The notes under the pieces were generated by a model. It made no database searches. It was not told the origin of the DNA and was given only the letters and a program-made list of their open reading frames with translations. A program made the translations under genes and the position numbers. Positions 1 to 64,000 of a DNA stretch of 64,000 nucleotides are shown here, in pieces; the stretch's first letter is position 1; the number at the start of each line of letters is the position of its first letter. Source of the stretch: a virus. The stretch lies in the IMG/VR virus record IMGVR_UViG_3300037042_007110, positions 1 to 64,000 of that record; one strand, given 5' to 3'.

Positions 1-2
1 CC

Positions 3-2243
3 ATGAGCAAGGAGCTGCTCGCGAGCAAGGTCATCATCGTCGAGGAAGAAGCTCGCGTTCCTCAGATTCAGGGCGTCCCGACGAACGTCCTCGGGATGGT
101 CGGCATCACCGAGCGCGGGCCGGTCGGCGAGCGCGTGCGAAGCACGAGCTTCAACGAGTGGTTCGACGTGTTCGGTGGCGCCATCGCCAACGGCGATGCC
201 TACCACTCCGTCCAGGGGTTCTACCTGAACGGAGGGCAGGTGCTCGACTTCGTGCGGACCGTCCACTACACGGACATCAACACCCCAGCGAGCAAGACCT
301 CGGCGGCCGGCGAGGAGACGATCCAGACAGCGGCCGGGGCTCCGACGCAGGGAACCGTGCTGGGAACGGTCGTCGGCCCGTTCGACCTGGCGCCGGGCGA
401 CACGTTGCTCGTGTCCGTGGACGGAGCCGGGCCGCTGACCGCCACGTTCAACGCCACGCAGGCGAGCGTGACCGGGGCGTCAACGCAACCGTTCGCGCTG
501 GTCGACGGACAGGCGCTCACCTTCCGCGTCGACAGCGGGGCGATCAGGACGGCCATCTTCAACACGGCCGAGTTCGTCAACATCGCGGCGGCCACGGCAG
601 CCGAGGTCGCTGCGGTCATCAACGCGGAGTGCACGGGCGTCGAGGTCACAGCGGTCGCCGGAGCGGTCGTCATCAAGAGCGACACCTACGGCACCGACTC
701 CGACCTCGACACGTTTGGCGGGACGGCCTGCGCGGCGCTCGGCTTCACCGGCCTGTCGGCCACCGGCACGGGCAACGTCGCCGACATCAACGCGGTGGCC
801 GTCGCCGAGGTGAAGACAATCGTCGAGGCTGCGGTGGTCGGCGTCACCGTCACGAACGACGGCGGGGCGGCGCGCATCACGCGGAACACGGCAGGTGCTT
901 CGTTCTCCGTCGCCGTGACCGCGGCGTCCACGGCGGACGACGAGCTCGGGCTCGACAACGCCACCCACTCGGGCACGAGCGGGGCTGCTCAGGACACGCT
1001 GACCGTGACCGGGAAGTACGACGGCACGTACACGGACGACCTCTCGGTCGTCATCGCGGCGGCGACGAGCGGCGTGGTGTCGGAGTTCAACCTGAAGCTC
1101 CTCGACGCCGGGGTCGTCGTGGAGGTCTGGCCGAACCTGACGATGGACACGGCCGGAGAGCGGTACGTCGAGACGTTGCTCAACAACGTGAACACGGGCA
1201 GCCTGCTCCTCGCCGTCACCGACGAGAGCGCGGGCGGTACCCCGACCGAGCGGCGGCCGGCGAACGGCACGTACTCCAGCCTCGTCGGTGGGAACGATGG
1301 CCTGGTCGGGCTCGTGGACAACGACTTCATCGGGTCGAGCGCCGGGCCGACCGGGCTGCGCGTGCTCGACCAGTCGTTGGACCTCGCGCTGCTCGCGATC
1401 CCGGACCAGCCCACCTCCGCCGTCCACAACGCCATGGTCACGTACTGCGAGGACACGCGGGACGGCCAGGCGTTCGCCATCATCGACCCGCCGGCAGGGC
1501 TGGACAGGGACGAGATCGTCGACTACGTCGAGGTCACGGCCGGGCTGCTCAACCTGACGGAGTACGCGGCCATCTACTGGCCGCAGATCAAGGTCGTCAA
1601 CCCGAGCGTGCCCGTCTTCGGCGACGTGGACAGCATCGTGGTCCCGCCTTCCGGGCACATCGCGGGCGTCTTCGCCCGGACCGACGGCAGCCGCCCGGGC
1701 GGCATCTACCAGCCGCCGGCTGGCGTCGAACGCGGAGTTCTGCGCGGGGTCGTCGGGTTCGAGACGGACACCGTGAAGCAGGAGGCGGTGCGGGACATCG
1801 TGTACCCGAAGCGCATCAACCCGCTCACGACGGGACCCGGCCTGCCCCTCTTCATCGACGGCACGAAGACGCTGCGCGGGGACAGCAACTTCCCGAGCGT
1901 CGCCGAGCGGCGAGGCGTCATCTACATCCAGCAGTCCCTGAAGGGCGGGCTCCAGTTCGCGCGCCACTCCAACAACACGGCGGAGCTTCGTCGTCGCGTG
2001 GACCGCGCCATCACGGCGTTCCTGCTCATTCAGTTCAAGCAGGGCGCGTTCCGAGGCGCGACCCCGGCGACGTCCTTCTTCGTGGACGTGGGCGACGGCA
2101 TCAACCCGCCGAGCGAGCAGTTTGCGCGCAAGCTGCACGCGCGGATCGGGTTGGCCACGAACAAGCCCGTGGACTTCGTCATCCTTCGGTTCTCCCAGGA
2201 CACCCGGGAGCTGGAGACGGAGCTGCAGGCGGCGGGCGCGTAG
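3..2243 (+). CDS. Contractile tail sheath protein with a large inserted domain
   Basis: Tail sheath subunit, 746 aa, which polymerises around the tail tube and contracts to drive the tube into the cell. The C-terminal third (about residues 590-746) carries the conserved sheath core: DIVYPKRINPL, FIDGTKTL, GVIYIQQSLKGGLQF and a closing RIGLATNKPVDFVILRF strand. Common sheaths are roughly 400-660 aa. The excess length comes from residues about 160-325, where two diverged copies of a beta domain appear (first copy PFALVDGQALTF at about 163-174); the same domain is also found in the gpI-like protein at 18462. The start at base 3 leaves too little upstream sequence to judge its ribosome site, so the true start could lie outside the window. 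The tube gene follows after 17 bases. Confidence 0.93.
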   Translation: MSKELLASKVIIVEEEARVPQIQGVPTNVLGMVGITERGPVGERVRSTSFNEWFDVFGGAIANGDAYHSVQGFYLNGGQVLDFVRTVHYTDINTPASKTSAAGEETIQTAAGAPTQGTVLGTVVGPFDLAPGDTLLVSVDGAGPLTATFNATQASVTGASTQPFALVDGQALTFRVDSGAIRTAIFNTAEFVNIAAATAAEVAAVINAECTGVEVTAVAGAVVIKSDTYGTDSDLDTFGGTACAALGFTGLSATGTGNVADINAVAVAEVKTIVEAAVVGVTVTNDGGAARITRNTAGASFSVAVTAASTADDELGLDNATHSGTSGAAQDTLTVTGKYDGTYTDDLSVVIAAATSGVVSEFNLKLLDAGVVVEVWPNLTMDTAGERYVETLLNNVNTGSLLLAVTDESAGGTPTERRPANGTYSSLVGGNDGLVGLVDNDFIGSSAGPTGLRVLDQSLDLALLAIPDQPTSAVHNAMVTYCEDTRDGQAFAIIDPPAGLDRDEIVDYVEVTAGLLNLTEYAAIYWPQIKVVNPSVPVFGDVDSIVVPPSGHIAGVFARTDGSRPGGIYQPPAGVERGVLRGVVGFETDTVKQEAVRDIVYPKRINPLTTGPGLPLFIDGTKTLRGDSNFPSVAERRGVIYIQQSLKGGLQFARHSNNTAELRRRVDRAITAFLLIQFKQGAFRGATPATSFFVDVGDGINPPSEQFARKLHARIGLATNKPVDFVILRFSQDTRELETELQAAGA

Positions 2244-2260
2244 CTCGAGGAGGCTGAACT

Positions 2261-2737
2261 ATGGCAGCGATCCCAGGGATCATCGGCACGCCCCGTTCCT
2301 TCCACAAGCGGTTCAAGTTCCGCGTGGAGGTGGACGGGCTCGGGAGCGCAGCGTTCCGCACGTGCAGCGATATCGCGATCGAGCTGGCGACGGTCGAACA
2401 CCGCGAGGGCGGCGTGCTCATCCCCGACAAGTCGCCGGGGCTGGCGACCGTCGATGACGTGACGCTGGAACGCGGCGCGACGATGGACCGCGACCTGTAC
2501 GACTGGCTGCTCCAGGTGGCCAACATCGCGGCGAACGGCGGGGAGGTCGACGCCCGCTACAAGCGGATGATCGACGTGGTCCAGTACGACCGGGACAACA
2601 CCGTCCTCCGGCGCTGGCGTCTGCACAACGCATGGATCAAACGGTTCGTCGCGGGCGCGTGGGATAACGAGGCGGACGAGAACGTCATCGAAACCTGCGT
2701 GCTGGTCTACGACTTCCCGGAGCTCATCCAGGCGTAG
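2261..2737 (+). CDS. Tail tube protein (gp19 / TIGR02241-like)
   Basis: Inner tail tube subunit of 158 aa, the usual size for this family. Visible family features are the N-terminal FRVEVDGLG strand, the SDIAIELATVEHREGG segment, GATMDRDLYDWL in the middle and the closing VYDFPELIQA. It forms the hexameric tube inside the sheath. The gene starts at an ATG with GAGGAGG just upstream and follows the sheath directly, the normal order in myophages. Confidence 0.92.
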   Translation: MAAIPGIIGTPRSFHKRFKFRVEVDGLGSAAFRTCSDIAIELATVEHREGGVLIPDKSPGLATVDDVTLERGATMDRDLYDWLLQVANIAANGGEVDARYKRMIDVVQYDRDNTVLRRWRLHNAWIKRFVAGAWDNEADENVIETCVLVYDFPELIQA

Positions 2738-2769
2738 GGCCGAACTTCCACCTCCAGCGTTCCCTGTGC

Positions 2770-2775
2770 TACCCT
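2770..2775 (+). promoter_or_regulatory. Putative -10 box TACCCT
   Basis: TACCCT followed by CGG, 43 bases before the chaperone start. It matches the TANNCT pattern seen before several other genes in the window. No convincing -35 is visible, so this rests on recurrence. Confidence 0.4.
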
Positions 2776-2777
2776 CG

Positions 2778-2802
2778 GCTGCGCGGGTAGAGCCCGCGTA
2801 GC
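2778..2802 (+). promoter_or_regulatory. 5' leader hairpin
   Basis: A 10-base-pair stem (GCTGCGCGGG with CCCGCGTAGC, one G-U pair) and a 5-base loop. It sits between the putative -10 box and the AAGGGGAAGG ribosome site of the chaperone gene. No T-tract follows, so it is more likely an mRNA leader structure than a terminator. Confidence 0.45.
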
Positions 2803-2817
2803 AAGGGGAAGGACACG

Positions 2818-3615
2818 ATGGAACGACTCTGCGAATGCCCGTCCGGGCTCTCCGGCCGGGTCACACACCTTCGCGCCGAGGACGCCGGAGTTCTTGCCGA
2901 TGGTCGGGCGGTCAGGAGCGGCCGTGCCGCCGACCGCATCCTTCAACGGTGCTGGACCGAGACGAGCGAGGCCGGTCCCTACCACTTCGCCGCGACCGGC
3001 CCGGAATGGTCGAACGTCCTGGTCTGCGACCGCATCTGGGCGCTGCTCATGATCCGCATCGCCACCTACGGCGAGACGGAGGAGCTGGAGCTTCGGTGCC
3101 CGGAGTGCGGCCACCGCTTCGTGTGGGACTTGCCGCTGCTCGAGCTGCCTTTCCGCCGGCTTCCCGACACGAGCCGGGCTGCCATCGCCGCCGGGAGGAA
3201 CCGATTCGAGTGTGTGCTCCCCGGCGGCACGGTAGTCGGGTTCAAGCTGGCGAACGGGGCTGACCAGGTGAAGGCCGTCAAGGAGGTCAGGCTGGGAGAG
3301 GGCGACCTGGTCGTCGCCATGCTCCGCCAGCGCGTCCTCGACGTGTCCGGGGTCGACCCGAAGGCGCTCGGTGCGTGGTTCTCGGACATGAGCATGGGCG
3401 ACGTCCAGACGCTCGTGGACGCGATGGACGCTCACGACGGCGGGATCGACACCGGCTTCGACGTTTACTGCCCAAGCTGCACAGTCGAGTGGGAGGTCGA
3501 CCTCCCTTTGGACCTCTCGCGGATGTTCGCTCCCAAGAAGGCGACTCCGCGGCGGAGGAAGCGGATGGAGTCCGGGACGGGCGGGCGGGCGGCCGTGGAG
3601 AAGGCGAAGTCGTAG
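2818..3615 (+). CDS. Tail assembly chaperone, short form; zinc-ribbon protein resembling T4 gp26-type baseplate proteins
   Basis: 265 aa. Two Cys pairs are visible: CPECGH near residue 97 and CPSC near residue 222, suggesting a zinc-binding fold like the T4 gp26-type baseplate/hub assembly proteins. Its place between tail tube and tape measure is where phages encode the frameshifted tail assembly chaperones (lambda gpG/gpGT, P2 gpE/E'). It starts at ATG with AAGGGGAAGG 5 bases upstream. The C-terminus is basic (PRRRKRMESG). A canonical slippery heptamer at 3504-3510 allows a -1 shift into the next frame. Chaperone identity is inferred mainly from synteny. Confidence 0.7.
   Translation: MERLCECPSGLSGRVTHLRAEDAGVLADGRAVRSGRAADRILQRCWTETSEAGPYHFAATGPEWSNVLVCDRIWALLMIRIATYGETEELELRCPECGHRFVWDLPLLELPFRRLPDTSRAAIAAGRNRFECVLPGGTVVGFKLANGADQVKAVKEVRLGEGDLVVAMLRQRVLDVSGVDPKALGAWFSDMSMGDVQTLVDAMDAHDGGIDTGFDVYCPSCTVEWEVDLPLDLSRMFAPKKATPRRRKRMESGTGGRAAVEKAKS
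3504..3510 (+). promoter_or_regulatory. Probable -1 ribosomal frameshift site C CCT TTG
   Basis: The heptamer fits X XXY YYZ in the frame of the chaperone gene. Slipping back one base re-reads CCT/TTG as CCC/TTT and enters the frame that stays open to 3845. No start codon exists in that frame between 3510 and the conserved-looking segment at about 3615-3845. Confidence 0.65.
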
Positions 3616-3845
3616 CGGCTGCGCCCGGGGTCTTCTGGGGTCTGTTCCCGCTCATCACGGAGGAGGAGCTGCGCGCCCTGTGTCGGGCGCTCTGCTACCA
3701 CCCGGATGGCGGCGGCGGCTTCATGTTCACCCATGCCGACTTCCTGCGGATGGGGATGGGCGAGGCGATCTCCCACGTCGAGTGGCTGGAAGAACAGCGA
3801 GCAGCCGAGCGCCGGGCTGTGGAGCGGGCATCCAAGAAGCGGTAG
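3504..3845 (+). CDS. Tail assembly chaperone, -1 frameshift extension (GT-type)
   Basis: This segment would be appended to the first 231 residues of the protein starting at 2818, giving about 342 aa. The new frame reads an acidic linker (SQEGDSAAEEADG), then FWGLFPLITEEELRALCRAL, DFLRMGMGEAISHVEW and a charged helix EEQRAAERRAVERASKKR. The last parts look like genuine protein rather than shadow coding. The frame has no ATG, GTG or TTG that would start it independently near its beginning, and it ends 182 bases before the tape measure gene. Lambda gpGT, P2 gpE' and many other phages make such a product at low frequency to bind the tape measure. Confidence 0.65.
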   Translation, partial: PFGPLADVRSQEGDSAAEEADGVRDGRAGGRGEGEVVAAAPGVFWGLFPLITEEELRALCRALCYHPDGGGGFMFTHADFLRMGMGEAISHVEWLEEQRAAERRAVERASKKR

Positions 3846-3848
3846 ACT
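3843..3848 (+). promoter_or_regulatory. Putative -10 box TAGACT
   Basis: TAGACT overlaps the stop codon of the frameshift product, preceded by GCGG. A nearly identical GCGGTAGACTG occurs at 10351-10360, before another gene. It could drive transcription of the tape measure gene 180 bases downstream. Confidence 0.35.
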
Positions 3849-3976
3849 GACCAGGTGACGTACCCTGGGCAGACGTTCGAGCCACTGACCGAGCGCCGGG
3901 GCGGGGCGACGTCAGCCTTCGTGCGCAGCGGGCCGGAGGCTGGCCCTCGGGCCGGTGGGCCGTCCCTGGAAAGCGA

Positions 3977-3999
3977 GCCTCTGGCGACGCGCCAGAGGC
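3977..3999 (+). promoter_or_regulatory. Hairpin upstream of tape measure gene
   Basis: Perfect 10-base-pair inverted repeat GCCTCTGGCG / CGCCAGAGGC with loop ACG, 28 bases before the tape measure start. It has no T-tract. It may stabilise or attenuate the transcript, or protect processed mRNA. The rest of the 182-base gap (3846-4027) contains no convincing gene. Confidence 0.45.
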
Positions 4000-4027
4000 C
4001 AAGGCGGGCCGGGCGTGAGGAGAGGCC

Positions 4028-6685
4028 ATGCTGAACAACCTCGGACTCGGCTTCATCTTCACCGCACGCGACCAAGCGTCGGCGACCATGGCCAGGGTTG
4101 GCACCGCGTTCGACCGGCAGGCTGCTCGGGCGCGGATGGCGAGCCGGGTCATGCAGGTGGGGATGGTCGCCGTCGGCGCCAGCACTGCGACGATGGTGTC
4201 CGGGCTCGGGCTGCTCCGCGGTGCTTGGGACATGGCGCAGTCCAGTGCCGCCTTCTCACAGGGCATCTCGCGCGTCGCCGGCGCGTCGAATGCAACGGCC
4301 GAAGAACTCGCTCAGCTACGGAACCGCGCAATCGAGGCGGGTATCGCCACGCAGTTCACCCCGGACCAGGCAGTCGAAGGTCTGTTCAACCTGGCCACCC
4401 TCGGCTACACGGCACAGGAGTCGATGAGCGCGCTCGGCGGAGCGCTCGACCTAGCGGCCGGCGGGGCGATCTCCGTCGAAGAAGCGTCCGGCACGCTCGG
4501 AGCAGCGATGCGCGTCTTCTCGCTCGATGCCTCCGAAGCCGCGTCGGTCACCGACAGGTTGCTGGCCATCTCGAACTCCACCGCACTTCAGGCGTCCGAC
4601 CTCGGACTCGCTCTCGGCAACATCTCCCGCGGCGCCGGGCTCGCACACCAGAGCCTCAACGAGATGCTCCCGGCCATCGGACTCGTGCGGAACACGGGCG
4701 TCGAGGCCTCCGTCGCGTCGTCGTCGGTGTCCGCTGCTCTCACGGAGATGGCGAACAACCGAGAGGCGTTCCAGGAGCTGGGCGTCAGCGTGACCGACGC
4801 ACAGGGGCGCTTCCGTCCGTTCCTCGACATCGTCATGGAAACGCAGACGGCGCTCGGAACGCGGTACACGTCGGAGGCGGAGCGCGCGTCGGCGGCGACG
4901 GAGCTGTTCGGGAGGTACGGCACGACCGCCTTCCAGGGCATCTCGACGCAGCTGGCGGCCGGCATCCGAGACTCGACCGGGGCCATTCGCCGCAACGGCG
5001 AAGCCGTGACCATGCTGCGCCAGCAGATGGAGAACGCAGCCGGGGCGGCGGGCCAGTTTCGGGACAGGATGCTCAACACGTTCGCCGGTCAGAACACGTT
5101 GCTCCGTGGGTCCATGGCCACCCTCGCCGTGGTCATGGGCGAGCCGCTCGCCCGGGTCTTCTCTCCGCTCGTCTCGCTGGTGGTCGCGTTCGTCAACGCA
5201 TGGATCATGGTCTTCAACACGATGCCCGACGCCGTGAAGACCGGTGTGGCTACGATGATCGTCGCGTTCGGCGGGCTCCTGACGGGCGGCGGAGCGATTG
5301 CCACGCTCGGGCTGCTCATCGCGTTGGTCATCCCGTTCATCGAAACGCTCGCGGGCGTCATTGGCGTCCTCGTCGCCGTCATGGCACCGATGATCGCCGG
5401 GGCGCTTGCCGCCACCGCCGCCTTCTACGGGCTGTTCCAGCTGTTCCAACGGAACATCGGGAACATCCGCGCCGTCTGGACCGACTTCGTTCGCCAGGTC
5501 TCTCTCGGCATCGACGGACTCCGGATGCTGTTCACCCGCGGCGGGCTCACGGAAGCGATGGACAGGTCGCTGGACGCAAGCCCGACGCTGCGGAAGCTCA
5601 TCATCTGGCTCTACCGCATCGGCCATCGCGTGCAGCAGTTCACGGTCGGCTTTCGCACGGGCATCACCGAGGGGTTCGTCCGGGCACGCCCGGCCATCAA
5701 CGCGCTCGTCGAAGCCTTCCGTACGCTGGGGCGAATGCTCATGGGAGCAGCGGAACCCTTGGGCAAGCTCGCGCGCACGCCGAGCCGCAGCTTCCGTGAC
5801 ATGGGGGACTCCATTGGCAGGTGGGTCGTGCGTCCTCTGGTCGTCCTCATCGATGTGGTCCGCGGCGTCGTTCAGTTCTTCCAGGGGTTGCTTCACTACG
5901 GACGGATCGCGGCGGCCGTCCTTGCCCCGGTGTGGTACGACCTCGTCAACGCCTTCCGAGAGCTCGGCAACGCGCTCACCACGGCGCTCGGGCTCGCGGA
6001 GCAGGCGGGTACCGCCGGGCGAACTGGCGTCTCGCCTTGGCGCGAGTTCGCGATGATCGTCGTTCCGCTCATCGCGACCGGCCTGCGGATCGCGCTTGGA
6101 TGGATCATTGCCTTCGTCCACGCCATTACCTGGTGCATCCAGCTGTTCAACGAGCTGAACGCGGGATGGGACCGGATGATGTTCGTGATCCAGAACCCGG
6201 CGCTCATCTTCGTCGCCTCGTGGAACTGGGCGCGCGGGCAGTTCTTCAACATGCTCAACGCGATGATCGCCGGCGTCAATTCGTTGGTCCAAGCCCTTCC
6301 GCCGTTCATGCGGAACGGACTCGGAATCACGACGATTCCGTCCATCCCGACACCGCAGGTGGTGGGCCAGGCGCAGTCGCAGGCATCCAGGCAGGCGAAG
6401 GCCACCGCGCCGCGAGCAGCAGAGCCGGCCCCGACGGCGATGGCGACCATCAGCGCCAGCCCGGAAGCGCGTGGCGGACAGAACGCCATGCTCCAAGCTG
6501 CACAGGCGATGCAATCCCAGAACGCAGCCTTCCTCGGCGCACTACGCCAGCGGGACCAGACGGAGGGGAACCGCCCGATCCAGCTCATCGTGGACGGGGA
6601 GGTGCTGGCACGGGCGACGGCACGAGCCGCCCGCGGCGGAGCAGCAGCAGCCGGTGCCCCGACGCCGGGGTTCGCGGAGGACTGA
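4028..6685 (+). CDS. Tail tape measure protein
   Basis: 885 aa. It sets tail length and is threaded through the tube. It belongs to the TIGR01760-type tape measure family: the N-terminal half contains a helical region with FNLATLGYTAQES, SALGGALDLAAGGAISVEEA and SRGAGLAHQSLNEMLPAIG, and the typical FGRYGTTAFQGIS. A hydrophobic stretch at about residues 370-480 (VVMGEPLARVFSPLVSLVVA, then LIALVIPFIETLAGVIGVLV) probably inserts in the membrane during DNA delivery. The C-terminus is Ala/Gln-rich. The start has GAGGAGAGG upstream. A length of 885 aa suggests a tail of roughly 130 nm by the usual 1.5 angstrom per residue rule (inference). Confidence 0.92.
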   Translation: MLNNLGLGFIFTARDQASATMARVGTAFDRQAARARMASRVMQVGMVAVGASTATMVSGLGLLRGAWDMAQSSAAFSQGISRVAGASNATAEELAQLRNRAIEAGIATQFTPDQAVEGLFNLATLGYTAQESMSALGGALDLAAGGAISVEEASGTLGAAMRVFSLDASEAASVTDRLLAISNSTALQASDLGLALGNISRGAGLAHQSLNEMLPAIGLVRNTGVEASVASSSVSAALTEMANNREAFQELGVSVTDAQGRFRPFLDIVMETQTALGTRYTSEAERASAATELFGRYGTTAFQGISTQLAAGIRDSTGAIRRNGEAVTMLRQQMENAAGAAGQFRDRMLNTFAGQNTLLRGSMATLAVVMGEPLARVFSPLVSLVVAFVNAWIMVFNTMPDAVKTGVATMIVAFGGLLTGGGAIATLGLLIALVIPFIETLAGVIGVLVAVMAPMIAGALAATAAFYGLFQLFQRNIGNIRAVWTDFVRQVSLGIDGLRMLFTRGGLTEAMDRSLDASPTLRKLIIWLYRIGHRVQQFTVGFRTGITEGFVRARPAINALVEAFRTLGRMLMGAAEPLGKLARTPSRSFRDMGDSIGRWVVRPLVVLIDVVRGVVQFFQGLLHYGRIAAAVLAPVWYDLVNAFRELGNALTTALGLAEQAGTAGRTGVSPWREFAMIVVPLIATGLRIALGWIIAFVHAITWCIQLFNELNAGWDRMMFVIQNPALIFVASWNWARGQFFNMLNAMIAGVNSLVQALPPFMRNGLGITTIPSIPTPQVVGQAQSQASRQAKATAPRAAEPAPTAMATISASPEARGGQNAMLQAAQAMQSQNAAFLGALRQRDQTEGNRPIQLIVDGEVLARATARAARGGAAAAGAPTPGFAED

Positions 6686-6686
6686 C

Positions 6687-7253
6687 ATGTCGACCGTCGA
6701 CAGATGGGTGCCCCCGAAGGTGACGCTGACGAACCTGTCCACGGGCGTCACGTTGGAGGCGCAGTTCAATCCGGACGCGCTCGAGGAGACGGTCAGCGCG
6801 AACTACGCGAAGCAGACCGTCCCCGGGCTGTCGCACGAGGTCCTCCAGTTCAGCAACACGACGAACGAGGCATTCCCCCTGAACTTGTTCTGGCGTGCCG
6901 AGAGCCGGGGGGACGTCGAGACGCTTCAGCGCGCTCGGCGGTTCCTCAAGAGCCTCCTGTACCCAAAGTCCGGAGCCGAGGACATGGCCAGTGGCGGGCC
7001 GCCCAGGGTGCTGGTCGTGTGGCCAGGAATGATCGCGATGACGTGCGTCATCATGTCGGTCAAGTTCTCGCACGCCTTGTTCACGAAGTTCATGCGGTCC
7101 CGCGCCTACATGGCCACCGTACAATGCGAGGAGATTCGCGACACCCGCATCGGCAGTGACGACGTCTTCGACGACACGAGCCTTCGGCTTGGCGAGCGGC
7201 CGGACATCGGCGTTCCTCCGGACGCGCGCATTCGGCGGACGATGGAGGACTGA
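6687..7253 (+). CDS. Contractile injection system tube/baseplate adaptor (CIS tube-like)
   Basis: 188 aa. The N-terminus KVTLTNLSTGVTLEAQFNPD and the following ETVSANYAKQTVPGLSHEVLQFSNTTNE match the widespread contractile injection system tube/LysM-partner family (N-terminal domain pattern F-NP-E, then SF-G). This protein links the tail tube or tape measure to the baseplate hub. The start codon is 1 base after the tape measure stop. The next gene encodes the LysM protein that normally accompanies it. Confidence 0.75.
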   Translation: MSTVDRWVPPKVTLTNLSTGVTLEAQFNPDALEETVSANYAKQTVPGLSHEVLQFSNTTNEAFPLNLFWRAESRGDVETLQRARRFLKSLLYPKSGAEDMASGGPPRVLVVWPGMIAMTCVIMSVKFSHALFTKFMRSRAYMATVQCEEIRDTRIGSDDVFDDTSLRLGERPDIGVPPDARIRRTMED

Positions 7254-7256
7254 GCC

Positions 7257-7604
7257 ATGCCACCGCGTTTCATGTCACGCCACTCCTTCAGCGAGGCCAC
7301 GGCGCTGTCCGACCTGGACGACGACCGGCGGTTCCTCACCGACCGGGAGTGCTTCGGCTTCCGGCAGTTCTCGGACAACCGAACGCACCTCGTTCGGGCC
7401 GGGGACACGCTGCAGAGCGTTGCTGCTCGGTACTACCGAGGGCTTCCGCGCCCGAGTGGGCTGTGGTGGGTCATCGCTGACTACCAGCCCCAGCGCGTTC
7501 ACGACCCGACCTTGGAGTTGACCGAGGGGTCAGTCCTGGCCATCCCGAGCCGACGGACGGTGGAGCGAGAGGTGTTCGGTGAGAAGCGGAGGCTGACCGG
7601 ATGA
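7257..7604 (+). CDS. LysM-domain baseplate protein (gpX / gp53-like)
   Basis: 115 aa. A LysM-like motif occupies residues about 42-96: HLVRAGDTLQSVAARYYRG, then LWWVIADYQPQ and a closing LAIPS. Phages with the same gene order use such a protein in the hub to hold the tube or touch peptidoglycan. It overlaps the hub gene downstream by 4 bases (ATGA), so the two are probably translationally coupled. Confidence 0.8.
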   Translation: MPPRFMSRHSFSEATALSDLDDDRRFLTDRECFGFRQFSDNRTHLVRAGDTLQSVAARYYRGLPRPSGLWWVIADYQPQRVHDPTLELTEGSVLAIPSRRTVEREVFGEKRRLTG

Positions 7605-9058
7605 CCTTCCGCCCGTTCCAGCGGAGCGAGCCTCAGTTCTTCGTCTCGGTCGAAGCCGAGAGCGGTGAGCACCGCGTTGCCGTTGCAGACGGAGAGACCC
7701 CGGGCAGCCCGCTGTACGACCGCGGGGCTGCTCGTGTGCTGTCCTTCGAGTTCACGGACAGCGACGACAAGGCGGACAAGCTCTCGCTGACGGTGGACAA
7801 CTGGGACCTCCGCAACTTCGACGACCCCGTGTGGAAGGAAGGGAACGTCATCATCGCGAGTTGGGGCTACCCGGCGCGGATGCGTCCGGATCAGCGCATG
7901 GTCATCCAGAAGGTGACCGGAGCCCAGCAACTGACCATCGAGGCGAAGGCCGAGGCCGTCCTGATGAACCGCATCGTCAGGACCGGTCGGTGGGAGCACG
8001 CCCGTCGGAGCGACGTCGTCCGCGAGCTCGCCCTTCGCGCCGGGTTCCGGGACGAGCAGCTCGACATCGAGGACACGAGCGCCGTCTTGCCGAGCATCCA
8101 GCAGGCAAGGCAGACCGACGCCCAGCTCGTGCGCCGCCTCGCCGACGCCGAGGGCTTCGTCTGGTACGTCGACTTCGACGGCTTCCACTTCCACCAGCGC
8201 CGACTCGACGAGCGGCCGCTCCGCGTCTATCGCTGGTACACCGACCCGTTCATGGGCGAGATCATGTCGTTCAACATCACGAACGACTTGACCGCCCGGC
8301 CGCGGAGGAACGTCCAGCGTGGCCGGAACCCCGTCGCCGGGGAAGACATCACTGGGGACAGCACGGGAACAGAGCAGCCGAACGAACGAACGGAGCCCGC
8401 CCTTGCGCCGGTCGCCGAGCAGTTGCTGACTGGGCTGGACGAGCTGGTGCTGCTCATCGACCCGGAGTCCGGTCAGGAGCGTGAGCTTCCTCAGTCGCGG
8501 GAGGCGCACCAGGAAGCGACCGCGCAGAGCGACACCGCCCCGACCAGCACGAGCAGCCCACAGGTTGCGCAGCGCGAAGCGGCCGGGCGGGCGCGGCGGC
8601 ACCGCCACACCGCGGTCCAGGCTACCTTCCAGGCGGTCGGCGATCCGATGCAGTTCGCCAAGACCGTCATCCAGCTTGAAGGCCTCGGCCGACGGCTATC
8701 CATCAGGTACTACGTGAAGGAGGTGAAGCACACGCTCGGCTCGAGCGGGTACACGATGGAGCTGACCGTCCTCTCCGATGGGACCGGCGGGCACAGCACG
8801 CGAAGCGAGCTGGCGAGTGGCCTGGAGCTGTTCTCGACGCCGGAACGGAACCCGGGCCGACCCAACAACCAGGAAGCTCCGGGAAGCGAAGCGGGCGCCG
8901 AGGGCACCGGCGGCCCGGGCGGGCAGGGTGGCGCGGGCGCGGCGGACGCTGAGCCGGCTGCTCTCGAGACGATCACGCGGGTCGACCCCGAGACAGGACG
9001 CGAGACGACGACGTTCGAGCGGCCGACCGGGCGAGCCCCGCGGGCGGAGCAACACTGA
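7601..9058 (+). CDS. Baseplate hub protein, gpD/gp27-like
   Basis: 485 aa, related to phage late control protein D. Typical features are SFEFTDSDDKADKLSLTVDN near the N-terminus, WGYP, an ELALRAGF segment and the domain LVRRLADAEGFVWYVDFDGFHFHQR (about residues 170-200). The C-terminal 90 residues are low-complexity (EGTGGPGGQGGAGAADAEP). The protein forms the trimeric hub between tail tube and spike. Start and stop overlap the neighbouring genes (ATGA at 9055-9060), consistent with one operon. Confidence 0.85.
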   Translation: MTFRPFQRSEPQFFVSVEAESGEHRVAVADGETPGSPLYDRGAARVLSFEFTDSDDKADKLSLTVDNWDLRNFDDPVWKEGNVIIASWGYPARMRPDQRMVIQKVTGAQQLTIEAKAEAVLMNRIVRTGRWEHARRSDVVRELALRAGFRDEQLDIEDTSAVLPSIQQARQTDAQLVRRLADAEGFVWYVDFDGFHFHQRRLDERPLRVYRWYTDPFMGEIMSFNITNDLTARPRRNVQRGRNPVAGEDITGDSTGTEQPNERTEPALAPVAEQLLTGLDELVLLIDPESGQERELPQSREAHQEATAQSDTAPTSTSSPQVAQREAAGRARRHRHTAVQATFQAVGDPMQFAKTVIQLEGLGRRLSIRYYVKEVKHTLGSSGYTMELTVLSDGTGGHSTRSELASGLELFSTPERNPGRPNNQEAPGSEAGAEGTGGPGGQGGAGAADAEPAALETITRVDPETGRETTTFERPTGRAPRAEQH

Positions 9059-9618
9059 TGGACGAGCACGACGGGAACAGGGACCTCCGCTACACGGCCA
9101 TGCACCGCGGAGTTGTCGTCGCCAACGACGACCCGATGAAGATCGGTCGCGTCCGCGTCCGGGTACCGGGGCTCATCGAGCCCGACTCCGGGTGGGCGCT
9201 TCCAGTTCGGCAGGCCCACGGCTACGACGTCCCGGACGTCGGGGCCGAGGTCTGCGTGTGGTTCCACCAGGGCGACGTGGACGAGCTTCAGTACGCGCCC
9301 GGCAACCCGCACGCACCGTCGGGACAGAGCGAGCTCAACTCCCGCGTGACCAGCAAGTCGCCGGCCGACGCCCCGAAGGTCAAACTCATCGAGACGGAGC
9401 GGTGGCTCATCGTCTACGACGACAGCGCGGAGACGCCTGCGCTGCTCCTCCAGGACAAGGTCAGCGGCGACGGCATCGAGTACGACGGCCTGACCAGGGC
9501 GATGACCATCTCGGCGACCTCGGCGCTGACCATTCGTTCGGTCGGCCAGGTCAACATCGACGCGGTCGGCGTGACCATCATGGGTCGGCCCGTTCTGCCA
9601 AACGGGCAGCCGATCTAG
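9058..9618 (+). CDS. Baseplate spike protein, gpV/gp5-like with OB-fold
   Basis: 186 aa. The N-terminal HRGVVVANDDPMKIGRVRVR and LIEPDSGWALPV, then DVGAEVCVWFHQGDVDELQY, is the OB-fold of phage spike proteins (P2 gpV, T4 gp5). The C-terminus LTRAMTISATSALTIRSVGQ is a short beta-helix-like repeat. No lysozyme domain is present, so it is probably a simple membrane-piercing tip. Confidence 0.85.
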   Translation: MDEHDGNRDLRYTAMHRGVVVANDDPMKIGRVRVRVPGLIEPDSGWALPVRQAHGYDVPDVGAEVCVWFHQGDVDELQYAPGNPHAPSGQSELNSRVTSKSPADAPKVKLIETERWLIVYDDSAETPALLLQDKVSGDGIEYDGLTRAMTISATSALTIRSVGQVNIDAVGVTIMGRPVLPNGQPI

Positions 9619-9627
9619 GAGGCCAGC

Positions 9628-10332
9628 GTGACGACCCCGTTCCAGTGTCCGGTCATCCCCGTCAACGATCAGGGGCTGTCTGTGCGGTTCCCGGGCGGGG
9701 CGCGCGTGACGGCTACGCACCCAGGCTTGAACGCGCAACCACTGGAACTGGCCCGGGCGCTCATGGGCCAGGCGTCCTCGGCGATGGCTCCCCTTCAGCC
9801 GATCTTCGACATCGTCGGTGCCATTCAGGCGGTTATGGACTGTATCACGGCCGTGCCTGAGATGATCGCCAACCCGGCCGCGCTCGTAGACGCCATCCAG
9901 ACGCTCATCGAGAAGGTCGACAGGCTCGCGTCCCTGGTCCCCGTCCTGTCCGTTCCGCTGATGGCCTTGGACCTCATCGACTGCCTGTTGGCGTATCTCT
10001 CCGGACTCAGCAGCCTTCTGTCCGGAATGGCTGCTCAAGAGGCGCGGATCGCTAACGCCGAGGCGGTCGCCGAGAGCGAGGACTTGGACGTGCTGCGTCA
10101 GTCCGCCGCCTGCGCTCGGGAGCAGCTCGACGCCTACTTCGCCGGGGTCAAGGCGAGCGGCGGGCCGGTCGACGCGATCATCGCGTTGCTCAACTCGTTC
10201 CTCTCCGTGGTGCCGGGCGCTCCTGAGATCCCAGGCATGGGCGACCTTGGCGAGAGCGTGCAGGAGGCGGCCGACTCCGTCGCTGCTCTGGTCGCCGTGC
10301 TGGAAGGCATCCGTCGGCTCATTCCGGTGTAG
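9628..10332 (+). CDS. Helical hydrophobic baseplate-cluster protein, unknown
   Basis: 234 aa, GTG start with GGAGG nearby. It is almost entirely helical, with long hydrophobic stretches (IFDIVGAIQAVMDCI, LVPVLSVPLMALDLIDCL) and a Pro/Gly-rich segment near 205 (PGAPEIPGMG). I do not recognise the family. Its place between spike and wedge genes suggests a virion or tail assembly role. Confidence 0.7.
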   Translation: MTTPFQCPVIPVNDQGLSVRFPGGARVTATHPGLNAQPLELARALMGQASSAMAPLQPIFDIVGAIQAVMDCITAVPEMIANPAALVDAIQTLIEKVDRLASLVPVLSVPLMALDLIDCLLAYLSGLSSLLSGMAAQEARIANAEAVAESEDLDVLRQSAACAREQLDAYFAGVKASGGPVDAIIALLNSFLSVVPGAPEIPGMGDLGESVQEAADSVAALVAVLEGIRRLIPV

Positions 10333-10353
10333 GGGCGCGCGTACCGGGCGCGG

Positions 10354-10359
10354 TAGACT
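10354..10359 (+). promoter_or_regulatory. Putative -10 box TAGACT
   Basis: GCGGTAGACTGG lies 25 bases before the next start codon and repeats the sequence at 3840-3849. It fits the TANNCT series. Confidence 0.4.
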
Positions 10360-10383
10360 GGCCGTGCGCTGGAGGAGAGAGAG

Positions 10384-11514
10384 ATGGCAGGAATCCACGT
10401 CCGAAACCTTGTTGCTCCCAGCGTCACCTCGCTTCGCGGTGTCACGCTGTTCTCCGTCGTCGCTGCCGAGCTGCTGCGCGTCGCTCGATGGACCTTCTCC
10501 TCGGACGAGGGCGGCGGTCGCTGGCAGAGCAACGTGACGCTCGACGAGCCAGGTGGGTTCGCTACCGGGTTCCGTGTGAATCCGGCAAGCCCGCGTGTCA
10601 TCTACGATCCGCTCGGGCGGTTCACGACGGCGATGGTCACGAACGGGGCGATGATCAGTCTGTTCGCGGCCAACGACCAGAACTGCGGCATGTACCGTAT
10701 CGCCGAGCGCATCGACGCGAACAACATCCGCATTTCCACCATCGCGGCGCTGCCTGCTGGATGGCTACTCGAGACTGGAATCCCAGGAAGAGTAATTGAT
10801 CTGGACACCTGGCTCATCGCTTCCGACTACACGATCATGAACGCGCCAAGCCCGTCGAACATGCAAGCGCGCATCTTCGTTGTTGCGACGTCTGGAAACG
10901 TGAACTTGTATGTGAGACCCAGAGGGAAGATCGCTGTGCCAGCAGAGTCCGCTTTGTACGCCGCGATCAACGCCTACTATCTCTTCACGCTCCACTTCAA
11001 CATGTACGCGGACGGCCAGAACGTCGTCATCTATGCCTTCGCGAACTCCAATGGGTCGCCTATAACCTACATATTTGGGTGGGGCGAACTCGATGAAGCA
11101 CCGCTTGCCGATGTGCGTCCTGGGTTCGTGTTTGGGAACGGGAATCTCCACGCGGACTACGGGAACAATCTCACGGTGCGTATGCTCGACCACGCGGACG
11201 GGCCAATCAACGGGCTCTTGACTTGGCTGCGGCGCACCTGGGACGACAGGAACAGCGCACAGACATATCGTCAGTCCCACTTCAGGCTCTTGGGAGGGAA
11301 GAAGGCGCCCGTCCGACGCCCCGAGGTCTTCATGGATAACGTGGCCACGGGTGCGTACTTGCGAGGCAGGTTTCCGCCAATCCTGGGTCAGACTTATCAG
11401 CTCTACGACCGGGAACGGCCATTCGACTCAGCGGGGAACTGGCTGCACCTTGACTCTGGAATCATCGTGCCGCGAGCTGGCGCAGATGACCCTCTTCCCC
11501 TTCGCGCGCTCTGA
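10384..11514 (+). CDS. Putative virion protein, unknown
   Basis: 376 aa, beta-rich, unrecognised. It starts at ATG with GGAGGAGAGAG upstream. Segments such as SLFAANDQNCGMYRIAERID and NVNLYVRPRGKIAVP resemble tail-surface beta proteins. Base composition is visibly less GC-rich than the flanking hub genes (for example 10740-11300), which may mark more recent acquisition. CGMYRI here resembles SGCYEIAGD in the protein at 11861, hinting at a shared domain. Confidence 0.7.
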   Translation: MAGIHVRNLVAPSVTSLRGVTLFSVVAAELLRVARWTFSSDEGGGRWQSNVTLDEPGGFATGFRVNPASPRVIYDPLGRFTTAMVTNGAMISLFAANDQNCGMYRIAERIDANNIRISTIAALPAGWLLETGIPGRVIDLDTWLIASDYTIMNAPSPSNMQARIFVVATSGNVNLYVRPRGKIAVPAESALYAAINAYYLFTLHFNMYADGQNVVIYAFANSNGSPITYIFGWGELDEAPLADVRPGFVFGNGNLHADYGNNLTVRMLDHADGPINGLLTWLRRTWDDRNSAQTYRQSHFRLLGGKKAPVRRPEVFMDNVATGAYLRGRFPPILGQTYQLYDRERPFDSAGNWLHLDSGIIVPRAGADDPLPLRAL

Positions 11515-11528
11515 GAAGGAGGGAACCG

Positions 11529-11861
11529 ATGGCGTTGCTTGATGACATCCAAACGGCAGCGGACGCGCTCAAGGCGCTGCTCGACGGCATGGAGTTCCTC
11601 GACCCTGGGGGTCGTGACCTCCCGGACGAGGTCCTCGTGGCCGAGATCCTGGCTAGTTGCTCGGCGCTCACGGCCGACGGAATTGAGCTCGTCACCGATT
11701 GGCGTGGAGCCGCGCACGCGCCAACGGCGGAGGAGATGGCCGACTGGCTCTTTGACGGATACCCTCCAAGTCAACACGCGCTGACGTTCATGGTGCGCAC
11801 GCTGTCTGGAGAAACGGCGCTGCGGTTCACGACCGACGTTCCGTTCCCCTGGAGGAGCTGA
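11529..11861 (+). CDS. Small protein in tail operon, unknown
   Basis: 110 aa, start with AAGGAGG upstream. The N-terminus MALLDDIQTAADALKALLDG is an amphipathic helix. No family recognised. It is coupled to the next gene by a TGATG overlap at 11859-11863, so probably co-translated with it. Confidence 0.7.
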   Translation: MALLDDIQTAADALKALLDGMEFLDPGGRDLPDEVLVAEILASCSALTADGIELVTDWRGAAHAPTAEEMADWLFDGYPPSQHALTFMVRTLSGETALRFTTDVPFPWRS

Positions 11862-13861
11862 TGGCAACGAAGCACTGGGTCCATGACGTCCTGCTCACCG
11901 ACACGCAGGACTACATCGCGGGCGGCAACCACAACCGAGCGAACGCGCTGCTGTTCCACTTCCTTCGTGTCGCCGGGCCAACCGGATGGGAGTGGCTGTG
12001 GGAATGCGACGGCGAGGTGGGTACCCACGCGCTCAACCCAAACCACGTTCAGGATGGCAACGTCCAGGCGGTCGACGCGGCTCTCTTCTCCCAGTACGGC
12101 TCCTGCACGCTGTCAAAGGAGACGGTCGGCGTCGTGACGGGGGTGCGCCGGCTCAAAGCCGTCGTCGGCGCGGCGGGCAATGGCTTCACGACCGCTGCTC
12201 TACTGGCTATGACTGCTCCCACGGTCACAGCAACGGCCAACGGGGACACGTTGAGCGGCCCGACCAATGGGTTCATGACGCTGACCCGCGGGTCCACGTA
12301 TTTCGATCACGAGCACTCGAATCAGCAGATCACGATCAGCGGTTCTGTCAGGCCGAGCAACAATGGCAGTTTCCGCATTCTGAAGCAGGGCGGCCCCGAC
12401 GACGACAACCTGACGAAGCTGGTCTTCTACAACCCGGCCGGCATCGCGGAGAGCTACTCGAGCATCTACACGGTCGCCTATCGAATCCAGCGACGGTACG
12501 AGCTCGTCGTGCTGGCGTCGAATGGCGGGCCTGCTTGGGACGTCCAGGTCGACCCCGGAACCGGGGTCTTCGCGTCGGTCGGCTCGTTGCTGCCCACCGG
12601 CGGCGGGGCTGCAGAGCTTCAACGCTTCACGTTCTACGTCAACGGGTCTGGAAGCTGCTATGTGCGCTTGGTCGCCAGCGGCGCGGGCACGCTGTACGTC
12701 GAGGGGATGAGCGCCCACAGGTCGCTGTTCGAAGGCTGGATATGGGCGGCGGGCGAGGCCACCGGGGTCATCGCCGCGCCGGATAGGTTCTCCGTGTCGA
12801 GCGGGTTCATCTGCGACGGTGGCGTCGTTGGAATGCACCTGTTCGTCTGGGACGCGACAAACCCGAAGAACTCTGGGTGCTACGAGATCGCTGGCGATGC
12901 GGGTGGTGGCCAGGTCACGCTGAACCTCCGCTCGTCAACGAAGGTCCTGGTGGCAGCTACTGGATTGCGGTGGCGGATCGTCCACATCAGGAGCGTCCCG
13001 AACTCGACCATGCCGCTTTGGCAGCAGTCGGCTGGGTTCGGAGTCGAGTCGCCCCACGCGTCGAAGTGGCGCTTCTTCCTTCGTCAGAACCAGACATCCG
13101 CCCAGGCCTCGAAGAACTCGCAACTCTGGGCTGCTCCTGAGGACACGGACTTCGACTTCTCGAACGGGCACTTCTATCTGACCGGGGCGTCGTGTATGCG
13201 GAATCGCTGCGCGACGTGGACGCGGAACGTAAGCGGCGGCGGCAACACGCCGCTGATGCACACCTGGCGAGGGCATTACACCTACGGAACCGCGGACACG
13301 AAGAGTCGCGTCTTCGTCATGACCGACGAGGACTGCTCCTTCTTCGCCTTCGCGGTGATGGACGCGGATGGCACGCACGAGCACGGCGCGTTCACGGTCG
13401 GCTTCACGCGGACGGACCTCCCCGCGTGGCTCGACAGCGCGGAGGAGACCTTTGCGATTCTGGCTCAGTGGGAAGTGCTCTCTTCCGTGAGCGCGTTGTA
13501 CTTCGACGCAGCCGCAACACGGTTCGGGTACAGCGGAACAGGGTTCGGTGGCGACGGGCTCGCTTGCGAGTTGAGCATCGCCCAGCTTGGGCTCGGGCTC
13601 GGGACGAGCGACGACTACGAGCCCGAGCTGTACTCGCTGGCGAAGGCCAACCCAATCGACGGGACGGAATGGATGCGTCCGTTCATTGTCATGCGCGACC
13701 CGGTGGGCGCGGTCGGCCAGAGCAGCTACTGGCAGAGCGACTTCGGGCAGCACCAGGGGCGGGCGAACATGGCCGAGATCCTGACCTTCGACGCGAATGC
13801 CTTCTTGCACCTCGGCTACGGAGTCATCTGGGAGTGGGACGGCGAGGCGCTCGCGCCGTAG
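11861..13861 (+). CDS. Large beta-rich virion protein, unknown
   Basis: 666 aa, rich in Gly, Ser, Thr and aromatic residues, as in tail-surface or receptor-binding proteins. Repeated-looking elements include SGFICDGGVVGMHLFVWDAT with SGCYEIAGDAGGG. No catalytic motif seen. It is set inside the baseplate cluster, between spike and wedge genes. Likely a peripheral baseplate or adhesin component (inference from position and composition). Confidence 0.7.
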   Translation: MATKHWVHDVLLTDTQDYIAGGNHNRANALLFHFLRVAGPTGWEWLWECDGEVGTHALNPNHVQDGNVQAVDAALFSQYGSCTLSKETVGVVTGVRRLKAVVGAAGNGFTTAALLAMTAPTVTATANGDTLSGPTNGFMTLTRGSTYFDHEHSNQQITISGSVRPSNNGSFRILKQGGPDDDNLTKLVFYNPAGIAESYSSIYTVAYRIQRRYELVVLASNGGPAWDVQVDPGTGVFASVGSLLPTGGGAAELQRFTFYVNGSGSCYVRLVASGAGTLYVEGMSAHRSLFEGWIWAAGEATGVIAAPDRFSVSSGFICDGGVVGMHLFVWDATNPKNSGCYEIAGDAGGGQVTLNLRSSTKVLVAATGLRWRIVHIRSVPNSTMPLWQQSAGFGVESPHASKWRFFLRQNQTSAQASKNSQLWAAPEDTDFDFSNGHFYLTGASCMRNRCATWTRNVSGGGNTPLMHTWRGHYTYGTADTKSRVFVMTDEDCSFFAFAVMDADGTHEHGAFTVGFTRTDLPAWLDSAEETFAILAQWEVLSSVSALYFDAAATRFGYSGTGFGGDGLACELSIAQLGLGLGTSDDYEPELYSLAKANPIDGTEWMRPFIVMRDPVGAVGQSSYWQSDFGQHQGRANMAEILTFDANAFLHLGYGVIWEWDGEALAP

Positions 13862-13873
13862 GAGGCGGAACTC

Positions 13874-14344
13874 GTGGCGACAACTATCTACTTGGTGGAG
13901 TTCCTTGGGGGTGGGCCACTCTTGGACGGGGACCCGCGGTTTGCCACGGTGTACCCAGAAACGGACCCGATCGGGGAGTTGGTCTACCCCTGGCCGTATC
14001 CCTGCCCAGCTCCGCCAACCCCGGACCCGGACCCGCCTGTCGTGACCTTCGTCGCCCCGACGCCGGGGACGACCCTGCAGCCGGGGGGCACGATCACCGT
14101 AGACGTGACCGATCCGGGCTCCGGCCTGCGGCTCACGTTCCTGGCGATCATCGAGTCCGGGACGGAGCTCGTGGAGCTGGTCCACGACGGGAGCAGCTTC
14201 ATGCCTCGCTACGTCGGCCACTCCTACAGGACGGCCATCACGGACGGGTTCCGGTACTTCTTGCGACGAGCCGGCGGGTGGCCTGCCGGCATGGTACTCA
14301 CGCTTCGCGTGTGGTCGGTCGACAAGAGCGGTAACATGGTCTGA
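13874..14344 (+). CDS. Ig-like-domain virion protein, unknown
   Basis: 156 aa, GTG start after GGAGG. It has an N-terminal segment, a proline linker (PAPPTPDPDPP, about residues 45-55) and a C-terminal beta-sandwich-like region: PTPGTTLQPGGTITVDVTDP to LTLRVWSVDKSGN. This resembles Ig-like modules displayed on phage surfaces. Assignment is by pattern only. Confidence 0.65.
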   Translation: MATTIYLVEFLGGGPLLDGDPRFATVYPETDPIGELVYPWPYPCPAPPTPDPDPPVVTFVAPTPGTTLQPGGTITVDVTDPGSGLRLTFLAIIESGTELVELVHDGSSFMPRYVGHSYRTAITDGFRYFLRRAGGWPAGMVLTLRVWSVDKSGNMV

Positions 14345-14345
14345 G

Positions 14346-14864
14346 ATGAGCAGGGACGCAACATACCCAGTCGCGGGCGGCGGGGCGGTTCCGGGGCCGG
14401 CTGCTCCCACGTTCGCGCCCGGCCCGGCACCCGGCGGGCTCGCTGACTTCCTCGGCTTCGGGCCAGTCCGACCATGGCGGCGGGACATCAAGCACGACTG
14501 GGCCACGGCCGGCGGTCAGAAGCTGATCGCCTCGTGCGTCGGACAGGTGCTGGGAACGCGCTGCGACTGCGACTACGCGGGCGGGGAGGTGCGCTGGAGA
14601 ACCGAGTTCGGAAGCCTCCTGTACCTCATCCGGCACAGGAACAACGATCCGACGACCCGGGAGCTGGCCCGCGTCTACGTTGCAGAGGCAATCGGTCGGT
14701 GGGAGCCGCGCGTCCGGGTCACCGGAGTCGAGGTGAAGTCGCAGGACGTGCCCGGGCTCGGCGAGGTCGCCATGGCCCTCCGCGTGCGGTACGATGTCGT
14801 GAGCAGCAACCGCCCGGGCAACGCCGTCATCCTCACCGGAGCCGAGGTAGATATCGCTCTGTAG
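14346..14864 (+). CDS. Baseplate wedge protein, gp25/GPW family
   Basis: 172 aa. The core WRRDIKHDWATAGGQKLIAS and GEVRWRTEFGSLLYLIRHRNN, then RVYVAEAIGRWEPRVRVTGV, is the GPW/gp25 signature (initial loop, FGS-LWELIF-like segment, EAL-RWEPR). It joins the wedge around the hub. The N-terminal 30 residues are Pro/Gly/Ala-rich and atypical. It precedes the gpJ-like gene, as in P2 and many others. Confidence 0.88.
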   Translation: MSRDATYPVAGGGAVPGPAAPTFAPGPAPGGLADFLGFGPVRPWRRDIKHDWATAGGQKLIASCVGQVLGTRCDCDYAGGEVRWRTEFGSLLYLIRHRNNDPTTRELARVYVAEAIGRWEPRVRVTGVEVKSQDVPGLGEVAMALRVRYDVVSSNRPGNAVILTGAEVDIAL

Positions 14865-14876
14865 CTCCGGCTGCGG

Positions 14877-14882
14877 TATGCT
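14877..14882 (+). promoter_or_regulatory. Putative -10 box TATGCT
   Basis: GCGGTATGCTC immediately before the gpJ-like gene; one of the TANNCT series. It lies very near the start codon, so it would give a nearly leaderless mRNA, or it may be coincidental. Confidence 0.3.
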
Positions 14883-14889
14883 CTCCCCG

Positions 14890-16407
14890 ATGGCACTCCT
14901 CGGGCAGAACGTCGACTACACGGACAAGGACTTCGACAGCCTGCGGGCGCGTCTCATTTCGCTCGTGCGCTCAGCCTTCCCGGAGTGGACCGACTTCAAC
15001 ATCGCGAACATCGGGAACATCCTGTTGGAATCGTTTGCCTTCGTTGGCGACATCCTTCTGTTCTACCAAGACAGGCAAGCCGACGAGAGCCGCATCACCT
15101 CCGCGCAACTGCGGAAGAACCTGCTCGGCCTCGTGAAGCTCATCGGCTACGAACCGGGCGGAGCAGCAGCCGCCGCGGCGGAGGTCACCGTGACCCTTGC
15201 CGTGCCGCCCGTCGGCTCCGTCACCTTCGCGGCCGGGGACACGTTCCGAACCCTGGAGATTACCGACCCTGTCGTGTTTCAGTTGCTCGCCGGCGTTACC
15301 ATGCCTGCCGGAACGAACCCGCCCGTCATCATCCTCACGGTCGAGCACAGCGCGAACGCTTCGGAGGTCTTCTCGAGCAACGGTCTGGCCAACCAGTCCA
15401 TCGTCTTCAGCGACTCGCCCTATCTGGACGGCTCGGCCGTCGTGACTGCGACCGACGGAACGTACACGGAGGTCGACAACTTCCTGACCAGCGGGAGCAC
15501 GGACCGACACTTCACCCTCCAGGTCGACGAGAACGACCGGGCGACCATCACCTTCGGAAACGGCATCAACGGCACCATCCCGAGCGGGGCCATCACCGTC
15601 GGCTACAAGACGGGCGGCGGACGGGACGGGAACGTCGTCGCCGGGGCCATCCAGAAGGCGGACAGGAACTACACGGACAACCTCGGCAACCCGGTCACGC
15701 TTACCGCCGTGACGAACACCGACCCGGCCAACGGAGGTGCGAACCGCGAGACGGTCGAGCAGATTCGGTACAACGCACCGGAGAGCATCCGGGTGCTGAA
15801 CAGGACGGTCGCCCGCGAGGACTTTGAGATCGTCGCGCGCCAGGTTGCGGGTGTTGCCCGGGCGCTCATGCTCACGTCCAACGAACGCGCCGTCATCGAC
15901 GAGAACGCGGGCAAGCTCCACGTCGTCCCCTCTGGAGGCGGGCTCCCGACCACAGTACTCAAGGACGACGTCCTCGCCGCCGTCACCACGACGTATCCGC
16001 ACACGCTGACGTTCGTCGTGGACGTCGTCGACCCCGAGTACCTCACGGTCAACGTCCAGGCCACGGTCTATCTGGCACAGGGCGCTGCGCCGGCCACGGT
16101 GGACGCGGCCATCCGGGCGAACCTCGCCGTGTTCTTCGCCTTGGAGAACGACGACGGGAGCCCGAACCTGACCGTGGACTTCGGCCTGAACTACCGCAAC
16201 GCGAACGGCGACCCGGCCGGAGAGATCGCCTGGAGCGACGTCTTCGACGTGGTTCGCGACACGACCGGGGTCCGGAAGGTCGGCGACCGGCTCGGCAGCT
16301 TCCTGCTCAACGGCGAGCAGCGCGACGTCGCCATCGCGGTGCAGCAGTTCCCCGTGCTGGGAACCGTGGTCCTGCTGAACGGGGACACGGGTGGGGTGCT
16401 GGTGTAG
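14890..16407 (+). CDS. Baseplate J-like protein (gpJ / gp6 / Mu gp47 family)
   Basis: 505 aa. N-terminus DYTDKDFDSLRARLISLVRS plus NIGNILLESFAFVGDILLFYQDRQADE is the J-like signature. Further conserved blocks: NRETVEQIRYNAPESIRVLNRTVAREDFE (positions about 290-320) and, near the end, GEIAWSDVFDVVRDTTGVR. It forms the wedge ring that opens on contraction. An ATG at 14878 is also in frame; 14890 was chosen because the conserved region starts at once after it, but neither has a good ribosome site. Confidence 0.9.
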   Translation: MALLGQNVDYTDKDFDSLRARLISLVRSAFPEWTDFNIANIGNILLESFAFVGDILLFYQDRQADESRITSAQLRKNLLGLVKLIGYEPGGAAAAAAEVTVTLAVPPVGSVTFAAGDTFRTLEITDPVVFQLLAGVTMPAGTNPPVIILTVEHSANASEVFSSNGLANQSIVFSDSPYLDGSAVVTATDGTYTEVDNFLTSGSTDRHFTLQVDENDRATITFGNGINGTIPSGAITVGYKTGGGRDGNVVAGAIQKADRNYTDNLGNPVTLTAVTNTDPANGGANRETVEQIRYNAPESIRVLNRTVAREDFEIVARQVAGVARALMLTSNERAVIDENAGKLHVVPSGGGLPTTVLKDDVLAAVTTTYPHTLTFVVDVVDPEYLTVNVQATVYLAQGAAPATVDAAIRANLAVFFALENDDGSPNLTVDFGLNYRNANGDPAGEIAWSDVFDVVRDTTGVRKVGDRLGSFLLNGEQRDVAIAVQQFPVLGTVVLLNGDTGGVLV

Positions 16408-16410
16408 CCG

Positions 16411-17316
16411 ATGTCGATCTCGAACGGCGATTTCGAGCAGCGGAAGACGGGCGGCGGACCCGGAGAAGCCGAAGGCTGGGACGTCGTCGAGGTCTACACC
16501 GCCGAGGAATACGCCGAGTTCACCGTCGCCGTTGCCGACGCCGCAACGCGGGGACAGGAGACGTTCGAAGGCGAGTGGCCGGCCGGCTTCACCGTCGGCG
16601 TCATCGAAGGGTACGCGAGCTACTTCGACGACCTGTACCCCGCCTTCTTCTGCGCCCCGGGAGGGCGGCCGCGCGAGGACTTTGAGAACGGCTGGCCGGA
16701 GTCCAGCATGGGTCCGTTCACCTACTACTCGCTGCCGCTTGTGTTCGCGATGTTCAACGAGTTCCTCATCGACGACCCGCCGTTCGACGGGTTCGAGACG
16801 TGGCCGACGGTAAGCGACGAGCTCATCCCGGCGTTGATCCCAGGGGACAACATCGTCTTCGCGTCGTTCGGGTCGAGCCCGCAGCCCTACGACGGGTTCG
16901 AGACGGAGTGGCGCGACAACGAGGACTTCATCCCGGCGTTCGTCGGCCTTCTGACGGACATTGGTCCGGCCTACTTCGCGATCGGATACACGAGCGTGGC
17001 CGGGTACGATGGGTTCGAGGGGACGCTGCTCGACCTGGTCGCCGCCATCTTTGCGCCGGCGACGGACGTCTGGACGAAGGTCGGACACGGCCTTCAGAAC
17101 GGCTGGGCGGTCACGCTCACGAACTCCGGAGGCCGGCTGCCGAACGGCTTCCTCACGGAGACCGAGTACGTCGTCCAGAACAAGACGGCCGACACGTTCC
17201 AGCTCGCGGCGGTGGCCGGAGGGACGATCGTCGGCGGGACGGACGTCGGCTTCGGACAGCACTCGGCGAGACACGACACGACTTGGTGGTGGGCGACGGA
17301 GTTGACCGGAGTGTAG
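16411..17316 (+). CDS. Repeat-containing virion protein, unknown
   Basis: 301 aa. It contains five repeats of about 35-42 residues, each opening with an acidic-aromatic motif: ETFEGEWP, EDFENGWP, DGFETWP, DGFETEW and DGFEGT. The C-terminal part (VTLTNSGGRLPNGF, TADTFQLAAVAGG) is a beta domain. No family recognised; the setting between wedge and fibre genes suggests a baseplate or fibre attachment role. Confidence 0.72.
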   Translation: MSISNGDFEQRKTGGGPGEAEGWDVVEVYTAEEYAEFTVAVADAATRGQETFEGEWPAGFTVGVIEGYASYFDDLYPAFFCAPGGRPREDFENGWPESSMGPFTYYSLPLVFAMFNEFLIDDPPFDGFETWPTVSDELIPALIPGDNIVFASFGSSPQPYDGFETEWRDNEDFIPAFVGLLTDIGPAYFAIGYTSVAGYDGFEGTLLDLVAAIFAPATDVWTKVGHGLQNGWAVTLTNSGGRLPNGFLTETEYVVQNKTADTFQLAAVAGGTIVGGTDVGFGQHSARHDTTWWWATELTGV

Positions 17317-17325
17317 GAGAACGCC

Positions 17326-18054
17326 ATGGCTGAATCAGAGTGGACCTTCCTGACCGGAGGCCTCGGCATCGGGAGCGTGGCTCGGGGTGTGACAGCCGGT
17401 GTGGCGAAGCCCAACGGAGGCGGCTCCTTCGTCTACGGCTTCAACAGCCGGGCCATAGTGGACGGCGCCGTCGCCCTCCACAACAACCAGGCGAGCTTCG
17501 TGCCGATGGTCAAGGGCTGCTCGATCCGCGGTGCGATCAAGCGCGCTCCCGGCGGCGGGCCGATAGGCTTCGCGCCGTTCCTGTTCGGCGGACTCCAGGG
17601 CGGTGCGGTCACGGATCAGGGGTACCTGCTCGGCCTCGGCGACGACGACCCGCACCACATCGTGCTCCGCAAGGGGTCCATCGTGGGCGGGCTGCCAGAC
17701 GACGTTCCGAATCCGCCGACGACCGACGTCTTGCTGCGGAGCAGCGCCAGCTTCTCGGAAGACGAGTGGCACCACCTCCGCCTGGACATGATCGTCCAGG
17801 GAACGGGCGACGTGTTGCTCCAGTGCTTCCAGAACGACCTGGGCGTCAACCCGGTGACGGCGCCTGTGTGGGCGCTCATCCCAGGGATGGAGGGGCCACA
17901 GTACCCAGCCATCGCCGGGTTCGTGGACGATGCCCTCGGCGTGAACACCGGCAGCCCGCCCTTCACCAGTGGCCGGGGCGGGTTCGCGTTCCGCGTCGAG
18001 GACGTGACGAGGCGCGCGTTCTTCGACCATCTCGAGATCGCCCGCCAGCTGTAA
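17326..18054 (+). CDS. Putative lectin-like (LamG-type) virion protein
   Basis: 242 aa. The middle contains ASFSEDEWHHLRLDMIVQGTGDVLLQ, which resembles the W-H-(L/V) strand of concanavalin/laminin-G-like domains used for glycan binding. Gly-rich throughout. It is in the fibre-proximal part of the tail operon, so a role in surface adhesion is plausible but not shown. Confidence 0.65.
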   Translation: MAESEWTFLTGGLGIGSVARGVTAGVAKPNGGGSFVYGFNSRAIVDGAVALHNNQASFVPMVKGCSIRGAIKRAPGGGPIGFAPFLFGGLQGGAVTDQGYLLGLGDDDPHHIVLRKGSIVGGLPDDVPNPPTTDVLLRSSASFSEDEWHHLRLDMIVQGTGDVLLQCFQNDLGVNPVTAPVWALIPGMEGPQYPAIAGFVDDALGVNTGSPPFTSGRGGFAFRVEDVTRRAFFDHLEIARQL

Positions 18055-18063
18055 GGAGGGACC

Positions 18064-18462
18064 GTGGCTCTGTCGCCATTCCAGCGCGACCTCGCTGAAG
18101 ACCAGGGGCGCATCCCGAGCAACGAGATGTCCGGGGGCTACGTGTTCGAGCTTGGGCACGCGCGCCGAGAGGGCGGGAGCTTCAACATCGGCGACTACGT
18201 CGAGGTGCGCCAGACCGGAATCACCTTCGACGGGCAAGCGGCGCTCGTCCGTGTCCAGGTCAACGTCGCGCTCCCAGCCACGCTTCCCACAAGCCCAGCT
18301 GTGGAATGGGAGTTCACGGCCAGGCTGAACGGGTCGGTCCGCTACACGAGGCGCTTGCGTGCCGAACCACGGACGCTGGCGTTGCGCGACATCGCCGTCC
18401 CGACGGTGGCCGCTGGCGGCGGCGACACGCTCGCCTTTCGGCTGGAGCTGAAGGCTGCCTGA
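18064..18462 (+). CDS. Small beta-rich virion protein, unknown
   Basis: 132 aa, GTG start preceded by AAGGAGGG. Segments VEWEFTARLNGSVRYTRRLR and GDTLAFRLELKAA suggest a single beta-sandwich. It is coupled by TGATG to the gpI-like gene. Unrecognised. Confidence 0.7.
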   Translation: MALSPFQRDLAEDQGRIPSNEMSGGYVFELGHARREGGSFNIGDYVEVRQTGITFDGQAALVRVQVNVALPATLPTSPAVEWEFTARLNGSVRYTRRLRAEPRTLALRDIAVPTVAAGGGDTLAFRLELKAA

Positions 18463-20231
18463 TGGCCACGACGGTCACACTTCCAGGCATCGCGCTGGAC
18501 CTCGTTGCCGAGGACGTCGGGGACGCCGTCCATGGAACGGTCCTGTCCGGGAATGCCGAGCCGTTCGCGCTGCTCGACGGTCAGACGCTCGTCATCCAGG
18601 CCGACGGAGGGGCGGGTCAGACGGTCGCCTTCGCCGCCGTGGACTTCGACGACATAACGGAGGCCACCGCCGAAGAGGTCGTCGCCTGCATCAACCGGAC
18701 GACGGGCGGGCTCGTCGGGGCAAGTGCCTCCGTGGACGGAGGCAAGGTCCGCCTCACGACGGGCTCGTGGGGCGTGGTCGGCTCGGTCCAGGTCACGGGC
18801 GGGACGGCGAATGCGGGGCTCGCGTTTGATCTGCTGCTCCACAGCGGGACCGACTTCGCCCCGGTCGTGCAGCTCATCAACCGACTGCCCGAGCCGGCAG
18901 AGGTCGGCCACCCGCTCGACGGCGGGGTCGCGCTGGAACTCCACGACGGAGACGGCACCGCGCCAGCGTCGACCGGGGTGACGGTCGCCATCGACCTGGT
19001 CCTGGCCTACGACGGCGGGGCGGGCGGCTTCCAGCCCGGGTTCTCCGGCACGACAAGCAACCCGGACGCGGCCACGCTCCGCATCGTGATCGTCCCGGCC
19101 GCGGACTTCGTCAGCGACTCCCGCGTCGAGGTCGACGTCGCCGAGGCCGTGAGCAGCCTGGCCGAGTCCTACGCCTTCTACACCGCGGACGAGACTCCGC
19201 CGTCCGTCCTCACCGCGACACCGCAGACGCTCGACGTGGTCCGAATCGTCTTCGCCGAGCCGGTGAAGATGACGGACGCGGCGGCTGCCGACGACGCGCT
19301 GAACCCGGAGAACTACGAGTTCGAGCCGGGCTCCGTCCCGACCGTGGACGTTGTGGCGGTCAGCGTCGCGGCTGTCGACGCCTTCACGGTGGACGTGACG
19401 GTCAACGTGGAGTTCGCCTTCGGGTCCATCTACGAGGTCACGGTCGTCGCCGTCGAGGACCTGGTCGGGAACGCCGTGTCCCCGCCGACGAACAGTGCGA
19501 GCTTCACGTCGCTCCCGGGGTGTGCTCCGGCCGGCCGGCGGTTCTTGTACCTCGAACTGCTTCCGCAGATGAACAGGACGGAGGACGTCACCGGCGAACT
19601 CGCCATGTACGCAGCCTGCAAGCAGGACGTCATCTGGCTGCTCCTGTGTGAGATCGACCGCTGGTCCACGATCCTCGACCCGGACCTCGCGCCGGAGGAC
19701 TTCCTCGACGCGATGCTCGCCGACATGGGCAACCCCTTCCGTTTCCTCGAGCTGACGGAGGTCGACAAGCGGCGGCTGCTCCGGGTGCTTATCGACATCT
19801 ACAAGCTCAAGGGGACGGAGGTCGGTGTCACCTCGGTCATCCTGTTCTTGCTCGGCCTCACCGTTACCGTCGACGTCTTCAACGGCGATGGCTGGGAGCT
19901 TGCCGCGAGCGACAACCCAACCCTGGACGGCCAAAGCCCACCGCCCGGCCCGGGCAAGGAGCTCTCGAACGACTACGTCATCCCCGCCAACTACGCGGTG
20001 CTGGGACCGGGAGAGCGGCGGTTGCTCTACACGTTCGACATCATCTCGGCGGTCAACCTGACGGATGAACAGCGCGACCGGATCGAAGACATCGTGGACC
20101 TGATGAAGCCCGCGCACACGCACCTCGGGCGCATCATCGAACCGCAGACCGAGGAGGTCATCGACCACCTCGAGCTGAGCCTCTCCGCTCTTGGCGGAGC
20201 GAGCACGCCGGGCAACTGGCGGCTGCACTAG
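18462..20231 (+). CDS. Baseplate/tail protein I (gpI-like) with extra N-terminal domains
   Basis: 589 aa. The C-terminal half (about 365-560) matches phage tail protein I: RFLYLELLPQMNRTEDV, then FLDAMLADMGNPFRF, RLLRVLIDIYKLKGTEVGVTS and the final DLMKPAHTHLGRII. Normal gpI proteins are about 200 aa. The N-terminal 350 residues hold an added beta domain (PFALLDGQTLVIQADGG at about 34-50) that is also inserted in the sheath, followed by Ig-like segments (ADETPPSVLTATPQ). It connects the baseplate to the fibre encoded next. Confidence 0.8.
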   Translation: MATTVTLPGIALDLVAEDVGDAVHGTVLSGNAEPFALLDGQTLVIQADGGAGQTVAFAAVDFDDITEATAEEVVACINRTTGGLVGASASVDGGKVRLTTGSWGVVGSVQVTGGTANAGLAFDLLLHSGTDFAPVVQLINRLPEPAEVGHPLDGGVALELHDGDGTAPASTGVTVAIDLVLAYDGGAGGFQPGFSGTTSNPDAATLRIVIVPAADFVSDSRVEVDVAEAVSSLAESYAFYTADETPPSVLTATPQTLDVVRIVFAEPVKMTDAAAADDALNPENYEFEPGSVPTVDVVAVSVAAVDAFTVDVTVNVEFAFGSIYEVTVVAVEDLVGNAVSPPTNSASFTSLPGCAPAGRRFLYLELLPQMNRTEDVTGELAMYAACKQDVIWLLLCEIDRWSTILDPDLAPEDFLDAMLADMGNPFRFLELTEVDKRRLLRVLIDIYKLKGTEVGVTSVILFLLGLTVTVDVFNGDGWELAASDNPTLDGQSPPPGPGKELSNDYVIPANYAVLGPGERRLLYTFDIISAVNLTDEQRDRIEDIVDLMKPAHTHLGRIIEPQTEEVIDHLELSLSALGGASTPGNWRLH

Positions 20232-20240
20232 GAGGGAAGC

Positions 20241-22193
20241 ATGGACCGCTTCAACTTCTTCTTCCGGCAGAAGGTCACCGAAGGGGAGCTGGACGCTGCC
20301 TTCACAGCCGTCGAGGATGCCCTGAAGGACTGGGCGCTGGACAACGGGGTCGTCGGCATCACGAGCGGAGCGGCCGTCTCGGAGAACGCCGGGACGCCGA
20401 ACCTGACGGTCGACGTCGGTGGCCCGGCGTCCATCTACAACCAGAACGGGAACCGCGTCACATGGACCGGCACGCAGGACGTGAACTGCGCCGTGGACGA
20501 GAACAGCAATCCGACTGCGGTGGCGGCACCCGGCAACGAGAAGTGGCTGACCATCTTCGCTGATTACGTCCAGGTGCAGTCGGACCCGCGGCTGGATGGC
20601 GACGGAAACACCGTCTTCTACGAGTTGACCGACTCGTTCGCCCTCCGTGTGGTACAAGGCGCGGAGGCGGTCATCCCGACCGCGACGAGGCCGGCGCTCC
20701 GAGCCAGCCAGATTCTCTTGGCAGACGTGCGTCTCGTCTTCGGCACGACGCAGGTCTTCAACGCGGACATCAGCACCCTCCGGCGCGAGTGGGCCATCAA
20801 GACGACCTCCGGAACGGCCGTCGCCTGCGGAACCGTCGAGGCGGCGGTCCAAGCACTGGCCACGGCCATCGCCACGAGCGGCACCGACCTGGCTGCTCAC
20901 AAGGCAGCGGTCACGAAGGAGCACAACGCGACCGCCGTCGAGTACGCGTCGAGCCCGACGTGGCACGATGGGACGACGCTGACGGTGCCGGAGTCGGTGG
21001 AACAGGCCATCGACGAGATCATCGTGAAGCTCGCCGACGTCGGAACGTTCGGGCTCGGCGGCGGCGACAAGATCGGCATCGAAGGCCAGACCGTCGGGCT
21101 CGCGACCGTCGCGAACGGGTCGCTCTATGACCAGATCGGCCAGCTCCTCACCGACATCGACATGCTGAAGCGGACAGGAACGGTTGGTTCGAAGGCACGG
21201 GCGTCGAACTTCCGGATGTCTGCGATGGTCAGCTCCGGCGCCGGGGTCAACGTGCAGGCGGTCGCGATGAGCGCGCCTCCGGCGTCGACGCACCAGTGGG
21301 GTGCCGTCGCAGAGGCGGTTGGCGCGCCAGAAGTTCGGTACTCGAACGAAGGTCCGCTCTCCGGGTGGCAGGCGGGCGCTGCTCTGCCCGGAACGTGCGA
21401 CCGCATTCGGGCCATCGCCTACTCCCCGACGCTGAACCTCTGGGTCGTGGCGGGGCGCGTCTCGGCTGCTCTCGGGGCGTACATCGCAACTGGAACGACG
21501 CTCGCCGGTCTGACGGAGCGGACGGCGACGGGGATGCTCGCAGCCGGCGACCAGATTGAGAGCCTCATCTGGGACCCGGTCGGCGCGCAGTTCATCGCCG
21601 GCGGAGCAGCGGGCAAGATCATCACCTCCGCGAACGGCACCGCGTGGGCCGCGTCCACGACGCCCGGCGGTGCGGTGGAGGTCGTGGACCTCGCGGTGAA
21701 CCCGGACACCGGAACCCTGGTCGCCGCCGTCAGGACGGGCGGGAACGGGCAGGCCTGGCGGTCCGTGAACAGCGGGGCCACCTGGACGCTGAACGCCACG
21801 CTCACCGGGTCGGACGCCCGCTGCTGCTGCTTCGACGAAGTCGGCGGGTTCTTCTGGATTGGGTGCGAGAGCAGCAAGGTCTGGAGGGCGGCCGCGACGG
21901 GTTCCGGCTGGACCGACCAATCTCCCGGAGCCATGCCGACGGCGGACACGGCCGACGGCATCGCCGCCGCGGACGACGGGCTGGTCCTCGCAAACATGGC
22001 GGTCGACCGAGAGGTGTACACGATGGACGGCGGAACGACGTGGGGTTACGTCGGCGTGGACACGGAGGACGGCTCCCCGGCTGGCGGATCGTGGGGACCA
22101 ATCCTGCGTTTCATCGGCGGCCGCTTCGTGCAGCTCAGCAGCACATACGTTCTCACCTCCCTGATCGGCGGAGCAGAGCGGGACGTGAGCTGA
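20241..22193 (+). CDS. Tail fibre / receptor-binding protein with beta-propeller-like C-terminus
   Basis: 650 aa, directly after gpI as is usual for fibre genes; start with GGAGGG upstream. The N-terminus (MDRFNFFFRQKVTEGELDAAF) probably docks on the baseplate. Residues about 385-630 contain repeated blades with the pattern WRSVNSGATWTLNATL, ITSANGTAWAAS and YTMDGGTTWGYVGV, typical of sialidase/YCF48-like BNR repeats. The middle is helical (about 175-270). It probably recognises the host surface. Confidence 0.8.
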   Translation: MDRFNFFFRQKVTEGELDAAFTAVEDALKDWALDNGVVGITSGAAVSENAGTPNLTVDVGGPASIYNQNGNRVTWTGTQDVNCAVDENSNPTAVAAPGNEKWLTIFADYVQVQSDPRLDGDGNTVFYELTDSFALRVVQGAEAVIPTATRPALRASQILLADVRLVFGTTQVFNADISTLRREWAIKTTSGTAVACGTVEAAVQALATAIATSGTDLAAHKAAVTKEHNATAVEYASSPTWHDGTTLTVPESVEQAIDEIIVKLADVGTFGLGGGDKIGIEGQTVGLATVANGSLYDQIGQLLTDIDMLKRTGTVGSKARASNFRMSAMVSSGAGVNVQAVAMSAPPASTHQWGAVAEAVGAPEVRYSNEGPLSGWQAGAALPGTCDRIRAIAYSPTLNLWVVAGRVSAALGAYIATGTTLAGLTERTATGMLAAGDQIESLIWDPVGAQFIAGGAAGKIITSANGTAWAASTTPGGAVEVVDLAVNPDTGTLVAAVRTGGNGQAWRSVNSGATWTLNATLTGSDARCCCFDEVGGFFWIGCESSKVWRAAATGSGWTDQSPGAMPTADTADGIAAADDGLVLANMAVDREVYTMDGGTTWGYVGVDTEDGSPAGGSWGPILRFIGGRFVQLSSTYVLTSLIGGAERDVS

Positions 22194-22196
22194 CCC

Positions 22197-22664
22197 GTGC
22201 CCTGGTGGGTGCCACTGGCCGTTGCTCTCCCGGGCTTCCTGCTCTGGTCGGTCGTGCACGAAGGCGCACACGCGCTCGCCGCCCGGGCGTCTGGGCTCCG
22301 CGTGGTGGCCTTCGAACCCTGGCCTCACCGGATGCCGAGTGGCCGCTTCGCCTTCGCGTGGGTGGCCTTCGACGGGGAGCCTTCGACGATCGTGCGCGTC
22401 GCGCCGTTCGTCCTCGACGCGTTCGTCGTGGCCGGCGTCGCGGCCGGCTTCGCGCTCTGGCCCAGCGACGCCCCGCGATGGGTTCTTGCGACCGCGGCCG
22501 CGCTCCCGGCCGTCAACTCCACGGTCGGCGTGCTCGGGCGGTACCGCCGAGTCAACGACACCGATCTCTCGAACGTGGACTGGAAGGTCGCGACGCCGTT
22601 CCTGTTCCTGGTCCTCGCCTACTGGGCGGCTCTCGGCGCTGCTGTGCTGCTCCTCCTGACGTGA
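22197..22664 (+). CDS. Small integral membrane protein with HExxH zinc-protease-like motif
   Basis: 155 aa, GTG start 3 bases after the fibre stop. Hydrophobic segments lie at about 3-20, 68-85, 92-110 and 133-154. The first ends in VVHEGAHALAARASG: H21, E22 and H25 form an HExxH motif next to the membrane, as in site-2-protease-like and DUF3267-type families. A third metal ligand is not obvious. Its position between fibre and lysis genes is unusual for a protease. Confidence 0.65.
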   Translation: MPWWVPLAVALPGFLLWSVVHEGAHALAARASGLRVVAFEPWPHRMPSGRFAFAWVAFDGEPSTIVRVAPFVLDAFVVAGVAAGFALWPSDAPRWVLATAAALPAVNSTVGVLGRYRRVNDTDLSNVDWKVATPFLFLVLAYWAALGAAVLLLLT

Positions 22665-22669
22665 TAGCC
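22664..22669 (+). promoter_or_regulatory. Putative -10 box TAGCCT
   Basis: GATAGCCTGG overlaps the upstream stop codon and lies 33 bases before the next start; fits TANNCT. Confidence 0.35.
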
Positions 22670-22701
22670 TGGAAGCATGGGGGTCGACATGGAGCGGGGC
22701 C

Positions 22702-23130
22702 GTGTGGGACTTCCTGAGCAACGTGCTGGAACAGGCCGGAGTCGTCGCTGCTCTGTACTTCCTGACGCTCATCGGGGTGGCCTTCGCGTTCCGCGCCATG
22801 TGGCACAGCCACCAGACCGAGGCGACGAAGCGGCTGGACGCATACAAGGCATTCGAGGAGGAGCGCACCACGCTGCTCAAGGGCTTCACCGCGGAACTCG
22901 CGGAGCAACGAAGGAAGCACGAGATCGAGTTGCGGAAGCTGAACGAGCAGGTCCGCGCGGAAGCCTCGAGCTACGCCATGCGACTCGACGCTTTGCACGA
23001 GCGACGAGTTGTTGAAATGCGCGACCTGACCACGAAGACCATCGGCCACATCGCCAGCATCGACCAGACCGTAGGCAAGCTCGGCTCGGCCGTGGACGTC
23101 CTGATCCGCATCACGGACGGAGGGAGGTGA
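22702..23130 (+). CDS. Membrane-anchored coiled-coil protein, lysis-region
   Basis: 142 aa, GTG start with GGAGCGGGG upstream. One membrane segment (about 11-31, AGVVAALYFLTLIGVAFAF) is followed by a long charged helix (40-125), probably a coiled coil. The architecture resembles XhlA/holin-accessory or spanin-like proteins of lysis cassettes, but no family motif is certain. Confidence 0.65.
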   Translation: MWDFLSNVLEQAGVVAALYFLTLIGVAFAFRAMWHSHQTEATKRLDAYKAFEEERTTLLKGFTAELAEQRRKHEIELRKLNEQVRAEASSYAMRLDALHERRVVEMRDLTTKTIGHIASIDQTVGKLGSAVDVLIRITDGGR

Positions 23131-23132
23131 GC

Positions 23133-23396
23133 ATGGTACGCAGGAACGCCTGTGCCGAGGCACCCGACTTCGACGCGCTGTTCGACGACGACATGACCGA
23201 GGTGACGCGGATGCTGCGCTGGCTCGACGCCTGTGTCGAGGAGAGCGCGGGGAATCTGCGCGAGGTCGGCGAGAAAGCCGAGCGCCTCACGAGCAGCCTC
23301 GAACGAAGCGCGGACCCGGAGCGAATGAAACGCCACATCCGCGAAACGCTGACCCCGCCGCCAACCATGTTCATCCAGGACCCGTCCGACGACTGA
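23133..23396 (+). CDS. Small acidic helical protein, unknown
   Basis: 87 aa. ATG at 23133 is preceded by GGAGGGAGGTG, which favours it over a GTG six bases earlier. The helical body DMTEVTRMLRWLDACVEESAG ends in a Pro-rich acidic tail. No family recognised. Confidence 0.65.
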   Translation: MVRRNACAEAPDFDALFDDDMTEVTRMLRWLDACVEESAGNLREVGEKAERLTSSLERSADPERMKRHIRETLTPPPTMFIQDPSDD

Positions 23397-23422
23397 GCTT
23401 GCTTGCCGCGCCGCCCGCGCGG

Positions 23423-23428
23423 TACGCT
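23423..23428 (+). promoter_or_regulatory. Putative promoter: TTGCTT - 18 bases - TACGCT
   Basis: A -35-like TTGCTT at 23399-23404 and a -10-like TACGCT at 23423-23428, followed by CGG. The start codon of the putative lysin is 21 bases further. Among the better candidates of the TANNCT set. Confidence 0.45.
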
Positions 23429-23448
23429 CGGCGCAGAAGGGGAAGGAC

Positions 23449-24297
23449 ATGCCAGTACCAACCGGGATTGGGCTCTACCTCCGTGCACTGAAGATCAAGA
23501 CCGTCGCCGACGCCAGGGCGCTCGGAAAGAAGTTCTCCGACAACGGGCTGTCGTGGGTCGCCGTCGCCGGACCCTGGCACGACCGGGCCGGGGAGCGCTG
23601 GATGAACCCGCCCGCCACGGTCCAGCGCGCGCTCGACGGCATCGCCTGCTGCGGAATCGGGGCGCACGTCTGGGGTTACCCGTGGTGGGACCGCGTCGAG
23701 AAGTTCGTGGACGACATGTGCTTGGCCAGCGGCCGGGGCGTCGGGCTCGCCGGATGGCTGCTCGACCCGGAACTCGGGCTGAAAGGCCACACCGAGGAGG
23801 CGACTCGCCTGTTCCGGCAGTCGAGAGCGGCACTCGACGCGGTCGGCGAACCGTCCGTCGTGCTCGGGCTCACGTCCTACGGGCTGCCGCGGGGCCACCG
23901 GAACTTCCCCTTCGCTGCCTTCGGCAAGCCGGGCAAGGCGGGGCGGCTGCTCGAATGCGACTACGGAAGCCCGCAGCTCTACGACGTGCCGGCGGGGCGC
24001 GTGCTGGAAGGGCTCGCGGACTACGCGAAGATCGGCTTCGACACAGTCGTCCCGAGCTTTGGGTGCTACCGCTTCGTCAAGCGCGACCCCGGGCTGCCGC
24101 TGACCGGCGCCAACCGGAAGGCCGTCCCGAAGACGCCGGAGGAGCTGGAGGCTCACCTGATGGACTTCGTGCGCAGCCCGGTCCCCGTCCGCGGAATGAT
24201 CGGGTGGGCGGAGAACTTCGTCGGACCGGGGCAGTGGCGGGTGCTCGCCCGGTGGGCGGAGCTGCTCCGCCGCGGTGCCGGGGCGCTCCCGGCCTGA
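23449..24297 (+). CDS. TIM-barrel glycosidase-like protein, putative endolysin
   Basis: 282 aa, ATG with AAGGGGAAGG upstream, the same ribosome site as at 2818. Alternating hydrophobic strands (SWVAVAGPW, GAHVWGYPWW, GVGLAGWLLDPELG, DTVVPSFGCYRF, GMIGWAENF) suggest a TIM barrel. D106 and E108 in LLDPE sit where GH25-type lysozymes carry their D-x-E acid pair. With membrane genes all around, a peptidoglycan-cleaving lysin is the best guess, but it could be another sugar hydrolase or a virion protein. Confidence 0.5.
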   Translation: MPVPTGIGLYLRALKIKTVADARALGKKFSDNGLSWVAVAGPWHDRAGERWMNPPATVQRALDGIACCGIGAHVWGYPWWDRVEKFVDDMCLASGRGVGLAGWLLDPELGLKGHTEEATRLFRQSRAALDAVGEPSVVLGLTSYGLPRGHRNFPFAAFGKPGKAGRLLECDYGSPQLYDVPAGRVLEGLADYAKIGFDTVVPSFGCYRFVKRDPGLPLTGANRKAVPKTPEELEAHLMDFVRSPVPVRGMIGWAENFVGPGQWRVLARWAELLRRGAGALPA

Positions 24298-24303
24298 TAC
24301 ACT
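24298..24303 (+). promoter_or_regulatory. Putative -10 box TACACT
   Basis: TGATACACTCGGGG overlaps the end of the upstream gene and precedes the holin-like gene by 20 bases. It fits TANNCT with the same CGG following as at 2770 and 23423. Confidence 0.4.
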
Positions 24304-24322
24304 CGGGGCGGGAGGTCGCGTG

Positions 24323-24754
24323 ATGGAGTTCGTCAACGAATACGTCCTCGCTCACTGGCCGTTCATCACGTTCGCCCTGGTCGCGGGGCTCACGGTCCAG
24401 GTCTTCAAGGCGGAAGTCTGGACGAAGAGGCGGGCGGAGGCGAAGGGACGCTGGCAGTGGCTGTTCTGGTGGGGGCGAAAGACGCTCGCCCTGCATCCGT
24501 TCGTGGTCGGGGCGCTGCTCGGCCTCATCCCAGGGATGCCGACGACGGTTCCGGCGGCGGAGTCGCTGGCCGGGCGTGCCGTGTACTACGCGGCGGCTGG
24601 GCTCGCGAGTTGCTGGGCGTTCGACGTGATCCAAGGGCTCGCGAAGAAGCGAGGCATCGTGCTCACCGGGATCAACAACGGGAGTGGTGAGGGAGGCGGA
24701 GAGGTGGCGGCCGGCGGGGAAGGCGGCGGGTCCGAGAACGGCGGGCCGGTGTGA
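24323..24754 (+). CDS. Putative holin (small membrane protein)
   Basis: 143 aa; ATG with GGGAGG upstream, immediately after a GTG in the same frame. Two or three membrane segments: about 8-25 (AHWPFITFALVAGLTVQV), 57-75 (FVVGALLGLIPGM) and 85-103. The C-terminal tail is Gly/Glu-rich (GSGEGGGEVAAGGEGGG). Size, topology and position after a putative lysin suggest a holin. Confidence 0.55.
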   Translation: MEFVNEYVLAHWPFITFALVAGLTVQVFKAEVWTKRRAEAKGRWQWLFWWGRKTLALHPFVVGALLGLIPGMPTTVPAAESLAGRAVYYAAAGLASCWAFDVIQGLAKKRGIVLTGINNGSGEGGGEVAAGGEGGGSENGGPV

Positions 24755-25098
24755 CGACGGGTGTGCTCCGCAAGGGTTGGCGGTGGCTGCGCCGATGGTG
24801 GGGTGTGGTGGCTGGAGTCGTTGGGGTTGCCATCGGCGCAGCCATCGCCGTTGGCGCATACCAGCGGAGGGTATCCTCTCTCCGTGACGCTGTCACGGTC
24901 GAGCACGCACAGCGCGAGGTGGCAGAGCTGCGCGGGCGGAAGGCCGAGCTGTTGGCCGCCGACAAGCACGACGCGGCGGCGGTCCTCGTCGTGGACACGA
25001 AGCTCGAGGAGAACCGCCAGGCCATCGCGGCTGCTCGGAAGAAGGCGGACGTTCCGGACGCCGAGCTTGCCGCGGAGTTCGAGAGGCTCGGGTACTGA
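24751..25098 (+). CDS. Single-pass membrane protein with coiled coil, spanin-like
   Basis: 115 aa, GTG start overlapping the holin stop (GTGA). Arg/Trp-rich N-terminus, one membrane helix (about 18-40, VVAGVVGVAIGAAIAVGAY), then a charged helix to the end. This N-in, C-out layout is that of inner-membrane spanins such as lambda Rz; no family identity is proven. Confidence 0.55.
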   Translation: MTTGVLRKGWRWLRRWWGVVAGVVGVAIGAAIAVGAYQRRVSSLRDAVTVEHAQREVAELRGRKAELLAADKHDAAAVLVVDTKLEENRQAIAAARKKADVPDAELAAEFERLGY

Positions 25099-25634
25099 TG
25101 CGCTTGACCAGGGATGAGGAGCGGGCGCTCCGTGCGGCAAACGCGGTCTTCGCCGACACACGCACGTCGGCGCGGGTTGCCGCTGTCGTGTTCGCCATCG
25201 CCTTCGGCATCATCGTCCTGGTCGCGGCCGGGGCGTGTTTCGCCGAGGAGCAGCCGGCGGAGTCGCCGCGCCGAGCGACCTTGACCTATGCCGGGGCGTC
25301 CGGTGTGTGGTTCCGCGCGGACGTCGCCCGCGAGATGCTCTCCGACCTGGAGGAACTTCCGCTGCTCCGGGAGCGGGTCGGCTTGATGGGGGAGCGGCTG
25401 CAGCTCCGGGACGACCAGGTCGAACGGCTCCACAGGATCGTCAGTTTGTCCGAGGAGGCGGAGGCTAGGGCGGTCGCCGCACTTGCGGCGGCGGACCGTG
25501 GAAGGCAGGCGGCGGAGGACAGGGCCAGCGCATGGTGGCGCCACCCCGCGCTCTGGACGGTGGTCGGGTTCGTGGCCGCCGCTGCTCTCGTTGCGCTGAC
25601 GGCCTACGCCCTGTCGGCAGTCCCGGAATGGTAA
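25098..25634 (+). CDS. Two-pass membrane protein with central coiled coil, lysis cassette
   Basis: 178 aa, coupled by TGATG to the gene before. Membrane helices at about 26-48 (VAAVVFAIAFGIIVLVAAG) and 152-175 (VVGFVAAAALVALTAYAL), with a helical charged middle (ERVGLMGERLQLRDDQVERL). Cys47 after the first helix could be a lipobox-like position. Probably envelope disruption or superinfection exclusion; unrecognised. Confidence 0.6.
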   Translation: MRLTRDEERALRAANAVFADTRTSARVAAVVFAIAFGIIVLVAAGACFAEEQPAESPRRATLTYAGASGVWFRADVAREMLSDLEELPLLRERVGLMGERLQLRDDQVERLHRIVSLSEEAEARAVAALAAADRGRQAAEDRASAWWRHPALWTVVGFVAAAALVALTAYALSAVPEW

Positions 25635-25706
25635 AGCCGTCGCCGCCCCGACCCGGGGGGGAAGGTCCCGGAATCGACGCGACGACGGCCGGCTCCGATT
25701 CTACCG
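25635..25706. terminator. Convergent intergenic region, possible terminator
   Basis: 72 bases between converging genes. GCCGTCG at 25636-25642 can pair with CGACGGC at 25683-25689, and the interior has a CCCGGG palindrome. No clear T-tract, so termination is only inferred from gene orientation. Confidence 0.3.
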
Positions 25707-26099
25707 CTACTTGGGCTCCGCGATGAACTCCCCGCACGCAGAAATCGTCACGAGGATGGTGGAGCCGTCGGCGTCCGGGGCGAAACGGCAGACCGTGGCG
25801 TGCGCGCACCGCAAGCACAGGTGGCGCGACGCCCAGAGCGCCTCCGCCGCTTCCCGGGGCACGTCCGCGTAGGCGAGCGTCAGGTCGTCCTCCACGACGG
25901 CCTCGGCGGCTCGGCGTTTCGAGCAGTCCGGACACAGGAAGCAACTCCCATCGTCCGTTTGGGCGACCGTCCAGGGCGCGGGCGGTTCGGCCTTCCCAGG
26001 GTCGCCGTCGGTGGGGACGTGGAACCGCTGCTGGACAGCGTGCTTGCACCCCACCGTGGAGCAGCGCCACTCGACAGACTTCCAGTTCGACCCGGGCAT
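25707..26099 (-). CDS. Small zinc-ribbon protein, minus strand
   Basis: 130 aa. The chosen ATG (26099) has GGAGG 7 bases upstream on the minus strand. Three Cys clusters are visible: WRCSTVGC (13-18), CFLCPDC (53-59) and CLRCAHATVC (95-104), suggesting two zinc sites. It is one of few minus-strand genes, inserted between the lysis genes and a secreted protein gene; possibly a regulatory or moron-type gene. Function unknown. Confidence 0.65.
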   Translation of the reverse strand: MPGSNWKSVEWRCSTVGCKHAVQQRFHVPTDGDPGKAEPPAPWTVAQTDDGSCFLCPDCSKRRAAEAVVEDDLTLAYADVPREAAEALWASRHLCLRCAHATVCRFAPDADGSTILVTISACGEFIAEPK

Positions 26100-26206
26100 C
26101 GGTTGCCTCCGTGTACAGCCCAGCCTACCATCACCGAGCACCGACGGCGCGTGCCGCCCAATGACCGGCCGCGGCTTGCGCCCGAGCCCACACAAGGAGG
26201 TACCTC

Positions 26207-27238
26207 ATGCGGGCTGTCATGTTCTTGATCTGGACGATACTGGTCGGAGTCGGTTGCGGCGCCGAACCCGCACCGGTCGAGCAACCTCGACCGTACCGCG
26301 GGGCGCGGTCCGTACCGCGGAGCGTCGCCCTCGACGACTTCGACATGGAAGCCAGGGTGAACGCGATCCGCGGGGAGCTGCGCCTTCCCGACGTACAGCG
26401 GGCAACCCCGGAGGAGGTCGCGGCGGCCGAAGCCGAAGCGGAGGCCTTGCGCGCCAAGCGGCTGCGCGAGCGCCAGCTACGACGGTGGGCGTGGGAGTCG
26501 CCGGCGGAGGTGCGCTCTCGCCTGTGGAACGTGCCCGAAGAGGAGTCGGCGGAGGCAGAGGCGACGGCGCTGCTCCGGGTCTGCATGTGCGAGGCGGACG
26601 GAAGCGAACTCGACTGCCTTGGAATCTGGCAGGTTCTGCGAAACATCCGCAGCCGGGGCTGCACCAGGGAGGGCTTCCGGCAGCGGATCACGGAATGCGA
26701 CGACGACGGAGAGACGATGCTGTCCGTGATGCGCCGTGCACAGAGGTTCGCCACAGGGATGCTCCCGCCGCGGTCGCGGCGCACGCAGTGGGTGGCCGAG
26801 CTCGAGCTCGATTGCACCCGGCCGCGAAGCTACCCAGGATCGGACGCATCCTGGGCAAGTCAGTACGGGCGGTCCTGCCCAGGCACCGCTGCTCTGGCGC
26901 AGAGGCTCATTGCCGGGGACGAGCCGCCCATGCCCTTCCCCGGGGTCAGGCCGATCACCTGGGGCGGGCGCTGCGAGGACGAGCGCGGAGCCTGCGACGA
27001 CACGGTGGCGTGTGGCCGCGGGCTCGCCCGGGTTACGGGAGTCGAGACACTCAATGCCTTCTGGTGTGTTCCTGGTACCCAGGGATGCGCGGAAGAGATG
27101 GACCCGCTCTGCGCGCAGTACCTACGGCTCGACCCGGCCGTTCCGCACGTCACCGCTCCCGACGGGAGCCAGGACAGGCTCCCCGGCGAGGCGGCGGAGG
27201 CGGACCCAGTCCTCGACCAGAGCGATCCAGTCGGATAG
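26207..27238 (+). CDS. Secreted or lipoprotein, possible cell-wall hydrolase
   Basis: 343 aa, ATG with AAGGAGG upstream. The N-terminus MRAVMFLIWTILVGVGC is a short signal peptide; Cys17 could be lipidated, although the residue at -3 is Gly. A helical region (about 62-115) precedes ALLRVCMCEADGSELDCLGI, where an E-A-x-G pattern followed by an Asp and then QVLRNIRSRG recalls SleB-type wall hydrolases. At least ten Cys suggest disulfides. The enzyme assignment is weak. Its last 117 bases overlap the convergent nuclease-like gene. Confidence 0.55.
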   Translation: MRAVMFLIWTILVGVGCGAEPAPVEQPRPYRGARSVPRSVALDDFDMEARVNAIRGELRLPDVQRATPEEVAAAEAEAEALRAKRLRERQLRRWAWESPAEVRSRLWNVPEEESAEAEATALLRVCMCEADGSELDCLGIWQVLRNIRSRGCTREGFRQRITECDDDGETMLSVMRRAQRFATGMLPPRSRRTQWVAELELDCTRPRSYPGSDASWASQYGRSCPGTAALAQRLIAGDEPPMPFPGVRPITWGGRCEDERGACDDTVACGRGLARVTGVETLNAFWCVPGTQGCAEEMDPLCAQYLRLDPAVPHVTAPDGSQDRLPGEAAEADPVLDQSDPVG

Positions 27239-27571
27239 CTCCATCGTCACCGTTGGCGGGGCGAGCGCCCGCCCGACCTTCCAGCCCGGAGGTGGCTTGT
27301 CGTCCTTGCAGATGGCGACCGCGGGGCGGAGGTCGCCCCGTTCGGCCTGCTTCGTTCGCGCTTGGCGGAGCGCGGCACGCGGGTTCGATAGCTGCTCGTG
27401 CTTGGCTTCGACCCAGAACGGGGTGCCTTCGTTGTCGCATCCTTCGCCGGGAGCCGAGCCGCCCTGCCGCCGCTGGTCGCCGCGGTGCACACCGTCGCCG
27501 AAGACGGGGCGGAGCAGCCGACAGACCGCCCGTTCCCAGACCTTTCCCTTCCGCGCGCTCCTCGAGCCCAT
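27122..27571 (-). CDS. PD-(D/E)xK nuclease-like protein, possible Holliday-junction resolvase-type
   Basis: 149 aa; ATG at 27571 with GGAGG 8 bases upstream. N-terminal ARKGKVWERAVCRLLRPVFG, then RRGDQRRQGGSAPGEGCDNEGTPFWVEAKHEQLSNP: E15 and the pair E50/E56-A-K58 resemble the E...D...ExK core of resolvase/VRR-type nucleases (WVEAKH as ExK). It is coupled by TGATG to a small gene upstream. The C-terminus overlaps the opposing gene by 117 bases, and both reading frames look real. Confidence 0.55.
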   Translation of the reverse strand: MGSRSARKGKVWERAVCRLLRPVFGDGVHRGDQRRQGGSAPGEGCDNEGTPFWVEAKHEQLSNPRAALRQARTKQAERGDLRPAVAICKDDKPPPGWKVGRALAPPTVTMELSDWIALVEDWVRLRRLAGEPVLAPVGSGDVRNGRVEP

Positions 27572-27774
27572 CAGTTCATCCTCCGCTCGGCACCGAAGGC
27601 GCAATGTGCGAGCCGGGCAACGGCGAAGGCTTCGCCTGGGTCCACGCCGAATCTCCGACAGAGCTTCCCGAGGACGATTGCCAGGGCGGTCACGCTGGGC
27701 TGACCGACCGGCACGGCAAGGCACTCCAAGCGGGCGGCAAGGAGGTCTACGGTACGTCGCGTGTTCGTTTCCAC
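27571..27774 (-). CDS. Small protein upstream of nuclease-like gene, unknown
   Basis: 67 aa, GTG start, no strong ribosome site. The stop overlaps the ATG of the nuclease-like gene. It is helical (SVTALAIVLGKLCRRFGVD). It is transcribed divergently from the VWA operon, from the regulatory region 27775-27913. Unrecognised. Confidence 0.45.
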   Translation of the reverse strand: METNTRRTVDLLAARLECLAVPVGQPSVTALAIVLGKLCRRFGVDPGEAFAVARLAHCAFGAERRMN

Positions 27775-27810
27775 ACTTCGATCATTGCGCGGAACGCGGC
27801 GGAAGGGGAA

Positions 27811-27870
27811 GAGGGATCACTCCCTGTACGGTGCGTTGATTGTTTCCCTTGCGTTCGGTGCATTCGTAGC
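27811..27870 (+). promoter_or_regulatory. Regulatory box before VWA/MoxR operon
   Basis: Contains GAGGGATCACTCC (27811-27823; AGGGA-TCAC-TCCCT is an inverted repeat) and TGCGTT followed by GCATTCGTAGC (27860-27870). Both elements recur at 30496-30537, the second in inverted orientation. This divergent intergenic stretch probably carries promoters and an operator. Confidence 0.5.
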
Positions 27871-27913
27871 ACAATAATGAACTCGGTGCCGAGTGGCGCC
27901 GACGGAGGCTGAA

Positions 27914-28864
27914 ATGACGGGAGAAGAGATCAAGAACGGGACCGCCGGGGTGGTGGTCGTCGCGGACGCCGGAAACGTAGCCGGGAGGGTCGTCTACTGG
28001 CGGCTCGCCGGAACCGTCGAACACGAGGTACTCGTGGACGCGTGGGCCGAGGCCGACCTGGACCTCGCGCTCCTGCCCTCGCCGCCGAGCCCGCTTCACT
28101 CGTTGCGCCGAACGATGGCCGTGCTGACGGGCACGCGCTCCAAGCGGCGGCTGCTCGTCCGCCCGCTGGGCCGCGGAGTGGATGGGTTCGCCCTGGTCCA
28201 CGAGGCGGCGGACGGCCGCGACCTGGAGCACGCGACGATCCTGACCGCGTCCATCTCCGACGAGCGGACGGAGGCTGGAACGCCGATCCTCGACGTCCGG
28301 CCCGGCCCGGCGCTCAACATCATCGACCTGGACGCGGCGGGGTGGGCCAACGGAGGCGTTCAGCGCGACGTTCAGCGCCAGTTCGGCGTCGCCTGCATGG
28401 AGCACGACCCGGGCGCGACCTCGTACTGGCTCACGAACCTGTTGCCCAAGATGAACGCGGTGTCGCTGCGGGACAAGGGCGGTGTGTACTTCCTTCCGCG
28501 CGACATGATCCCCGTCTGGGACCGCATGGTCGAGGTCATTCGAAGCGTCTCCGACCACGCCATCTTCCAGCTCCCCGCGATGCAGACGCAGGACGCCGTG
28601 GACGCGATCCTCGACGCCGTGACGCAGGAGGCAAAGACGCTCGCGACCAGCATCGAGCGCGAGCTGAACGACGGCGAGGAGCTCGGCAAGCGGGCGCTCC
28701 AGACCCGCGTGCGGTACTGCGACGAGATGCGCGCCAAGCTGGACAGGTACGCGGAGCTGCTCGACACGAAGCTCGACGACATCGACGCGCGGCTCGACTC
28801 GCTCAAGGCCAACGTGGCGCAGGCAATCCTGATGGCGGAAGCGGAGGAGGGTGCCCATGAGTAG
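27914..28864 (+). CDS. Unknown protein, first gene of VWA/MoxR operon
   Basis: 316 aa; ATG with GGAGG upstream. The N-terminal half is mixed alpha/beta (AGVVVVADAGNVAGRVVYWRL; LLPSPPSPLHSLRRTMAVLT). Residues about 145-235 contain NGGVQRDVQRQFG, TSYWLTNLLPKMNAVSLR and GGVYFLPRDMIPVWDRMVEV. The C-terminal third is a long coiled coil (ELNDGEELGKRALQ to SLKANVAQAIL). It looks like a conserved phage protein type (a DUF6744-like resemblance is from memory and uncertain). It overlaps the VWA gene by 8 bases. Confidence 0.65.
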   Translation: MTGEEIKNGTAGVVVVADAGNVAGRVVYWRLAGTVEHEVLVDAWAEADLDLALLPSPPSPLHSLRRTMAVLTGTRSKRRLLVRPLGRGVDGFALVHEAADGRDLEHATILTASISDERTEAGTPILDVRPGPALNIIDLDAAGWANGGVQRDVQRQFGVACMEHDPGATSYWLTNLLPKMNAVSLRDKGGVYFLPRDMIPVWDRMVEVIRSVSDHAIFQLPAMQTQDAVDAILDAVTQEAKTLATSIERELNDGEELGKRALQTRVRYCDEMRAKLDRYAELLDTKLDDIDARLDSLKANVAQAILMAEAEEGAHE

Positions 28865-30476
28865 GCGCGACGAGCGGAGGGCGGCGGTCGAGAAGTCGAA
28901 GCGGCTCAGCCCGGAGCAGAAGCTGTCGACGGCGCGGTACATGGCGCGTCGGCGGTTCGGCTACTACGGGGCGAGCTTCGTGAAGCTCGTTCCCGTCTGG
29001 GTCGAACGCGGCGCGGTCGGGACGGTCGGCATCCTGCCGAACTACGTCATGCTGGTGGACCCGGAACCGCTGGACCGCTGGTCGGTGTCCGAGCTGGAAG
29101 GCGTCCTATGCCACGAGGTTCAGCACCCCATTCGCGGCCATGCCGAGCGCGGAGAGAAGCTGGCCCGCAGCCTGGGGCTGGACCACGATGCGTTCTTCCC
29201 GCTGTGGAACATCGCGACGGACATGGAGATCAACGACGACCTCGTCGCGGCCGGCGTCACGTTGCCAGACGATGGTGGAATCCTTGCCGAGAAGTTCGGC
29301 CTGGAACGTGGCTGGACCGCGGAGGCGTACTTCCGGGCGCTCCTCAAGGAGCAGCAGAGCTGTCAGCAGTGCGGCCGTGAGGGCAAGGGGAAGCAGGGCA
29401 AGGGCGACGCCGCCGGCGAGCAGAATGGCAAGGGCACGGAGGAGGGCGACCCGGGCGAGCAGGACCAAGACGCCGAGGGCGAGGGCGAGGGCGAGGGTGC
29501 TGGGAAGGGCAAGGCGAAGGGCCAGGCAGCGCGCAGCGGGAAGTCTGGAACGGGGAAGGGCGAGGGCGGGCAACCCGGGAAGGACGACGCTGGCGGCGGC
29601 CCAGAGGCCAGCGGTAGCCGAAGCAACGGCAACTGCCCGGCGTGTGGAAAGAACGCACCGCAGAAGCCCGTGGCCGGCGGTGGCTGGGACGGGTCGGGCG
29701 GCGGCCGGCCGCTCCCCATCGAGAAGACGTACGCGCCGCAGACCGACAAGGTCGGCCGCACCCCGGCCGAGCAGCGAGCCATCCAGCGTCAGGTCGCGGA
29801 AGCGGTGCGTGCCGCGGCCGCAAAGGGGCGGGGTGACGTTCCGGGCGGGCTCGTGCGCTGGGCCGAGGAGTTCCTGAAGCCGCCGAAGGTCGACTGGCGC
29901 ACCAAGCTCGGCGAGGTCTGCCGAACCGCCGTGAAGTACCGCGCCGGGGCGACGACGTACACGTACAGCCGACCGTGCCGTCGCCAAGCCGTCTACGGGT
30001 TCGGACCGGGCCGGCCAATCCTCCCGGACATGGTCCAGCCCGTTCCGCGCGTGGCGATTGCCGTGGACACGAGCGGCTCCATGTCGCCGCGCGAGCTTGC
30101 CGACGCAGTCTGCGAGGCGGACGGCATCCTGAAGGCAATCGGCGCGTCGGCAACCTTCATCGCCTGCGACGCCACGGTTGGAGCACTCCGCGAGGTCAGG
30201 ACGCGCCGAGAGGTGCTGGCCGCCCTGGTCGGCGGTGGCGGAACGGACTTCCGCCCCGTGTTCGAGGCGGTCGAGAAGCTCCGGCCGCGGCCGGAGGTCG
30301 TGGTCTTCGCGACGGACGGGCAGGGGCCGGCTCCCGCTCGCCCGCCCGCCGGGGTCAAGACCGTGTGGCTGCTCGTCGGCCGCGGGGCGCAGAAGCCGTG
30401 GTTCCCGACAGGAACGCAGCCGTGGGGCGAGTTCGTGGAGATCAAATCCGACGACGTGGAAGGGGCTAGCGCGTGA
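28857..30476 (+). CDS. DUF2201-type metallopeptidase-like protein with VWA domain
   Basis: 539 aa, ATG with GGAGGAGGG upstream. N-terminal domain: VLCHEVQHPIRGHAERG (H86, E87, H90; HExxH) and WNIATDMEINDDLVAAG, as in the putative metallopeptidase domain DUF2201. A Lys/Gly/Glu-rich linker (about 170-260) ends with CPACGK. The C-terminal domain is VWA-like: VAIAVDTSGSMSP (MIDAS D404, S406, S408), GGGGTDFRPVF and VVFATDGQG. Such proteins normally pair with MoxR AAA+ ATPases, and one is encoded next. Role in the phage unknown; candidates are chaperone-like remodelling of a complex or host takeover. Confidence 0.8.
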   Translation: MSRRDERRAAVEKSKRLSPEQKLSTARYMARRRFGYYGASFVKLVPVWVERGAVGTVGILPNYVMLVDPEPLDRWSVSELEGVLCHEVQHPIRGHAERGEKLARSLGLDHDAFFPLWNIATDMEINDDLVAAGVTLPDDGGILAEKFGLERGWTAEAYFRALLKEQQSCQQCGREGKGKQGKGDAAGEQNGKGTEEGDPGEQDQDAEGEGEGEGAGKGKAKGQAARSGKSGTGKGEGGQPGKDDAGGGPEASGSRSNGNCPACGKNAPQKPVAGGGWDGSGGGRPLPIEKTYAPQTDKVGRTPAEQRAIQRQVAEAVRAAAAKGRGDVPGGLVRWAEEFLKPPKVDWRTKLGEVCRTAVKYRAGATTYTYSRPCRRQAVYGFGPGRPILPDMVQPVPRVAIAVDTSGSMSPRELADAVCEADGILKAIGASATFIACDATVGALREVRTRREVLAALVGGGGTDFRPVFEAVEKLRPRPEVVVFATDGQGPAPARPPAGVKTVWLLVGRGAQKPWFPTGTQPWGEFVEIKSDDVEGASA

Positions 30477-30495
30477 GCACACGGTGGAGCAACAG

Positions 30496-30537
30496 GAGGG
30501 ATCACTCCGCCGCCAATGTTTCGCTTGCTACGAATGC
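30496..30537 (+). promoter_or_regulatory. Second copy of regulatory box
   Basis: GAGGGATCACTCC at 30496-30508 repeats 27811-27823. GCTACGAATGC (30527-30537) is the exact inverse of GCATTCGTAGC at 27860-27870. It overlaps the -35-like TTGCTA of the promoter before the ATPase gene, which suggests an operator. Confidence 0.5.
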
Positions 30538-30553
30538 AACGCAGGGGTAAGCT
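30525..30553 (+). promoter_or_regulatory. Putative promoter TTGCTA - 17 bases - TAAGCT
   Basis: -35-like TTGCTA at 30525-30530 and -10-like TAAGCT at 30548-30553 with the ideal 17-base spacing, 60 bases before the ATPase start. The best single promoter candidate in the window. Confidence 0.5.
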
Positions 30554-30613
30554 GAGGTCTGGTCGAGTACCGCGGATGACGGGCCGCGGGGAAAGAAGCG
30601 AAGGAGGCTGGTC

Positions 30614-31810
30614 ATGGACATCAATGCCGTACTGAAGGTCGCGTGGTTCACCCCGGGGCTGAACGGGCGGTGGGGCTTGCCGCTGCTGTTCTGGGGACCG
30701 CCTGGCGTGGGCAAGACGCGCCGCATCGAGGAAGCCGCCCGTCGGTGCGGGCTGGTCTGCAATACCATGCTCGGGTCCATCCGACGGCCCGAGGACTTCG
30801 GCGGCTTCCCGATCCCCGTGCTGAAGGGGAAGTCGACGTACATGGAGTTCGCGCCGCCCGCGTGGGCCGCGGACGTCGAGGTCGAAGGCGGCGGCCGGGG
30901 CGTGGTGCTCACCGACGAGCTGACCACGGTCGAGCCGCAGACCCAGAAGGCGTTGCTCAGGATGGTGCTGGACGGCTTCCTGGGCGACCACGAGCTGAGC
31001 AAGATGATCCGCTTCACCGCGGCCGCGAACAGCGTCATGGACGCGGTGGGCGGGTATGACCTGGGCGGGCCGCTCGCGAACCGCTTCGGTCACCTCGACT
31101 TCGACAAGCCCGACGCCCGCGAGTGGTGCGACTGGCTCATCGGCGTCAACGGCACCTCAGAGCATGAAGACGACGACGTCCTCGACCCCACGGTCGAGGA
31201 AGCCCGGGTGCTGAACGCTTGGCCCGCCGCCTTTGCGAAGGCCAAGGGCATCGTCGGCGCCTTCATCAAGTCGTTCGAGCAACACCTCCACGACCAGCCC
31301 GAGGCGGGGAGCGAGGCGCGCGGTCGGGCGTGGCCGTCGCCCCGCACCTGGGAGATGGCGACCAGGGCGCTCGCCGGGTGCTTCGTCCATCGCGCCGACG
31401 AGGCCGTGCGCGACGACCTGATAACCGCGTTCGTTGGGGCGGGTGCCTGTGCCCAGCTCGTGACCTTCATCGTCGACGTTGCCCTTCCGGACCCGGAGAT
31501 GCTGCTCGACGGACGCATCGCCTGGACGCACGAACCGCACCGCCTGGACAGGACGGACGCCGTGATGGCCGCCTGCGCGGCGCTCGTGCGGAGTGACCGC
31601 TGCGAACGGCGGGAAGCGCGTGTGGAGGCGCTGTGGGGCATCATCGACCGGATCGTCACAGACGCGTCGGTGTACGACCTGGTCGTGACCGCGGCGCGGG
31701 CCGCCATCTCGACGCGGCTGGCCACCGGCTGCTCCGCGAAGCAACACGCGCTCGTCAACCTGCTGCCGTTCCTGAACGCGGCGGACATCCAGCCCGGAGA
31801 GACGGTCTGA
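30614..31810 (+). CDS. MoxR-family AAA+ ATPase
   Basis: 398 aa, ATG with GAAGGAGG upstream. Walker A GPPGVGKT at residues 28-35, Walker B VVLTDELTTV near 98-107, and sensor region IRFTAAANSV followed by LANRFGHLDFD, all typical of MoxR. The C-terminal 150 residues are helical. MoxR proteins act as remodelling chaperones together with VWA proteins, and the preceding gene encodes such a partner. The regulatory box and promoter before it could allow separate expression. Confidence 0.85.
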   Translation: MDINAVLKVAWFTPGLNGRWGLPLLFWGPPGVGKTRRIEEAARRCGLVCNTMLGSIRRPEDFGGFPIPVLKGKSTYMEFAPPAWAADVEVEGGGRGVVLTDELTTVEPQTQKALLRMVLDGFLGDHELSKMIRFTAAANSVMDAVGGYDLGGPLANRFGHLDFDKPDAREWCDWLIGVNGTSEHEDDDVLDPTVEEARVLNAWPAAFAKAKGIVGAFIKSFEQHLHDQPEAGSEARGRAWPSPRTWEMATRALAGCFVHRADEAVRDDLITAFVGAGACAQLVTFIVDVALPDPEMLLDGRIAWTHEPHRLDRTDAVMAACAALVRSDRCERREARVEALWGIIDRIVTDASVYDLVVTAARAAISTRLATGCSAKQHALVNLLPFLNAADIQPGETV

Positions 31811-31811
31811 G

Positions 31812-32246
31812 ATGAAGACGGTCGGGCAGCCGAGGGTGCCGCCGACATCCGTCAAGCCACGGCTTCCGCGCGCCTACGCGGAAGCCGTGGCCTGGCTGAC
31901 CTTCCACCTACCGCCCGCGCACGCTCGGAATGTCCAAGTCGAGGAGGCCTCCCGGCGGCTCGGTGGGCCACGGGAGGCACCGCTCCAGCCGACGCGGCGA
32001 CGGATCGTCATCCTGGACGTGGCCATGGCGCGGCTCTCCGGCAGCGCCGTGCTGTTCTACCCTGTGCGGATGCTGGTCGAGGAATCGGGCGTGCCCCTAT
32101 GGAACTCGGAGTGGGACGCCTACGACGAACCGGGGCTCCGCAAGTTGGAGTCGACCGTGCGGAGCTTCGGTTGCCTTGTAAGACGGGTCCCGCGGGTTCC
32201 TCCGCGGGTGGCTGGAGGCGACGATGGAAATCGAGAAGGTCGTTGA
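31812..32246 (+). CDS. Unknown protein containing a strong hairpin in its coding sequence
   Basis: 144 aa; starts one base after the ATPase stop, with no clear ribosome site. Contains LTFHLPPAHARNVQVEEASRRL and MLVEESGVPLWNSEWDAYDEPG. The C-terminal RRVPRVPPRVAGGDDG overlaps the sigma-like gene by 23 bases. A 15-base-pair hairpin occupies codons 16-27. The start may be further downstream. Confidence 0.5.
   Translation: MKTVGQPRVPPTSVKPRLPRAYAEAVAWLTFHLPPAHARNVQVEEASRRLGGPREAPLQPTRRRIVILDVAMARLSGSAVLFYPVRMLVEESGVPLWNSEWDAYDEPGLRKLESTVRSFGCLVRRVPRVPPRVAGGDDGNREGR
31856..31891 (+). terminator. Strong 15-bp hairpin
   Basis: GCCACGGCTTCCGC (31856-31869) pairs with GCGGAAGCCGTGGC (31878-31891), extended by one more G-C pair, loop of 6. 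It lies 46 bases after the ATPase stop codon, the place of a terminator, but is followed by CTGGCTGACC rather than a T-tract. Confidence 0.4.
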
Positions 32247-32754
32247 ATCCCTGGTCAAGCGGTATGCGATACGGTATCCGCACGCGGATCGCGACGACCT
32301 TGGCCAGACGGCATGGGAAGCTGCTGCGTGCGCCCAGCGCACCTGGAAGGCGGACGGCGGGGCGCTGCTCACGTCGTACGTCTGGCGGGCGGTCAACACC
32401 GCGCTCTGGCGCGAAGTCGTGTACCAGTGGAGCCCGGTCCACGCCGGGACCAGGAAGCTGGGCGCGCTGCTCTGCGACACGCGGTCAGTGCCGCTCGAGG
32501 AGTTCCACAGCGAGGCCGAGTCGGCAGACCGATTGCTGGACCGGGCACGCGCCTTCCGCCGGCTGCGGGAAGCCATCGAGGCACGGCCGGATGGGGCACT
32601 CGCCCTGACCTACCTGCTCGGCGACGAGCCGGCGACGGCTGTGGCAAAGCGGCTGGGCGTGCGCGTCGAGGACATTCGCGCCGTCGCGAGGGCGACGTGC
32701 GCCGCAGTCCGTGAAGACGAGACGCTGCGCGAGGTGGCGTTGGCGCTCCGCTGA
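32224..32754 (+). CDS. RNA polymerase sigma factor-like protein
   Basis: 176 aa; start inside the previous gene with GGAGG-like GGCTGGAGG upstream. Region 2-like segment: HADRDDLGQTAWEAAACAQR followed by ALLTSYVWRAVNTALWREV (compare D-DL-QE-W...F-TYL---I). Region 4-like helix-turn-helix: YLLGDEPATAVAKRLGVRVE and IRAVARATCAAVRED. Size fits a small ECF-type or phage sigma. It could direct RNA polymerase to the TANNCT promoters (inference). It could also be a non-sigma DNA-binding homologue. Confidence 0.65.
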   Translation: MEIEKVVESLVKRYAIRYPHADRDDLGQTAWEAAACAQRTWKADGGALLTSYVWRAVNTALWREVVYQWSPVHAGTRKLGALLCDTRSVPLEEFHSEAESADRLLDRARAFRRLREAIEARPDGALALTYLLGDEPATAVAKRLGVRVEDIRAVARATCAAVREDETLREVALALR

Positions 32755-32765
32755 AGGAGAGCGGC

Positions 32766-33416
32766 ATGTATGCCCATCCGGAGACGGACAACGAGGCCAG
32801 GATCATCGAGGCGGAGGCGCGGCTTCAGCCCAGACGGACGCGGGTCATCGTTGTGTGCCACCGCTGCGGGCAGAACTACGTGGCCGGCATGGGGCACCAC
32901 GAAAGCGACTGGTGTCGTGTCGCTGAGGCGCAGCGCCGGTGGGCGGGGCGGGGAATGACGGTCGTCCATTCCGGGGTGCTTGGCATTGCCGCGGACGCAG
33001 GCGTTCGCGTCGTCCAAGACATCGGCGGGTTCGCGTACTCGTACGGAAGCTACAAACTCGCCAAGGCCGAGTCCCGGCCGTACGTGCCAAAGTGGTTCGC
33101 GAAGGTTGTCGGCGCGACGCAGTATATGCAGCGACCGAGGCGCGTGCTGCTCTTGCGGGTGTTGCAGGACCAGCGTTTCAGGCTGGCCCGCGCGTTCATA
33201 GCGGAGCGCGGCACGGCGTGGCTTGAGCTCCCGATCGCGAACATTCGGAAGGCGCGGCTCCGCGCGCCGCACTACCCCTGGTCACGCATGATGGACGAGG
33301 TCGCCGGCGCATGGGGGCACGTCCTCGTGACCCCGCCGATGTGGCAGTCGAAGAGTCAGGAGGAGCGGGCGCTCCGCGAGCAACTTCGGTGCGAGGACTA
33401 CACGGACACCGTGTAG
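32766..33416 (+). CDS. Unknown protein with zinc-finger-like N-terminus
   Basis: 216 aa, ATG with AAGGAGAG upstream. CHRCGQNYVAG with a later HHESDWC (about 31-50) could bind zinc. Downstream are AYSYGSYKLAKAESRPYVPKWF and basic helices (RPRRVLLLRVLQDQRFRLAR). Unrecognised; context among regulatory and replication genes. Confidence 0.65.
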   Translation: MYAHPETDNEARIIEAEARLQPRRTRVIVVCHRCGQNYVAGMGHHESDWCRVAEAQRRWAGRGMTVVHSGVLGIAADAGVRVVQDIGGFAYSYGSYKLAKAESRPYVPKWFAKVVGATQYMQRPRRVLLLRVLQDQRFRLARAFIAERGTAWLELPIANIRKARLRAPHYPWSRMMDEVAGAWGHVLVTPPMWQSKSQEERALREQLRCEDYTDTV

Positions 33417-33450
33417 GCGGCCGCGGGAGCGGACCGCGAGAGGTGAAGTC

Positions 33451-33681
33451 ATGGGAGGACCAGGGAAGTTGGTGGATAAGATGCGGCGGGCCGGGTACAT
33501 GACCGTCCACGAGGCTGCTCGCCGGGCCGGCGTCCACGCGACGACGATCTACAGACTGATCGACAGCGGCACCGTGGGAGGGCTCCGCATTGGGCGGTTC
33601 CGCTTCGTACATGCAGCCCAGCTCGGCGCCTACTACCCAGAGCCGGTACGCTCGATGATCTTGTCCGAGGCGGCCGCATGA
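33451..33681 (+). CDS. Excisionase/MerR-type helix-turn-helix protein
   Basis: 76 aa. MTVHEAARRAGVHATTIYRL followed by IDSGTVGGLRIGRFRFV is the HTH_17 pattern (helix-turn-helix plus wing) found in excisionases, BldC-like regulators and phage AlpA-like factors. ATG start with GAGAGG upstream. It overlaps the helicase gene by 4 bases (ATGA), so it may autoregulate that operon. Confidence 0.75.
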   Translation: MGGPGKLVDKMRRAGYMTVHEAARRAGVHATTIYRLIDSGTVGGLRIGRFRFVHAAQLGAYYPEPVRSMILSEAAA

Positions 33682-35105
33682 AGCTCGAGATCGGCAACTG
33701 CGCGACGCGGGTGGTTGCGGCTTCGGACGACGAGACCAGGTGGCTCATCGGCTACCTGACCTTCGTGGACGAGAGCAACGCCTTCCGGCAGCAACGGGGC
33801 GGGCGCGCGAAGCGGGTCAAGCCTCCGCGCATCCGGCTATACGATCCGCTCTCGGACACGTTTCCGAGCGGGCTGCTCCGCTTGGTACACGACCGGGCGA
33901 AGGAGCAGGGGTTCAGCGTGGAATGGCGGGACGCCCGCCAGCCGGGGCTGCAGCGCGACCCCGCCGCAGACCTCGCTTGGCTGCGACCCTACCAGCGCGA
34001 CGCACTGGAGGCGGCCATCAAGGGCGAGCGCGGGTTGCTTTGGCTGGCAACGGGAGGCGGAAAGACGGAGGTCGCAATCGGGTTGACCCGGGCGTTGCCC
34101 GGGAAGTGGCTGTTCGTGGTTCACCGCTCCAGCATCATGTACGAGGTCGCCGAGCGGTACGACAAGCGGACGGCCGAGCACGGGCTCGCCCTTGCCCCGG
34201 CCGCGCGGTTCGGGGACGGGCATCACGACCTTGGGGACTTCACCGTCGGGACGTTCCAGACCATCTACGCCAAGCTCGCCGCGCCGGAAGGGCGGGCACT
34301 GGTCGCCGGAACCCGCGGGCTCATCGTGGACGAGGCCCACACGCTTCCGGCGCGGACCTTCTACGGAGTGGCCATGGAGTTCGTGCACGCCCGGCACAGG
34401 ATCGGCCTCTCGGGCACCCCGCTGGACCGAGAGGACAGGCGGTCGCTGATGGCGGTCGGCGCTCTCGGTCCTGTCGTCTACCGCCTCCGTGCTGAGGCGC
34501 TCATCGAGGCTGGCGTCCTGGCTGCTCCCACGGTGCGCATGGTCCCAGTCGAGCAGTACGTCATCCGGCCAACGTACCGCGGGGTCTACGGCGAGGCGGT
34601 CGTCCGGTCGAAGGAACGGAACGACGCACTCGTCGCCATCGCGAAGTTCGCGCGGAAGCCCGCGTTGGTCTTCGTCAAGCTGACCGCGCACGGAATGGCG
34701 CTCCGGACGCTGATGGAGAAGGCAGGCCTTCGGGTTGCGTTCGTGTGGGGGAACTCTCAGCAGGCGACGCGGAGCAACGCCATTCGGTCCCTGGAACGGG
34801 GCGACCTGGACGTGGTCATTTGTTCGGTCGTCTGGCAGGAGGGCATCGACATCCCGGCGCTCGCAAGCGTCATCGTCGGCGCGGGCGGCAAGAGCACAAT
34901 CGCTGCTCTCCAGAGAATCGGTCGTGGAATGCGCCGACCCGACGGGAAGGACGGGTTCGACGTGTGGGACATCAACGACGTGGGCACCCCTGTGCTCGAG
35001 CGCCACTCCAAGACGCGGCGCCGGGCTTACGAACGGGAGGGCTTCGACGTGAGCGATCACGCGCTGGCCCAGTTACCCCTATGCGACTTGGCCAAGGCGA
35101 GCTAG
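33678..35105 (+). CDS. Superfamily 2 DNA helicase (UvsW-like)
   Basis: 475 aa. Motifs in order: LRPYQRDALEAAI (Q-like), ATGGGKTE Walker A (A124-E131), GTFQTIYAKL, DEAH box VDEAHTL (D218-H221), SGTPLDRED (motif III), QEGIDIPAL (motif V) and ALQRIGRGMRRPDG (motif VI). T4 UvsW and related helicases remodel branched DNA in recombination-dependent replication. It overlaps the initiator gene by 25 bases. Confidence 0.9.
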   Translation: MKLEIGNCATRVVAASDDETRWLIGYLTFVDESNAFRQQRGGRAKRVKPPRIRLYDPLSDTFPSGLLRLVHDRAKEQGFSVEWRDARQPGLQRDPAADLAWLRPYQRDALEAAIKGERGLLWLATGGGKTEVAIGLTRALPGKWLFVVHRSSIMYEVAERYDKRTAEHGLALAPAARFGDGHHDLGDFTVGTFQTIYAKLAAPEGRALVAGTRGLIVDEAHTLPARTFYGVAMEFVHARHRIGLSGTPLDREDRRSLMAVGALGPVVYRLRAEALIEAGVLAAPTVRMVPVEQYVIRPTYRGVYGEAVVRSKERNDALVAIAKFARKPALVFVKLTAHGMALRTLMEKAGLRVAFVWGNSQQATRSNAIRSLERGDLDVVICSVVWQEGIDIPALASVIVGAGGKSTIAALQRIGRGMRRPDGKDGFDVWDINDVGTPVLERHSKTRRRAYEREGFDVSDHALAQLPLCDLAKAS

Positions 35106-36502
35106 AGCGACACCTGGGCACCTCGGCTGCGTGCCTCTGGCGGGTGCTGGTTGCCGCCGCCCACGGAGGCTACGTGACGCTCTGCGCGTTCGAGATGGAG
35201 ACGGCCTCCGGGCTCACCCCGAAGCAGACGCGCCACGCGCTGGAACGCCTCCGGGTCGCTGGGTTGCTCAGCTCGGCGTCAGGCTCGTCGTCCGTGCGCC
35301 GGGTGCGCGGCTCCGTCCTCGGTGCCGACGACGTCGTCCCGAAGGCTGCCTTGCGGCGGGCCGAAGGCGGGCGGCGCGGCAACGGGAAGGACGTGGGCGC
35401 GCAGGCGGGGCGGCAAGCGGGGCGACAAGCGGGGCGACAAACGGGGCGACAAACAGAGGAGCAGCGCGAAACAACTCTGGAAATAGGATTGGGCACCGCA
35501 AGCAAGATGGCCAGTCCAAAGGACGGCGTTCTAGACGGAGTCGGGGCGGAGTCTGCCCTCCCCTACGGGGAGGTGCAGCCCGGGGCGGTGCATGCGCTCG
35601 CGCGAAGCCGCGCGCCCGCGAAGGACATCGTGGACATGACGTTGGTAACTATGGAGTCTTACTCGCTCACTTCGTTCGCTCGTAAGACGTGCCCCGCGTC
35701 CGGGACGCAGGGCACGCCTTGCGGGGAATTTGTCGAACATCGAGACGGGGTTGCGGGGGTTGTCGCCCCATCAGCAGGCCCTTCCGACGCGCCGGACGGA
35801 GCCCCAAGGCGGGGCGTGCGGGAGCTGCTGGCGCTGCCGTTCGTGCCGAGTCTGCGCCTGCCCGATGGGCGCTCCGCGGAGCTGGCCGTTCGTACTCCGA
35901 ACCCGCCGCCGGCCACGCCCACGACGGCCGGACCCGACGTGTGTCGGCATCTCGGGCGGCTGTGGCTGACCGCTCGGCGGGCGCTCCAGAACGTGGACGA
36001 TGTCCGGGCGCACTCGCTGGCGAAGGGTCACGGGCAGCTCGGCGTTGCTGCTCTGGACTTCTGGGCTGCCTGCGCCGAGCATAGCGTGGAGCCCGCTGAG
36101 TGGGTGGCGTGGTCGTTGGAGTGGTGGTCGCGTGAGAAGGGCGGGCAGCCGCCGATCAAGCTCGTCCTGTCCGGGGACCAGGTGCAGAAGGGGCGCGTTC
36201 GTCGAATGTACCGTATCCGGCAGCGGCACCTTGGCGGGCGCGTCACCTACGACCCGGTCGGCCGGGCGTTCCTGTACCGCTTCCGTGCGATGGAGCGCAA
36301 GCTGGATGCCCTTGTGGCGCGGACGGCGGGAGCAGCCGGAGACGACCAGGTACGTTCCGTCGTTTCCGAGTTCTTCCCGCGTGGTGCGGAGCACGCGGCG
36401 GCTCTGCTCGCGGAAGTCCATTCACGCTGCGTCACCGCGATGAGCGGGCTCCGCGACGACGCCGCACGCGGGACGTTCATCTGGGTCGACGGAGCGCAAT
36501 AA
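35081..36502 (+). CDS. Replication initiator-like protein (lambda O-like architecture)
   Basis: 473 aa from the ATG at 35081. N-terminal winged-helix-like segment: YVTLCAFEMETASGLTPKQT followed by RHALERLRVAGLLSS (about 27-65). A repetitive linker AGRQAGRQAGRQTGRQT (about 107-124) is encoded by four 12-base iterons. The C-terminal domain (about 285-470) has LGRLWLTARRALQNV and WVAWSLEWWSREKGG. It precedes a DnaB-like helicase and a primase. This layout, DNA-binding domain, iterons inside the gene, then a helicase-interaction domain, is that of lambda O and related initiators. The function is inferred from architecture and context. Confidence 0.6.
   Translation: MRLGQGELERHLGTSAACLWRVLVAAAHGGYVTLCAFEMETASGLTPKQTRHALERLRVAGLLSSASGSSSVRRVRGSVLGADDVVPKAALRRAEGGRRGNGKDVGAQAGRQAGRQAGRQTGRQTEEQRETTLEIGLGTASKMASPKDGVLDGVGAESALPYGEVQPGAVHALARSRAPAKDIVDMTLVTMESYSLTSFARKTCPASGTQGTPCGEFVEHRDGVAGVVAPSAGPSDAPDGAPRRGVRELLALPFVPSLRLPDGRSAELAVRTPNPPPATPTTAGPDVCRHLGRLWLTARRALQNVDDVRAHSLAKGHGQLGVAALDFWAACAEHSVEPAEWVAWSLEWWSREKGGQPPIKLVLSGDQVQKGRVRRMYRIRQRHLGGRVTYDPVGRAFLYRFRAMERKLDALVARTAGAAGDDQVRSVVSEFFPRGAEHAAALLAEVHSRCVTAMSGLRDDAARGTFIWVDGAQ
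35406..35453 (+). repeat. Four 12-base iterons inside the initiator gene; candidate origin
   Basis: Tandem units CGGGGCGGCAAG, CGGGGCGACAAG and two of CGGGGCGACAAA. They are followed by a locally less GC-rich stretch (35461-35520, with AAACAACTCTGGAAATAGG). The same unit, CGGGGCAACAAA, occurs three times at 51538-51573. Confidence 0.6.
35656..35688. repeat. Inverted repeat GTCTTAC...GTAAGAC in initiator gene
   Basis: Arms at 35656-35662 and 35682-35688 around CTCACTTCGTTCG-type sequence, in a stretch of reduced GC content. Part of the possible origin region. Confidence 0.4.
35688..35716. repeat. 14-bp near-perfect palindrome
   Basis: CGTGCCCCGCGTCC and GGACGCAGGGCACG with a single central base and one mismatch. 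The close spacing suits a protein-binding palindrome in the putative origin. Confidence 0.4.
36497..36502 (+). promoter_or_regulatory. CAATAACC leader copy (before DnaB-like gene)
   Basis: GCGCAATAACCCGGGGCGACC precedes the ATG at 36515; the TAA is the stop of the initiator gene. Member of the recurrent leader set. Confidence 0.4.
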
Positions 36503-36514
36503 CCCGGGGCGACC

Positions 36515-37834
36515 ATGACAGACGGAACAGAGCAGTACGGGTTCACCCGTGCGTTCGAGCTGGCGGTCCTTCGCCATCTGGTTCTCGAACCGCGGGTGTG
36601 GGGACAGGTCGGAGGGAGCATCGAGCCCGACGCGCTGGGCTCGGAGGAGGCGAAGCTGCTCGCGAAGGCGGTGGCGGCGATTGCGGCGGAGACGGGCCGG
36701 GGACCTGGAAGCGGAACGCTTGTTGTCCAGCGGGTTGCGCGCTGGCGGCACGAAGGGCGGGTCACACACGAACAGGTGATGGCCGTCTCGGACCTGGTCG
36801 ATGAACTCGAGGACTGGGAGAACCCACCGCCCGTGGACGGCGTCGTCCACGAGCTCGTTCCAGTTCTCCAGGAACGGCGAAACCGAGAGGCCGTGCGCAT
36901 GGCCATGAAGCGGGTCGCCACCCGGGACGACCTGACGGACGTGATCGAGCATCTCCAGGCGACCAGTCGACTCGGAACTACTCAGGCCGTCACCGGAGTG
37001 GAGCTTGGGCCGGACGCGCTCGCCGTCGTGCGCAACCTGCGTCAGACGGACCGGCTCCGCACGGGGATTCTCGAGCTGGACACGGAGCTGGGCGGCGGGC
37101 CGCCGATCAGCTCGCTGTCCGTCGCGATGGGTGGAAGCGGCGACGGCAAGTCGATGTTGCTCTGCCACATGGCGGGGTCCGCGCTGATGGGCGGGTTCAA
37201 CGTGCTGGTCGCGACGCTGGAGCTGAACGACGGGCAGTGGCTCGCGCGGCTCATGGCGAACCTGACCGGCATCCCCATCGACACCATCATCGAAGGCTCG
37301 ATGGAGCGGGACTGTGCGCACCGGCTCGGGGACCTTCCGCTCGGCCGGTGCGAGGTCGGGCATTGGGCGCCGGAGGTGACCAGGGTCGCCGACCTCATGG
37401 AGTGGGTCGACCAGGTCGAGCAGCGGAAAGGCTGGAAGGCCGATCTCTTGGTCGTGGACTACGCCGACCTCCTCGGGCACAGCAAGATGCGCGACTACGA
37501 AGGGATGCGCGAGGTCTACAGCGGGCTCCGGGAAGAGTTCGCCGTGAAGCGCCACGGGTGGGTCTGGACGGCGTGCCAGAGCCGGCGGAAGGCGAAGGGC
37601 GGCAAGGAGAAGCAGGGCGCCGATGACGGTGCTGACTCCCAGCACAAGATCAGGGTGTCCGACCTCTGGATCGTGTTGCGAATGAGCGAAGACGGCTCCG
37701 AGATCGAGTACTACGTGGCGAAGAACCGGGGAGGGAAGCGCGGTGGCTCGGTCACGTTGCCGACCGAGTTGGAGTGCGCGCGGATCGCTCCCATCGCGGA
37801 GTTGACGTCCGATGACCTACCAGACCTCTTCTGA
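36515..37834 (+). CDS. Replicative DNA helicase, DnaB/RecA-fold
   Basis: 439 aa. A helical N-terminal domain (FELAVLRHLVLEPRVWGQV) precedes a RecA fold. Walker A GGSGDGKS (206-213), Walker B ADLLVVDYADLLGHSK, and an arginine-finger region with WVWTACQSRR. The closing VAKNRGGKRGGSV is the DnaB-type KNR-G motif. It unwinds DNA at the fork with the primase encoded by the overlapping next gene. Confidence 0.9.
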   Translation: MTDGTEQYGFTRAFELAVLRHLVLEPRVWGQVGGSIEPDALGSEEAKLLAKAVAAIAAETGRGPGSGTLVVQRVARWRHEGRVTHEQVMAVSDLVDELEDWENPPPVDGVVHELVPVLQERRNREAVRMAMKRVATRDDLTDVIEHLQATSRLGTTQAVTGVELGPDALAVVRNLRQTDRLRTGILELDTELGGGPPISSLSVAMGGSGDGKSMLLCHMAGSALMGGFNVLVATLELNDGQWLARLMANLTGIPIDTIIEGSMERDCAHRLGDLPLGRCEVGHWAPEVTRVADLMEWVDQVEQRKGWKADLLVVDYADLLGHSKMRDYEGMREVYSGLREEFAVKRHGWVWTACQSRRKAKGGKEKQGADDGADSQHKIRVSDLWIVLRMSEDGSEIEYYVAKNRGGKRGGSVTLPTELECARIAPIAELTSDDLPDLF

Positions 37835-38708
37835 ACCGGGAGCTGACCTGGAGCTTGTGCGGCGGGCCGTCCGGCTTGCGGACCACACCGGGCGCACGGG
37901 ATGGGCGCGCTGCTCGTGTCCGCTCTGCGTTCAGCGAGTCGGGACGCAGGACCGGCGTGCTTCGCTCGGCATCAACTTCGACACCGGGCGGTACCACTGC
38001 TTTCGGTGCGCCGCGTGGGGCTACCTCCGCGCCGGCGACAAGAACGCGCCTGCGCGTATCGCGGAGGAGCCGGAGGAGGGTGCGCCCGACCTCGGGCCGC
38101 CCGAAGACTGGACGCCCCTATGGGAGCCGCCAGGGGACTCTGCGTCGGTGCTCGCGGCGGCTCGGGCCTACCTCCGTCGGCGGAGGGTCAGCAGCCAGAC
38201 CATCCGGGACGTGCAGATCGGCGCGTGCCTACGGGGCTGGGCGCGCGGGCGTGTCGTCGTTCCCGTCCTCGCCGCGGACAGGCGGACGTGGGTTGGCTGG
38301 CAAGGGCGGTTCTGGGGTCAGTGCCCGCCAGCTATCCCGAAGTACCTCACGGCCGGGGGGATGGATCGTTTCAACACGGTCTTCAACGAAGCCGCTCTCC
38401 TGGTCGAGACAGACCGCCCGGTCATGGTGGTGGAAGGCACGTTCGACGCGCTCCCCTACTGGCCGGACGTCGTGGCGTTGCTGGGCAAGCCGAGCGCGGG
38501 ACAGGAAGCAAAGCTCAGGAGGGCACCGCGCCCGGTCGTGTGCTGTCTCGATGGGGACGCGTGGCTGGAGTGCGAGATGCTGGCGATGCGATTGCAGCTT
38601 GACGGAGCAGCCGCCTCGTGGGTGAAGCTCCCGCCCGGGGAGGACCCCGGTTCGGTGGACCCGGCTTGGCTGACGCAGAAGGTGAACGAAGCGGCTGGCG
38701 CGCAATGA
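37812..38708 (+). CDS. DnaG-like DNA primase
   Basis: 298 aa, overlapping the helicase gene by 23 bases. Zinc motif: CSCPLC (C34, C36, C39) with CFRC (C63, C66). TOPRIM region: MVVEGTFDALPYWPD (glutamate of motif I) and VCCLDGDAW (DxD of motif II), plus YLTAGGMDRFNTVFN before it. Shorter than cellular DnaG and without a helicase-binding domain, as in other phage primases. Confidence 0.88.
   Translation: MTYQTSSEPGADLELVRRAVRLADHTGRTGWARCSCPLCVQRVGTQDRRASLGINFDTGRYHCFRCAAWGYLRAGDKNAPARIAEEPEEGAPDLGPPEDWTPLWEPPGDSASVLAAARAYLRRRRVSSQTIRDVQIGACLRGWARGRVVVPVLAADRRTWVGWQGRFWGQCPPAIPKYLTAGGMDRFNTVFNEAALLVETDRPVMVVEGTFDALPYWPDVVALLGKPSAGQEAKLRRAPRPVVCCLDGDAWLECEMLAMRLQLDGAAASWVKLPPGEDPGSVDPAWLTQKVNEAAGAQ
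38703..38708 (+). promoter_or_regulatory. CAATGACC leader copy
   Basis: GCGCAATGACCGTACAGAGGAGG ends the primase gene and supplies the ribosome site for the ATG at 38731. Confidence 0.35.
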
Positions 38709-38730
38709 CCGTACAGAGGAGGATGGACCG

Positions 38731-39522
38731 ATGGCAATGCTGAGAGTGACGGGGTTCCAGGCGACCGCGGAGATCCGCGGTACCGTGAAGAACGTCGGGT
38801 ACGATGGCGCGATCCGCCGTCTCTGGATCGATGCGCTGGACGCGGACGAGGCGGTCGTGCTCATCGCTGCTCTCGGCGGTGCGCCGGGGCACGTCGTGGG
38901 CGCGATGCCGCAGGGCGAGCAGGAGGTGGTGATGGCGGCGGCCGCTCCGGCGGCGGCGGCCCGAGCAATGGCCGTGCTGCACACGGGCGAGCCGAAGGTC
39001 GAGACGGTTGTCGTTCCGGCCGCGGTTCCAGCCTCCGCTACGCCGCCGGCCCCGGCCGAGCAACCGTCCGCCGCCGAGGTGAAGTCGGCACGGAAGCCGC
39101 CAGCAAGGAGGCGCGGGGTGGGCACCGCAGCGACGGTGCAGGACGACGTCGGAGCGATGGCTAAGAGCGAGCCCGAGCCGGCCGACGACTTCTCCCTGTC
39201 CGCCTCGCCGGTGGTCGAGCAGCCGGCGCCTCCGCCGGTGCATTCGGACCCGGACCCGGCCCCGGCCCCGGCCCCGGCCCCGGCCCCGGCCCCGGCGGTG
39301 CCTGTCGCCGCGCCGAGCACGGGAGGGGTGCCGCGCGAGCTGACCGAGGCGAAGAAGATACGGGACGTGGTTGCCTACTTCTACGACTCCGGCATCCGCG
39401 ACCCGGAGGAGATCGTCCGCCGGTGCCTGGAGGTCAAGGACGACATCCAGGTGCTGGCTCGCATCCGGAACGCCGACGAGCGTGTTCGGCGGGCCATCAC
39501 AGTCATGGGTCTGGACGCGTAG
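38731..39522 (+). CDS. Unknown protein with Pro/Ala-rich linker, replication cluster
   Basis: 263 aa. N-terminal beta-alpha domain (LRVTGFQATAEIRGTVKNVG, WIDALDADEAVVLIAAL), a long low-complexity middle with DPDPAPAPAPAPAPAPA encoded by CCCCGG tandem repeats (about 39255-39297), and a helical C-terminal domain (ELTEAKKIRDVVAYFYDSG, ERVRRAITVMGLDA). Position between primase and polymerase suggests a replication accessory factor or loader. Unrecognised. Confidence 0.65.
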   Translation: MAMLRVTGFQATAEIRGTVKNVGYDGAIRRLWIDALDADEAVVLIAALGGAPGHVVGAMPQGEQEVVMAAAAPAAAARAMAVLHTGEPKVETVVVPAAVPASATPPAPAEQPSAAEVKSARKPPARRRGVGTAATVQDDVGAMAKSEPEPADDFSLSASPVVEQPAPPPVHSDPDPAPAPAPAPAPAPAVPVAAPSTGGVPRELTEAKKIRDVVAYFYDSGIRDPEEIVRRCLEVKDDIQVLARIRNADERVRRAITVMGLDA

Positions 39523-39529
39523 CGGAGCC

Positions 39530-42094
39530 GTGCGCAGCCGCCCGCTATACCCGGAGGAGCCGGTCAGCCCCGTCAGCACAGGGGCCGAGCTGGACATCGA
39601 CCGTGGCTGCTCGCGGTGCAAGCTCGGCGCACTCGCGCGCCATCCCTGTCTCCCAGCGGACGGAACCCCTGGCGGGGTCGTGTTCATCGGCAAGCACCCA
39701 GGAAAGGTCGAGGACACGGCCGGCCGCGCGCATGTAGGCCAGAGCGGAAAGACGCTTCGTGAGATCGTTGGAAGACACTGGACCGGTCCAGCCGTCTACG
39801 ACAACGTCGTTCGGTGCTTCCCGGGACAGGGGAGGTCGCTGCCAGCGAACAGCATCACCGAGTGCCGCCCGTACCTCCGTCGCATACTCCGACAGGCTCG
39901 ACCGCAGCGCATCATCGCGCTTGGCGCCGAGGCTGCGCTCGGGCTGGTCGGACGGTCGGTTCCGGTGATGAGCGTCCGCAGCGGCTACGCCTGGACGCGG
40001 ATGCCAGACGGGGCTCTCGTGCCCGTGTTCTTCGTTCCGCACCCGGCGGCCGGGGAGCGGAATCCCACGCTCCAGCGGTTCATCGAGGACGACATTGCCT
40101 TCGCCCTGCGGCGGCCCGTTCCTATCCGACCGCCCTGGGCCGCGAGCTACCACCTGGTCGAGACGCCGGACGACGCAGCCGCCGCGGTCGCGGACATCCG
40201 GGACGAGGCTCCCTGGTGCGCGTACGACCTGGAGTGGTCGGGCGTACCGTTCACGCGGTTCTTCGAGGTCGTGACCGCGGCGGTGTGCTCCTCTGGCACA
40301 GACGAGCCCTACGTCTGGAGCAGGAACGCGCTCCATGACCCGGCGACGCGGCGGCCGCTGCTCGATCTGCTGGCCGACCCGGCGGTCGGGAAGGTCGGCC
40401 ACAACATCAAGAGCGACAACCAGTCGGTGTACGCGGCGTGGGGCGTTCAGGTACGCGGGACCTACGGCGATACCCGGCTCTGGCGGCGGCTCCTGTGTGC
40501 CGACGTCAACGCCAAGCTCGACGTGTGCGCCGAGCTCGTCGGGATGGGTGGGCACAAGGAGGAGAACGAGTCCTGGCTCGAGAAGGCGGTGGCGGCCATC
40601 CGTGACAGGCGCCGAGACAGGAAGTCCCGGCAAGAGGCGATGTTCGAGGGGAACGACCCCGCGTTGCTCGCCGCCGTTGCGGCCCCGGACGAAGACCCGA
40701 AGCGGTTCGCCTTCGCCCTCATTCCGCCCGAAGTTCGCGACCGCTACTGCGCTCGAGACGCCGTGGCGACGGCCCGGCTCGGAGACATGGAGGAGCGCCA
40801 GCTCGACGCCGACCCGCCGATCCGCCGGGTGTGGACGTCCATCGTGCACCGGGCGACGGACGCCGTGGAGCAGATGGAGCGGTGGGGCATCGCCGCCGAC
40901 CGAGCAGCGATGGGCCAGTTCGACGCCTACCTCGGAATGGAGATCGAGCAGGTCTCGCGGCGGCTCGCGACCTATGGGACGTTCAACCCGGCCTCCGCCG
41001 CCGACGTGTCGCGGTTGCTCTTTGACGAGCTGAAGCTGAAGCCGCTGGCCATGACCAGCTCCGGGGACCGCCCGTCCACGGACAAGGAGGTGCTGAAGCG
41101 GCTGCGCTACGACCATCCGGTGGTCGGCGACATCATCGAGTACCGCCGGCTCGAGAAGCTCCGGTCCAACTACGGACTGAAGATGGCCGCGTTCGTTCGG
41201 ATGGACGGCCGCATCCACCCCGAGCTGAAGATCGACGGTGCGGAGACGGGGCGGCTGTCGTGCGTCAACCCTCCGCTGCACCAGATACCCCGCTCCTTCA
41301 CGGCCGAGGGCAAGATGATCAAGCGGTGCTTCGTGGCACCGCCCGGGTACCTAATCCTCAACGCCGACTACTCGCAGATCGAACTGCGCACCGCCGCCTT
41401 CCTGTCTGGCGACCCGGTGATGATCGCCATGTTCCAGAGCGGGGAGGACTTCCATCTGGCGACGGCCAAGCTCATTTGCGAGGCGTACTGGGGAATCAAG
41501 GCGTCGGCCGTCGAGGACAAACACAGGACACAGGCCAAGAGCTTCAACTTCGGGCTTCTGTACGGCATGACCGACCGCGGGCTCGCGAAGCGGCTCGGCT
41601 GCTCGGTCGCGGATGCCAGCCGCCTGCGCGCCGCGATCATGGGGAAGTGGAAGCGCCTCGCCGTCTGGATGCACGAGCGCATCACGTCGACCAGGAAGAC
41701 GGGCTATGCTCGGACCTGGTGGGACGGCGCCGACGCGCGTCGGCGGCCGCTCTTCGGCATCCGGTCGACGGACAATCTCCAGCGCAGCAACGCGGAGAAC
41801 AGCGCCATCAACACCCCGGTCCAGGGGACCGCGAGCGACTTCATGCTCTCGTCCATCTGCGCCCTGGTCGAGTGGGTGCTCCGGGATGGGCTACCCGCCA
41901 AAGTTGTGCTCACCGTTCACGACAGCGTCGTGTTCGAAGTGCGGGCAGACGCCGTGGATGACCTTGCCGTGGGGGCGCTCGACATCATGCTCGCGCACAA
42001 CAGCCTGGCCGTGCCGCTGCGCGTGGACGTCGAGGTCGGGCAGACGCTCGGCGACATGGACGAGTGGCAACAGCCGGGAGCAGCGGCGCAATAA
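39530..42094 (+). CDS. DNA polymerase I (family A) with N-terminal uracil-DNA-glycosylase-like domain
   Basis: 854 aa from GTG at 39530. Residues about 20-190 are a UDG-like domain: CSRCKLG, GKHPGKVEDTAGRAHVGQSG (compare the GxxPGxxED motif of family 4/5 UDGs) and FFVPHPAAGERN (HP motif). A 3'-5' exonuclease domain follows, with CAYDLEWSG (DxE) and VGHNIKSDN. Polymerase motifs: NADYSQIELR (motif A, D613), KSFNFGLLYGM (K670, Y678) and VHDSVVFE (H797, D798). SPO1-type phage polymerases share this UDG-polymerase layout. An upstream start is possible. Confidence 0.9.
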   Translation: MRSRPLYPEEPVSPVSTGAELDIDRGCSRCKLGALARHPCLPADGTPGGVVFIGKHPGKVEDTAGRAHVGQSGKTLREIVGRHWTGPAVYDNVVRCFPGQGRSLPANSITECRPYLRRILRQARPQRIIALGAEAALGLVGRSVPVMSVRSGYAWTRMPDGALVPVFFVPHPAAGERNPTLQRFIEDDIAFALRRPVPIRPPWAASYHLVETPDDAAAAVADIRDEAPWCAYDLEWSGVPFTRFFEVVTAAVCSSGTDEPYVWSRNALHDPATRRPLLDLLADPAVGKVGHNIKSDNQSVYAAWGVQVRGTYGDTRLWRRLLCADVNAKLDVCAELVGMGGHKEENESWLEKAVAAIRDRRRDRKSRQEAMFEGNDPALLAAVAAPDEDPKRFAFALIPPEVRDRYCARDAVATARLGDMEERQLDADPPIRRVWTSIVHRATDAVEQMERWGIAADRAAMGQFDAYLGMEIEQVSRRLATYGTFNPASAADVSRLLFDELKLKPLAMTSSGDRPSTDKEVLKRLRYDHPVVGDIIEYRRLEKLRSNYGLKMAAFVRMDGRIHPELKIDGAETGRLSCVNPPLHQIPRSFTAEGKMIKRCFVAPPGYLILNADYSQIELRTAAFLSGDPVMIAMFQSGEDFHLATAKLICEAYWGIKASAVEDKHRTQAKSFNFGLLYGMTDRGLAKRLGCSVADASRLRAAIMGKWKRLAVWMHERITSTRKTGYARTWWDGADARRRPLFGIRSTDNLQRSNAENSAINTPVQGTASDFMLSSICALVEWVLRDGLPAKVVLTVHDSVVFEVRADAVDDLAVGALDIMLAHNSLAVPLRVDVEVGQTLGDMDEWQQPGAAAQ
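42089..42094 (+). promoter_or_regulatory. CAATAACC leader copy
   Basis: GCGCAATAACCAGCGCGGAGG: GCGC arms flank the stop codon, then the ribosome site for the ATG at 42112. Confidence 0.45.
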
Positions 42095-42111
42095 CCAGCG
42101 CGGAGGACACC

Positions 42112-42594
42112 ATGGAGAAGCAGGAACGGAACGACCTGGACACGTTCAACGAGGATTCGATTCGGATCGACCCGATGGACCTGAACCGGGCGTACTGCGA
42201 GTTGCCCGGGCAACTCGCCTACTGGAACGGACAGCTCGCCGACCTGACCCACAAGGCGATGCTGGCCAAGGCCGACCACGAAGCCGACCGCGCCCGGGCC
42301 ACGCTTGCCATTCGGGAGGCGGACCGGCTCGACAAGGGCAAGATGACGGTCGGCGAGGTCGACGCCAAGGTGTTGCTCGACACCGAGGTGCAGGACGCGC
42401 AGATGGTGTGGATCGAGGCGGAGGCGGCTCGGCTGCGGGTGCGCGGTGTCGTGGACGCGCTGCTCGCGAAGCGAGACATGATCCAGAGCCTCGGTGCGAA
42501 GCTCCGCGCTGAGATGTGGGCGGACCCCGTTCTGCGAGACCAGATGGCGGCGGCAACGGCCATGGAGTTCGGACATCGGGGCAACCACGAGTAG
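42112..42594 (+). CDS. Coiled-coil protein upstream of SSB, unknown
   Basis: 160 aa, ATG with GGAGG upstream. Highly helical and charged: LPGQLAYWNGQLADLTHKAM to IREADRLDKGKMTVGEVDAK and a final helix with ALLAKRDMIQSLGAKL. Phages often encode a conserved coiled-coil protein of about this size near their single-strand-binding protein. Role unknown, probably in recombination or replication. Confidence 0.7.
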   Translation: MEKQERNDLDTFNEDSIRIDPMDLNRAYCELPGQLAYWNGQLADLTHKAMLAKADHEADRARATLAIREADRLDKGKMTVGEVDAKVLLDTEVQDAQMVWIEAEAARLRVRGVVDALLAKRDMIQSLGAKLRAEMWADPVLRDQMAAATAMEFGHRGNHE

Positions 42595-42658
42595 AACGCC
42601 CGGAGCAGCAAGCGAGACAAGCCAGGCAAGTACGCCAGGCAGGGACAAGGAGAAGGAC

Positions 42659-43444
42659 ATGCCAGCAAAGAAGGAAGACGGGAACATCGTGGAGTACGGG
42701 GCGTACACCCCGGAGGCGGCCGAAGAGGAGCACGACGCGCTCGGGAAGGCGAGCGGCGGCCAGTTCATGAAGCTGGAGGTCGGACGCAACGTCATCCGCA
42801 TCCTCCCGCCGCCGCCCGGGCGGAACACGCCGTTCGTGACCACCTACCAGCACTTCATCAACCTGCCCGGGCGCGAGCCGATCGTGTTCAACTGCCCGCG
42901 CATGATGGAGCGGCGGCAGTGCCCCGCCTGCATGAAGGCGGACAAGCTGCGGTCCAGCGCGAACTCGATGGACCAGGACGCGGCGCGGGACTTCTGGGCG
43001 AGCCGCCGGGTCTTCTGCGCGGTCATCGACCGCGCCGACCAGGACGCCGGACCGAAGGTGCTTGGGTTTGGCAAGACCGTCCACGAGGCGCTCGTCGCCA
43101 TCCGGCGGGACGAGGACGCGGGCGGCGACTTCACCGACCCCGCTCACGGCTTCGACATCATCGTCGAACGTGTGGGCACGGGGAAGATGGACACCCGCTA
43201 CAAAGTGATGCCGGCCCGTAAGAGCAGCCCGCTCGGCAAGCACGAGTGGATCACCGCTCAGCCCAACCTGCGTGCCCTTGCTGGGGTTCCCTCCTGGGAG
43301 GAGATCGTTGGCATGGTGAAGGGCGGAAGCGACGACGGAGAGGACAGCGACGGTGGCGGCCGCACGGCACAGGACGACGTCGCCCGCGACGTGGTCGGCG
43401 ACGCGGACGGCACACCGGCCGGCGGCCGCGAGCCGCCCTTCTAG
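42659..43444 (+). CDS. Single-stranded DNA-binding protein, T4 gp32-like
   Basis: 261 aa from the ATG at 42659, which has AAGGAGAAGG upstream. FMKLEVGRNVIRILPPPPG is a typical opening strand of gp32-like OB folds. FNCPRMMERRQCPACMKADK gives a zinc site as in gp32. KVLGFGKTVHEAL and GFDIIVERVGTGKMDTRY are further OB-fold parts. The C-terminal 35 residues are acidic (SDDGEDSDGGG...), the usual protein-interaction tail. Followed by UvsX, as expected for a recombination module. Confidence 0.82.
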   Translation: MPAKKEDGNIVEYGAYTPEAAEEEHDALGKASGGQFMKLEVGRNVIRILPPPPGRNTPFVTTYQHFINLPGREPIVFNCPRMMERRQCPACMKADKLRSSANSMDQDAARDFWASRRVFCAVIDRADQDAGPKVLGFGKTVHEALVAIRRDEDAGGDFTDPAHGFDIIVERVGTGKMDTRYKVMPARKSSPLGKHEWITAQPNLRALAGVPSWEEIVGMVKGGSDDGEDSDGGGRTAQDDVARDVVGDADGTPAGGREPPF

Positions 43445-43455
43445 GCGACACGCAC

Positions 43456-44427
43456 ATGGCAAAGACCATCAAGGCGCAAGCGCACGCCGCGGACGTGTGC
43501 GCCGCGATCAAGAAGGCGCTCCCCAAGCTCGCGCGGTCCGCCGCCGACGGGTCGCAGAGCGAAGTGCGGGAGGTCATCCAGACCGGCATCGAAGTGCTCG
43601 ACCTGCACGTCCTCGGGTGCGGTGGGCTTCCCATCGGGAGGATGGGAGAAGTCTTCGCTGACGAAGGCGCGGGGAAGACCAGCCTCGGCTTCACGTTCTT
43701 GGCGGCGGCGCAACGGGCCGGCGGGGTTGGCGTGTTGCTCGAGACGGAGAAGACGCTACAGGTAGAGCGAGCAGCGGTGTTCGGGGTCGTGGTCGAAGAC
43801 CTGATCCTGATGGAGCCGAAGACGATGGAGCAGACGCTCGACGCGCTCCATGCCACGCTGGACGTGATTCCAGCCGGGGCCGGACCAAACGTCTTGGTCT
43901 GGGACAGCCTCGCGGCGACGGAGTTGCGTGGACAGGACGGCGCGGTGTTCGACAAGGACAAGGGCGGGCAGGGCTTCGTTGGGAAGAAGGCCAGGTTGAT
44001 GAGCCAGGCGCTTCCGGTCCTCGGGCGCATCGCCCGCGACCGCCGGGCAGCCATCGTCATTATCAACCAAGTGCGGGAGAAGATCGGGGTCGTGTTCGGC
44101 GACCCGACGACGACGCAGGGCGGGAACGCCACCAAGCACCACATGACGTGGCGGCTTCAGCTCTGGCGCGGAGCAGCCGTGAAGGAAGGCGCCGAGGCCA
44201 TCGGCATCCAGTCCACGGTGAAGGCAGTCAAGAACAAGGTGGCCCGTCCGTTCCGCAAGGCCAAGCTCCGCTTGCTGTTCGAGGATGGCTGGGACAGTGC
44301 CTGGTCCCTGATGGACCTGGGCAAAGACCTCGGCGTCCTTCCAGACGGGGCGCACCGCAGCACAGAGAACCTCGCCGCCGTCCGCGAGTACCTGGTCGCC
44401 CTACGCACCGGTCCGACCGCTCAATAA
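43456..44427 (+). CDS. RecA/UvsX-type recombinase
   Basis: 323 aa. The RecA core starts with TGIEVLDLHVLGCGGLPIGR. Walker A is ADEGAGKTS (68-76); the first Gly of the usual GxxxxGKT is Ala. LLETEKTL has the catalytic Glu after the second strand, Walker B is VLVWDSLAA, and AIVIINQVREKIG is the L2-flanking segment. GGNATKHHMTWRLQLWR is conserved in UvsX-like proteins. It catalyses strand exchange on ssDNA bound by the preceding SSB. Confidence 0.88.
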   Translation: MAKTIKAQAHAADVCAAIKKALPKLARSAADGSQSEVREVIQTGIEVLDLHVLGCGGLPIGRMGEVFADEGAGKTSLGFTFLAAAQRAGGVGVLLETEKTLQVERAAVFGVVVEDLILMEPKTMEQTLDALHATLDVIPAGAGPNVLVWDSLAATELRGQDGAVFDKDKGGQGFVGKKARLMSQALPVLGRIARDRRAAIVIINQVREKIGVVFGDPTTTQGGNATKHHMTWRLQLWRGAAVKEGAEAIGIQSTVKAVKNKVARPFRKAKLRLLFEDGWDSAWSLMDLGKDLGVLPDGAHRSTENLAAVREYLVALRTGPTAQ

Positions 44428-44436
44428 CCAGAGCGG
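44417..44436 (+). promoter_or_regulatory. Leader hairpin CCGCTC-AATAACCA-GAGCGG
   Basis: Perfect 6-base arms with the UvsX stop codon in the loop, followed by AAGGGG and the ATG at 44451. The clearest copy of the CAATRACC leader. Confidence 0.5.
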
Positions 44437-44450
44437 AAGGGGAACACACC

Positions 44451-45641
44451 ATGGGTCGAATCGCCGTCCTCGCCGACGTCCACGTCGGCAACCCACGCCG
44501 ACTCGGCGGCCCGATGACGGCCGGGCTCAACGAGCGGTGCCGCCTGGCCATAGACACCCTGAGAGCAGCATGCGGCCAGGCCCGCGAACAGGGATGCGAC
44601 GCGCTGTACGTGGCCGGCGACCTGTTCGACAGCGTGAACCCAGGTCCGAGGGTCGTCTCCCCGGTCCAGACCGTGCTGGACGAGAGCCGGGTCCTCGGCG
44701 TGCCGGTCTACGTCATGCCCGGGAACCACGACGCCGTAAGCACAGAGCGTGGCGACCACGCGCTCGGGCCGCTCGGTCCGGTGTGCTTCGTGGTGGACCG
44801 GCCCAGTCTGTCTGTCCCAGAGCACAGGGGCAAGTCGACGGGCATCCAGGTCGTGATGGTGCCGCACCGCTCCGGGCCGGCCTCCGGCTGGCTACCGGGG
44901 GCGATTGCCGGGGTGCGGAACGAGCATCCGGAGTGGGTAACCGATGGGGTCCCGTCAACAGCCTCCCTCGCCCCGTTCCGGGTGCTCGTTCTGCATCTCG
45001 GCATCACACATCAGGGGACGCCGGGGCACCTGCGCTCCGACCCGAGCGCCGTGGACGTCGCGCTGCTCGACGCGCTGTGCGTCGAACACGGCTTCCGGGC
45101 GGTGCTCGCCGGCCACTGGCACGAGGCCTACGACGCGGCGCTGCCGTGCGGGGCGACGGTCGTGCAGATCGGGGCTCTCGTTCCGACGGGCTGGTCGGAC
45201 CAGGGCACCGTGAACCGAGGGCGAATGCTGCTCGTCAGCAGCGGCCGGCCGCACATCTCGGCGGTCGAGGTGCCTGGGCCGCGGTTTGTGCGCGTGTCCG
45301 GACCGGACGGTCTGCCCGACGCACTGGAACAGCGAGAACACGCAGCCGCCGGCTCGCGATTGTTCGTGGAGTGGCACGCCGCACCCGGTGAGACGGACTT
45401 CGCAAGGCAGGAGCTGCGGTCGGCCGAGGCGCGAGGAGACGTTGCCCGGGGAACCGTGGTCGTGAGCGTCGAGGAGGCGGCCGGGCGTGCCCACCGAGCG
45501 GCCGTGGCGGCGAGGAGCGCGGCGACGCTGACCGAGGCGCTCGCCGCCTACGTTGCGGAGATGGACTTGCCAGCGGGAGTCGACCGCAAGCGGGTGCTGT
45601 CCGAGGCTCGGCGCTACGTCGGGGCCGGAGGTAGCGAATGA
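44451..45641 (+). CDS. sbcD: SbcD/Mre11-like nuclease subunit
   Basis: 396 aa. Metallophosphoesterase motifs in order: LADVHVGNP (D9, H11), YVAGDLFDSVNP, VMPGNHDAVS, LVLHLGITH and LAGHWHEAY. With SbcC it would process DNA ends and hairpins; the T4 homologues gp47/gp46 do this for recombination-dependent replication. Overlaps the sbcC-like gene by 4 bases. The C-terminal 110 residues are helical. Confidence 0.85.
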   Translation: MGRIAVLADVHVGNPRRLGGPMTAGLNERCRLAIDTLRAACGQAREQGCDALYVAGDLFDSVNPGPRVVSPVQTVLDESRVLGVPVYVMPGNHDAVSTERGDHALGPLGPVCFVVDRPSLSVPEHRGKSTGIQVVMVPHRSGPASGWLPGAIAGVRNEHPEWVTDGVPSTASLAPFRVLVLHLGITHQGTPGHLRSDPSAVDVALLDALCVEHGFRAVLAGHWHEAYDAALPCGATVVQIGALVPTGWSDQGTVNRGRMLLVSSGRPHISAVEVPGPRFVRVSGPDGLPDALEQREHAAAGSRLFVEWHAAPGETDFARQELRSAEARGDVARGTVVVSVEEAAGRAHRAAVAARSAATLTEALAAYVAEMDLPAGVDRKRVLSEARRYVGAGGSE

Positions 45642-47257
45642 TCCACGTTCGGCGCATCCAGACGGACCACGTCCTCGGCCACGACGCCGTGACCCTGGAC
45701 CTACCTGACACCGGGGTCGTGGTCATCACCGGCGACAACGGGGCGGGGAAGTCGACGTGCATCGAGGCGGTCGCTGCCGCGCTCTGGGGAAAGACGCTTC
45801 GTGGCTCGCCGTGGCATGTTGAGGGCGTCCGAAGCTACGTGCTGCTCGACACGGAGATGGCGGTGGTGGAACGGGTGCGCGACCACAAGACGAACGTGGT
45901 CCGCTTCGCCCCGCCCGGGGGCAGCCGGCGGGAGTTCGAGACGGCGACGAAGGCGCAAGCCGAGCTCGACAGCCTCGTCGGCGACCTCGAGACGTGGCGC
46001 CGGACGAGCGTGTTCTCGTCGCAGGACGTCCTGTCCTTCAGCCTCGCCACAGACGCGGAGCGGAAGCGACTGGTCGAGGGGATGCTCGGCCTCCACGTCT
46101 TCGACATCGGCCTGGACGCCTGCCGCAAGGACATCGCTGAGGCGCGTCAGGGAGCAGCGAACGCCGCGTCTGCCGTGCGCACCATGCAGGCAAGGTTGGA
46201 AGGCGAACGGAAGCGGCTCGTGGACGCAGGCGGCGGGCCGGGCGCCGAGCCGCCGCATACCGCCCCTTCCGAGGTGCGGAAGCTGGAAGCCGCGCTGGCG
46301 GAAGCCAGGCGGGACGGAACCGTTGCCTCCAGGGCGAGCGCAACGGCAGCTGCAGAGGCAACTGCGCTTCGCCAGAAGGCGGCCGATGCGCGGCGGGTTG
46401 TGGAGCGGGCGCAGGCCATGACCCACTGTCCGACGTGTGCGCAGCCTGTGGACGACGCGGTCCGCGCCCGGCTCGGCGCTGGTGCTGCCGAGACGGTGCG
46501 AGCAGCGGAGGCTGGCGCGCCCGCCGCGGAGGAGAGCGCACGGGCGTCGGCCGATGAAGCCGCCGAGCTGGCTGACGAGCAACAGGCGCTGGCCGAGCGT
46601 GTCGGAACGGCCCGGGCCGCGGTCGTCGCCCGTCGCGAATGGGAGGAGCGCGACCGCTACCACCGCGAGAAGGCGGCGGAGGTGCAGCGGGCGGTCCGCG
46701 AGGCGGAGGGCGAGTTGCTCGATTTGGAGGACGCGGCGTCGGCGGCGGACGCTCGGTTGGCCGAGCTTCAAGCCGTGGAGCGCGTGCTTGGCCTGCGCGG
46801 TGTCAGGAGTCACGTCATCGCCGGGGCGCTCGGTGGGCTGGAGGCCGTAGCGAATGCCTGGCTCGACCGCCTGATGCCCGGCGGAGCGATCTCGTTGCGG
46901 TCGGACAGCGAGACGGCCCGGGGCGGGACGGTCGAGCGGATCGCCCTGGACATCCACGGGCTCGGCCACGACCACGGCTACAAGGGATGCTCGGGCGGGG
47001 AGCGCCGTCGTGTGGACGTTGCCATGGTGCTCGCGCTTGCCGAGGTCCACGCAGCCGCCGCCGGGACAGGCCAAGGGACGATGTGGTTCGACGAGGTCTT
47101 CGATACGCTGGACCCGGCTGGCATCGCCGGCGTCTCCGAAGCCCTTTCCGAGATCGCCGAGGACCGCTGCGTGGTGGTCATCACCCACTCCGACGACGTT
47201 GCCTCCGAGCTGGACGCCGCCCAGCGGTTCGTGTTCGCGAACGGCGTTGCTTCCTGA
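45638..47257 (+). CDS. sbcC: SbcC/Rad50-like ATPase subunit
   Basis: 539 aa, short for the family but complete. Walker A TGDNGAGKST (31-40), Q-loop region SVFSSQDVLSFSL, coiled-coil arms with zinc hook CPTC (264-267), ABC signature KGCSGGERRRVD and Walker B GTMWFDEVFDTLD, then VVVITHSDDVAS (His switch). Forms a complex with the SbcD-like protein. The arms are only about 100 residues long, as in other phage versions. Confidence 0.87.
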   Translation: MIHVRRIQTDHVLGHDAVTLDLPDTGVVVITGDNGAGKSTCIEAVAAALWGKTLRGSPWHVEGVRSYVLLDTEMAVVERVRDHKTNVVRFAPPGGSRREFETATKAQAELDSLVGDLETWRRTSVFSSQDVLSFSLATDAERKRLVEGMLGLHVFDIGLDACRKDIAEARQGAANAASAVRTMQARLEGERKRLVDAGGGPGAEPPHTAPSEVRKLEAALAEARRDGTVASRASATAAAEATALRQKAADARRVVERAQAMTHCPTCAQPVDDAVRARLGAGAAETVRAAEAGAPAAEESARASADEAAELADEQQALAERVGTARAAVVARREWEERDRYHREKAAEVQRAVREAEGELLDLEDAASAADARLAELQAVERVLGLRGVRSHVIAGALGGLEAVANAWLDRLMPGGAISLRSDSETARGGTVERIALDIHGLGHDHGYKGCSGGERRRVDVAMVLALAEVHAAAAGTGQGTMWFDEVFDTLDPAGIAGVSEALSEIAEDRCVVVITHSDDVASELDAAQRFVFANGVAS

Positions 47258-47288
47258 CGTCCTGCCTTGCAGGAAACCCACAGACGCT

Positions 47289-47294
47289 CAATAA
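47289..47294 (+). promoter_or_regulatory. CAATAAC leader copy
   Basis: GACGCTCAATAACGGAAGGGG, 30 bases after the sbcC-like stop, so here the TAA is not a gene's stop codon. It leads to the ATG at 47319. Confidence 0.45.
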
Positions 47295-47318
47295 CGGAAG
47301 GGGAGTGGAGGTAGCGCG

Positions 47319-47576
47319 ATGGGGCTCTACGACAGGCAGACCAGCCTCAAGATGTCCGAGGCGGAGGAGCTGTCTTGGCGACAGGCGGCGGCGGCGAACG
47401 GGATGCCGCTTCAGACGTGGATGCGTGTGACGCTGGACTACGCGGCGGGGTGCGGTCAACTGGCCGAGCAACTGACCGCGGCGGCCGGAGCGCAGCGGGT
47501 CGAGCACGCGGCGCTCATGCGGGACGCGAAGGCGCTCGGCGGGCCGACGAAGGCGCAGGGCGGGCGGAGGAGGTAG
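47319..47576 (+). CDS. Small ribbon-helix-helix-like protein
   Basis: 85 aa. TSLKMSEAEELSWRQAAAAN followed by GMPLQTWMRVTLDYAA looks like a ribbon-helix-helix fold (strand, then two helices) of CopG/MobC-type DNA-binding proteins. The C-terminus is basic (GGRRR). Overlaps the next gene by one base. Confidence 0.6.
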   Translation: MGLYDRQTSLKMSEAEELSWRQAAAANGMPLQTWMRVTLDYAAGCGQLAEQLTAAAGAQRVEHAALMRDAKALGGPTKAQGGRRR

Positions 47577-48019
47577 TGCCGACCGCGCGGGTCACCGTCT
47601 GTGCCGAGTTGCCCGGGCTTGTGGACTGGCTGCTCGGATGGAACCGCTCGGCGCCAAGAGGCTCCGACCTCTGGCCGGACCAGGTCGCCGCCCTGTCCCG
47701 CGTGGCCGCGCGCCTGGCGAACGAGCCGACGGAAGACGACCCCGAGCACCGGCAGGCCTGGAAGCCGTCCGACACGCTCGTCCGGGTCAACAACTTCTGG
47801 ACGGACGTGGCGTACCTGAAAGCCCGTGGCCCGCGCGGGCCGGCTGGCCGTGTGTTGTGGCCTCCGAAGGACAGGGAGCTGATCACGCACGCTCGGTACG
47901 TTTGCCAGCTCGCCGTGGCGGCCCGGCCGCACCCCGACGAAGTGGCCGCTGCTCTGGAGCGGTTGCTGCTGGCGGCGAACATCATGGAGGCGGAGTGGCG
48001 CCTGGGAGGCGGGCTGTGA
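47576..48019 (+). CDS. Small protein ending EAEWRLGGGL, unknown
   Basis: 147 aa, GTG start within the previous stop, GGAGG upstream. Helical, with LPGLVDWLLGWNRS and DQVAALSRVAARLA. Its final residues NIMEAEWRLGGGL are nearly the same as the end of the next protein (SIMDAEWRLGGLGL), so the two share a C-terminal module. Unrecognised. Confidence 0.65.
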   Translation: MPTARVTVCAELPGLVDWLLGWNRSAPRGSDLWPDQVAALSRVAARLANEPTEDDPEHRQAWKPSDTLVRVNNFWTDVAYLKARGPRGPAGRVLWPPKDRELITHARYVCQLAVAARPHPDEVAAALERLLLAANIMEAEWRLGGGL

Positions 48020-48324
48020 CCGTTACCGACCGCACGTCCGCCGACGAGCTGCGCGACCTCATGCTTGCGCTCTGCGGCGAAGCGATTCAAATGGGGTGCT
48101 CGAGCTGGTACTTGTCAAGCGAGGTGCGGCGGCTCCGCGGAATGGACTGTTCCGCCCCCATTCGCAAGCAGACCAGGGACGGCTTCAGGCGGTCGATGAG
48201 CGTCGTGGACTCCATCGCCCTCGGGATGCCGGCGAGCGCAGCCTTCAGGGAGATGCGCGCTGCAGTCGGCCGTGCCTGGTCCATCATGGACGCGGAGTGG
48301 CGCTTGGGCGGGCTGGGCCTGTGA
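48016..48324 (+). CDS. Small helical protein ending DAEWRLGGLGL, unknown
   Basis: 102 aa, GTG start in a GTGA overlap. ELRDLMLALCGEAIQMGCSS and SMSVVDSIALGMPASAAFRE are helices. C-terminal kinship with the preceding protein is noted there. Unrecognised. Confidence 0.62.
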   Translation: MTVTDRTSADELRDLMLALCGEAIQMGCSSWYLSSEVRRLRGMDCSAPIRKQTRDGFRRSMSVVDSIALGMPASAAFREMRAAVGRAWSIMDAEWRLGGLGL

Positions 48325-48361
48325 GCATCGGATTGCCAGCGGCCGGCGGCGGGGCGGGTCG

Positions 48362-48883
48362 ATGAGGCGGCCGGCCGGCTGGGCGCTGACCGACCCGGAG
48401 TTCGGCACGCCGCCCGCGCTGGCGAAGTCGCTGGCTGTTCGGTGGGCTGGCGGCGCGTTCGACCTGGACGTGGCCGCCAGCGACGCGCTCCACGTCTGTC
48501 CGACCTACTTCACCGCCCGCGACGACGGGCTGACGCAGCCGTGGGCCGGCGTCTGCTACATGAACTGCCCCTACGGAACGGCCGAGCAGCGATGGGTGAC
48601 GAAGGCGCGGGCGGAGGTGCTGACCGGGCGGGCTCGCCGCGTTGTCGCCCTTCTGCCTGCGAAGACGGGGAAGGTCTGGTGGCGAAGGTTCATCGTCGCT
48701 CAGGATCAGCCTCCGGCCGGTGGGCTCGTCCTCGTGTACCCCGCGTTCCACTTGGAGTTCCTGCCCAACAAGCTGCGGTACGTGCGGCCGGATGGGGTGC
48801 CGCTCGACAAGGCACGGTTCTACTCGGTCGTGGTCGTGTTCGAGGACTGGGCGGGCCGCGCTCGGTGCGCGGGCGCTCAATGA
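48362..48883 (+). CDS. Phage N6-adenine DNA methyltransferase (Dam type)
   Basis: 173 aa. WALTDPEFGTPPALAKSLAV, FDLDVAASDALHVCPTYFTA, DDGLTQPW and YMNCPYGTAEQRWVTKA follow the pattern of the phage-type DNA N6-adenine methyltransferase family. VALLPAKTGKVWWRRF is its late motif. The catalytic tetrapeptide is NCPY (68-71), whereas NPPY or DPPY is usual; the change may affect activity. It may protect phage DNA from restriction. Confidence 0.8.
   Translation: MRRPAGWALTDPEFGTPPALAKSLAVRWAGGAFDLDVAASDALHVCPTYFTARDDGLTQPWAGVCYMNCPYGTAEQRWVTKARAEVLTGRARRVVALLPAKTGKVWWRRFIVAQDQPPAGGLVLVYPAFHLEFLPNKLRYVRPDGVPLDKARFYSVVVVFEDWAGRARCAGAQ
48878..48883 (+). promoter_or_regulatory. CAATGA leader copy in palindrome GCGCTCAATGAGCGC
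   Basis: Perfect 7-base arms around one central A, followed by GTGGGGAACGG and the ATG at 48904. Confidence 0.45.
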
Positions 48884-48903
48884 GCGCGGTGGGGAACGGG
48901 ACC

Positions 48904-49959
48904 ATGCAGCTTCACGAACAGAACCCGGAGTTGACCGCTCGCGTGATGGCCGCGGTGCGGCGGTCGAAGCGCAAGGACGGGCTGACAGCGACCAACGTTG
49001 GCCGGCGGTGCGGGCTTCCACCGTCGAACTCCGGGAAGGACGACCCCGACGTGCGGATGCGTGTCCAAGGCTCGTACCAGGAGGTGCGTGTGCTGCTCGG
49101 CTACCTCGTCGACATCGGGTGGCTCGAGAGGCTCCGTGGGCGGGGCGGCTCCTCGTACCGTCTGGCGTCGGAGACTGTTCGCGAGCAACACGTCACGGAC
49201 GCCGGCAGAAACGCGGCGGCCGAGGACGTGTGCCGCGCGCTCGGTGTCCTGTACGACGGCACCCCGACCGTCTACATCAGGGCGGAAGAGATGCCGGACG
49301 TGCGGTCGGTGCTCCTGATGACCGGGCTGGTCGCGAGCGGGCCGCCGCACGGACGGGCGATCACGCTGACGCTGACGGCGGACGAGGCGACGTTGATCCG
49401 GGGACTCCTAGAGCCGGCGCGAATCGAGGAGGCGGTGCTCTTGGACCGGCTTGGCGCAGCAGTGGCGCGGGCAGCGACCCGGCGGCTGGGTGTGGAACCG
49501 TGCCCAGCCTGCAGCGGCGGCGGTGTCGTGAGCCACACGGACTACGTCGGCTACCACAGCTGGCCCTGTGATCGGTGCGGCGGCTCCGGCGATGCGCCCG
49601 GAGGCGATCCAGCGGCGAGTACAGCGACACCGGACCTGCAACGACGGGCTCGCCGGCTCTCGTGCTCGCCGGATTGCCCGGGTTACAGGACGGTGCGCGG
49701 GTTCGCAACGAGCATCCTCCCAAGCGATTACATCCAGGTCGTCGGGTGCCGAAAGTGCGGGCTGTACAGGAACCGAGAGGCGGCGCTCGCCATATCGGCG
49801 GACCGAGCGATTGCGGTCGACGTCCGATCCGGAGTTCGGCGCCCGGTCATCGGGTCCGACGCGTGGATGAACTTCCGGAATCTCGTGTACGCCATTCCAG
49901 TCGAGGACGTCGTGGCGCTCGACTTGGCCCTCCCGGCGGCCGGAGGGGATGGGGGCTGA
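48904..49959 (+). CDS. Protein with winged helix and DnaJ-like zinc cluster, unknown
   Basis: 351 aa from the ATG at 48904 (GTGGGGAACGGG upstream); an ATG at 48880 overlapping the previous stop would add 8 residues. N-terminal winged-helix-like part (LTATNVGRRCGLPPS, EVRVLLGYLVDIGWLERLRG, GSSYRLAS). CPACSGGGVVSHTDY with CDRCGGSGDAP is a DnaJ-type CxxCxGxG zinc finger. CSPDCPGYRT and CRKCGLYRN form another Cys cluster. Possibly a regulator. Confidence 0.65.
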   Translation: MQLHEQNPELTARVMAAVRRSKRKDGLTATNVGRRCGLPPSNSGKDDPDVRMRVQGSYQEVRVLLGYLVDIGWLERLRGRGGSSYRLASETVREQHVTDAGRNAAAEDVCRALGVLYDGTPTVYIRAEEMPDVRSVLLMTGLVASGPPHGRAITLTLTADEATLIRGLLEPARIEEAVLLDRLGAAVARAATRRLGVEPCPACSGGGVVSHTDYVGYHSWPCDRCGGSGDAPGGDPAASTATPDLQRRARRLSCSPDCPGYRTVRGFATSILPSDYIQVVGCRKCGLYRNREAALAISADRAIAVDVRSGVRRPVIGSDAWMNFRNLVYAIPVEDVVALDLALPAAGGDGG

Positions 49960-49960
49960 C

Positions 49961-50389
49961 GTGCGCCAGAAGTTGGCCGCGCTGCTCGATCACCACGCTC
50001 CGCCAGAGGCGGTCGCCGCCTACCGACTGAGCGGCGGCCCGGCGACCGGCTTCGTGGTCCTGTCGGCACTCGAGACGGGGCTCTCGCACCACCCGGCGCT
50101 CCTGCTCCTCCTCTGCGACGACGGCGGGCCACCTTTGGCCGGGAAGCGATGGTGGGCGGGCCGTGGCTTCGTCGCGTTGACCCAGGTCATGCGGCCGACC
50201 AGCGGGGAGGCGGCGGACACGGACATCAGCACGACGGAGGTCCAGCTCCTGAACATCGACCCCGTGCAGGCGGACGGGCTGGAGGGTGCGGTCCGGCCCG
50301 GGGCGCGGCTGTCGCTGGCGTTCGACGCCATCCGGCGTCGCTGGTGCATTGGGGTTGACCGTGGGCGCGGGGATGTGGAGTGGTGGTGA
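49961..50389 (+). CDS. Small-protein family A member, unknown
   Basis: 142 aa, GTG start; an in-frame ATG at 49949 is possible. LAALLDHHAPPEAVAAYRLS is a loose match to the family A motif (L-x-x-LPPE-x-x-AE-x-RLG). Rest beta-rich (ALLLLLCDDGGPPLAGKRWW). First of a run of six adjacent family members. Confidence 0.6.
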   Translation: MRQKLAALLDHHAPPEAVAAYRLSGGPATGFVVLSALETGLSHHPALLLLLCDDGGPPLAGKRWWAGRGFVALTQVMRPTSGEAADTDISTTEVQLLNIDPVQADGLEGAVRPGARLSLAFDAIRRRWCIGVDRGRGDVEWW

Positions 50390-50754
50390 TGCCCAAGCAG
50401 CGGCACCGACTCCCGGGGAACCTGTTCGAGCGCATGCACGACGCCTTCGTGGAGGCGGCCGGAAACGACACGCCCGGGCTGGTCGGCGCGCTGCTCGGGT
50501 TTCTGCCACCGGAGATAGCGGCCGAGGTGAGGCTAGGCGGCGGGGCGCGCGTCAACATGTGGTTCGAGCACAGGAACAGCCTGGCGTTCGCCTACGCGTC
50601 GCTCGATGGGAGGACGTATCGGGTCGGGTGCTTGGACCGCGCCGACACCGAGGGTTTCCGGCGCCTTGTGGCTGCTGCGTTCGAGTGCCACATTCAGCTC
50701 CGGGTGCCACGTCAAGAGGCGCGGGCGCTCTGGAGGGGGACGAGGCGGCCGTGA
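50389..50754 (+). CDS. Small-protein family A member, unknown
   Basis: 121 aa, ATG overlapping the previous stop, GGAG upstream. The clearest family A example: GALLGFLPPEIAAEVRLGGG, then VNMWFEHR and ASLDGRTYRVG. The C-terminal half (RRLVAAAFECHIQLRVP) matches the end of the protein at 55681. Predicted as one helix packed on a beta sheet. Confidence 0.65.
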   Translation: MPKQRHRLPGNLFERMHDAFVEAAGNDTPGLVGALLGFLPPEIAAEVRLGGGARVNMWFEHRNSLAFAYASLDGRTYRVGCLDRADTEGFRRLVAAAFECHIQLRVPRQEARALWRGTRRP

Positions 50755-51113
50755 CGCACTGGCTGGATCGTCAGGTCTCTATTTCCAAGGCTGAGGGGCT
50801 GCGCATCCACAGGCGGATCGTGCGGAAGTTGCCAATGGTGGGTCAGGCGGCCGCTCGGCTCGGCGAGCCCGTGGCGCTTATGATCGAGACGGTGACCGTG
50901 CGCGGCAAGCCGTACGCGTGGATCAACCACGTTGTCTGGGCACGGACCTTGAGTTCCAACGAGCGTTGGACGCGGGTGTCGACGCTGTTGATGGCCAAGA
51001 CTGCGCGCAAGTACCTGACCGCGGCGCGGGCCGTTGGCTGGTCCGTGGAGTTCCGGAAGCGGAGCATGAGCGACGAGCAGCCGGACCAGCCAATGCCGGA
51101 AGACGAGGCGTGA
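50751..51113 (+). CDS. Small-protein family A member, unknown
   Basis: 120 aa, GTG start in a GTGA overlap. VRKLPMVGQAAARLGEPVAL and MIETVTVRG are the family A core. Then WINHVVWARTL and a helix TARKYLTAARAVG. Acidic tail. Unrecognised. Confidence 0.6.
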   Translation: MTHWLDRQVSISKAEGLRIHRRIVRKLPMVGQAAARLGEPVALMIETVTVRGKPYAWINHVVWARTLSSNERWTRVSTLLMAKTARKYLTAARAVGWSVEFRKRSMSDEQPDQPMPEDEA

Positions 51114-51115
51114 GG

Positions 51116-51526
51116 ATGCCGTTCCGTCGGCGGGAGTTCGTGGGCGAGGACAGGAGCGGGCGGAACCTCTGCGACGTCTTGTTTCCCGGCACCGGGGACG
51201 ACGTGAAGGACTTGGAGGTGTCGGCCGGGCGGCTGCGGGCGCTGCTTCCGGAAGCCGTCCAGGCAGCCCTTCGGCTCGGTACACAGGGGACGCTCTGCGT
51301 CTTGACCGAGTTCCTGTGCGGCCAGCTCGAGCTCCGCCACCCGTTCGTCTGGCACGTCGTCCTGGTCGTCGACAACGAGTGCTACTCGCTTGGTGGGTGC
51401 CACGGGTGGGGCACGCCGACAGCGGTAGCCAGTTGCGCGCAGACGCTCGGCCTTGGGTACGAGGACGGGGCCGCGGAGACCCCGAAAGGCGCCCTGTTCA
51501 ACTACGACCGTGGGTGGCTGTCGTGA
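51116..51526 (+). CDS. Small-protein family A member, unknown
   Basis: 136 aa, ATG 2 bases after the previous stop. LRALLPEAVQAALRLGTQGT and LCVLTEF form the core; then VWHVVLVVDNECYSLGG. Six Cys. Unrecognised. Confidence 0.6.
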   Translation: MPFRRREFVGEDRSGRNLCDVLFPGTGDDVKDLEVSAGRLRALLPEAVQAALRLGTQGTLCVLTEFLCGQLELRHPFVWHVVLVVDNECYSLGGCHGWGTPTAVASCAQTLGLGYEDGAAETPKGALFNYDRGWLS

Positions 51527-51536
51527 GGGCGTACTG

Positions 51537-52028
51537 ATGGGGCAACAAACGGGGCAACAAACGGGGCAACAAACCACGCAACTATGCGAGCAGCAAGGCG
51601 AAGATGGTATCGTGCTCCGAACGAGTTTGGAAGACGATTTGTTCCGGGCTTACATGACCTTCGACGGCGGGGCATCCGTGGACAGATGGGGGTACACGAA
51701 CGCCCGTCGGATGACCGATTGGAACCTGGCGAAGCAAGCCATCCTGACCGGCGTGGTGCTTCGCCGTCTGCCCGACGCGACCGGAGCAGCGATCCGTCTC
51801 GGCGAGCGGGCGTGCGCGGTGGTGACGGTTGAGACCAGGGAGCACCGGCGACGGAAGCCGGGAGGGCACGTCGTTGTTCGGCAGCTCAATCTGCACGCGC
51901 TGGTGAGGGTGCTGGGACGGACGTATCGGCTCGGCTCCGTCCGACGCAAGCGGGCCAGGGAGCTGTTGAGGGAGGCGTTGCTCGGGTGTTGCGTGTCGGT
52001 GTGCTGGGACGGGAACGTGCTGAAGTGA
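51537..52028 (+). CDS. Small-protein family A member with repeat-encoded Gln-rich N-terminus
   Basis: 163 aa. The N-terminus MGQQTGQQTGQQT comes from three 12-base tandem repeats that match the iterons in the initiator gene. Core: LRRLPDATGAAIRLGERACA, VVTVETRE, then LVRVLGRTYRLGSV. It is flanked by other family members. The repeat suggests a DNA site shared with the origin or transferred from it. Confidence 0.62.
   Translation: MGQQTGQQTGQQTTQLCEQQGEDGIVLRTSLEDDLFRAYMTFDGGASVDRWGYTNARRMTDWNLAKQAILTGVVLRRLPDATGAAIRLGERACAVVTVETREHRRRKPGGHVVVRQLNLHALVRVLGRTYRLGSVRRKRARELLREALLGCCVSVCWDGNVLK
51538..51573 (+). repeat. Three 12-base repeats CGGGGCAACAAA
   Basis: Units at 51538-51549 (first base T), 51550-51561 and 51562-51573. 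Near-identical to the CGGGGCGACAAA units at 35406-35453. Confidence 0.6.
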
Positions 52029-52525
52029 GCCGGCCCGGACCACTCGTCATCGCGCCTCCGGTGACGCTCGCGGTGGTCGCGAGCGCGCTTCTCCAGCGGG
52101 TGTGCGACGTGCTGCCGCCGGACAAGGCGGCGCTGCTCCGGCTTGGCCAGACGTTCCCGTTGGCGATCGGCTGGCGCTTCCTGGCGAAGTACTCGGACGG
52201 CCCGAGGGGAAGCGGCCGGCTCCACGTCTGCGTCCGCGCCGTGGGGAAACGCGACGGGTGTTCGGCCTACCTGGGCTTCCTGCCCGGTTTCGACAAGTCG
52301 GGTCAGGACGCGACGACCATCACGCAGGCGGCCATGGAGTACGGCTGGGCTGTGGACCCCGGCGCCTACGCAGCCGAAAGCGCGTGCTCCTCGTGCAGAC
52401 GCCGGTCGCGCGACCCGACGACCCCGTACATGGCGCGGTGCTGGTGGCACCATCGGACGCTCAAGCGCCGGGTCGCCCTGCTCCAGCGTCCTCGGGGCGT
52501 CGGCGGGCCGACCTGGTCGTGGTAG
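52025..52525 (+). CDS. Small-protein family A member with Cys-rich C-terminus
   Basis: 166 aa, GTG start in a GTGA overlap. VCDVLPPDKAALLRLGQTFP and LAIGWRFL are the family core. The C-terminus has CSSCRRRSRDPTTPYMARCW, a possible zinc site, then basic residues. Last member of the first run. Confidence 0.6.
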   Translation: MSRPGPLVIAPPVTLAVVASALLQRVCDVLPPDKAALLRLGQTFPLAIGWRFLAKYSDGPRGSGRLHVCVRAVGKRDGCSAYLGFLPGFDKSGQDATTITQAAMEYGWAVDPGAYAAESACSSCRRRSRDPTTPYMARCWWHHRTLKRRVALLQRPRGVGGPTWSW

Positions 52526-52577
52526 ACGACCTTCCGCGTCCGCCGAAGCGGTGACCGCTCGCCAGCTTGCAGACGCC

Positions 52578-52634
52578 GTGCAGACGATGCTGACCGGTGC
52601 AGACGATGCTGACCAGGTGCAGACGATGCAGACC
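52578..52634 (+). repeat. Tandem repeat GTGCAGACGATGCTGACC x3
   Basis: Units at 52578-52595, 52597-52614 and 52617-52634 (last one GTGCAGACGATGCAGACC), lying between converging genes just downstream of the radical SAM gene's stop. No T-tract terminator seen. Confidence 0.6.
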
Positions 52635-52644
52635 CCGCTCCCAC

Positions 52645-53784
52645 CTATCGGACCCAGTCGGTGAGCGGCATGAGGATGTCCAGGTCGCGAGGCCCGAGCC
52701 GGCACTGGCGCGCCCCTGCCCGCCGGAGCCAGGCGGGGAGCGTCTCCTTGTTGTGGATGCCCCGCATCAGCCAGTAGAAGCGGAAGGCGCCGAGCGCGCG
52801 GTCCGTCCAGTAACGGCCCACGTGCTTGCCGGCCCGTTCGATCTTGTCCAGCGGGACGTACTGCTGCGGGTACGGGCGGATGCCGAGCCGGAGGACCTCC
52901 ATCAGCTTGTAGTGCGACTCCGCCGGCGTGTCGTGGAAGTTGTAGAGCACGAACGCCATCATGTCCTCGACGTGGCACCCCGCCTTGATGAGCCGGCGGG
53001 CCGCCGACTGGAACACGCCATCGTCGCCGACCCGGTCGAAGCTCATGCGGAGCCCCGACAGCCCGTACCGAAGCCGGGCCAGCCGTGCGGCCACGTCGTC
53101 GTCGACCCGGTGGCAGTCGAAGCCGTTGTCGAAGCACGCCTTGAGTCCCGACGCTTCCACGGCGTCCAGCACGGCGGTCCAGTGGGCGTCGGGCCACGCG
53201 AGCAGGTTGTTGTCGCTGACGAGGACCGTGTCCTTGCCGCGGACGACCATCTGCTCACGCCACCCCTCGACGACGTAGCGGGGCCGCTCGATGCGTCCGA
53301 CCACGCAGTATGGGCAGGAGTTTGGGCAGCCGCGGGTCGTGTAGACGAAGGCGGCCGTCTCGAACTTGGGGTCGGGCCGCCAGGCGAGCGAGTAGTCGGG
53401 ACGGACCGCGTCCAGTACCGGGGAGGTGCCGCAGAAGACGTCGGCCCCGGTCGCCCCGGCCACAAGGTCGGGCATGAGCGACGCCAGTACCCCGCCAACC
53501 ACGATGCGAGCTCGCGGCGCGACTCGCCTCGCCCGGTCGATGGACTGGATGAGGATGGTCAAGTCCTGCGTCCACAACGACCCCACGCAGACCAGGTCCA
53601 CGTCCGCGTCGCCACGGTTCAGCCACCGCCCGTACCGCGGCGCCTTCCCAGCCAGCCGTAGATAACCCGCGATCCGCGCGAGTCCCATCGGGATGTGCTT
53701 CCGCCGATGCGGCGGCTCGAGCAGGAATACCACCCGCCCGGCGTCCAGCGCTCCGAGCATCTCCGCTTCCGTCAGTCGTGCCAT
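52645..53784 (-). CDS. Radical SAM protein with B12-binding-like N-terminal domain
   Basis: 379 aa; ATG at 53784 with AAGGAG upstream. N-terminal half: EPPHRRKHIPMGLARIAGYL, DLVCVGSLWTQDL and IVVGGVLASLMPDLVAG, as in B12-binding domains of radical SAM enzymes. The radical SAM core has TTRGCPNSCPYCVVG (C153, C157, C160 bind the 4Fe-4S cluster), followed by VLVSDNNLLAWPD and MSFDRVGDDGV. Substrate unknown. It is a lone minus-strand gene bracketed by tandem repeats, so possibly acquired; nucleotide or tRNA modification are candidates only. Confidence 0.82.
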   Translation of the reverse strand: MARLTEAEMLGALDAGRVVFLLEPPHRRKHIPMGLARIAGYLRLAGKAPRYGRWLNRGDADVDLVCVGSLWTQDLTILIQSIDRARRVAPRARIVVGGVLASLMPDLVAGATGADVFCGTSPVLDAVRPDYSLAWRPDPKFETAAFVYTTRGCPNSCPYCVVGRIERPRYVVEGWREQMVVRGKDTVLVSDNNLLAWPDAHWTAVLDAVEASGLKACFDNGFDCHRVDDDVAARLARLRYGLSGLRMSFDRVGDDGVFQSAARRLIKAGCHVEDMMAFVLYNFHDTPAESHYKLMEVLRLGIRPYPQQYVPLDKIERAGKHVGRYWTDRALGAFRFYWLMRGIHNKETLPAWLRRAGARQCRLGPRDLDILMPLTDWVR

Positions 53785-54044
53785 CGTCGCGTGGCTCCTT
53801 CCCAGCCCACGCCCCGAACTCTACCGGGTGGTGGCCAGCGTATCCAGTGGCCAAGCCCTCGGCGGCCCGTGAGCAACAGGACGGGGAAGTAGGACGGACG
53901 GAGCAGCGCGGCCGGCTTGGGTGGTTGCCCGGTGTACCCGGCCGCGGTGACGGCGCCGGGTGCAGAAGCGGGCGCACCCCGTTGTCAGGCTGGATGACCG
54001 GCCCCAGGTCGAGTACAGTCGTGTGGACAACGGAGGCGGTCCCC
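53785..54044. promoter_or_regulatory. Divergent intergenic region
   Basis: 260 bases between the minus-strand radical SAM gene and the HTH gene. TACAGT at 54014-54019 could be a -10 for the rightward gene. No gene with a credible start and coding character seen. Confidence 0.35.
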
Positions 54045-54860
54045 GTGAGCGAGAAGTCAGAACCCCTGTGCAAGCCAATCGAGCGGGAGGTCTATGACGC
54101 GCTGCTCGCTGCGTTTCGTGCCGTACCCGGAAACGTCAGTGCTGCTGCGAAGGCGGCGGGGGTCGCGCGTAAAACGGCACGATTAGCACTACTTAGGGGC
54201 TGGCCGGCCCGCCGGTGGCCGCCGATTCGGGACGTGTTGGAGCAGGAGCAACGGCTGGCCAGGGCGATCCGATTTCAGGCCGATGGTGGGGGCGTGCAGG
54301 CGCCCGGCGGCGATACAGCTTCCGTGCAGACGCCGGGTTCTATGGCAGCACTCCAGGCCTCCCCGCAGGGGCTCCATCCCGAAGCCGCACGGAAGCTGGC
54401 CTTGGACGCGGAAGCGGCCGCGCTCGACGCAGCCCGGGCACGAGCTCAGGAAGGACAGATGGTCCAGCTGTCCCGCGGCAACACCATTGCCCTGATGGGC
54501 ACGACAAGCCACCTGCTCCGAGCGGGCGTGGCCCGTGCGCAGGCGCTGCAGAAGTCGCTGGACGCTGGCGATGTGCTGCTGACGCCCGCGCAGACGTTGC
54601 AGTTCGTCTCGAGCTGCGGGTACTTGGCGAAGACCGCGGCCGAAGCCGCGGAGACCACCATGCGAATGGAGCGCCTCCTCCTCGGCGCGCCGACCGAGAT
54701 ACTCGGCATCCAGGCCGACCGCATGTCCATGGACGACGCCGAGCGCGTCATCGACATGGCCTCCCGGGCGCTCGAGCGCGTCCGAGCCCAGGAAGGCCTC
54801 GTGCGGGTCGAGGCTTACGTCGTGGACCCGCCGCCCAAGGGCGAGCCGCGCAAGCCGTGA
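54045..54860 (+). CDS. HTH protein resembling terminase small subunits, unknown
   Basis: 271 aa, GTG start with CGGAGG upstream. N-terminal helix-turn-helix: FRAVPGNVSAAAKAAGVARK followed by TARLALLRGWP. The middle is a spacer with VQAPGG and VQTPGS. The C-terminal half is helical (LALDAEAAALDAARARAQEG; VSSCGYLAKTAAEAAETTM). The N-terminal HTH is like that of small terminase subunits, but no large terminase is adjacent, so a transcription regulator is equally likely. Confidence 0.6.
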   Translation: MSEKSEPLCKPIEREVYDALLAAFRAVPGNVSAAAKAAGVARKTARLALLRGWPARRWPPIRDVLEQEQRLARAIRFQADGGGVQAPGGDTASVQTPGSMAALQASPQGLHPEAARKLALDAEAAALDAARARAQEGQMVQLSRGNTIALMGTTSHLLRAGVARAQALQKSLDAGDVLLTPAQTLQFVSSCGYLAKTAAEAAETTMRMERLLLGAPTEILGIQADRMSMDDAERVIDMASRALERVRAQEGLVRVEAYVVDPPPKGEPRKP

Positions 54861-54890
54861 GCGCGGGCGGACGAGGCTGCCTGCCGCGGT

Positions 54891-54917
54891 TCACCATGCT
54901 CACCATGTTCACCACGC
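54891..54917 (+). repeat. Three 9-base repeats TCACCATGY
   Basis: TCACCATGC, TCACCATGT and TCACCACGC in tandem, leading directly into the 20-base repeat array. Confidence 0.5.
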
Positions 54918-54997
54918 TGTAGAACATGCAGGCCGGCTACAGACCATGCAGACCGCCTGTAGAACATGCAGACCGCCTGTAGAACATGCAGACCGGG
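54918..54997 (+). repeat. Four tandem 20-base repeats
   Basis: Consensus TGTAGAACATGCAGACCGCC; units start at 54918, 54938, 54958 and 54978. They share TGCAGAC with the repeats at 52578-52634. No spacers, so not CRISPR. Confidence 0.65.
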
Positions 54998-55187
54998 GCG
55001 CTTCCGTACAGACTCCGAACACTTGGCGCGGTTGTAGGTCCATCCGCGCGGAGCCACGACCTCACAGACTGTACACCGATTCCGCGGTGAGCCGGCCTGT
55101 CGGGGCCGGCCGCGACGGGACGCGCGCGGGCGCGCGAGTAGAGAACGCCGTCCTGTGGCCTCCCCGACCCCGTGCCGCGCCCACCGA

Positions 55188-55250
55188 GGCGCCAGGCCGG
55201 CTGGCCGTTCCAGCAGCACTCCGGCGGCGGCCAGCCGCCGGCCTGGCGCC
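55188..55250 (+). repeat. Long inverted repeat / stem-loop
   Basis: GGCGCCAGGCCGG + CTGGCC (55188-55206) pairs with GGCCAG and CCGGCCTGGCGCC (55229-55250) with a 3-base bulge: a 19-base-pair stem and a 22-base loop. Confidence 0.6.
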
Positions 55251-55285
55251 AGACCCGCATCCGGCCGGAGTCACCCTAACGATTT

Positions 55286-55325
55286 GGAGGGGTTGCCCCT
55301 CCAGGCCGGGCTCCGCTGCCGGAGC
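55286..55325 (+). repeat. Two adjacent hairpins
   Basis: GGAGGGG-TTG-CCCCTCC (55286-55302) and GCTCCG-CTGC-CGGAGC (55310-55325), in a locally less GC-rich setting with TAAAC after the second. Terminator-like spacing but no T-tract. Confidence 0.45.
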
Positions 55326-55667
55326 TAAACCCTCCATATCATTGACGAAACCGCCCCCCCGGGGGGGCCGCCGGCCGTGGCCGGGGCGGTGGGTGCTAAC
55401 GTGCTCCTCCATCCGCACCCTGAACTCACCCCTTGCGCCCCGCACGCAGTCCGCGCCGATTCTGCGAAGACGGCGCGGCTCCGGCCCGACGGCGCTGCTC
55501 GGGTGGGGGTCGGCGCGCTGCCGCCAATGCGCCACCGCCCCGAGCAGCCGCCCTTCTGCGCGGACTTGAGCCACCGTCCTTGGCCGCACAACGGGCTCCG
55601 CACCGACTCTGGCTTTGACCCGGCACCCTTTCGACGGCTTTGCTTCGTGCTGCGCCGCGGGCCGGCT

Positions 55668-55673
55668 CAATGA
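55668..55673 (+). promoter_or_regulatory. CAATGACC leader copy
   Basis: GGCCGGCTCAATGACCCGGCC has 6-base arms, and lies 8 bases before the GTG at 55681. No real gene ends here, which shows that the motif is an element in itself. Confidence 0.45.
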
Positions 55674-55680
55674 CCCGGCC

Positions 55681-56022
55681 GTGACCTTCATCGACAGAAC
55701 CGGAGCGCTGCTGACCACCGCCCCCACCGTGGAGGCTGCTGCCGTGGAGTCGGCCGAGGCGCGGCTCTACGGGCCAGTGGCCCACCAGCTCGTGATGATG
55801 GTGCCGCGAAGCGACCCGCTACAGCGTCGGGTCTTGCCGCCGGACCTGCTGCTCGACCTGAAGTTCGAGCGCGAGGTGGACACGGCTCCGTTCTTCGTCC
55901 CCAACCTGCGGGCCGCCCGCGACGCCGGCTACGTCGCGCTGTGCCTGGGACGGACCTACCGCCTGTTCGGCGTGAAGTCCCTGTTCGCCAGCGCGGTACA
56001 GCTCCGCCTGGTCGCCCAATGA
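55681..56022 (+). CDS. Small-protein family B member with family A-like C-terminus
   Basis: 113 aa, GTG start. N-terminal FIDRTGALLTTAPTVEAAAV then ESAEARLYGP matches the proteins at 59048 and 59482 (family B). The C-terminal half, RRVLPPDLLLDLKFER and CLGRTYRLFGV, matches family A (51537, 50389). It links the two families. Unrecognised. Confidence 0.6.
   Translation: MTFIDRTGALLTTAPTVEAAAVESAEARLYGPVAHQLVMMVPRSDPLQRRVLPPDLLLDLKFEREVDTAPFFVPNLRAARDAGYVALCLGRTYRLFGVKSLFASAVQLRLVAQ
56017..56022 (+). promoter_or_regulatory. CAATGACC leader copy
   Basis: GCCCAATGACCGCG; the ATG inside the motif is itself the start of the next gene (56019). Confidence 0.35.
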
Positions 56023-56405
56023 CCGCGTCGATGAAGGGCTTGCGCGTGTTCGCGCTGCGGTTCCTGTCCCCGTCGCCAGACGAGCCGACGGAGGCTGACC
56101 TGAACCGGCACGGCCTCCTCGACGTGGGGGCGCACGGGTGGGACATGCTGCTCTCGCGGCTGCCGCCCGAGGCCGAGGCGGAGGTGCGGCTCTCGGTGGT
56201 GCGCCCCGTCGTGTACATCGAGGTGGGGCGCGAGCTCAACCCGCACCGGATGGCGGTCGAGGTCGCCGGCCTCGGTCTGTACGACGTGGGCTGGTCCTGG
56301 TACTCGAGCCTGGTCGTGGCGGCGGCGGGCGGCTTCGGCCAGCGGATTCCGCTCCTGCTGTGGGACGCGGCGCTGGCCGGTCACTACGCCCGGCGGGCGC
56401 AATGA
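56019..56405 (+). CDS. Small-protein family A member, unknown
   Basis: 128 aa, ATG in an ATGA overlap; another ATG at 56031 is possible. LLSRLPPEAEAEVRLSVVRP, VVYIEVGRE is a strong family A match to 50389. The N-terminal 45 residues (VFALRFLSPSPDEPTEADL) are extra. Unrecognised. Confidence 0.62.
   Translation: MTASMKGLRVFALRFLSPSPDEPTEADLNRHGLLDVGAHGWDMLLSRLPPEAEAEVRLSVVRPVVYIEVGRELNPHRMAVEVAGLGLYDVGWSWYSSLVVAAAGGFGQRIPLLLWDAALAGHYARRAQ
56400..56405 (+). promoter_or_regulatory. CAATGACC leader copy
   Basis: GGGCGCAATGACCGGGCC before the GTG at 56413. Confidence 0.4.
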
Positions 56406-56412
56406 CCGGGCC

Positions 56413-56889
56413 GTGGCGAAGCGGAAGCCCGACGTCTTTCTGAACGGTCTGCTCCTCCTCGGCGATGATGACGCGCCCGACGGCCACGGCGACTACTTCT
56501 GGGAGCCGGGGCAGCTGCTCCCCACGTTCGGCTTCAACCCGAAGGAGGGGCACGTCCTCATCCTGGCCCGAGCCAACGGCGACAGGGAGGCGTTCATCTA
56601 CCGCGGCGGCGAGTGGCTCGGCGGGGTGGCGTCGGTGGTCAAGGCGATCAAGCGGCTCCACGGGGTCAGGGGCGTGCGGGTCATCTCCGCCCGCGACGTG
56701 CAGGGCGACTACAGCATCCTGATGGTGACCGCCGCCCGGAAGCACCACGCCGCGTTGCAGAAGATGGCCGAGGTCTTCATCGGCGGAACCTTCGCCGCGG
56801 TGCGGTGCATGGCGCTGATCCGCGCACCCGGGCTGTTGGGCGACGCGGACGAAGCCGCATGGCGCCTCGGGCAGCAGGCGAAGCCGTGA
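56413..56889 (+). CDS. Unknown small alpha/beta protein
   Basis: 158 aa, GTG start. GHVLILARANGDREAFIYRG then VASVVKAIKRLHGVRGVRVI, ILMVTAARKHHAALQKMAEV. The C-terminus DEAAWRLGQQ recalls the family motif. It overlaps the next gene by GTGA. Unrecognised. Confidence 0.6.
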   Translation: MAKRKPDVFLNGLLLLGDDDAPDGHGDYFWEPGQLLPTFGFNPKEGHVLILARANGDREAFIYRGGEWLGGVASVVKAIKRLHGVRGVRVISARDVQGDYSILMVTAARKHHAALQKMAEVFIGGTFAAVRCMALIRAPGLLGDADEAAWRLGQQAKP

Positions 56890-57524
56890 GCCGGGGCACC
56901 GGGTACAACAGGCGGCGGCGGGTTCGGCTACGGGAAGGCGCGGGGCTGCCCTACCGCTGGTGGGCGACGCAGAAGTCGGTCAGGTACAGCGTCAGCATCG
57001 ACTACACGACAGGTGCCGGACCCTTCTGGCCGGGGCGCGGGCCGTCGGAGGGCGCCCGACGGGTTCCGGTCTCGACGTTCGACGAGCTCGACGGCGACGC
57101 TCTGCGGCGGGCGCTGCTCGACCGGCTGCCGGACACGGTCGTCGCGGAGTGGCGGCTGGGGTGCGGCCGGCTCACGGTCTGGCTGGAGGAGCGGGCGGCC
57201 CGGGCCGAGGGCTTTCTGCCGACGGGCGTGCGTCGGCTCGGCCGGGCGGTCAGTCGACAGAAGGTCGTCTGCCTCAACCCGTTGCTGTCGCGGGAAGGCT
57301 GGTTTGTGACGACCCCGGAGTGGACGCCGGACCACGTCCCGGAGTGGTCGGCGGCCGGGCGGCTCGTGGTCGTGGACGTGGCTGTCTACGGGGTCGGTGT
57401 GTTCCGCGTCGGCCGGGCGACCCGCCCGAGTACCGTGGCCCGTGTGGTCGGAGCAGCAGTCGCGCTGCGGCTGCCCGCCTATGGCGACCCGGGCGCCGAG
57501 CTGTGGCTCCGGTCCGCGCAATGA
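56886..57524 (+). CDS. Small-protein family A member, extended form
   Basis: 212 aa, GTG start. An N-terminal basic segment, then LLDRLPDTVVAEWRLGCGRL and TVWLEERA as the family A core. The extended C-terminus (GRLVVVDVAVYGVGVFRVGR, VGAAVALRLPAYG) probably adds a second beta layer. Unrecognised. Confidence 0.6.
   Translation: MSRGTGYNRRRRVRLREGAGLPYRWWATQKSVRYSVSIDYTTGAGPFWPGRGPSEGARRVPVSTFDELDGDALRRALLDRLPDTVVAEWRLGCGRLTVWLEERAARAEGFLPTGVRRLGRAVSRQKVVCLNPLLSREGWFVTTPEWTPDHVPEWSAAGRLVVVDVAVYGVGVFRVGRATRPSTVARVVGAAVALRLPAYGDPGAELWLRSAQ
57519..57524 (+). promoter_or_regulatory. CAATGATC leader copy
   Basis: GCGCAATGATCAGGCCGGAGG, then the ATG at 57543; one base differs from the core. Confidence 0.4.
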
Positions 57525-57542
57525 TCAGGCCGGAGGCCGACC

Positions 57543-57668
57543 ATGTTCCACCACCCGACCGTGTTCCCGCGCTGGCTGGTGTGCCTCGCGTGGGTCATCG
57601 ACGGCGCCGTCGCGGCGGCCGCCGGCGCCGCCCGTTGGTTGCGGCGATTCCCGGGGTTCGAGTCATGA
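57543..57668 (+). CDS. 41-aa membrane peptide
   Basis: Reads MFHHPTVFPRWLVCLAWVID followed by GAVAAAAGAARWLRRFPG and stop. One hydrophobic helix (about 10-30) with a basic C-terminus. ATG with GGAGG upstream and an ATGA overlap with the next gene support translation. Unrecognised. Confidence 0.55.
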   Translation: MFHHPTVFPRWLVCLAWVIDGAVAAAAGAARWLRRFPGFES

Positions 57669-58027
57669 GCGAGTCCTACGTCAAGAGGATGCAGCGGGAA
57701 CGCGACGCGGCTGTCCGCCGGGCCGAGGCTGCCCAGGACGCGCTGGAGGCTGCTCTGGGCGGCGACCTGGCCTGGCAGAAGCGGCTGGCCGAGGAACGGC
57801 GCGATCGCTGCCGCGTGCTGTGGGCGGTGCTGGAGCACTACCGCGTCGCCGTCGCCGAGTTCATCGCTCCGACGGCGACGACCGACTGCGTCGCGGCGAT
57901 CAACCGGGCCGGGCGGGTAGCTGCCGTCGCCGTCGAAGGCGGGCCGCTCGGGCACCAGGGCGAAATCACGACCGAGGACAGGCCTCCGCTGGCCGATCTG
58001 GAGCGCATTCTCGGGGTGGTGCGATGA
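57665..58027 (+). CDS. Coiled-coil protein, unknown
   Basis: 120 aa. A helical first half (RMQRERDAAVRRAEAAQDAL, KRLAEERRDRCRVLWAVLEH), then IAPTATTDCVAAINRAGRV. Coupled by ATGA on both sides. Unrecognised. Confidence 0.62.
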   Translation: MSESYVKRMQRERDAAVRRAEAAQDALEAALGGDLAWQKRLAEERRDRCRVLWAVLEHYRVAVAEFIAPTATTDCVAAINRAGRVAAVAVEGGPLGHQGEITTEDRPPLADLERILGVVR

Positions 58028-58752
58028 TGCCCGCGTCGATCCGCGACCTCGTCGTCCGGGCCGTCGAGGCTGAAGGCTGGGACGGGCTATTCAACGAGGA
58101 CGGAGAGTGCGCCTGCGAGGCGCGCGACCTGTTTCCGTGCTGCGACCCGTCCGTCGACTGCATGCTCGGCATGAAGTGCCCGTGCCCGCCCGAGCTGTGT
58201 GGCGAGCACGACTGGCACATCGCGCCGGGCTGTCCGCGCGGCGCTGGGTCTGGTTTGCCCTCGGAGTTGAACATCGCAGCTGCGATGTCGCCGGTGAAGC
58301 CGCCCCGAGCCGACGAGCCGCTGCTGGAGGCGCTCGACAACCAATGCATGCTCGGGGACGACCCCGCCGATCCTGCGACGGCGATAGAGCGGCACGCACG
58401 CGAACTGATCGCGGAGCGCGACGCCGCCGTCGCCCGCGCCGAGAAGGCCGAGGCTGCTGTAGTGCAGTGGAAGGCGCGCTCCGCGTCGTGGGCCGCGTGC
58501 TTGAGGCTCTTCAAGAACGACGGTGACGTGGCCGACGTGGTCGCACTGATCGACGCCGCGCTCGATAGCTCCGACGTTGCCACCATGGCCGACACGCGCC
58601 GCGTTGACTGGCTAGAGACTCAGGACTGCTGGATCGGGCTGCGCGATACGGGCTCTGAGATCAGACCGCTGCGGTATGCCGGCGGGTGCTACAGACGCTC
58701 GGTGCGTGACGTAGTTGACGCCGCCCTGGTCGACGAGCCCGAGGAGGAGTGA
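58024..58752 (+). CDS. Cys-rich / coiled-coil protein, unknown
   Basis: 242 aa. N-terminal Cys-rich segment (CACEARDLFPCCDPSVDC, CPCPPELCGEHDWH, residues about 25-65), a coiled-coil middle (ELIAERDAAVARAEKAEAAV, as in phage Ea22-like proteins) and a C-terminal DTRRVDWLETQDCWIGLRD module. The order resembles accessory early proteins of lambdoid phages; function unknown. Confidence 0.62.
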   Translation: MMPASIRDLVVRAVEAEGWDGLFNEDGECACEARDLFPCCDPSVDCMLGMKCPCPPELCGEHDWHIAPGCPRGAGSGLPSELNIAAAMSPVKPPRADEPLLEALDNQCMLGDDPADPATAIERHARELIAERDAAVARAEKAEAAVVQWKARSASWAACLRLFKNDGDVADVVALIDAALDSSDVATMADTRRVDWLETQDCWIGLRDTGSEIRPLRYAGGCYRRSVRDVVDAALVDEPEEE

Positions 58753-58754
58753 CC

Positions 58755-59048
58755 GTGGGCACGCCAGACAGGATGCGGCGTCCGCCTTACCCGGTCTGTC
58801 CGGTGTGCGGAGGCCAGGTCGTCGGTGCGATGATGACGAGCGGCTCCGTTGAGATTGACGGTGTTCGGTTCTACCGACCGGAGGCCGTCTCGGTCTACTG
58901 CTCGTCCGGCGGCTGTAACTACGACAGGCTGCTCGCCGAGCTACCATTCCCTCCGGTTGACCAGAACAGGACGTCGGACGCCGCCCAGCGCGAGGCCACG
59001 GCGGTCAGTTCGCCGGGTGACCGCGCCGGGCGAAGGGGACCGCGCTGA
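58755..59048 (+). CDS. Small zinc-ribbon-like protein
   Basis: 97 aa, GTG with GAGGAGG upstream; a GTG at 58749 is possible. YPVCPVCGGQVVG with VYCSSGGCNY gives four Cys in a zinc-ribbon arrangement. Disordered basic C-terminus. Unrecognised. Confidence 0.6.
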   Translation: MGTPDRMRRPPYPVCPVCGGQVVGAMMTSGSVEIDGVRFYRPEAVSVYCSSGGCNYDRLLAELPFPPVDQNRTSDAAQREATAVSSPGDRAGRRGPR

Positions 59049-59482
59049 TGGGCGTTGCCGTGAACGATACCGTTGCGGGTCTAGACCCTGTGGTCTTCAT
59101 CGACACGCGGGGCTGCGCCGTCACGCTTGCCGCCACACGCCGAGCAGCGACGTTGGCCGAAGCCGAGGCGCGGCTCGGTGGGCTGCGGTACGAGGTCGAC
59201 ACGATGGCCGTCGGAGCCTACCGGCGCGTCGTGAAGGAGCGGGGACGGGGTGACGTCGTGGCGTCCATCCGTGGCGTCCGCCTTCCGCGCCCCTTCCGCG
59301 ACCGCGACGGCACATGTCGGTCGGTCTATGGTGACGTGTCGGAGCGTTGGCTCGCGTTGTCGCTCCGCGCCTTCATGCACTATCCCGTGCTCGCCGATTC
59401 CCGTTGGCTCTTCCTGCTTGGCGCCACGGAGGCGAATCGAACTTTGGAGCTCGAGCTCGTTTGGATGCTCGGAGCAAACTGA
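59048..59482 (+). CDS. Small-protein family B member, unknown
   Basis: 144 aa. VVFIDTRGCAVTLAATRRAA then TLAEAEARLGGLRYEV is the family B motif (FID-x-x-G...A-x-T...AEAEARLGG). The C-terminal region RWLALSLRAFMHYPVLADSR matches RTSEVTLWATAALQAYIGLP in the next gene in layout. TGATG overlap on both sides. Confidence 0.62.
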   Translation: MGVAVNDTVAGLDPVVFIDTRGCAVTLAATRRAATLAEAEARLGGLRYEVDTMAVGAYRRVVKERGRGDVVASIRGVRLPRPFRDRDGTCRSVYGDVSERWLALSLRAFMHYPVLADSRWLFLLGATEANRTLELELVWMLGAN

Positions 59483-59820
59483 TGGGGTCGCCGGCGAAAC
59501 CGCTCATCGTGGTGGACGAGGGCGGTGCGTTGCTCGTCTGTGCCAGAACCCAAGCGGACGCCGTGGCTGCCGAGGCGGAGGTGCGGCTCGGAGCCGACCT
59601 GGTTCCGGTCCTCTTCATGCGGATCGCGGACGAAGCTCCCGGCCTCCTGGTCGTTCTGTTGCTCTGGCGTGGGGGCCGCACGAGCGAGGTTACGCTCTGG
59701 GCGACGGCCGCCCTCCAGGCGTACATCGGGCTCCCGGTACGGTTCAACGATGCCGCGTGGGTGCTGAACGATGTGGAGCGGAGCGAGTGGGGCGTGATCC
59801 GGCTGACGCTCCGTCCGTGA
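59482..59820 (+). CDS. Small-protein family B member, unknown
   Basis: 112 aa. PLIVVDEGGALLVCARTQAD then AVAAEAEVRLGADLVPV is the family B core. Then LLVVLLLWRGG and WATAALQAYIGLPV. Paralogue of 59048 and 55681. Unrecognised. Confidence 0.62.
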   Translation: MGSPAKPLIVVDEGGALLVCARTQADAVAAEAEVRLGADLVPVLFMRIADEAPGLLVVLLLWRGGRTSEVTLWATAALQAYIGLPVRFNDAAWVLNDVERSEWGVIRLTLRP

Positions 59821-59836
59821 CAGGAGTCGCCGACGG

Positions 59837-59871
59837 TTTCTTTCTTCCTTGCGCGCGCCCACCGGGCGCGC
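59837..59871 (+). promoter_or_regulatory. Pyrimidine tract followed by 8-bp hairpin
   Basis: TTTCTTTCTTCCTT (59837-59850), very unusual in this GC-rich DNA, then GCGCGCCC-ACC-GGGCGCGC (59853-59871). The order is opposite to a rightward intrinsic terminator. It may mark a promoter or processing site. Confidence 0.35.
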
Positions 59872-59876
59872 AATGA
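59871..59876 (+). promoter_or_regulatory. CAATGACC leader copy
   Basis: GCGCAATGACCCGGGGCGCGGAGG leads to the ATG at 59896. It lies 51 bases beyond the previous stop codon, again independent of any gene end. Confidence 0.45.
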
Positions 59877-59895
59877 CCCGGGGCGCGGAGGCAAC

Positions 59896-60015
59896 ATGGC
59901 ACAGGAAGCGGAGATGACGAAGACCTCGCTGTCCAGGGCGGCCACTCCGGACGCGCCCGAGGCGCAGACGCGATGGAACCTCGCTGGACAGGCACCGGGC
60001 CGGGCCGGGCAATGA
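59896..60015 (+). CDS. 39-aa protein, truncated relative of the protein at 60257
   Basis: Starts MAQEAEMTKTSLSRAATPD, closely like MAQGAELTRTPLSAAVARD at 60257, and then diverges (APEAQTRWNLAGQAPGRAGQ). GCGGAGG upstream. Looks like a duplication remnant or a short regulatory peptide. Its stop overlaps the next start. Confidence 0.45.
   Translation: MAQEAEMTKTSLSRAATPDAPEAQTRWNLAGQAPGRAGQ
60010..60015 (+). promoter_or_regulatory. CAATGAGC leader copy
   Basis: GGGCCGGGCAATGAGCGGGGC; the ATG inside is the start at 60012. Confidence 0.3.
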
Positions 60016-60245
60016 GCGGGGCGAACATCCACGTCCTTCGCGACAGCCCAGCCGACATCGACGGGTGGGCGGAGCTGCTGTTGGCGGCGGCGGAACGCGT
60101 CCGGGCGAGCGACAAGCCGATCCACGGCATAGCCGTGATTGTGGTCCGCGGGGAGCGCGTTGGAACGGAGTACGCTGGGGAGGAGCTGCGCCTGCTGGGA
60201 GGGGCGCAAGTGCTCGCTGCTCGGCTGGAACGGACGCTTGGGTGA
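60012..60245 (+). CDS. Small unknown protein
   Basis: 77 aa, ATG in an ATGA overlap. WAELLLAAAERVRASDKPIH and GIAVIVVRGERVGTEYAGEE suggest a helix followed by a beta hairpin. Unrecognised. Confidence 0.58.
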   Translation: MSGANIHVLRDSPADIDGWAELLLAAAERVRASDKPIHGIAVIVVRGERVGTEYAGEELRLLGGAQVLAARLERTLG

Positions 60246-60256
60246 AGGAGGGTTCG

Positions 60257-60514
60257 ATGGCACAGGGCGCAGAACTCACGCGGACGCCGTTGTCGGCTGC
60301 GGTCGCCCGGGACAGGGGCGACGAGAAGTGGCGGAAGCTGAAGCCCGGTGACGAGGTCATCGTGCGTTACGCGGTCGATGCGGTGGCGCGGGCGGTGCTC
60401 GGGCGGCGGTTCGTCCTCGACCGCTTCTCCAAACCACACGGCTACGCCGTTGTCCGTGACGACGCCGGGGCGCTCTATGTTCACCCGGGGGCGCTCGAGC
60501 GGGTCGGCACATGA
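60257..60514 (+). CDS. Small unknown beta protein
   Basis: 85 aa, ATG with AAGGAGGG upstream. LKPGDEVIVRYAVDAVARAV then FVLDRFSKPHGYAVVRDDAG is a small barrel-like pattern. N-terminus duplicated at 59896. Coupled to the next gene by ATGA. Confidence 0.6.
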   Translation: MAQGAELTRTPLSAAVARDRGDEKWRKLKPGDEVIVRYAVDAVARAVLGRRFVLDRFSKPHGYAVVRDDAGALYVHPGALERVGT

Positions 60515-60756
60515 GCCGGGCGACGGAGTACGCCGACGGCGACCGGGCGTTCGCCGAGTGGCTGGAAGATGTCGACGTGCTCGTGCGGGCGCGCGTTCCG
60601 CTGGAGCTGTTCGACTTGGAGGACATGGCGCTGCGCGAGAGCTTCGACGCGGGCGACACCCCGGCTGATTGCCTTCGTGACGTAGTCGTCGAGTCGGTGC
60701 GCGAGTGCTACGGCGACGAGTACGCGGAGCTGCTCGTTGCGGAGGCGGACGAATGA
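60511..60756 (+). CDS. Small acidic helical protein, unknown
   Basis: 81 aa. Very acidic (FAEWLEDVDVLVRARVPLEL, LEDMALRESFDAGDTPADCL). Acidic small phage proteins often inhibit DNA-binding host enzymes, but nothing specific is seen. ATGA overlaps both sides. Confidence 0.58.
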   Translation: MSRATEYADGDRAFAEWLEDVDVLVRARVPLELFDLEDMALRESFDAGDTPADCLRDVVVESVRECYGDEYAELLVAEADE

Positions 60757-60995
60757 ACCTCTCGGTGATAGCCCGCGAAGAACGACTCGCCCGCGCGCTC
60801 AAGTTGACGACGACGGAGCAACTACGAATCGAATACTGCGCGGTCGGCGGCAAGCGCGGGTGGTGGCTCCGTGGTTGTGTCGAAGGCGACCAGCCCTTGC
60901 CCCAAACGGCTGCGGCGCACACGGTGCGTGAAGCACTGGACATGGTGGAGGCGTGGCTCGCGCCGGAGATCGACGGAGGGGACGATGCCGGGTAG
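60753..60995 (+). CDS. Small unknown protein
   Basis: 80 aa, ATG with GGAGG upstream. EQLRIEYCAVGGKRGWWLRG then HTVREALDMVEAWLAPEIDG: beta hairpin plus helix, a HicB-like layout without clear identity. Confidence 0.58.
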   Translation: MNLSVIAREERLARALKLTTTEQLRIEYCAVGGKRGWWLRGCVEGDQPLPQTAAAHTVREALDMVEAWLAPEIDGGDDAG

Positions 60996-61218
60996 GCGCG
61001 GGTCGAAGGGCAACCCGTTCAAGGTCGGGGAGCGGGTGCGTCTGCGCGGATCTGAAGTCGTCGCGGAGGTCGCGGAGGTTTGCAGCCCGGAGCAGAACAG
61101 TCCGGCAATGGGCGAGCGCAGCTATGCGCCGATCCGCTACTCCGTCAAGGTGGGCGCGATCGCCTTCTGGTTTGCGGCCCGGGATTTGGAGGCTGTGGAT
61201 GAAGATGACGCGAGCTAA
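60985..61218 (+). CDS. Small SH3-like/KOW-type protein, unknown
   Basis: 77 aa, ATG with GGAGGG upstream. FKVGERVRLRGSEVVAEVAE and VKVGAIAFWFAARDLEAVDE resemble a small barrel (SH3-like). Overlaps the upstream gene by 11 bases. Confidence 0.58.
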   Translation: MPGRRGSKGNPFKVGERVRLRGSEVVAEVAEVCSPEQNSPAMGERSYAPIRYSVKVGAIAFWFAARDLEAVDEDDAS

Positions 61219-61282
61219 GGCTACCGTTCCGCCGGGCGCGGACCTTCGGGCGATTGTGGAGAACGCGGAGGTCGACTTCTGA
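61199..61282 (+). CDS. Possible 27-aa peptide
   Basis: MKMTRAKATVPPGADLRAIV then ENAEVDF; its stop overlaps the ATG at 61282. It may only couple translation between flanking genes. Confidence 0.3.
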   Translation: MKMTRAKATVPPGADLRAIVENAEVDF

Positions 61283-61575
61283 TGAAGGTCCACACCCTGA
61301 AGTGCTGGCCTCGGGAGTTCATGGCGATCAAGGACGGGCTGAAGACGTACGAGTGGCGGAAGGACGATCGCGGTTTCCACGTCGGGGACTTGCTCGAGCT
61401 GTGGGAGTTCATCCCGAAGTACAGCCGCATGTCCGGGATGGCCCTCCGGGCGGGCGTGACCTGGATCACGGCCGGCCCCGAGTTCGGGGTTCCGGAGGGA
61501 TTCGTGGTGATGGGGCTCCAGTTCCTCGAGACGTTCGACGGCACCGCGTGGGCGCGGTGGGAGAGGGTAGGGTAG
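61282..61575 (+). CDS. DUF3850/ASCH-like domain protein
   Basis: 97 aa. MKVHTLKCWPREFMAIKDGL, KTYEWRKDDRGFHVGDLLEL and VTWITAGPEFGVPEGFVVMG follow the DUF3850 pattern (HxLK...F--i--G-KT-E-RK-DR-F-VGD-l-L-E). This ASCH/PUA-related fold is probably RNA-binding and common in phages. ATG with GGAGG upstream. Confidence 0.78.
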   Translation: MKVHTLKCWPREFMAIKDGLKTYEWRKDDRGFHVGDLLELWEFIPKYSRMSGMALRAGVTWITAGPEFGVPEGFVVMGLQFLETFDGTAWARWERVG

Positions 61576-61579
61576 CGGG

Positions 61580-61780
61580 ATGCACTTGGATGGCTTGGAC
61601 GAGACGTTCGGGGAGCTGGAGATCACGGAGATGTTCGCCCACAGGAAGATCGGCCTGTGGACCGTTCGCGCCTACAGCAAGAACGCCAATTTCGAGAGCC
61701 AGCACGCGTCGCTGAAGGAGGCGCTGGAGCGTCTGGTCATCAAGATCGTGGCCGGTCGCGCCACCGCCGGCTTGGCCTGA
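61580..61780 (+). CDS. Small unknown protein
   Basis: 66 aa. LEITEMFAHRKIGLWTVRAY then SLKEALERLVIKIVAGR: strand-strand-helix. Starts 4 bases after the previous stop. Unrecognised. Confidence 0.55.
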   Translation: MHLDGLDETFGELEITEMFAHRKIGLWTVRAYSKNANFESQHASLKEALERLVIKIVAGRATAGLA

Positions 61781-61864
61781 CGGTGCGAGCAGCCGTTGAC
61801 CGCGGCTGCCATTCCAGCCAATTTGGACAGCGCGACTGCAGGAGGCCTGGTCCCGTCAGGCGCT

Positions 61865-61870
61865 CAATGA
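61865..61870 (+). promoter_or_regulatory. CAATGACC leader copy
   Basis: GGCGCTCAATGACCAGAACGGAGG, 84 bases beyond the previous stop codon, then the ATG at 61888. Very close to the copies at 44417 and 42087. Confidence 0.45.
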
Positions 61871-61887
61871 CCAGAACGGAGGACGCG

Positions 61888-62091
61888 ATGAACGGATCGG
61901 TGATGGCCGACGCGCGACAGCGGTACGAGATCTGCGACGCGGAAGCCTGGGAACGCCAGGCAGCGGGCGTCGAGGCCGAGGCTGACCGCCTGGAGAGCAA
62001 CGCGCGGGCGCTCCGCGAGCAGGCGAAGTCCATGCGGCTCCTGGCGCAGCAGGCGCGGGGACGGGCTGCTCACCCGACGGGGGTGGCCTGA
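61888..62091 (+). CDS. Small coiled-coil protein
   Basis: 67 aa, ATG with CGGAGG upstream; an in-frame ATG at 61867 is possible. Almost all one helix: EAWERQAAGVEAEADRLESN then ARALREQAKSMRLLAQQARG. TGATG overlap with the next gene. Confidence 0.58.
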   Translation: MNGSVMADARQRYEICDAEAWERQAAGVEAEADRLESNARALREQAKSMRLLAQQARGRAAHPTGVA

Positions 62092-62360
62092 TGCCCACGC
62101 AGGAACGCTACATGGGGCGGATAGGGGTCGTTCGGTTCTGTCGGGAGGTGACGCGGGCGCTGCCGCGCCTCTCGGTGCGCCGAAACCGCGTCTGGTACTG
62201 GCTGCCGTCCTGCTGGGGCATCGAGGTCGCGCGCCCGCTCTCGACGTGGCTCCTGTCCGCCTGGGGACGGACGCTCGTGCTGCGGCCGTCTCGTACCACG
62301 ATGGACGCCGTCGACGAGCTGAAGAACTGCTGCGCCTACTGGCACGAGACGGGGCGCTGA
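62091..62360 (+). CDS. Small unknown basic protein
   Basis: 89 aa. REVTRALPRLSVRRNRVWYW and STWLLSAWGRTLVLRPSRTT; Trp-rich. Coupled by TGATG on both sides. Unrecognised. Confidence 0.55.
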   Translation: MPTQERYMGRIGVVRFCREVTRALPRLSVRRNRVWYWLPSCWGIEVARPLSTWLLSAWGRTLVLRPSRTTMDAVDELKNCCAYWHETGR

Positions 62361-62665
62361 TGGACTACGCGGCGGAGAAGGTCGCCTTCGTGGACGCGCT
62401 CGGCCACTGGGAAGGCGGCTGCCCAGCGAAGGACGCCAGGGTCATCGTCCGTCAGCGCGTTCGCGGCGAGTACGAGGTGACCAGGCGGGTCGCTCCAGGC
62501 AGTTCGCTGGCGACACGGCTCGGGTGGTTGTTGGAGGGGCCGCACCACTGGGAGGTTCGACCGGCCCAGGGGTTGTCACCGTGGACTGCCCGGATGACGG
62601 TGTCCCGCGATTCGGGCATCGCGCTGCTCATGTCGCTGTACGCGGAGCGGGGCCGGCCGTGCTGA
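62360..62665 (+). CDS. Small unknown protein
   Basis: 101 aa. ARVIVRQRVRGEYEVTRRVA and ATRLGWLLEGPHHWEVRPAQ, a beta-rich pattern. Overlaps the next gene by 7 bases. Unrecognised. Confidence 0.55.
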   Translation: MDYAAEKVAFVDALGHWEGGCPAKDARVIVRQRVRGEYEVTRRVAPGSSLATRLGWLLEGPHHWEVRPAQGLSPWTARMTVSRDSGIALLMSLYAERGRPC

Positions 62666-62862
62666 CCTCCAAGGAAGGGGTCGGGTCCGGCCTCCACTAC
62701 GAGTCGCGGCTCATCGTCCGGCCGGACGCCGCGGACGGGCTGATGTTCGAGGTCGTGCTGCCGGAGGGAGCAGCGTGCCTCGTGCTCCACGAAGACCACG
62801 TCCGCGAGCTGTACGGCGCCATCGGGCGTTGGCTGGAGGGGCGGCGGAGGTTGCATGGGTAG
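62659..62862 (+). CDS. Small unknown protein
   Basis: 67 aa, GTG start. YESRLIVRPDAADGLMFEVV then CLVLHEDHVRELYGAIGRWL: strands followed by a helix. Overlaps the next gene by 8 bases. Unrecognised. Confidence 0.52.
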   Translation: MLTSKEGVGSGLHYESRLIVRPDAADGLMFEVVLPEGAACLVLHEDHVRELYGAIGRWLEGRRRLHG

Positions 62863-63631
62863 GGCGCTCGACGCTGCGGCCGAGGCCGTCTTCTTCGGAC
62901 AACGGCTGTCCGACGTGGACGCCATGGTGAAGCGGTCGTCGGACCGCTGGTCCGAGGCGGCCGGAGTGCGACTGCTTGTGGATGGGCGCCGGGCGGCTTG
63001 TCCGGGCTGCGGGCTTGGGCACTGCTGCTACCAGCCAGTCCTGACGACGTTCGTCGAGGCGCTGGCCGTCGCTCGCGCCTTGACCGCGGCCGGTCGGGCG
63101 ACGCGTTCCTTTCGCCGCGCACTGCGCCGAGCTGGCGAGAAGCAGGAGCGTACGCTGCTCGTCGGTCGGGAGAGCGAGCGCATGAGCCGGTGCCCGTTGC
63201 TCGACCGACAGAACCGCTGCACCGTGTACGCCGTCAGGCCGACCAGCTGCAGGACGTACATCGTCTTCGATGGGCGGGACGCCTGCCGTCCCTACGCGGA
63301 GCGCGAAGACGGGGAGCGGCCGATGGTCGCCGTGGTCGACAACGGGGCTCCGGTGGCGACCTCGATCCAGGTGGCGATGACCGCCGCCGCGGGGCTCGGG
63401 TGGCCGCGCGACATCTACGTCCGCGGGCTCCCACTTCAGGTTGCCGCGTGGCTGGATGCCGACGTTGGCCCGGCGGACGACTTCTGGGAGACGATCCGTC
63501 GTCAGTCTGCCATCGACCACGTCAGCCTGGCCAAGATCGCAGCGAACCAAGCGGGCTCCGTGATCGGGTTCGATTCGCGTGGCATCTTGGACATCATCCG
63601 ACAGTTCGCCGAGAGCGTGGAGGCACCATGA
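62855..63631 (+). CDS. YkgJ-type cysteine-cluster protein
   Basis: 258 aa, ATG with GGCGGAGG upstream. ACPGCGLGHCCYQPVLTTF, then CPLLDRQNRCTVYAVRPTSC with CRTY is the pattern of the YkgJ family (CxxC...C-fL--g-C-iY--RP--CR-f), probably binding zinc or an Fe-S cluster. Residues 140-258 are an additional domain. Function of the family is largely unknown. TGA overlaps the next start (ATGA). Confidence 0.72.
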   Translation: MGRALDAAAEAVFFGQRLSDVDAMVKRSSDRWSEAAGVRLLVDGRRAACPGCGLGHCCYQPVLTTFVEALAVARALTAAGRATRSFRRALRRAGEKQERTLLVGRESERMSRCPLLDRQNRCTVYAVRPTSCRTYIVFDGRDACRPYAEREDGERPMVAVVDNGAPVATSIQVAMTAAAGLGWPRDIYVRGLPLQVAAWLDADVGPADDFWETIRRQSAIDHVSLAKIAANQAGSVIGFDSRGILDIIRQFAESVEAP

Positions 63632-64000
63632 ACTTGCTGGAACGTCAGGTCTGGGCAGCCGTCTTCGGAGACAGCTTCAACAGGTACTCGTCGATGGCCG
63701 AGCCCCCACGAGCAGCGGCGCTCGGTGTCGGGCTTGCCGACGAAGCCGTGCTGCTGCTGCGGGAGCGTGCGGACCTGGGGGCGCTGCACAACAGCGAGGA
63801 CTTGGAAGCCGAACGCCAGGCCGAGCTCGACCTGGGCGAAACCGACCAGTCCGACGTCGCCAACCCGGCGCTCGCCGGGCCGCCGCCAGGCGTCGTCGAT
63901 CTCGTGCTCGCAGCCGGCGACCGACACGAGGCTGAGGCGAAGCGGCTCCGCAAGGAAGGCGCTCCGCGTGTCGTGGACATGTTGGCGGAGGAACGCGCGC
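63628..64000 (+). CDS. Unknown protein, cut by window end
   Basis: ATG with GTGGAGG upstream; open to the last base (at least 124 aa). Begins MNLLERQVWAAVFGDSFNRY; then ALGVGLADEAVLLLRERADL and an acidic ELDLGETDQSD segment. Helical, soluble. Unrecognised. Confidence 0.6.
   Translation, partial: MNLLERQVWAAVFGDSFNRYSSMAEPPRAAALGVGLADEAVLLLRERADLGALHNSEDLEAERQAELDLGETDQSDVANPALAGPPPGVVDLVLAAGDRHEAEAKRLRKEGAPRVVDMLAEERA

Follow-up and report, generated by a model that had tools for sequence, protein, structure and literature searches.

Small-gene accessory or host-takeover regions are a feature of large tailed phages, among them the host-takeover module of SPO1 and the early regions of T4, and they mostly hold unrelated small genes. 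Phage genomes are rich in small genes without relatives, for which targets are usually found singly. We analyzed a window of 64,000 nucleotides that is part of a 77-kb phage record. It contains, in a non-structural region near DNA-metabolism genes, a series of small, overlapping genes that belong to no known family. In these respects the series resembles the SPO1 and T4 regions, but it differs from them in that many of its genes are copies of one fold. Our results showed that the copies form a paralogous small-protein family, here called family A, with a common N-terminal segment and, in the two members that were modelled, a common core. The family A genes are as follows.

49961..50389, plus strand, family A, atypical and long, motif APPEAVAAYRLS; an ATG at 49949 is an alternative start
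50389..50754, plus strand, family A, 121 aa, motif LPPEIAAEVRLG, LDGRTYRVG; source of the first model
50751..51113, plus strand, family A, 120 aa, motif LPMVGQAAARLG; AVGWSVEFRK
51116..51526, plus strand, family A, 136 aa, motif LPEAVQAALRLG
51537..52028, plus strand, family A, 163 aa, motif LPDATGAAIRLG, LGRTYRLG
52025..52525, plus strand, family A, 166 aa, motif LPPDKAALLRLG; EYGWAV
56019..56405, plus strand, family A, 128 aa, motif LPPEAEAEVRLS
56886..57524, plus strand, family A, 212 aa, motif LPDTVVAEWRLG
64703-65185 of the record, minus strand, probable ninth family A gene, just outside the window, placed by eye

All eight genes in the window, which the preliminary description had credited with a common core, are stop-terminated open reading frames at the starts given here, encode proteins of 120-212 aa and carry the motif. 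That description also had six adjacent genes translationally coupled, which holds for three of the five junctions (overlaps of 1, 4 and 4 nt) but not for the other two, which are gaps of 2 and 10 nt. Likewise, the segment L-GRTYR(L/V)G, said to be common to several members, was found in 50389 and 51537 but not in the other six; a variant is also present in 55615, a gene of family B (below). In 56886, a long stretch separates the motif from a C-terminal part that resembles a strand-helix-strand. In the ninth member, FS replaces the LP or AP of the others; this member was built into the family profile after being placed by eye, so that its own profile score is by construction.

The pattern [LA]-P-x4-A-x2-R-L-[GS], ungapped and with fixed spacing, was present in 8/8 named genes; shuffling within each protein, repeated 20,000 times, gave 0.0027 genes on average and never more than 1. 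Because the motif was derived from these same eight proteins, the profile search of the cousin phage described below provides a fairer test. The bare pattern is less specific: it matched 9 of 837 cousin ORFs (six of them family genes) and one reversed ORF, and shuffled ORFs gave 0.7 matches on average, with a maximum of 4. The codons of the motif residues vary (AGG, CGA, CGG and CGT for R; CTA, CTC, CTG and CTT for L), which places the conservation at the protein level and rules out a DNA- or RNA-level repeat. By rough gene calls, the shorter A-x2-RL[GS] occurred in 8 of the 12 plus-strand genes starting in 47.3-59.8 kb versus 3 of 50 genes elsewhere. No conserved catalytic residues were seen in family A by eye.

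The relatives found were one near-identical sister phage and one cousin phage, whose large terminase is 68% identical to that of this phage and of whose 108.9 kb our sequence covered 80 kb. A profile of the eight named genes plus the ninth member matched the cousin at 11 places, with E between 1.6e-7 and 0.007, and ten of these fall in one 11-kb stretch at 97.9-108.9 kb; at the ORF level, 11 cousin ORFs scored at least 10.8 bits versus a single reversed ORF (13.4 bits). Altogether, the cousin appears to hold about 15 members: 11 from this profile, one (98970) from a second profile, A7 (E 1.3e-4), and three (102722, 104937 and 99224) placed by eye, of which 99224 is 43% identical to 98970. The copy number therefore differs, at about 9 in this phage and about 15 in the cousin. 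Within the cousin array, BLASTP still gave seven matching pairs of genes, with identities of 40-44% across 61-80 residues in three pairs, as tandem duplication would lead one to expect; among the family A genes of the window it gave none. The atypical gene at 49961 weakly matched the cousin gene at 4742 (L086:4742; 30% over 63 aa, E 0.011 in a single comparison).

Sequence similarity beyond the RLG stretch, or the first 40 residues, is weak. With post-motif profiles, a family gene of the other phage was the top non-training ORF in both directions, at E 0.04 and 0.08; 50751 was the first non-training ORF for the cousin profile (E 0.042). The 19-row profile A7 contains ten cousin rows, and its 13 cousin matches, one of which lies inside the terminase gene, are largely by construction; against 50 terminase-bearing records it gave one or two matches in each of four others (E 2.4e-4 to 0.016). 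Its search took in 50 of 56 terminase loci, and that of the nine-member profile 28 of 56. The degenerate DNA pattern LPP[ED]-phi-x-[AS]-x-phi-RLG matched five stretches in viral contigs, two of them in the cousin; the three single matches in other contigs were judged to be chance, as were 16 single matches in GTDB genomes on reading their ORFs. A single-sequence homologue search of IMG/VR with two members recovered nothing beyond the near-identical sister, and tblastn of two members against named phages gave two matches at E 7 for one and none for the other. Within everything searched, the family is confined to one phage lineage.

We searched ten full-length window proteins against PHROGs and Pfam, and 16 members (15 core segments) against Pfam, PHROGs, NCBIfam and PADLOC; of the 24 members in all, this set of 16 (A4) omits 49961, the cousin gene at 4742 and six long members of the cousin. 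No family A match exceeded the curated or usual threshold in any of the four libraries, in agreement with the preliminary description, which recognised no known family. The best PHROGs match was to phrog_21647, of unknown function (E 0.0015, one member), and the PHROGs matches were to two unnamed families, one member each; the best Pfam and NCBIfam matches were at E 0.038 and 0.041, and PADLOC matched 0/16 members. None of these matches ties family A to an established anti-defence or takeover protein. A word search of literature listings and the opening parts of abstracts found no such array named there.

The AlphaFold2 model of 50389 (pLDDT 80.9, pTM 0.67) comprises helices at 12-23, 28-38 and 41-48, strands at 55-62, 65-72 and 75-83, a helix at 87-99, a strand at 103-105 and a helix at 108-115. 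The second model, of cousin gene 104937, was built without any sequence of this phage, and the two model alignments do share cousin rows. Both show the same order of two helices, three strands, a helix and a short strand, with the motif at the end of the second helix. This agreement, together with the cousin array found by profile, supports the claim of one expanded family of one fold. Foldseek (one search of PDB, two of BFVD) returned no match at E <= 0.001, the best PDB match of the first model being at E 0.15; the top-50 structure lists of the two models have 11 entries in common. VIA-align Z reached at most 4.7 for the first model and 5.7 for the second (to other entries), a range common by chance. 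Small ribosomal chains, which we take to be eL38, scored 3.7-4.4 with the first model and 4.1-5.1 with the second, and the neighbours of the first model also include SRP Alu-domain proteins, presumably SRP9/14. The element order of these proteins (helix, three strands, helix) is similar to that of family A, but family A lacks a sequence match to them, scores in the chance range and carries one more helix ahead of the one with the motif, and its last strand is short. No PDB chain matched the family profile at E <= 1. Winged-helix domains have a three-helix bundle with a recognition helix followed by a wing; in the family A models helices precede strands, and no winged-helix entry was recognised among the structure matches listed.

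Further genes of the locus include a methyltransferase, a gene conserved in the cousin, three genes of a separate family B, and three genes unrelated to family A that end in RLG-containing tails.

47576..48019, plus strand, unrelated to family A, C-terminal tail EAEWRLGGGL; the GTG start at 47576 is inferred
48016..48324, plus strand, unrelated to family A, C-terminal tail DAEWRLGGLGL
48272..48883, plus strand, Dam-type N6-adenine methyltransferase (PF05869, E 7.9e-15), true start uncertain
53877..54860, plus strand, gene also conserved in the cousin (47%) and matching no family, start uncertain
55615..56022, plus strand, family B, VTFID start, AEARLY, LGRTYRL near the C-terminus
56413..56889, plus strand, unrelated to family A, C-terminal tail EAAWRLGQQAKP
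59048..59482, plus strand, family B, VVFIDxxG start, AEAEARLG
59482..59820, plus strand, family B, LIVVDxGG start, AEAEVRLG; its ATG at 59482 overlaps the preceding stop

In both phages, family A genes flank the conserved 53877 gene on both sides. The run is close to the Dam-type methyltransferase, and 48880, which immediately precedes the run, matches Lar below threshold (E 2.3e-4; 21.8 bits, the cut-off being 28.6), which recalls anti-restriction genes; family A itself matched no anti-restriction family. A radical SAM gene is also among the neighbours. A double-glycine leader peptide, considered for family A on account of that neighbour, was rejected: in such leaders a Gly-Gly cleavage site ends the N-terminal leader of a short precursor, and R-L-G-G occurs in 1/9 members (50389), where ~70 residues of predicted fold follow it. 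The family B genes 59048 and 59482 have AE-x-RLG alone, after a start unrelated to family A. Family B, 55615 included, is kept apart from family A, and any relation of 55615 to family A is putative.

Seven neighbouring genes are 43-58% identical between this phage and the cousin, and in the 80 of 108.9 kb covered, no BLASTP match at 1e-3 was obtained for any of the nine family A genes, nor was there a match for 48880 or for family B. With other small locus genes unmatched and 56413 just 27% identical, the divergence is not special to family A. Relative to the sister, 49949-52525 contains 12 substitutions (4.66 per kb) and 1-37787 contains 9 (0.24 per kb), both records being metagenome assemblies, and the 52025 gene has a 6-nt deletion in the sister. 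Ten substitutions in the six-gene run change the protein and two do not, a ratio expected by chance at about 0.36 (by hand) for site numbers of 1884:660 and, therefore, not evidence of positive selection.

The reading that we favor, at a probability of about 0.52, is a lineage-specific, diverged paralogue family in an accessory region, with products predicted to bind host proteins. The placement suggests, without proving it, a tool set aimed at the bacterial host, and the locus and divergence would fit a role in anti-defence or host interaction. The helix-pair-RLG segment would serve as a structural scaffold: Pro opens the second helix, Gly closes it, and helix geometry puts Ala and Leu on the same face. 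The sheet and loops would vary. We infer that the genes are expressed during infection as an operon-like set and that their products are binders rather than enzymes. Each would bind its own host protein, such as a defence-system component or a target for takeover, and tandem duplication would supply new copies that then diverge under pressure from host change.

That unrelated genes of a high-GC genome simply yield helices rich in A, R, L and G is scarcely tenable: codons of the motif residues are indeed GC-rich, pairwise identity over the 40-residue core is 23% on average and the bare pattern matches three non-family cousin ORFs, but the fixed spacing, the shuffles, the reversed-ORF control and the two matching models argue against chance, which the cousin array largely contradicts. 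Binding of phage DNA or RNA in replication, recombination or packaging draws on the RecA-, SbcD- and SbcC-like genes nearby and on the weak fold neighbours (the presumed eL38 with both models, the SRP Alu-domain proteins with the first); with those Z scores in the chance range (5.7 or less) and no nucleic-acid-binding family matched in the libraries searched, we consider it unlikely. Family A could also comprise minor virion or internal proteins: its members are small, and a packaging signal might well take the form of a single conserved segment in an otherwise variable protein. However, the sheath gene (3-2243) lies at the opposite end of the window and A-x2-RL[GS] is in none of the called genes before 36 kb, and we consider this highly improbable.

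A further alternative is that A-x-[VILWY]-R-L-G is a docking motif through which one common partner, from host or phage, collects all carriers, the motif being placed after a helix in family A, mid-protein in family B and in the C-terminal tails of the three unrelated neighbours. Consistent with this, 6 ORFs of the two phages have [DE]-A-x-W-R-L-G close to the C-terminus, starting 9-12 residues before it; A-x-WRLG was counted in 8 ORFs, whereas 300 shuffles averaged 0.39 and never exceeded 3; and the tails of 48016 and 56413 are kept by their cousin orthologues (33% over 92 aa, and 27%, E 9e-7, at 85380, respectively). Among 56 terminase loci (the terminase with up to 2 kb on each side), three ORFs had the tail, all from the cousin. 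However, the motif coincides in the first model with the second helix and its Gly cap, as would be expected of a core segment; the cousin counterpart of 47576-48019 (assigned by eye, with no BLASTP match) is without a tail; and the closing GG partly coincides with a purine-rich stretch before the next start. Furthermore, cousin 85030, 85380 and 86158, which have A-x-WRLG ends, look paralogous by eye, suggesting fewer tail events than are apparent. Docking seems decidedly doubtful to us, and very doubtful is a copy-and-diverge machine for attacking the host, in which the scaffold, duplicated in tandem to either side of the conserved gene, yields binders with a sheet face that switches targets and the same peptide on the neighbours' C-termini gathers all of them via one partner.

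For the favored reading, a diverged family that probably binds host proteins, one recognisable scaffold with arrays in matching loci of two phages, and with little conservation otherwise, offers a handle on small genes of this kind. A profile can pick out members for joint expression and for screening against host proteins, and the A-x-W-R-L-G tail of the unrelated neighbours poses a further small puzzle, one that is directly testable. If the family is host-directed, the diversification of one fold by a phage could be followed by comparing the arrays.

All eight small genes that the preliminary description had assigned to family A (starting at 49961, 50389, 50751, 51116, 51537, 52025, 56019 and 56886) were confirmed, and an ungapped [LA]P-x4-A-x2-RL[GS] motif was found in every one (8/8). 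When residues were shuffled within each protein, a mean of 0.0027 of 8 carried the motif, with a maximum of 1 in 20,000 rounds. A scan for A-x2-RLG, with placement by eye, yielded a further candidate outside the window, on the same 77156-base IMG/VR phage record (of which the window covers 1-64000; L005 is a stretch of it):

Record 64703-65185 (L005:4703-5185), minus strand: probable ninth family A gene

Its protein contains ...FSDEDAAAIRLGERGRIRVHG...EIATSFGWDVAYSGG, without the LP of the motif, and third-position GC of the ORF is 0.79. Divergent from it lies a gene for a DUF4417 protein (E 5.4e-49) at record 65190-65957 (L005:5190-5957).

Because the motif was derived from the eight proteins themselves, a more distant relative, IMGVR_UViG_3300004481_000271 (108941 bases; hereafter the cousin), offers the fairer test. 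Among the 56 loci found with the large terminase of a near-identical sister record as query (sister counted), the cousin is the closest non-sister, with a terminase 68% identical; all loci beyond these two are at most 48% identical. The sister, IMGVR_UViG_3300037486_000582, has 108577 bases with a 176-base terminal repeat and is 99.3-99.99% identical to this phage, depending on the stretch. The likeness of the 3-2240 protein to tail sheaths of named phages is distant, at best 26-27% over 55% of its length, the best matches being in Streptomyces phages, e.g. LuckySocke and BRock.

A 40-column profile (A2), built from the nine members of this phage, matched the cousin at 11 places (E 1.6e-7 to 0.007), 10 of them within 97.9-108.9 kb and one at 5.1 kb; its yield in the 27 other records of the same search was five weak matches (E 9.5e-4 to 0.019), spread over four records. 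Against ORFs of at least 40 residues in the stretches that this test covered, A2 reached E <= 0.001 in six cousin ORFs and no reversed ORFs (best reversed 0.0065), and at >=10.8 bits it found 11 cousin ORFs vs 1 reversed ORF. The bare pattern is less specific than the profile, occurring in 9 of 837 cousin ORFs (six being family genes), in 1 reversed ORF and in a mean of 0.7 shuffled ones (maximum 4). In the collections searched, at the sensitivity used, family A is limited to one lineage, made up of the sister and two distinct phages.

In many members RLG is followed by what reads as a strand, a hairpin (e.g. GRTYR[VL]G), a strand, a helix and then G-W-x-[VIR]. This last block lies 45-84 residues past RLG in 9 of the 24 cores of both phages; its occurrence in 56886 and in cousin gene 103539 is probably due to chance. 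A post-motif profile of nine cousin members had window gene 50751 as its top non-training ORF (E 0.042), and in the reverse direction cousin gene 104937 ranked top (E 0.078). Such post-motif sequence support for relatedness is thin, and the structural models weigh more. The 50389 model, built on a 16-row alignment (8 rows from this phage, 8 from the cousin), had pLDDT 80.9 and pTM 0.67, with elements H12-23, H28-38, H41-48, E55-62, E65-72, E75-83, H87-99, E103-105 and H108-115. The 104937 model, built on 8 cousin rows only, had pLDDT 72.5 and pTM 0.70, with elements H5-8, H13-28, H31-38, E44-49, E60-66, E74-81, H84-95 and E100-102. The proposal of one fold is supported by the element order and rough spacing, which are alike in the two models; the models are not wholly independent, since the 50389 alignment includes cousin rows. 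Neither model had a significant structural match (Foldseek E >= 0.011; VIA-align Z <= 5.7). Their VIA-align lists had 11 entries in common, including 1wn9, 4z2m and small ribosomal chains, and both BFVD lists contained the small viral proteins G8FV03 and A0A2K9VC10.

Upstream of the array lie RecA/UvsX-like, SbcD-like and SbcC-like genes, followed by a Dam-type methyltransferase gene. In both phages a conserved gene (53877 in the window) is flanked by family A on both sides, with six members before and two after it in this phage, and nine before, five after and one more near the Dam gene in the cousin, where the join across the contig end is assumed because the locus spans that end and no terminal repeat was found. 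The array of this phage is broken up by a gene that in the cousin separates SbcC from the array:

52645-53784, minus strand: radical SAM protein with B12-binding domain (PHROG match, E 5e-26)

Directly preceding the array, 48880-49959 encodes two CxxC pairs and has a sub-threshold match to the restriction-alleviation protein Lar (E 2.3e-4). The separate family B (55615-56022, 59048-59482 and 59482-59820) has a common start, [VI]-[FV]-[IV]-D-x2-G, and an AE-A-x-RL or AE-V-RL segment. Tails of [DE]-A-x-W-R-L-G plus a few residues close several proteins that are not related to family A:

47576-48019, 48016-48324 and 56413-56889: C-terminal tail, genes adjoining family A
Cousin 5254 (L086:5254-5565, a stretch of its record) and genes ending at 85380 and 86158 (L087, another): C-terminal tail

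In cousin 85030, A-x-WRLG stands 18 residues before the end. The sequence occurs in 8 ORFs vs a shuffled mean of 0.39 (maximum 3), and the tail-bearing products of 48016 and 5254 share 33% identity over 92 residues. The closing Gly codons of some tails coincide with a purine-rich stretch preceding the next start, an overlap that may account for GG, though not for W-R-L.

Seven neighbours are 43-58% identical to their cousin counterparts (RecA 58, SbcD 51, SbcC 52, the 47295 ORF 52, Dam 52, radical SAM 43 and 53877 47), but BLASTP at 1e-3 gave no match for any of the nine family A genes in the 80 kb of cousin compared. Family A is not alone in lacking counterparts: there was no match for 48880 or for any of the three family B genes either, and 56413 has one at 27% identity. 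Direct comparison pairs 49961 weakly with a cousin gene (30% over 63 residues, E 0.011). Within the cousin, seven family A pairs still match each other, four of them in shorter matches; they include 107705/108516 (40% over 73 residues), 98970/99224 (43% over 61) and 102300/103123 (44% over 80). The same comparison gave no matching pair within the window, and the duplications in this phage therefore look older.

Relative to the sister, 49949-52525 carries 12 substitutions (4.66 per kb), the density in other stretches being 0.24 per kb (1-37787), 0.99 (37788-49948), 1.34 (52526-60000) and 0.17 (60001-65950); assembly or recombination could have raised the count. In the six-gene run, 10 substitutions alter the encoded protein and 2 are synonymous, which, given 1884 and 660 sites (~0.36, hand calculation), does not demonstrate positive selection. 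Another hot spot, an unrelated one, lies at 66.0-67.3 kb, and ~700 bases at record 66034-66745 (L005:6034-6745), adjoining glycine-rich ORFs and many differences between the two phages, are missing from the sister.

The locus, together with the way the genes have duplicated and diverged, leads us to infer that family A may consist of small binding proteins directed at host factors, a reading that also draws on what is generally known of phage accessory regions. Inspection of the family revealed no enzyme motif. Of four rival readings, taken in descending order, the first is nucleic-acid binding for replication or packaging, the second takes the motif as a docking peptide with one common partner, the third casts the products as virion proteins, and the last attributes the likeness to chance. 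The earlier remark that no known family was recognizable is borne out, as Pfam, PHROGs, NCBIfam, PADLOC and PDB sequences gave no convincing match. Altogether, family A is new to all libraries searched, although the multiplication of an accessory gene family in a phage is, as a kind of thing, already known in principle.
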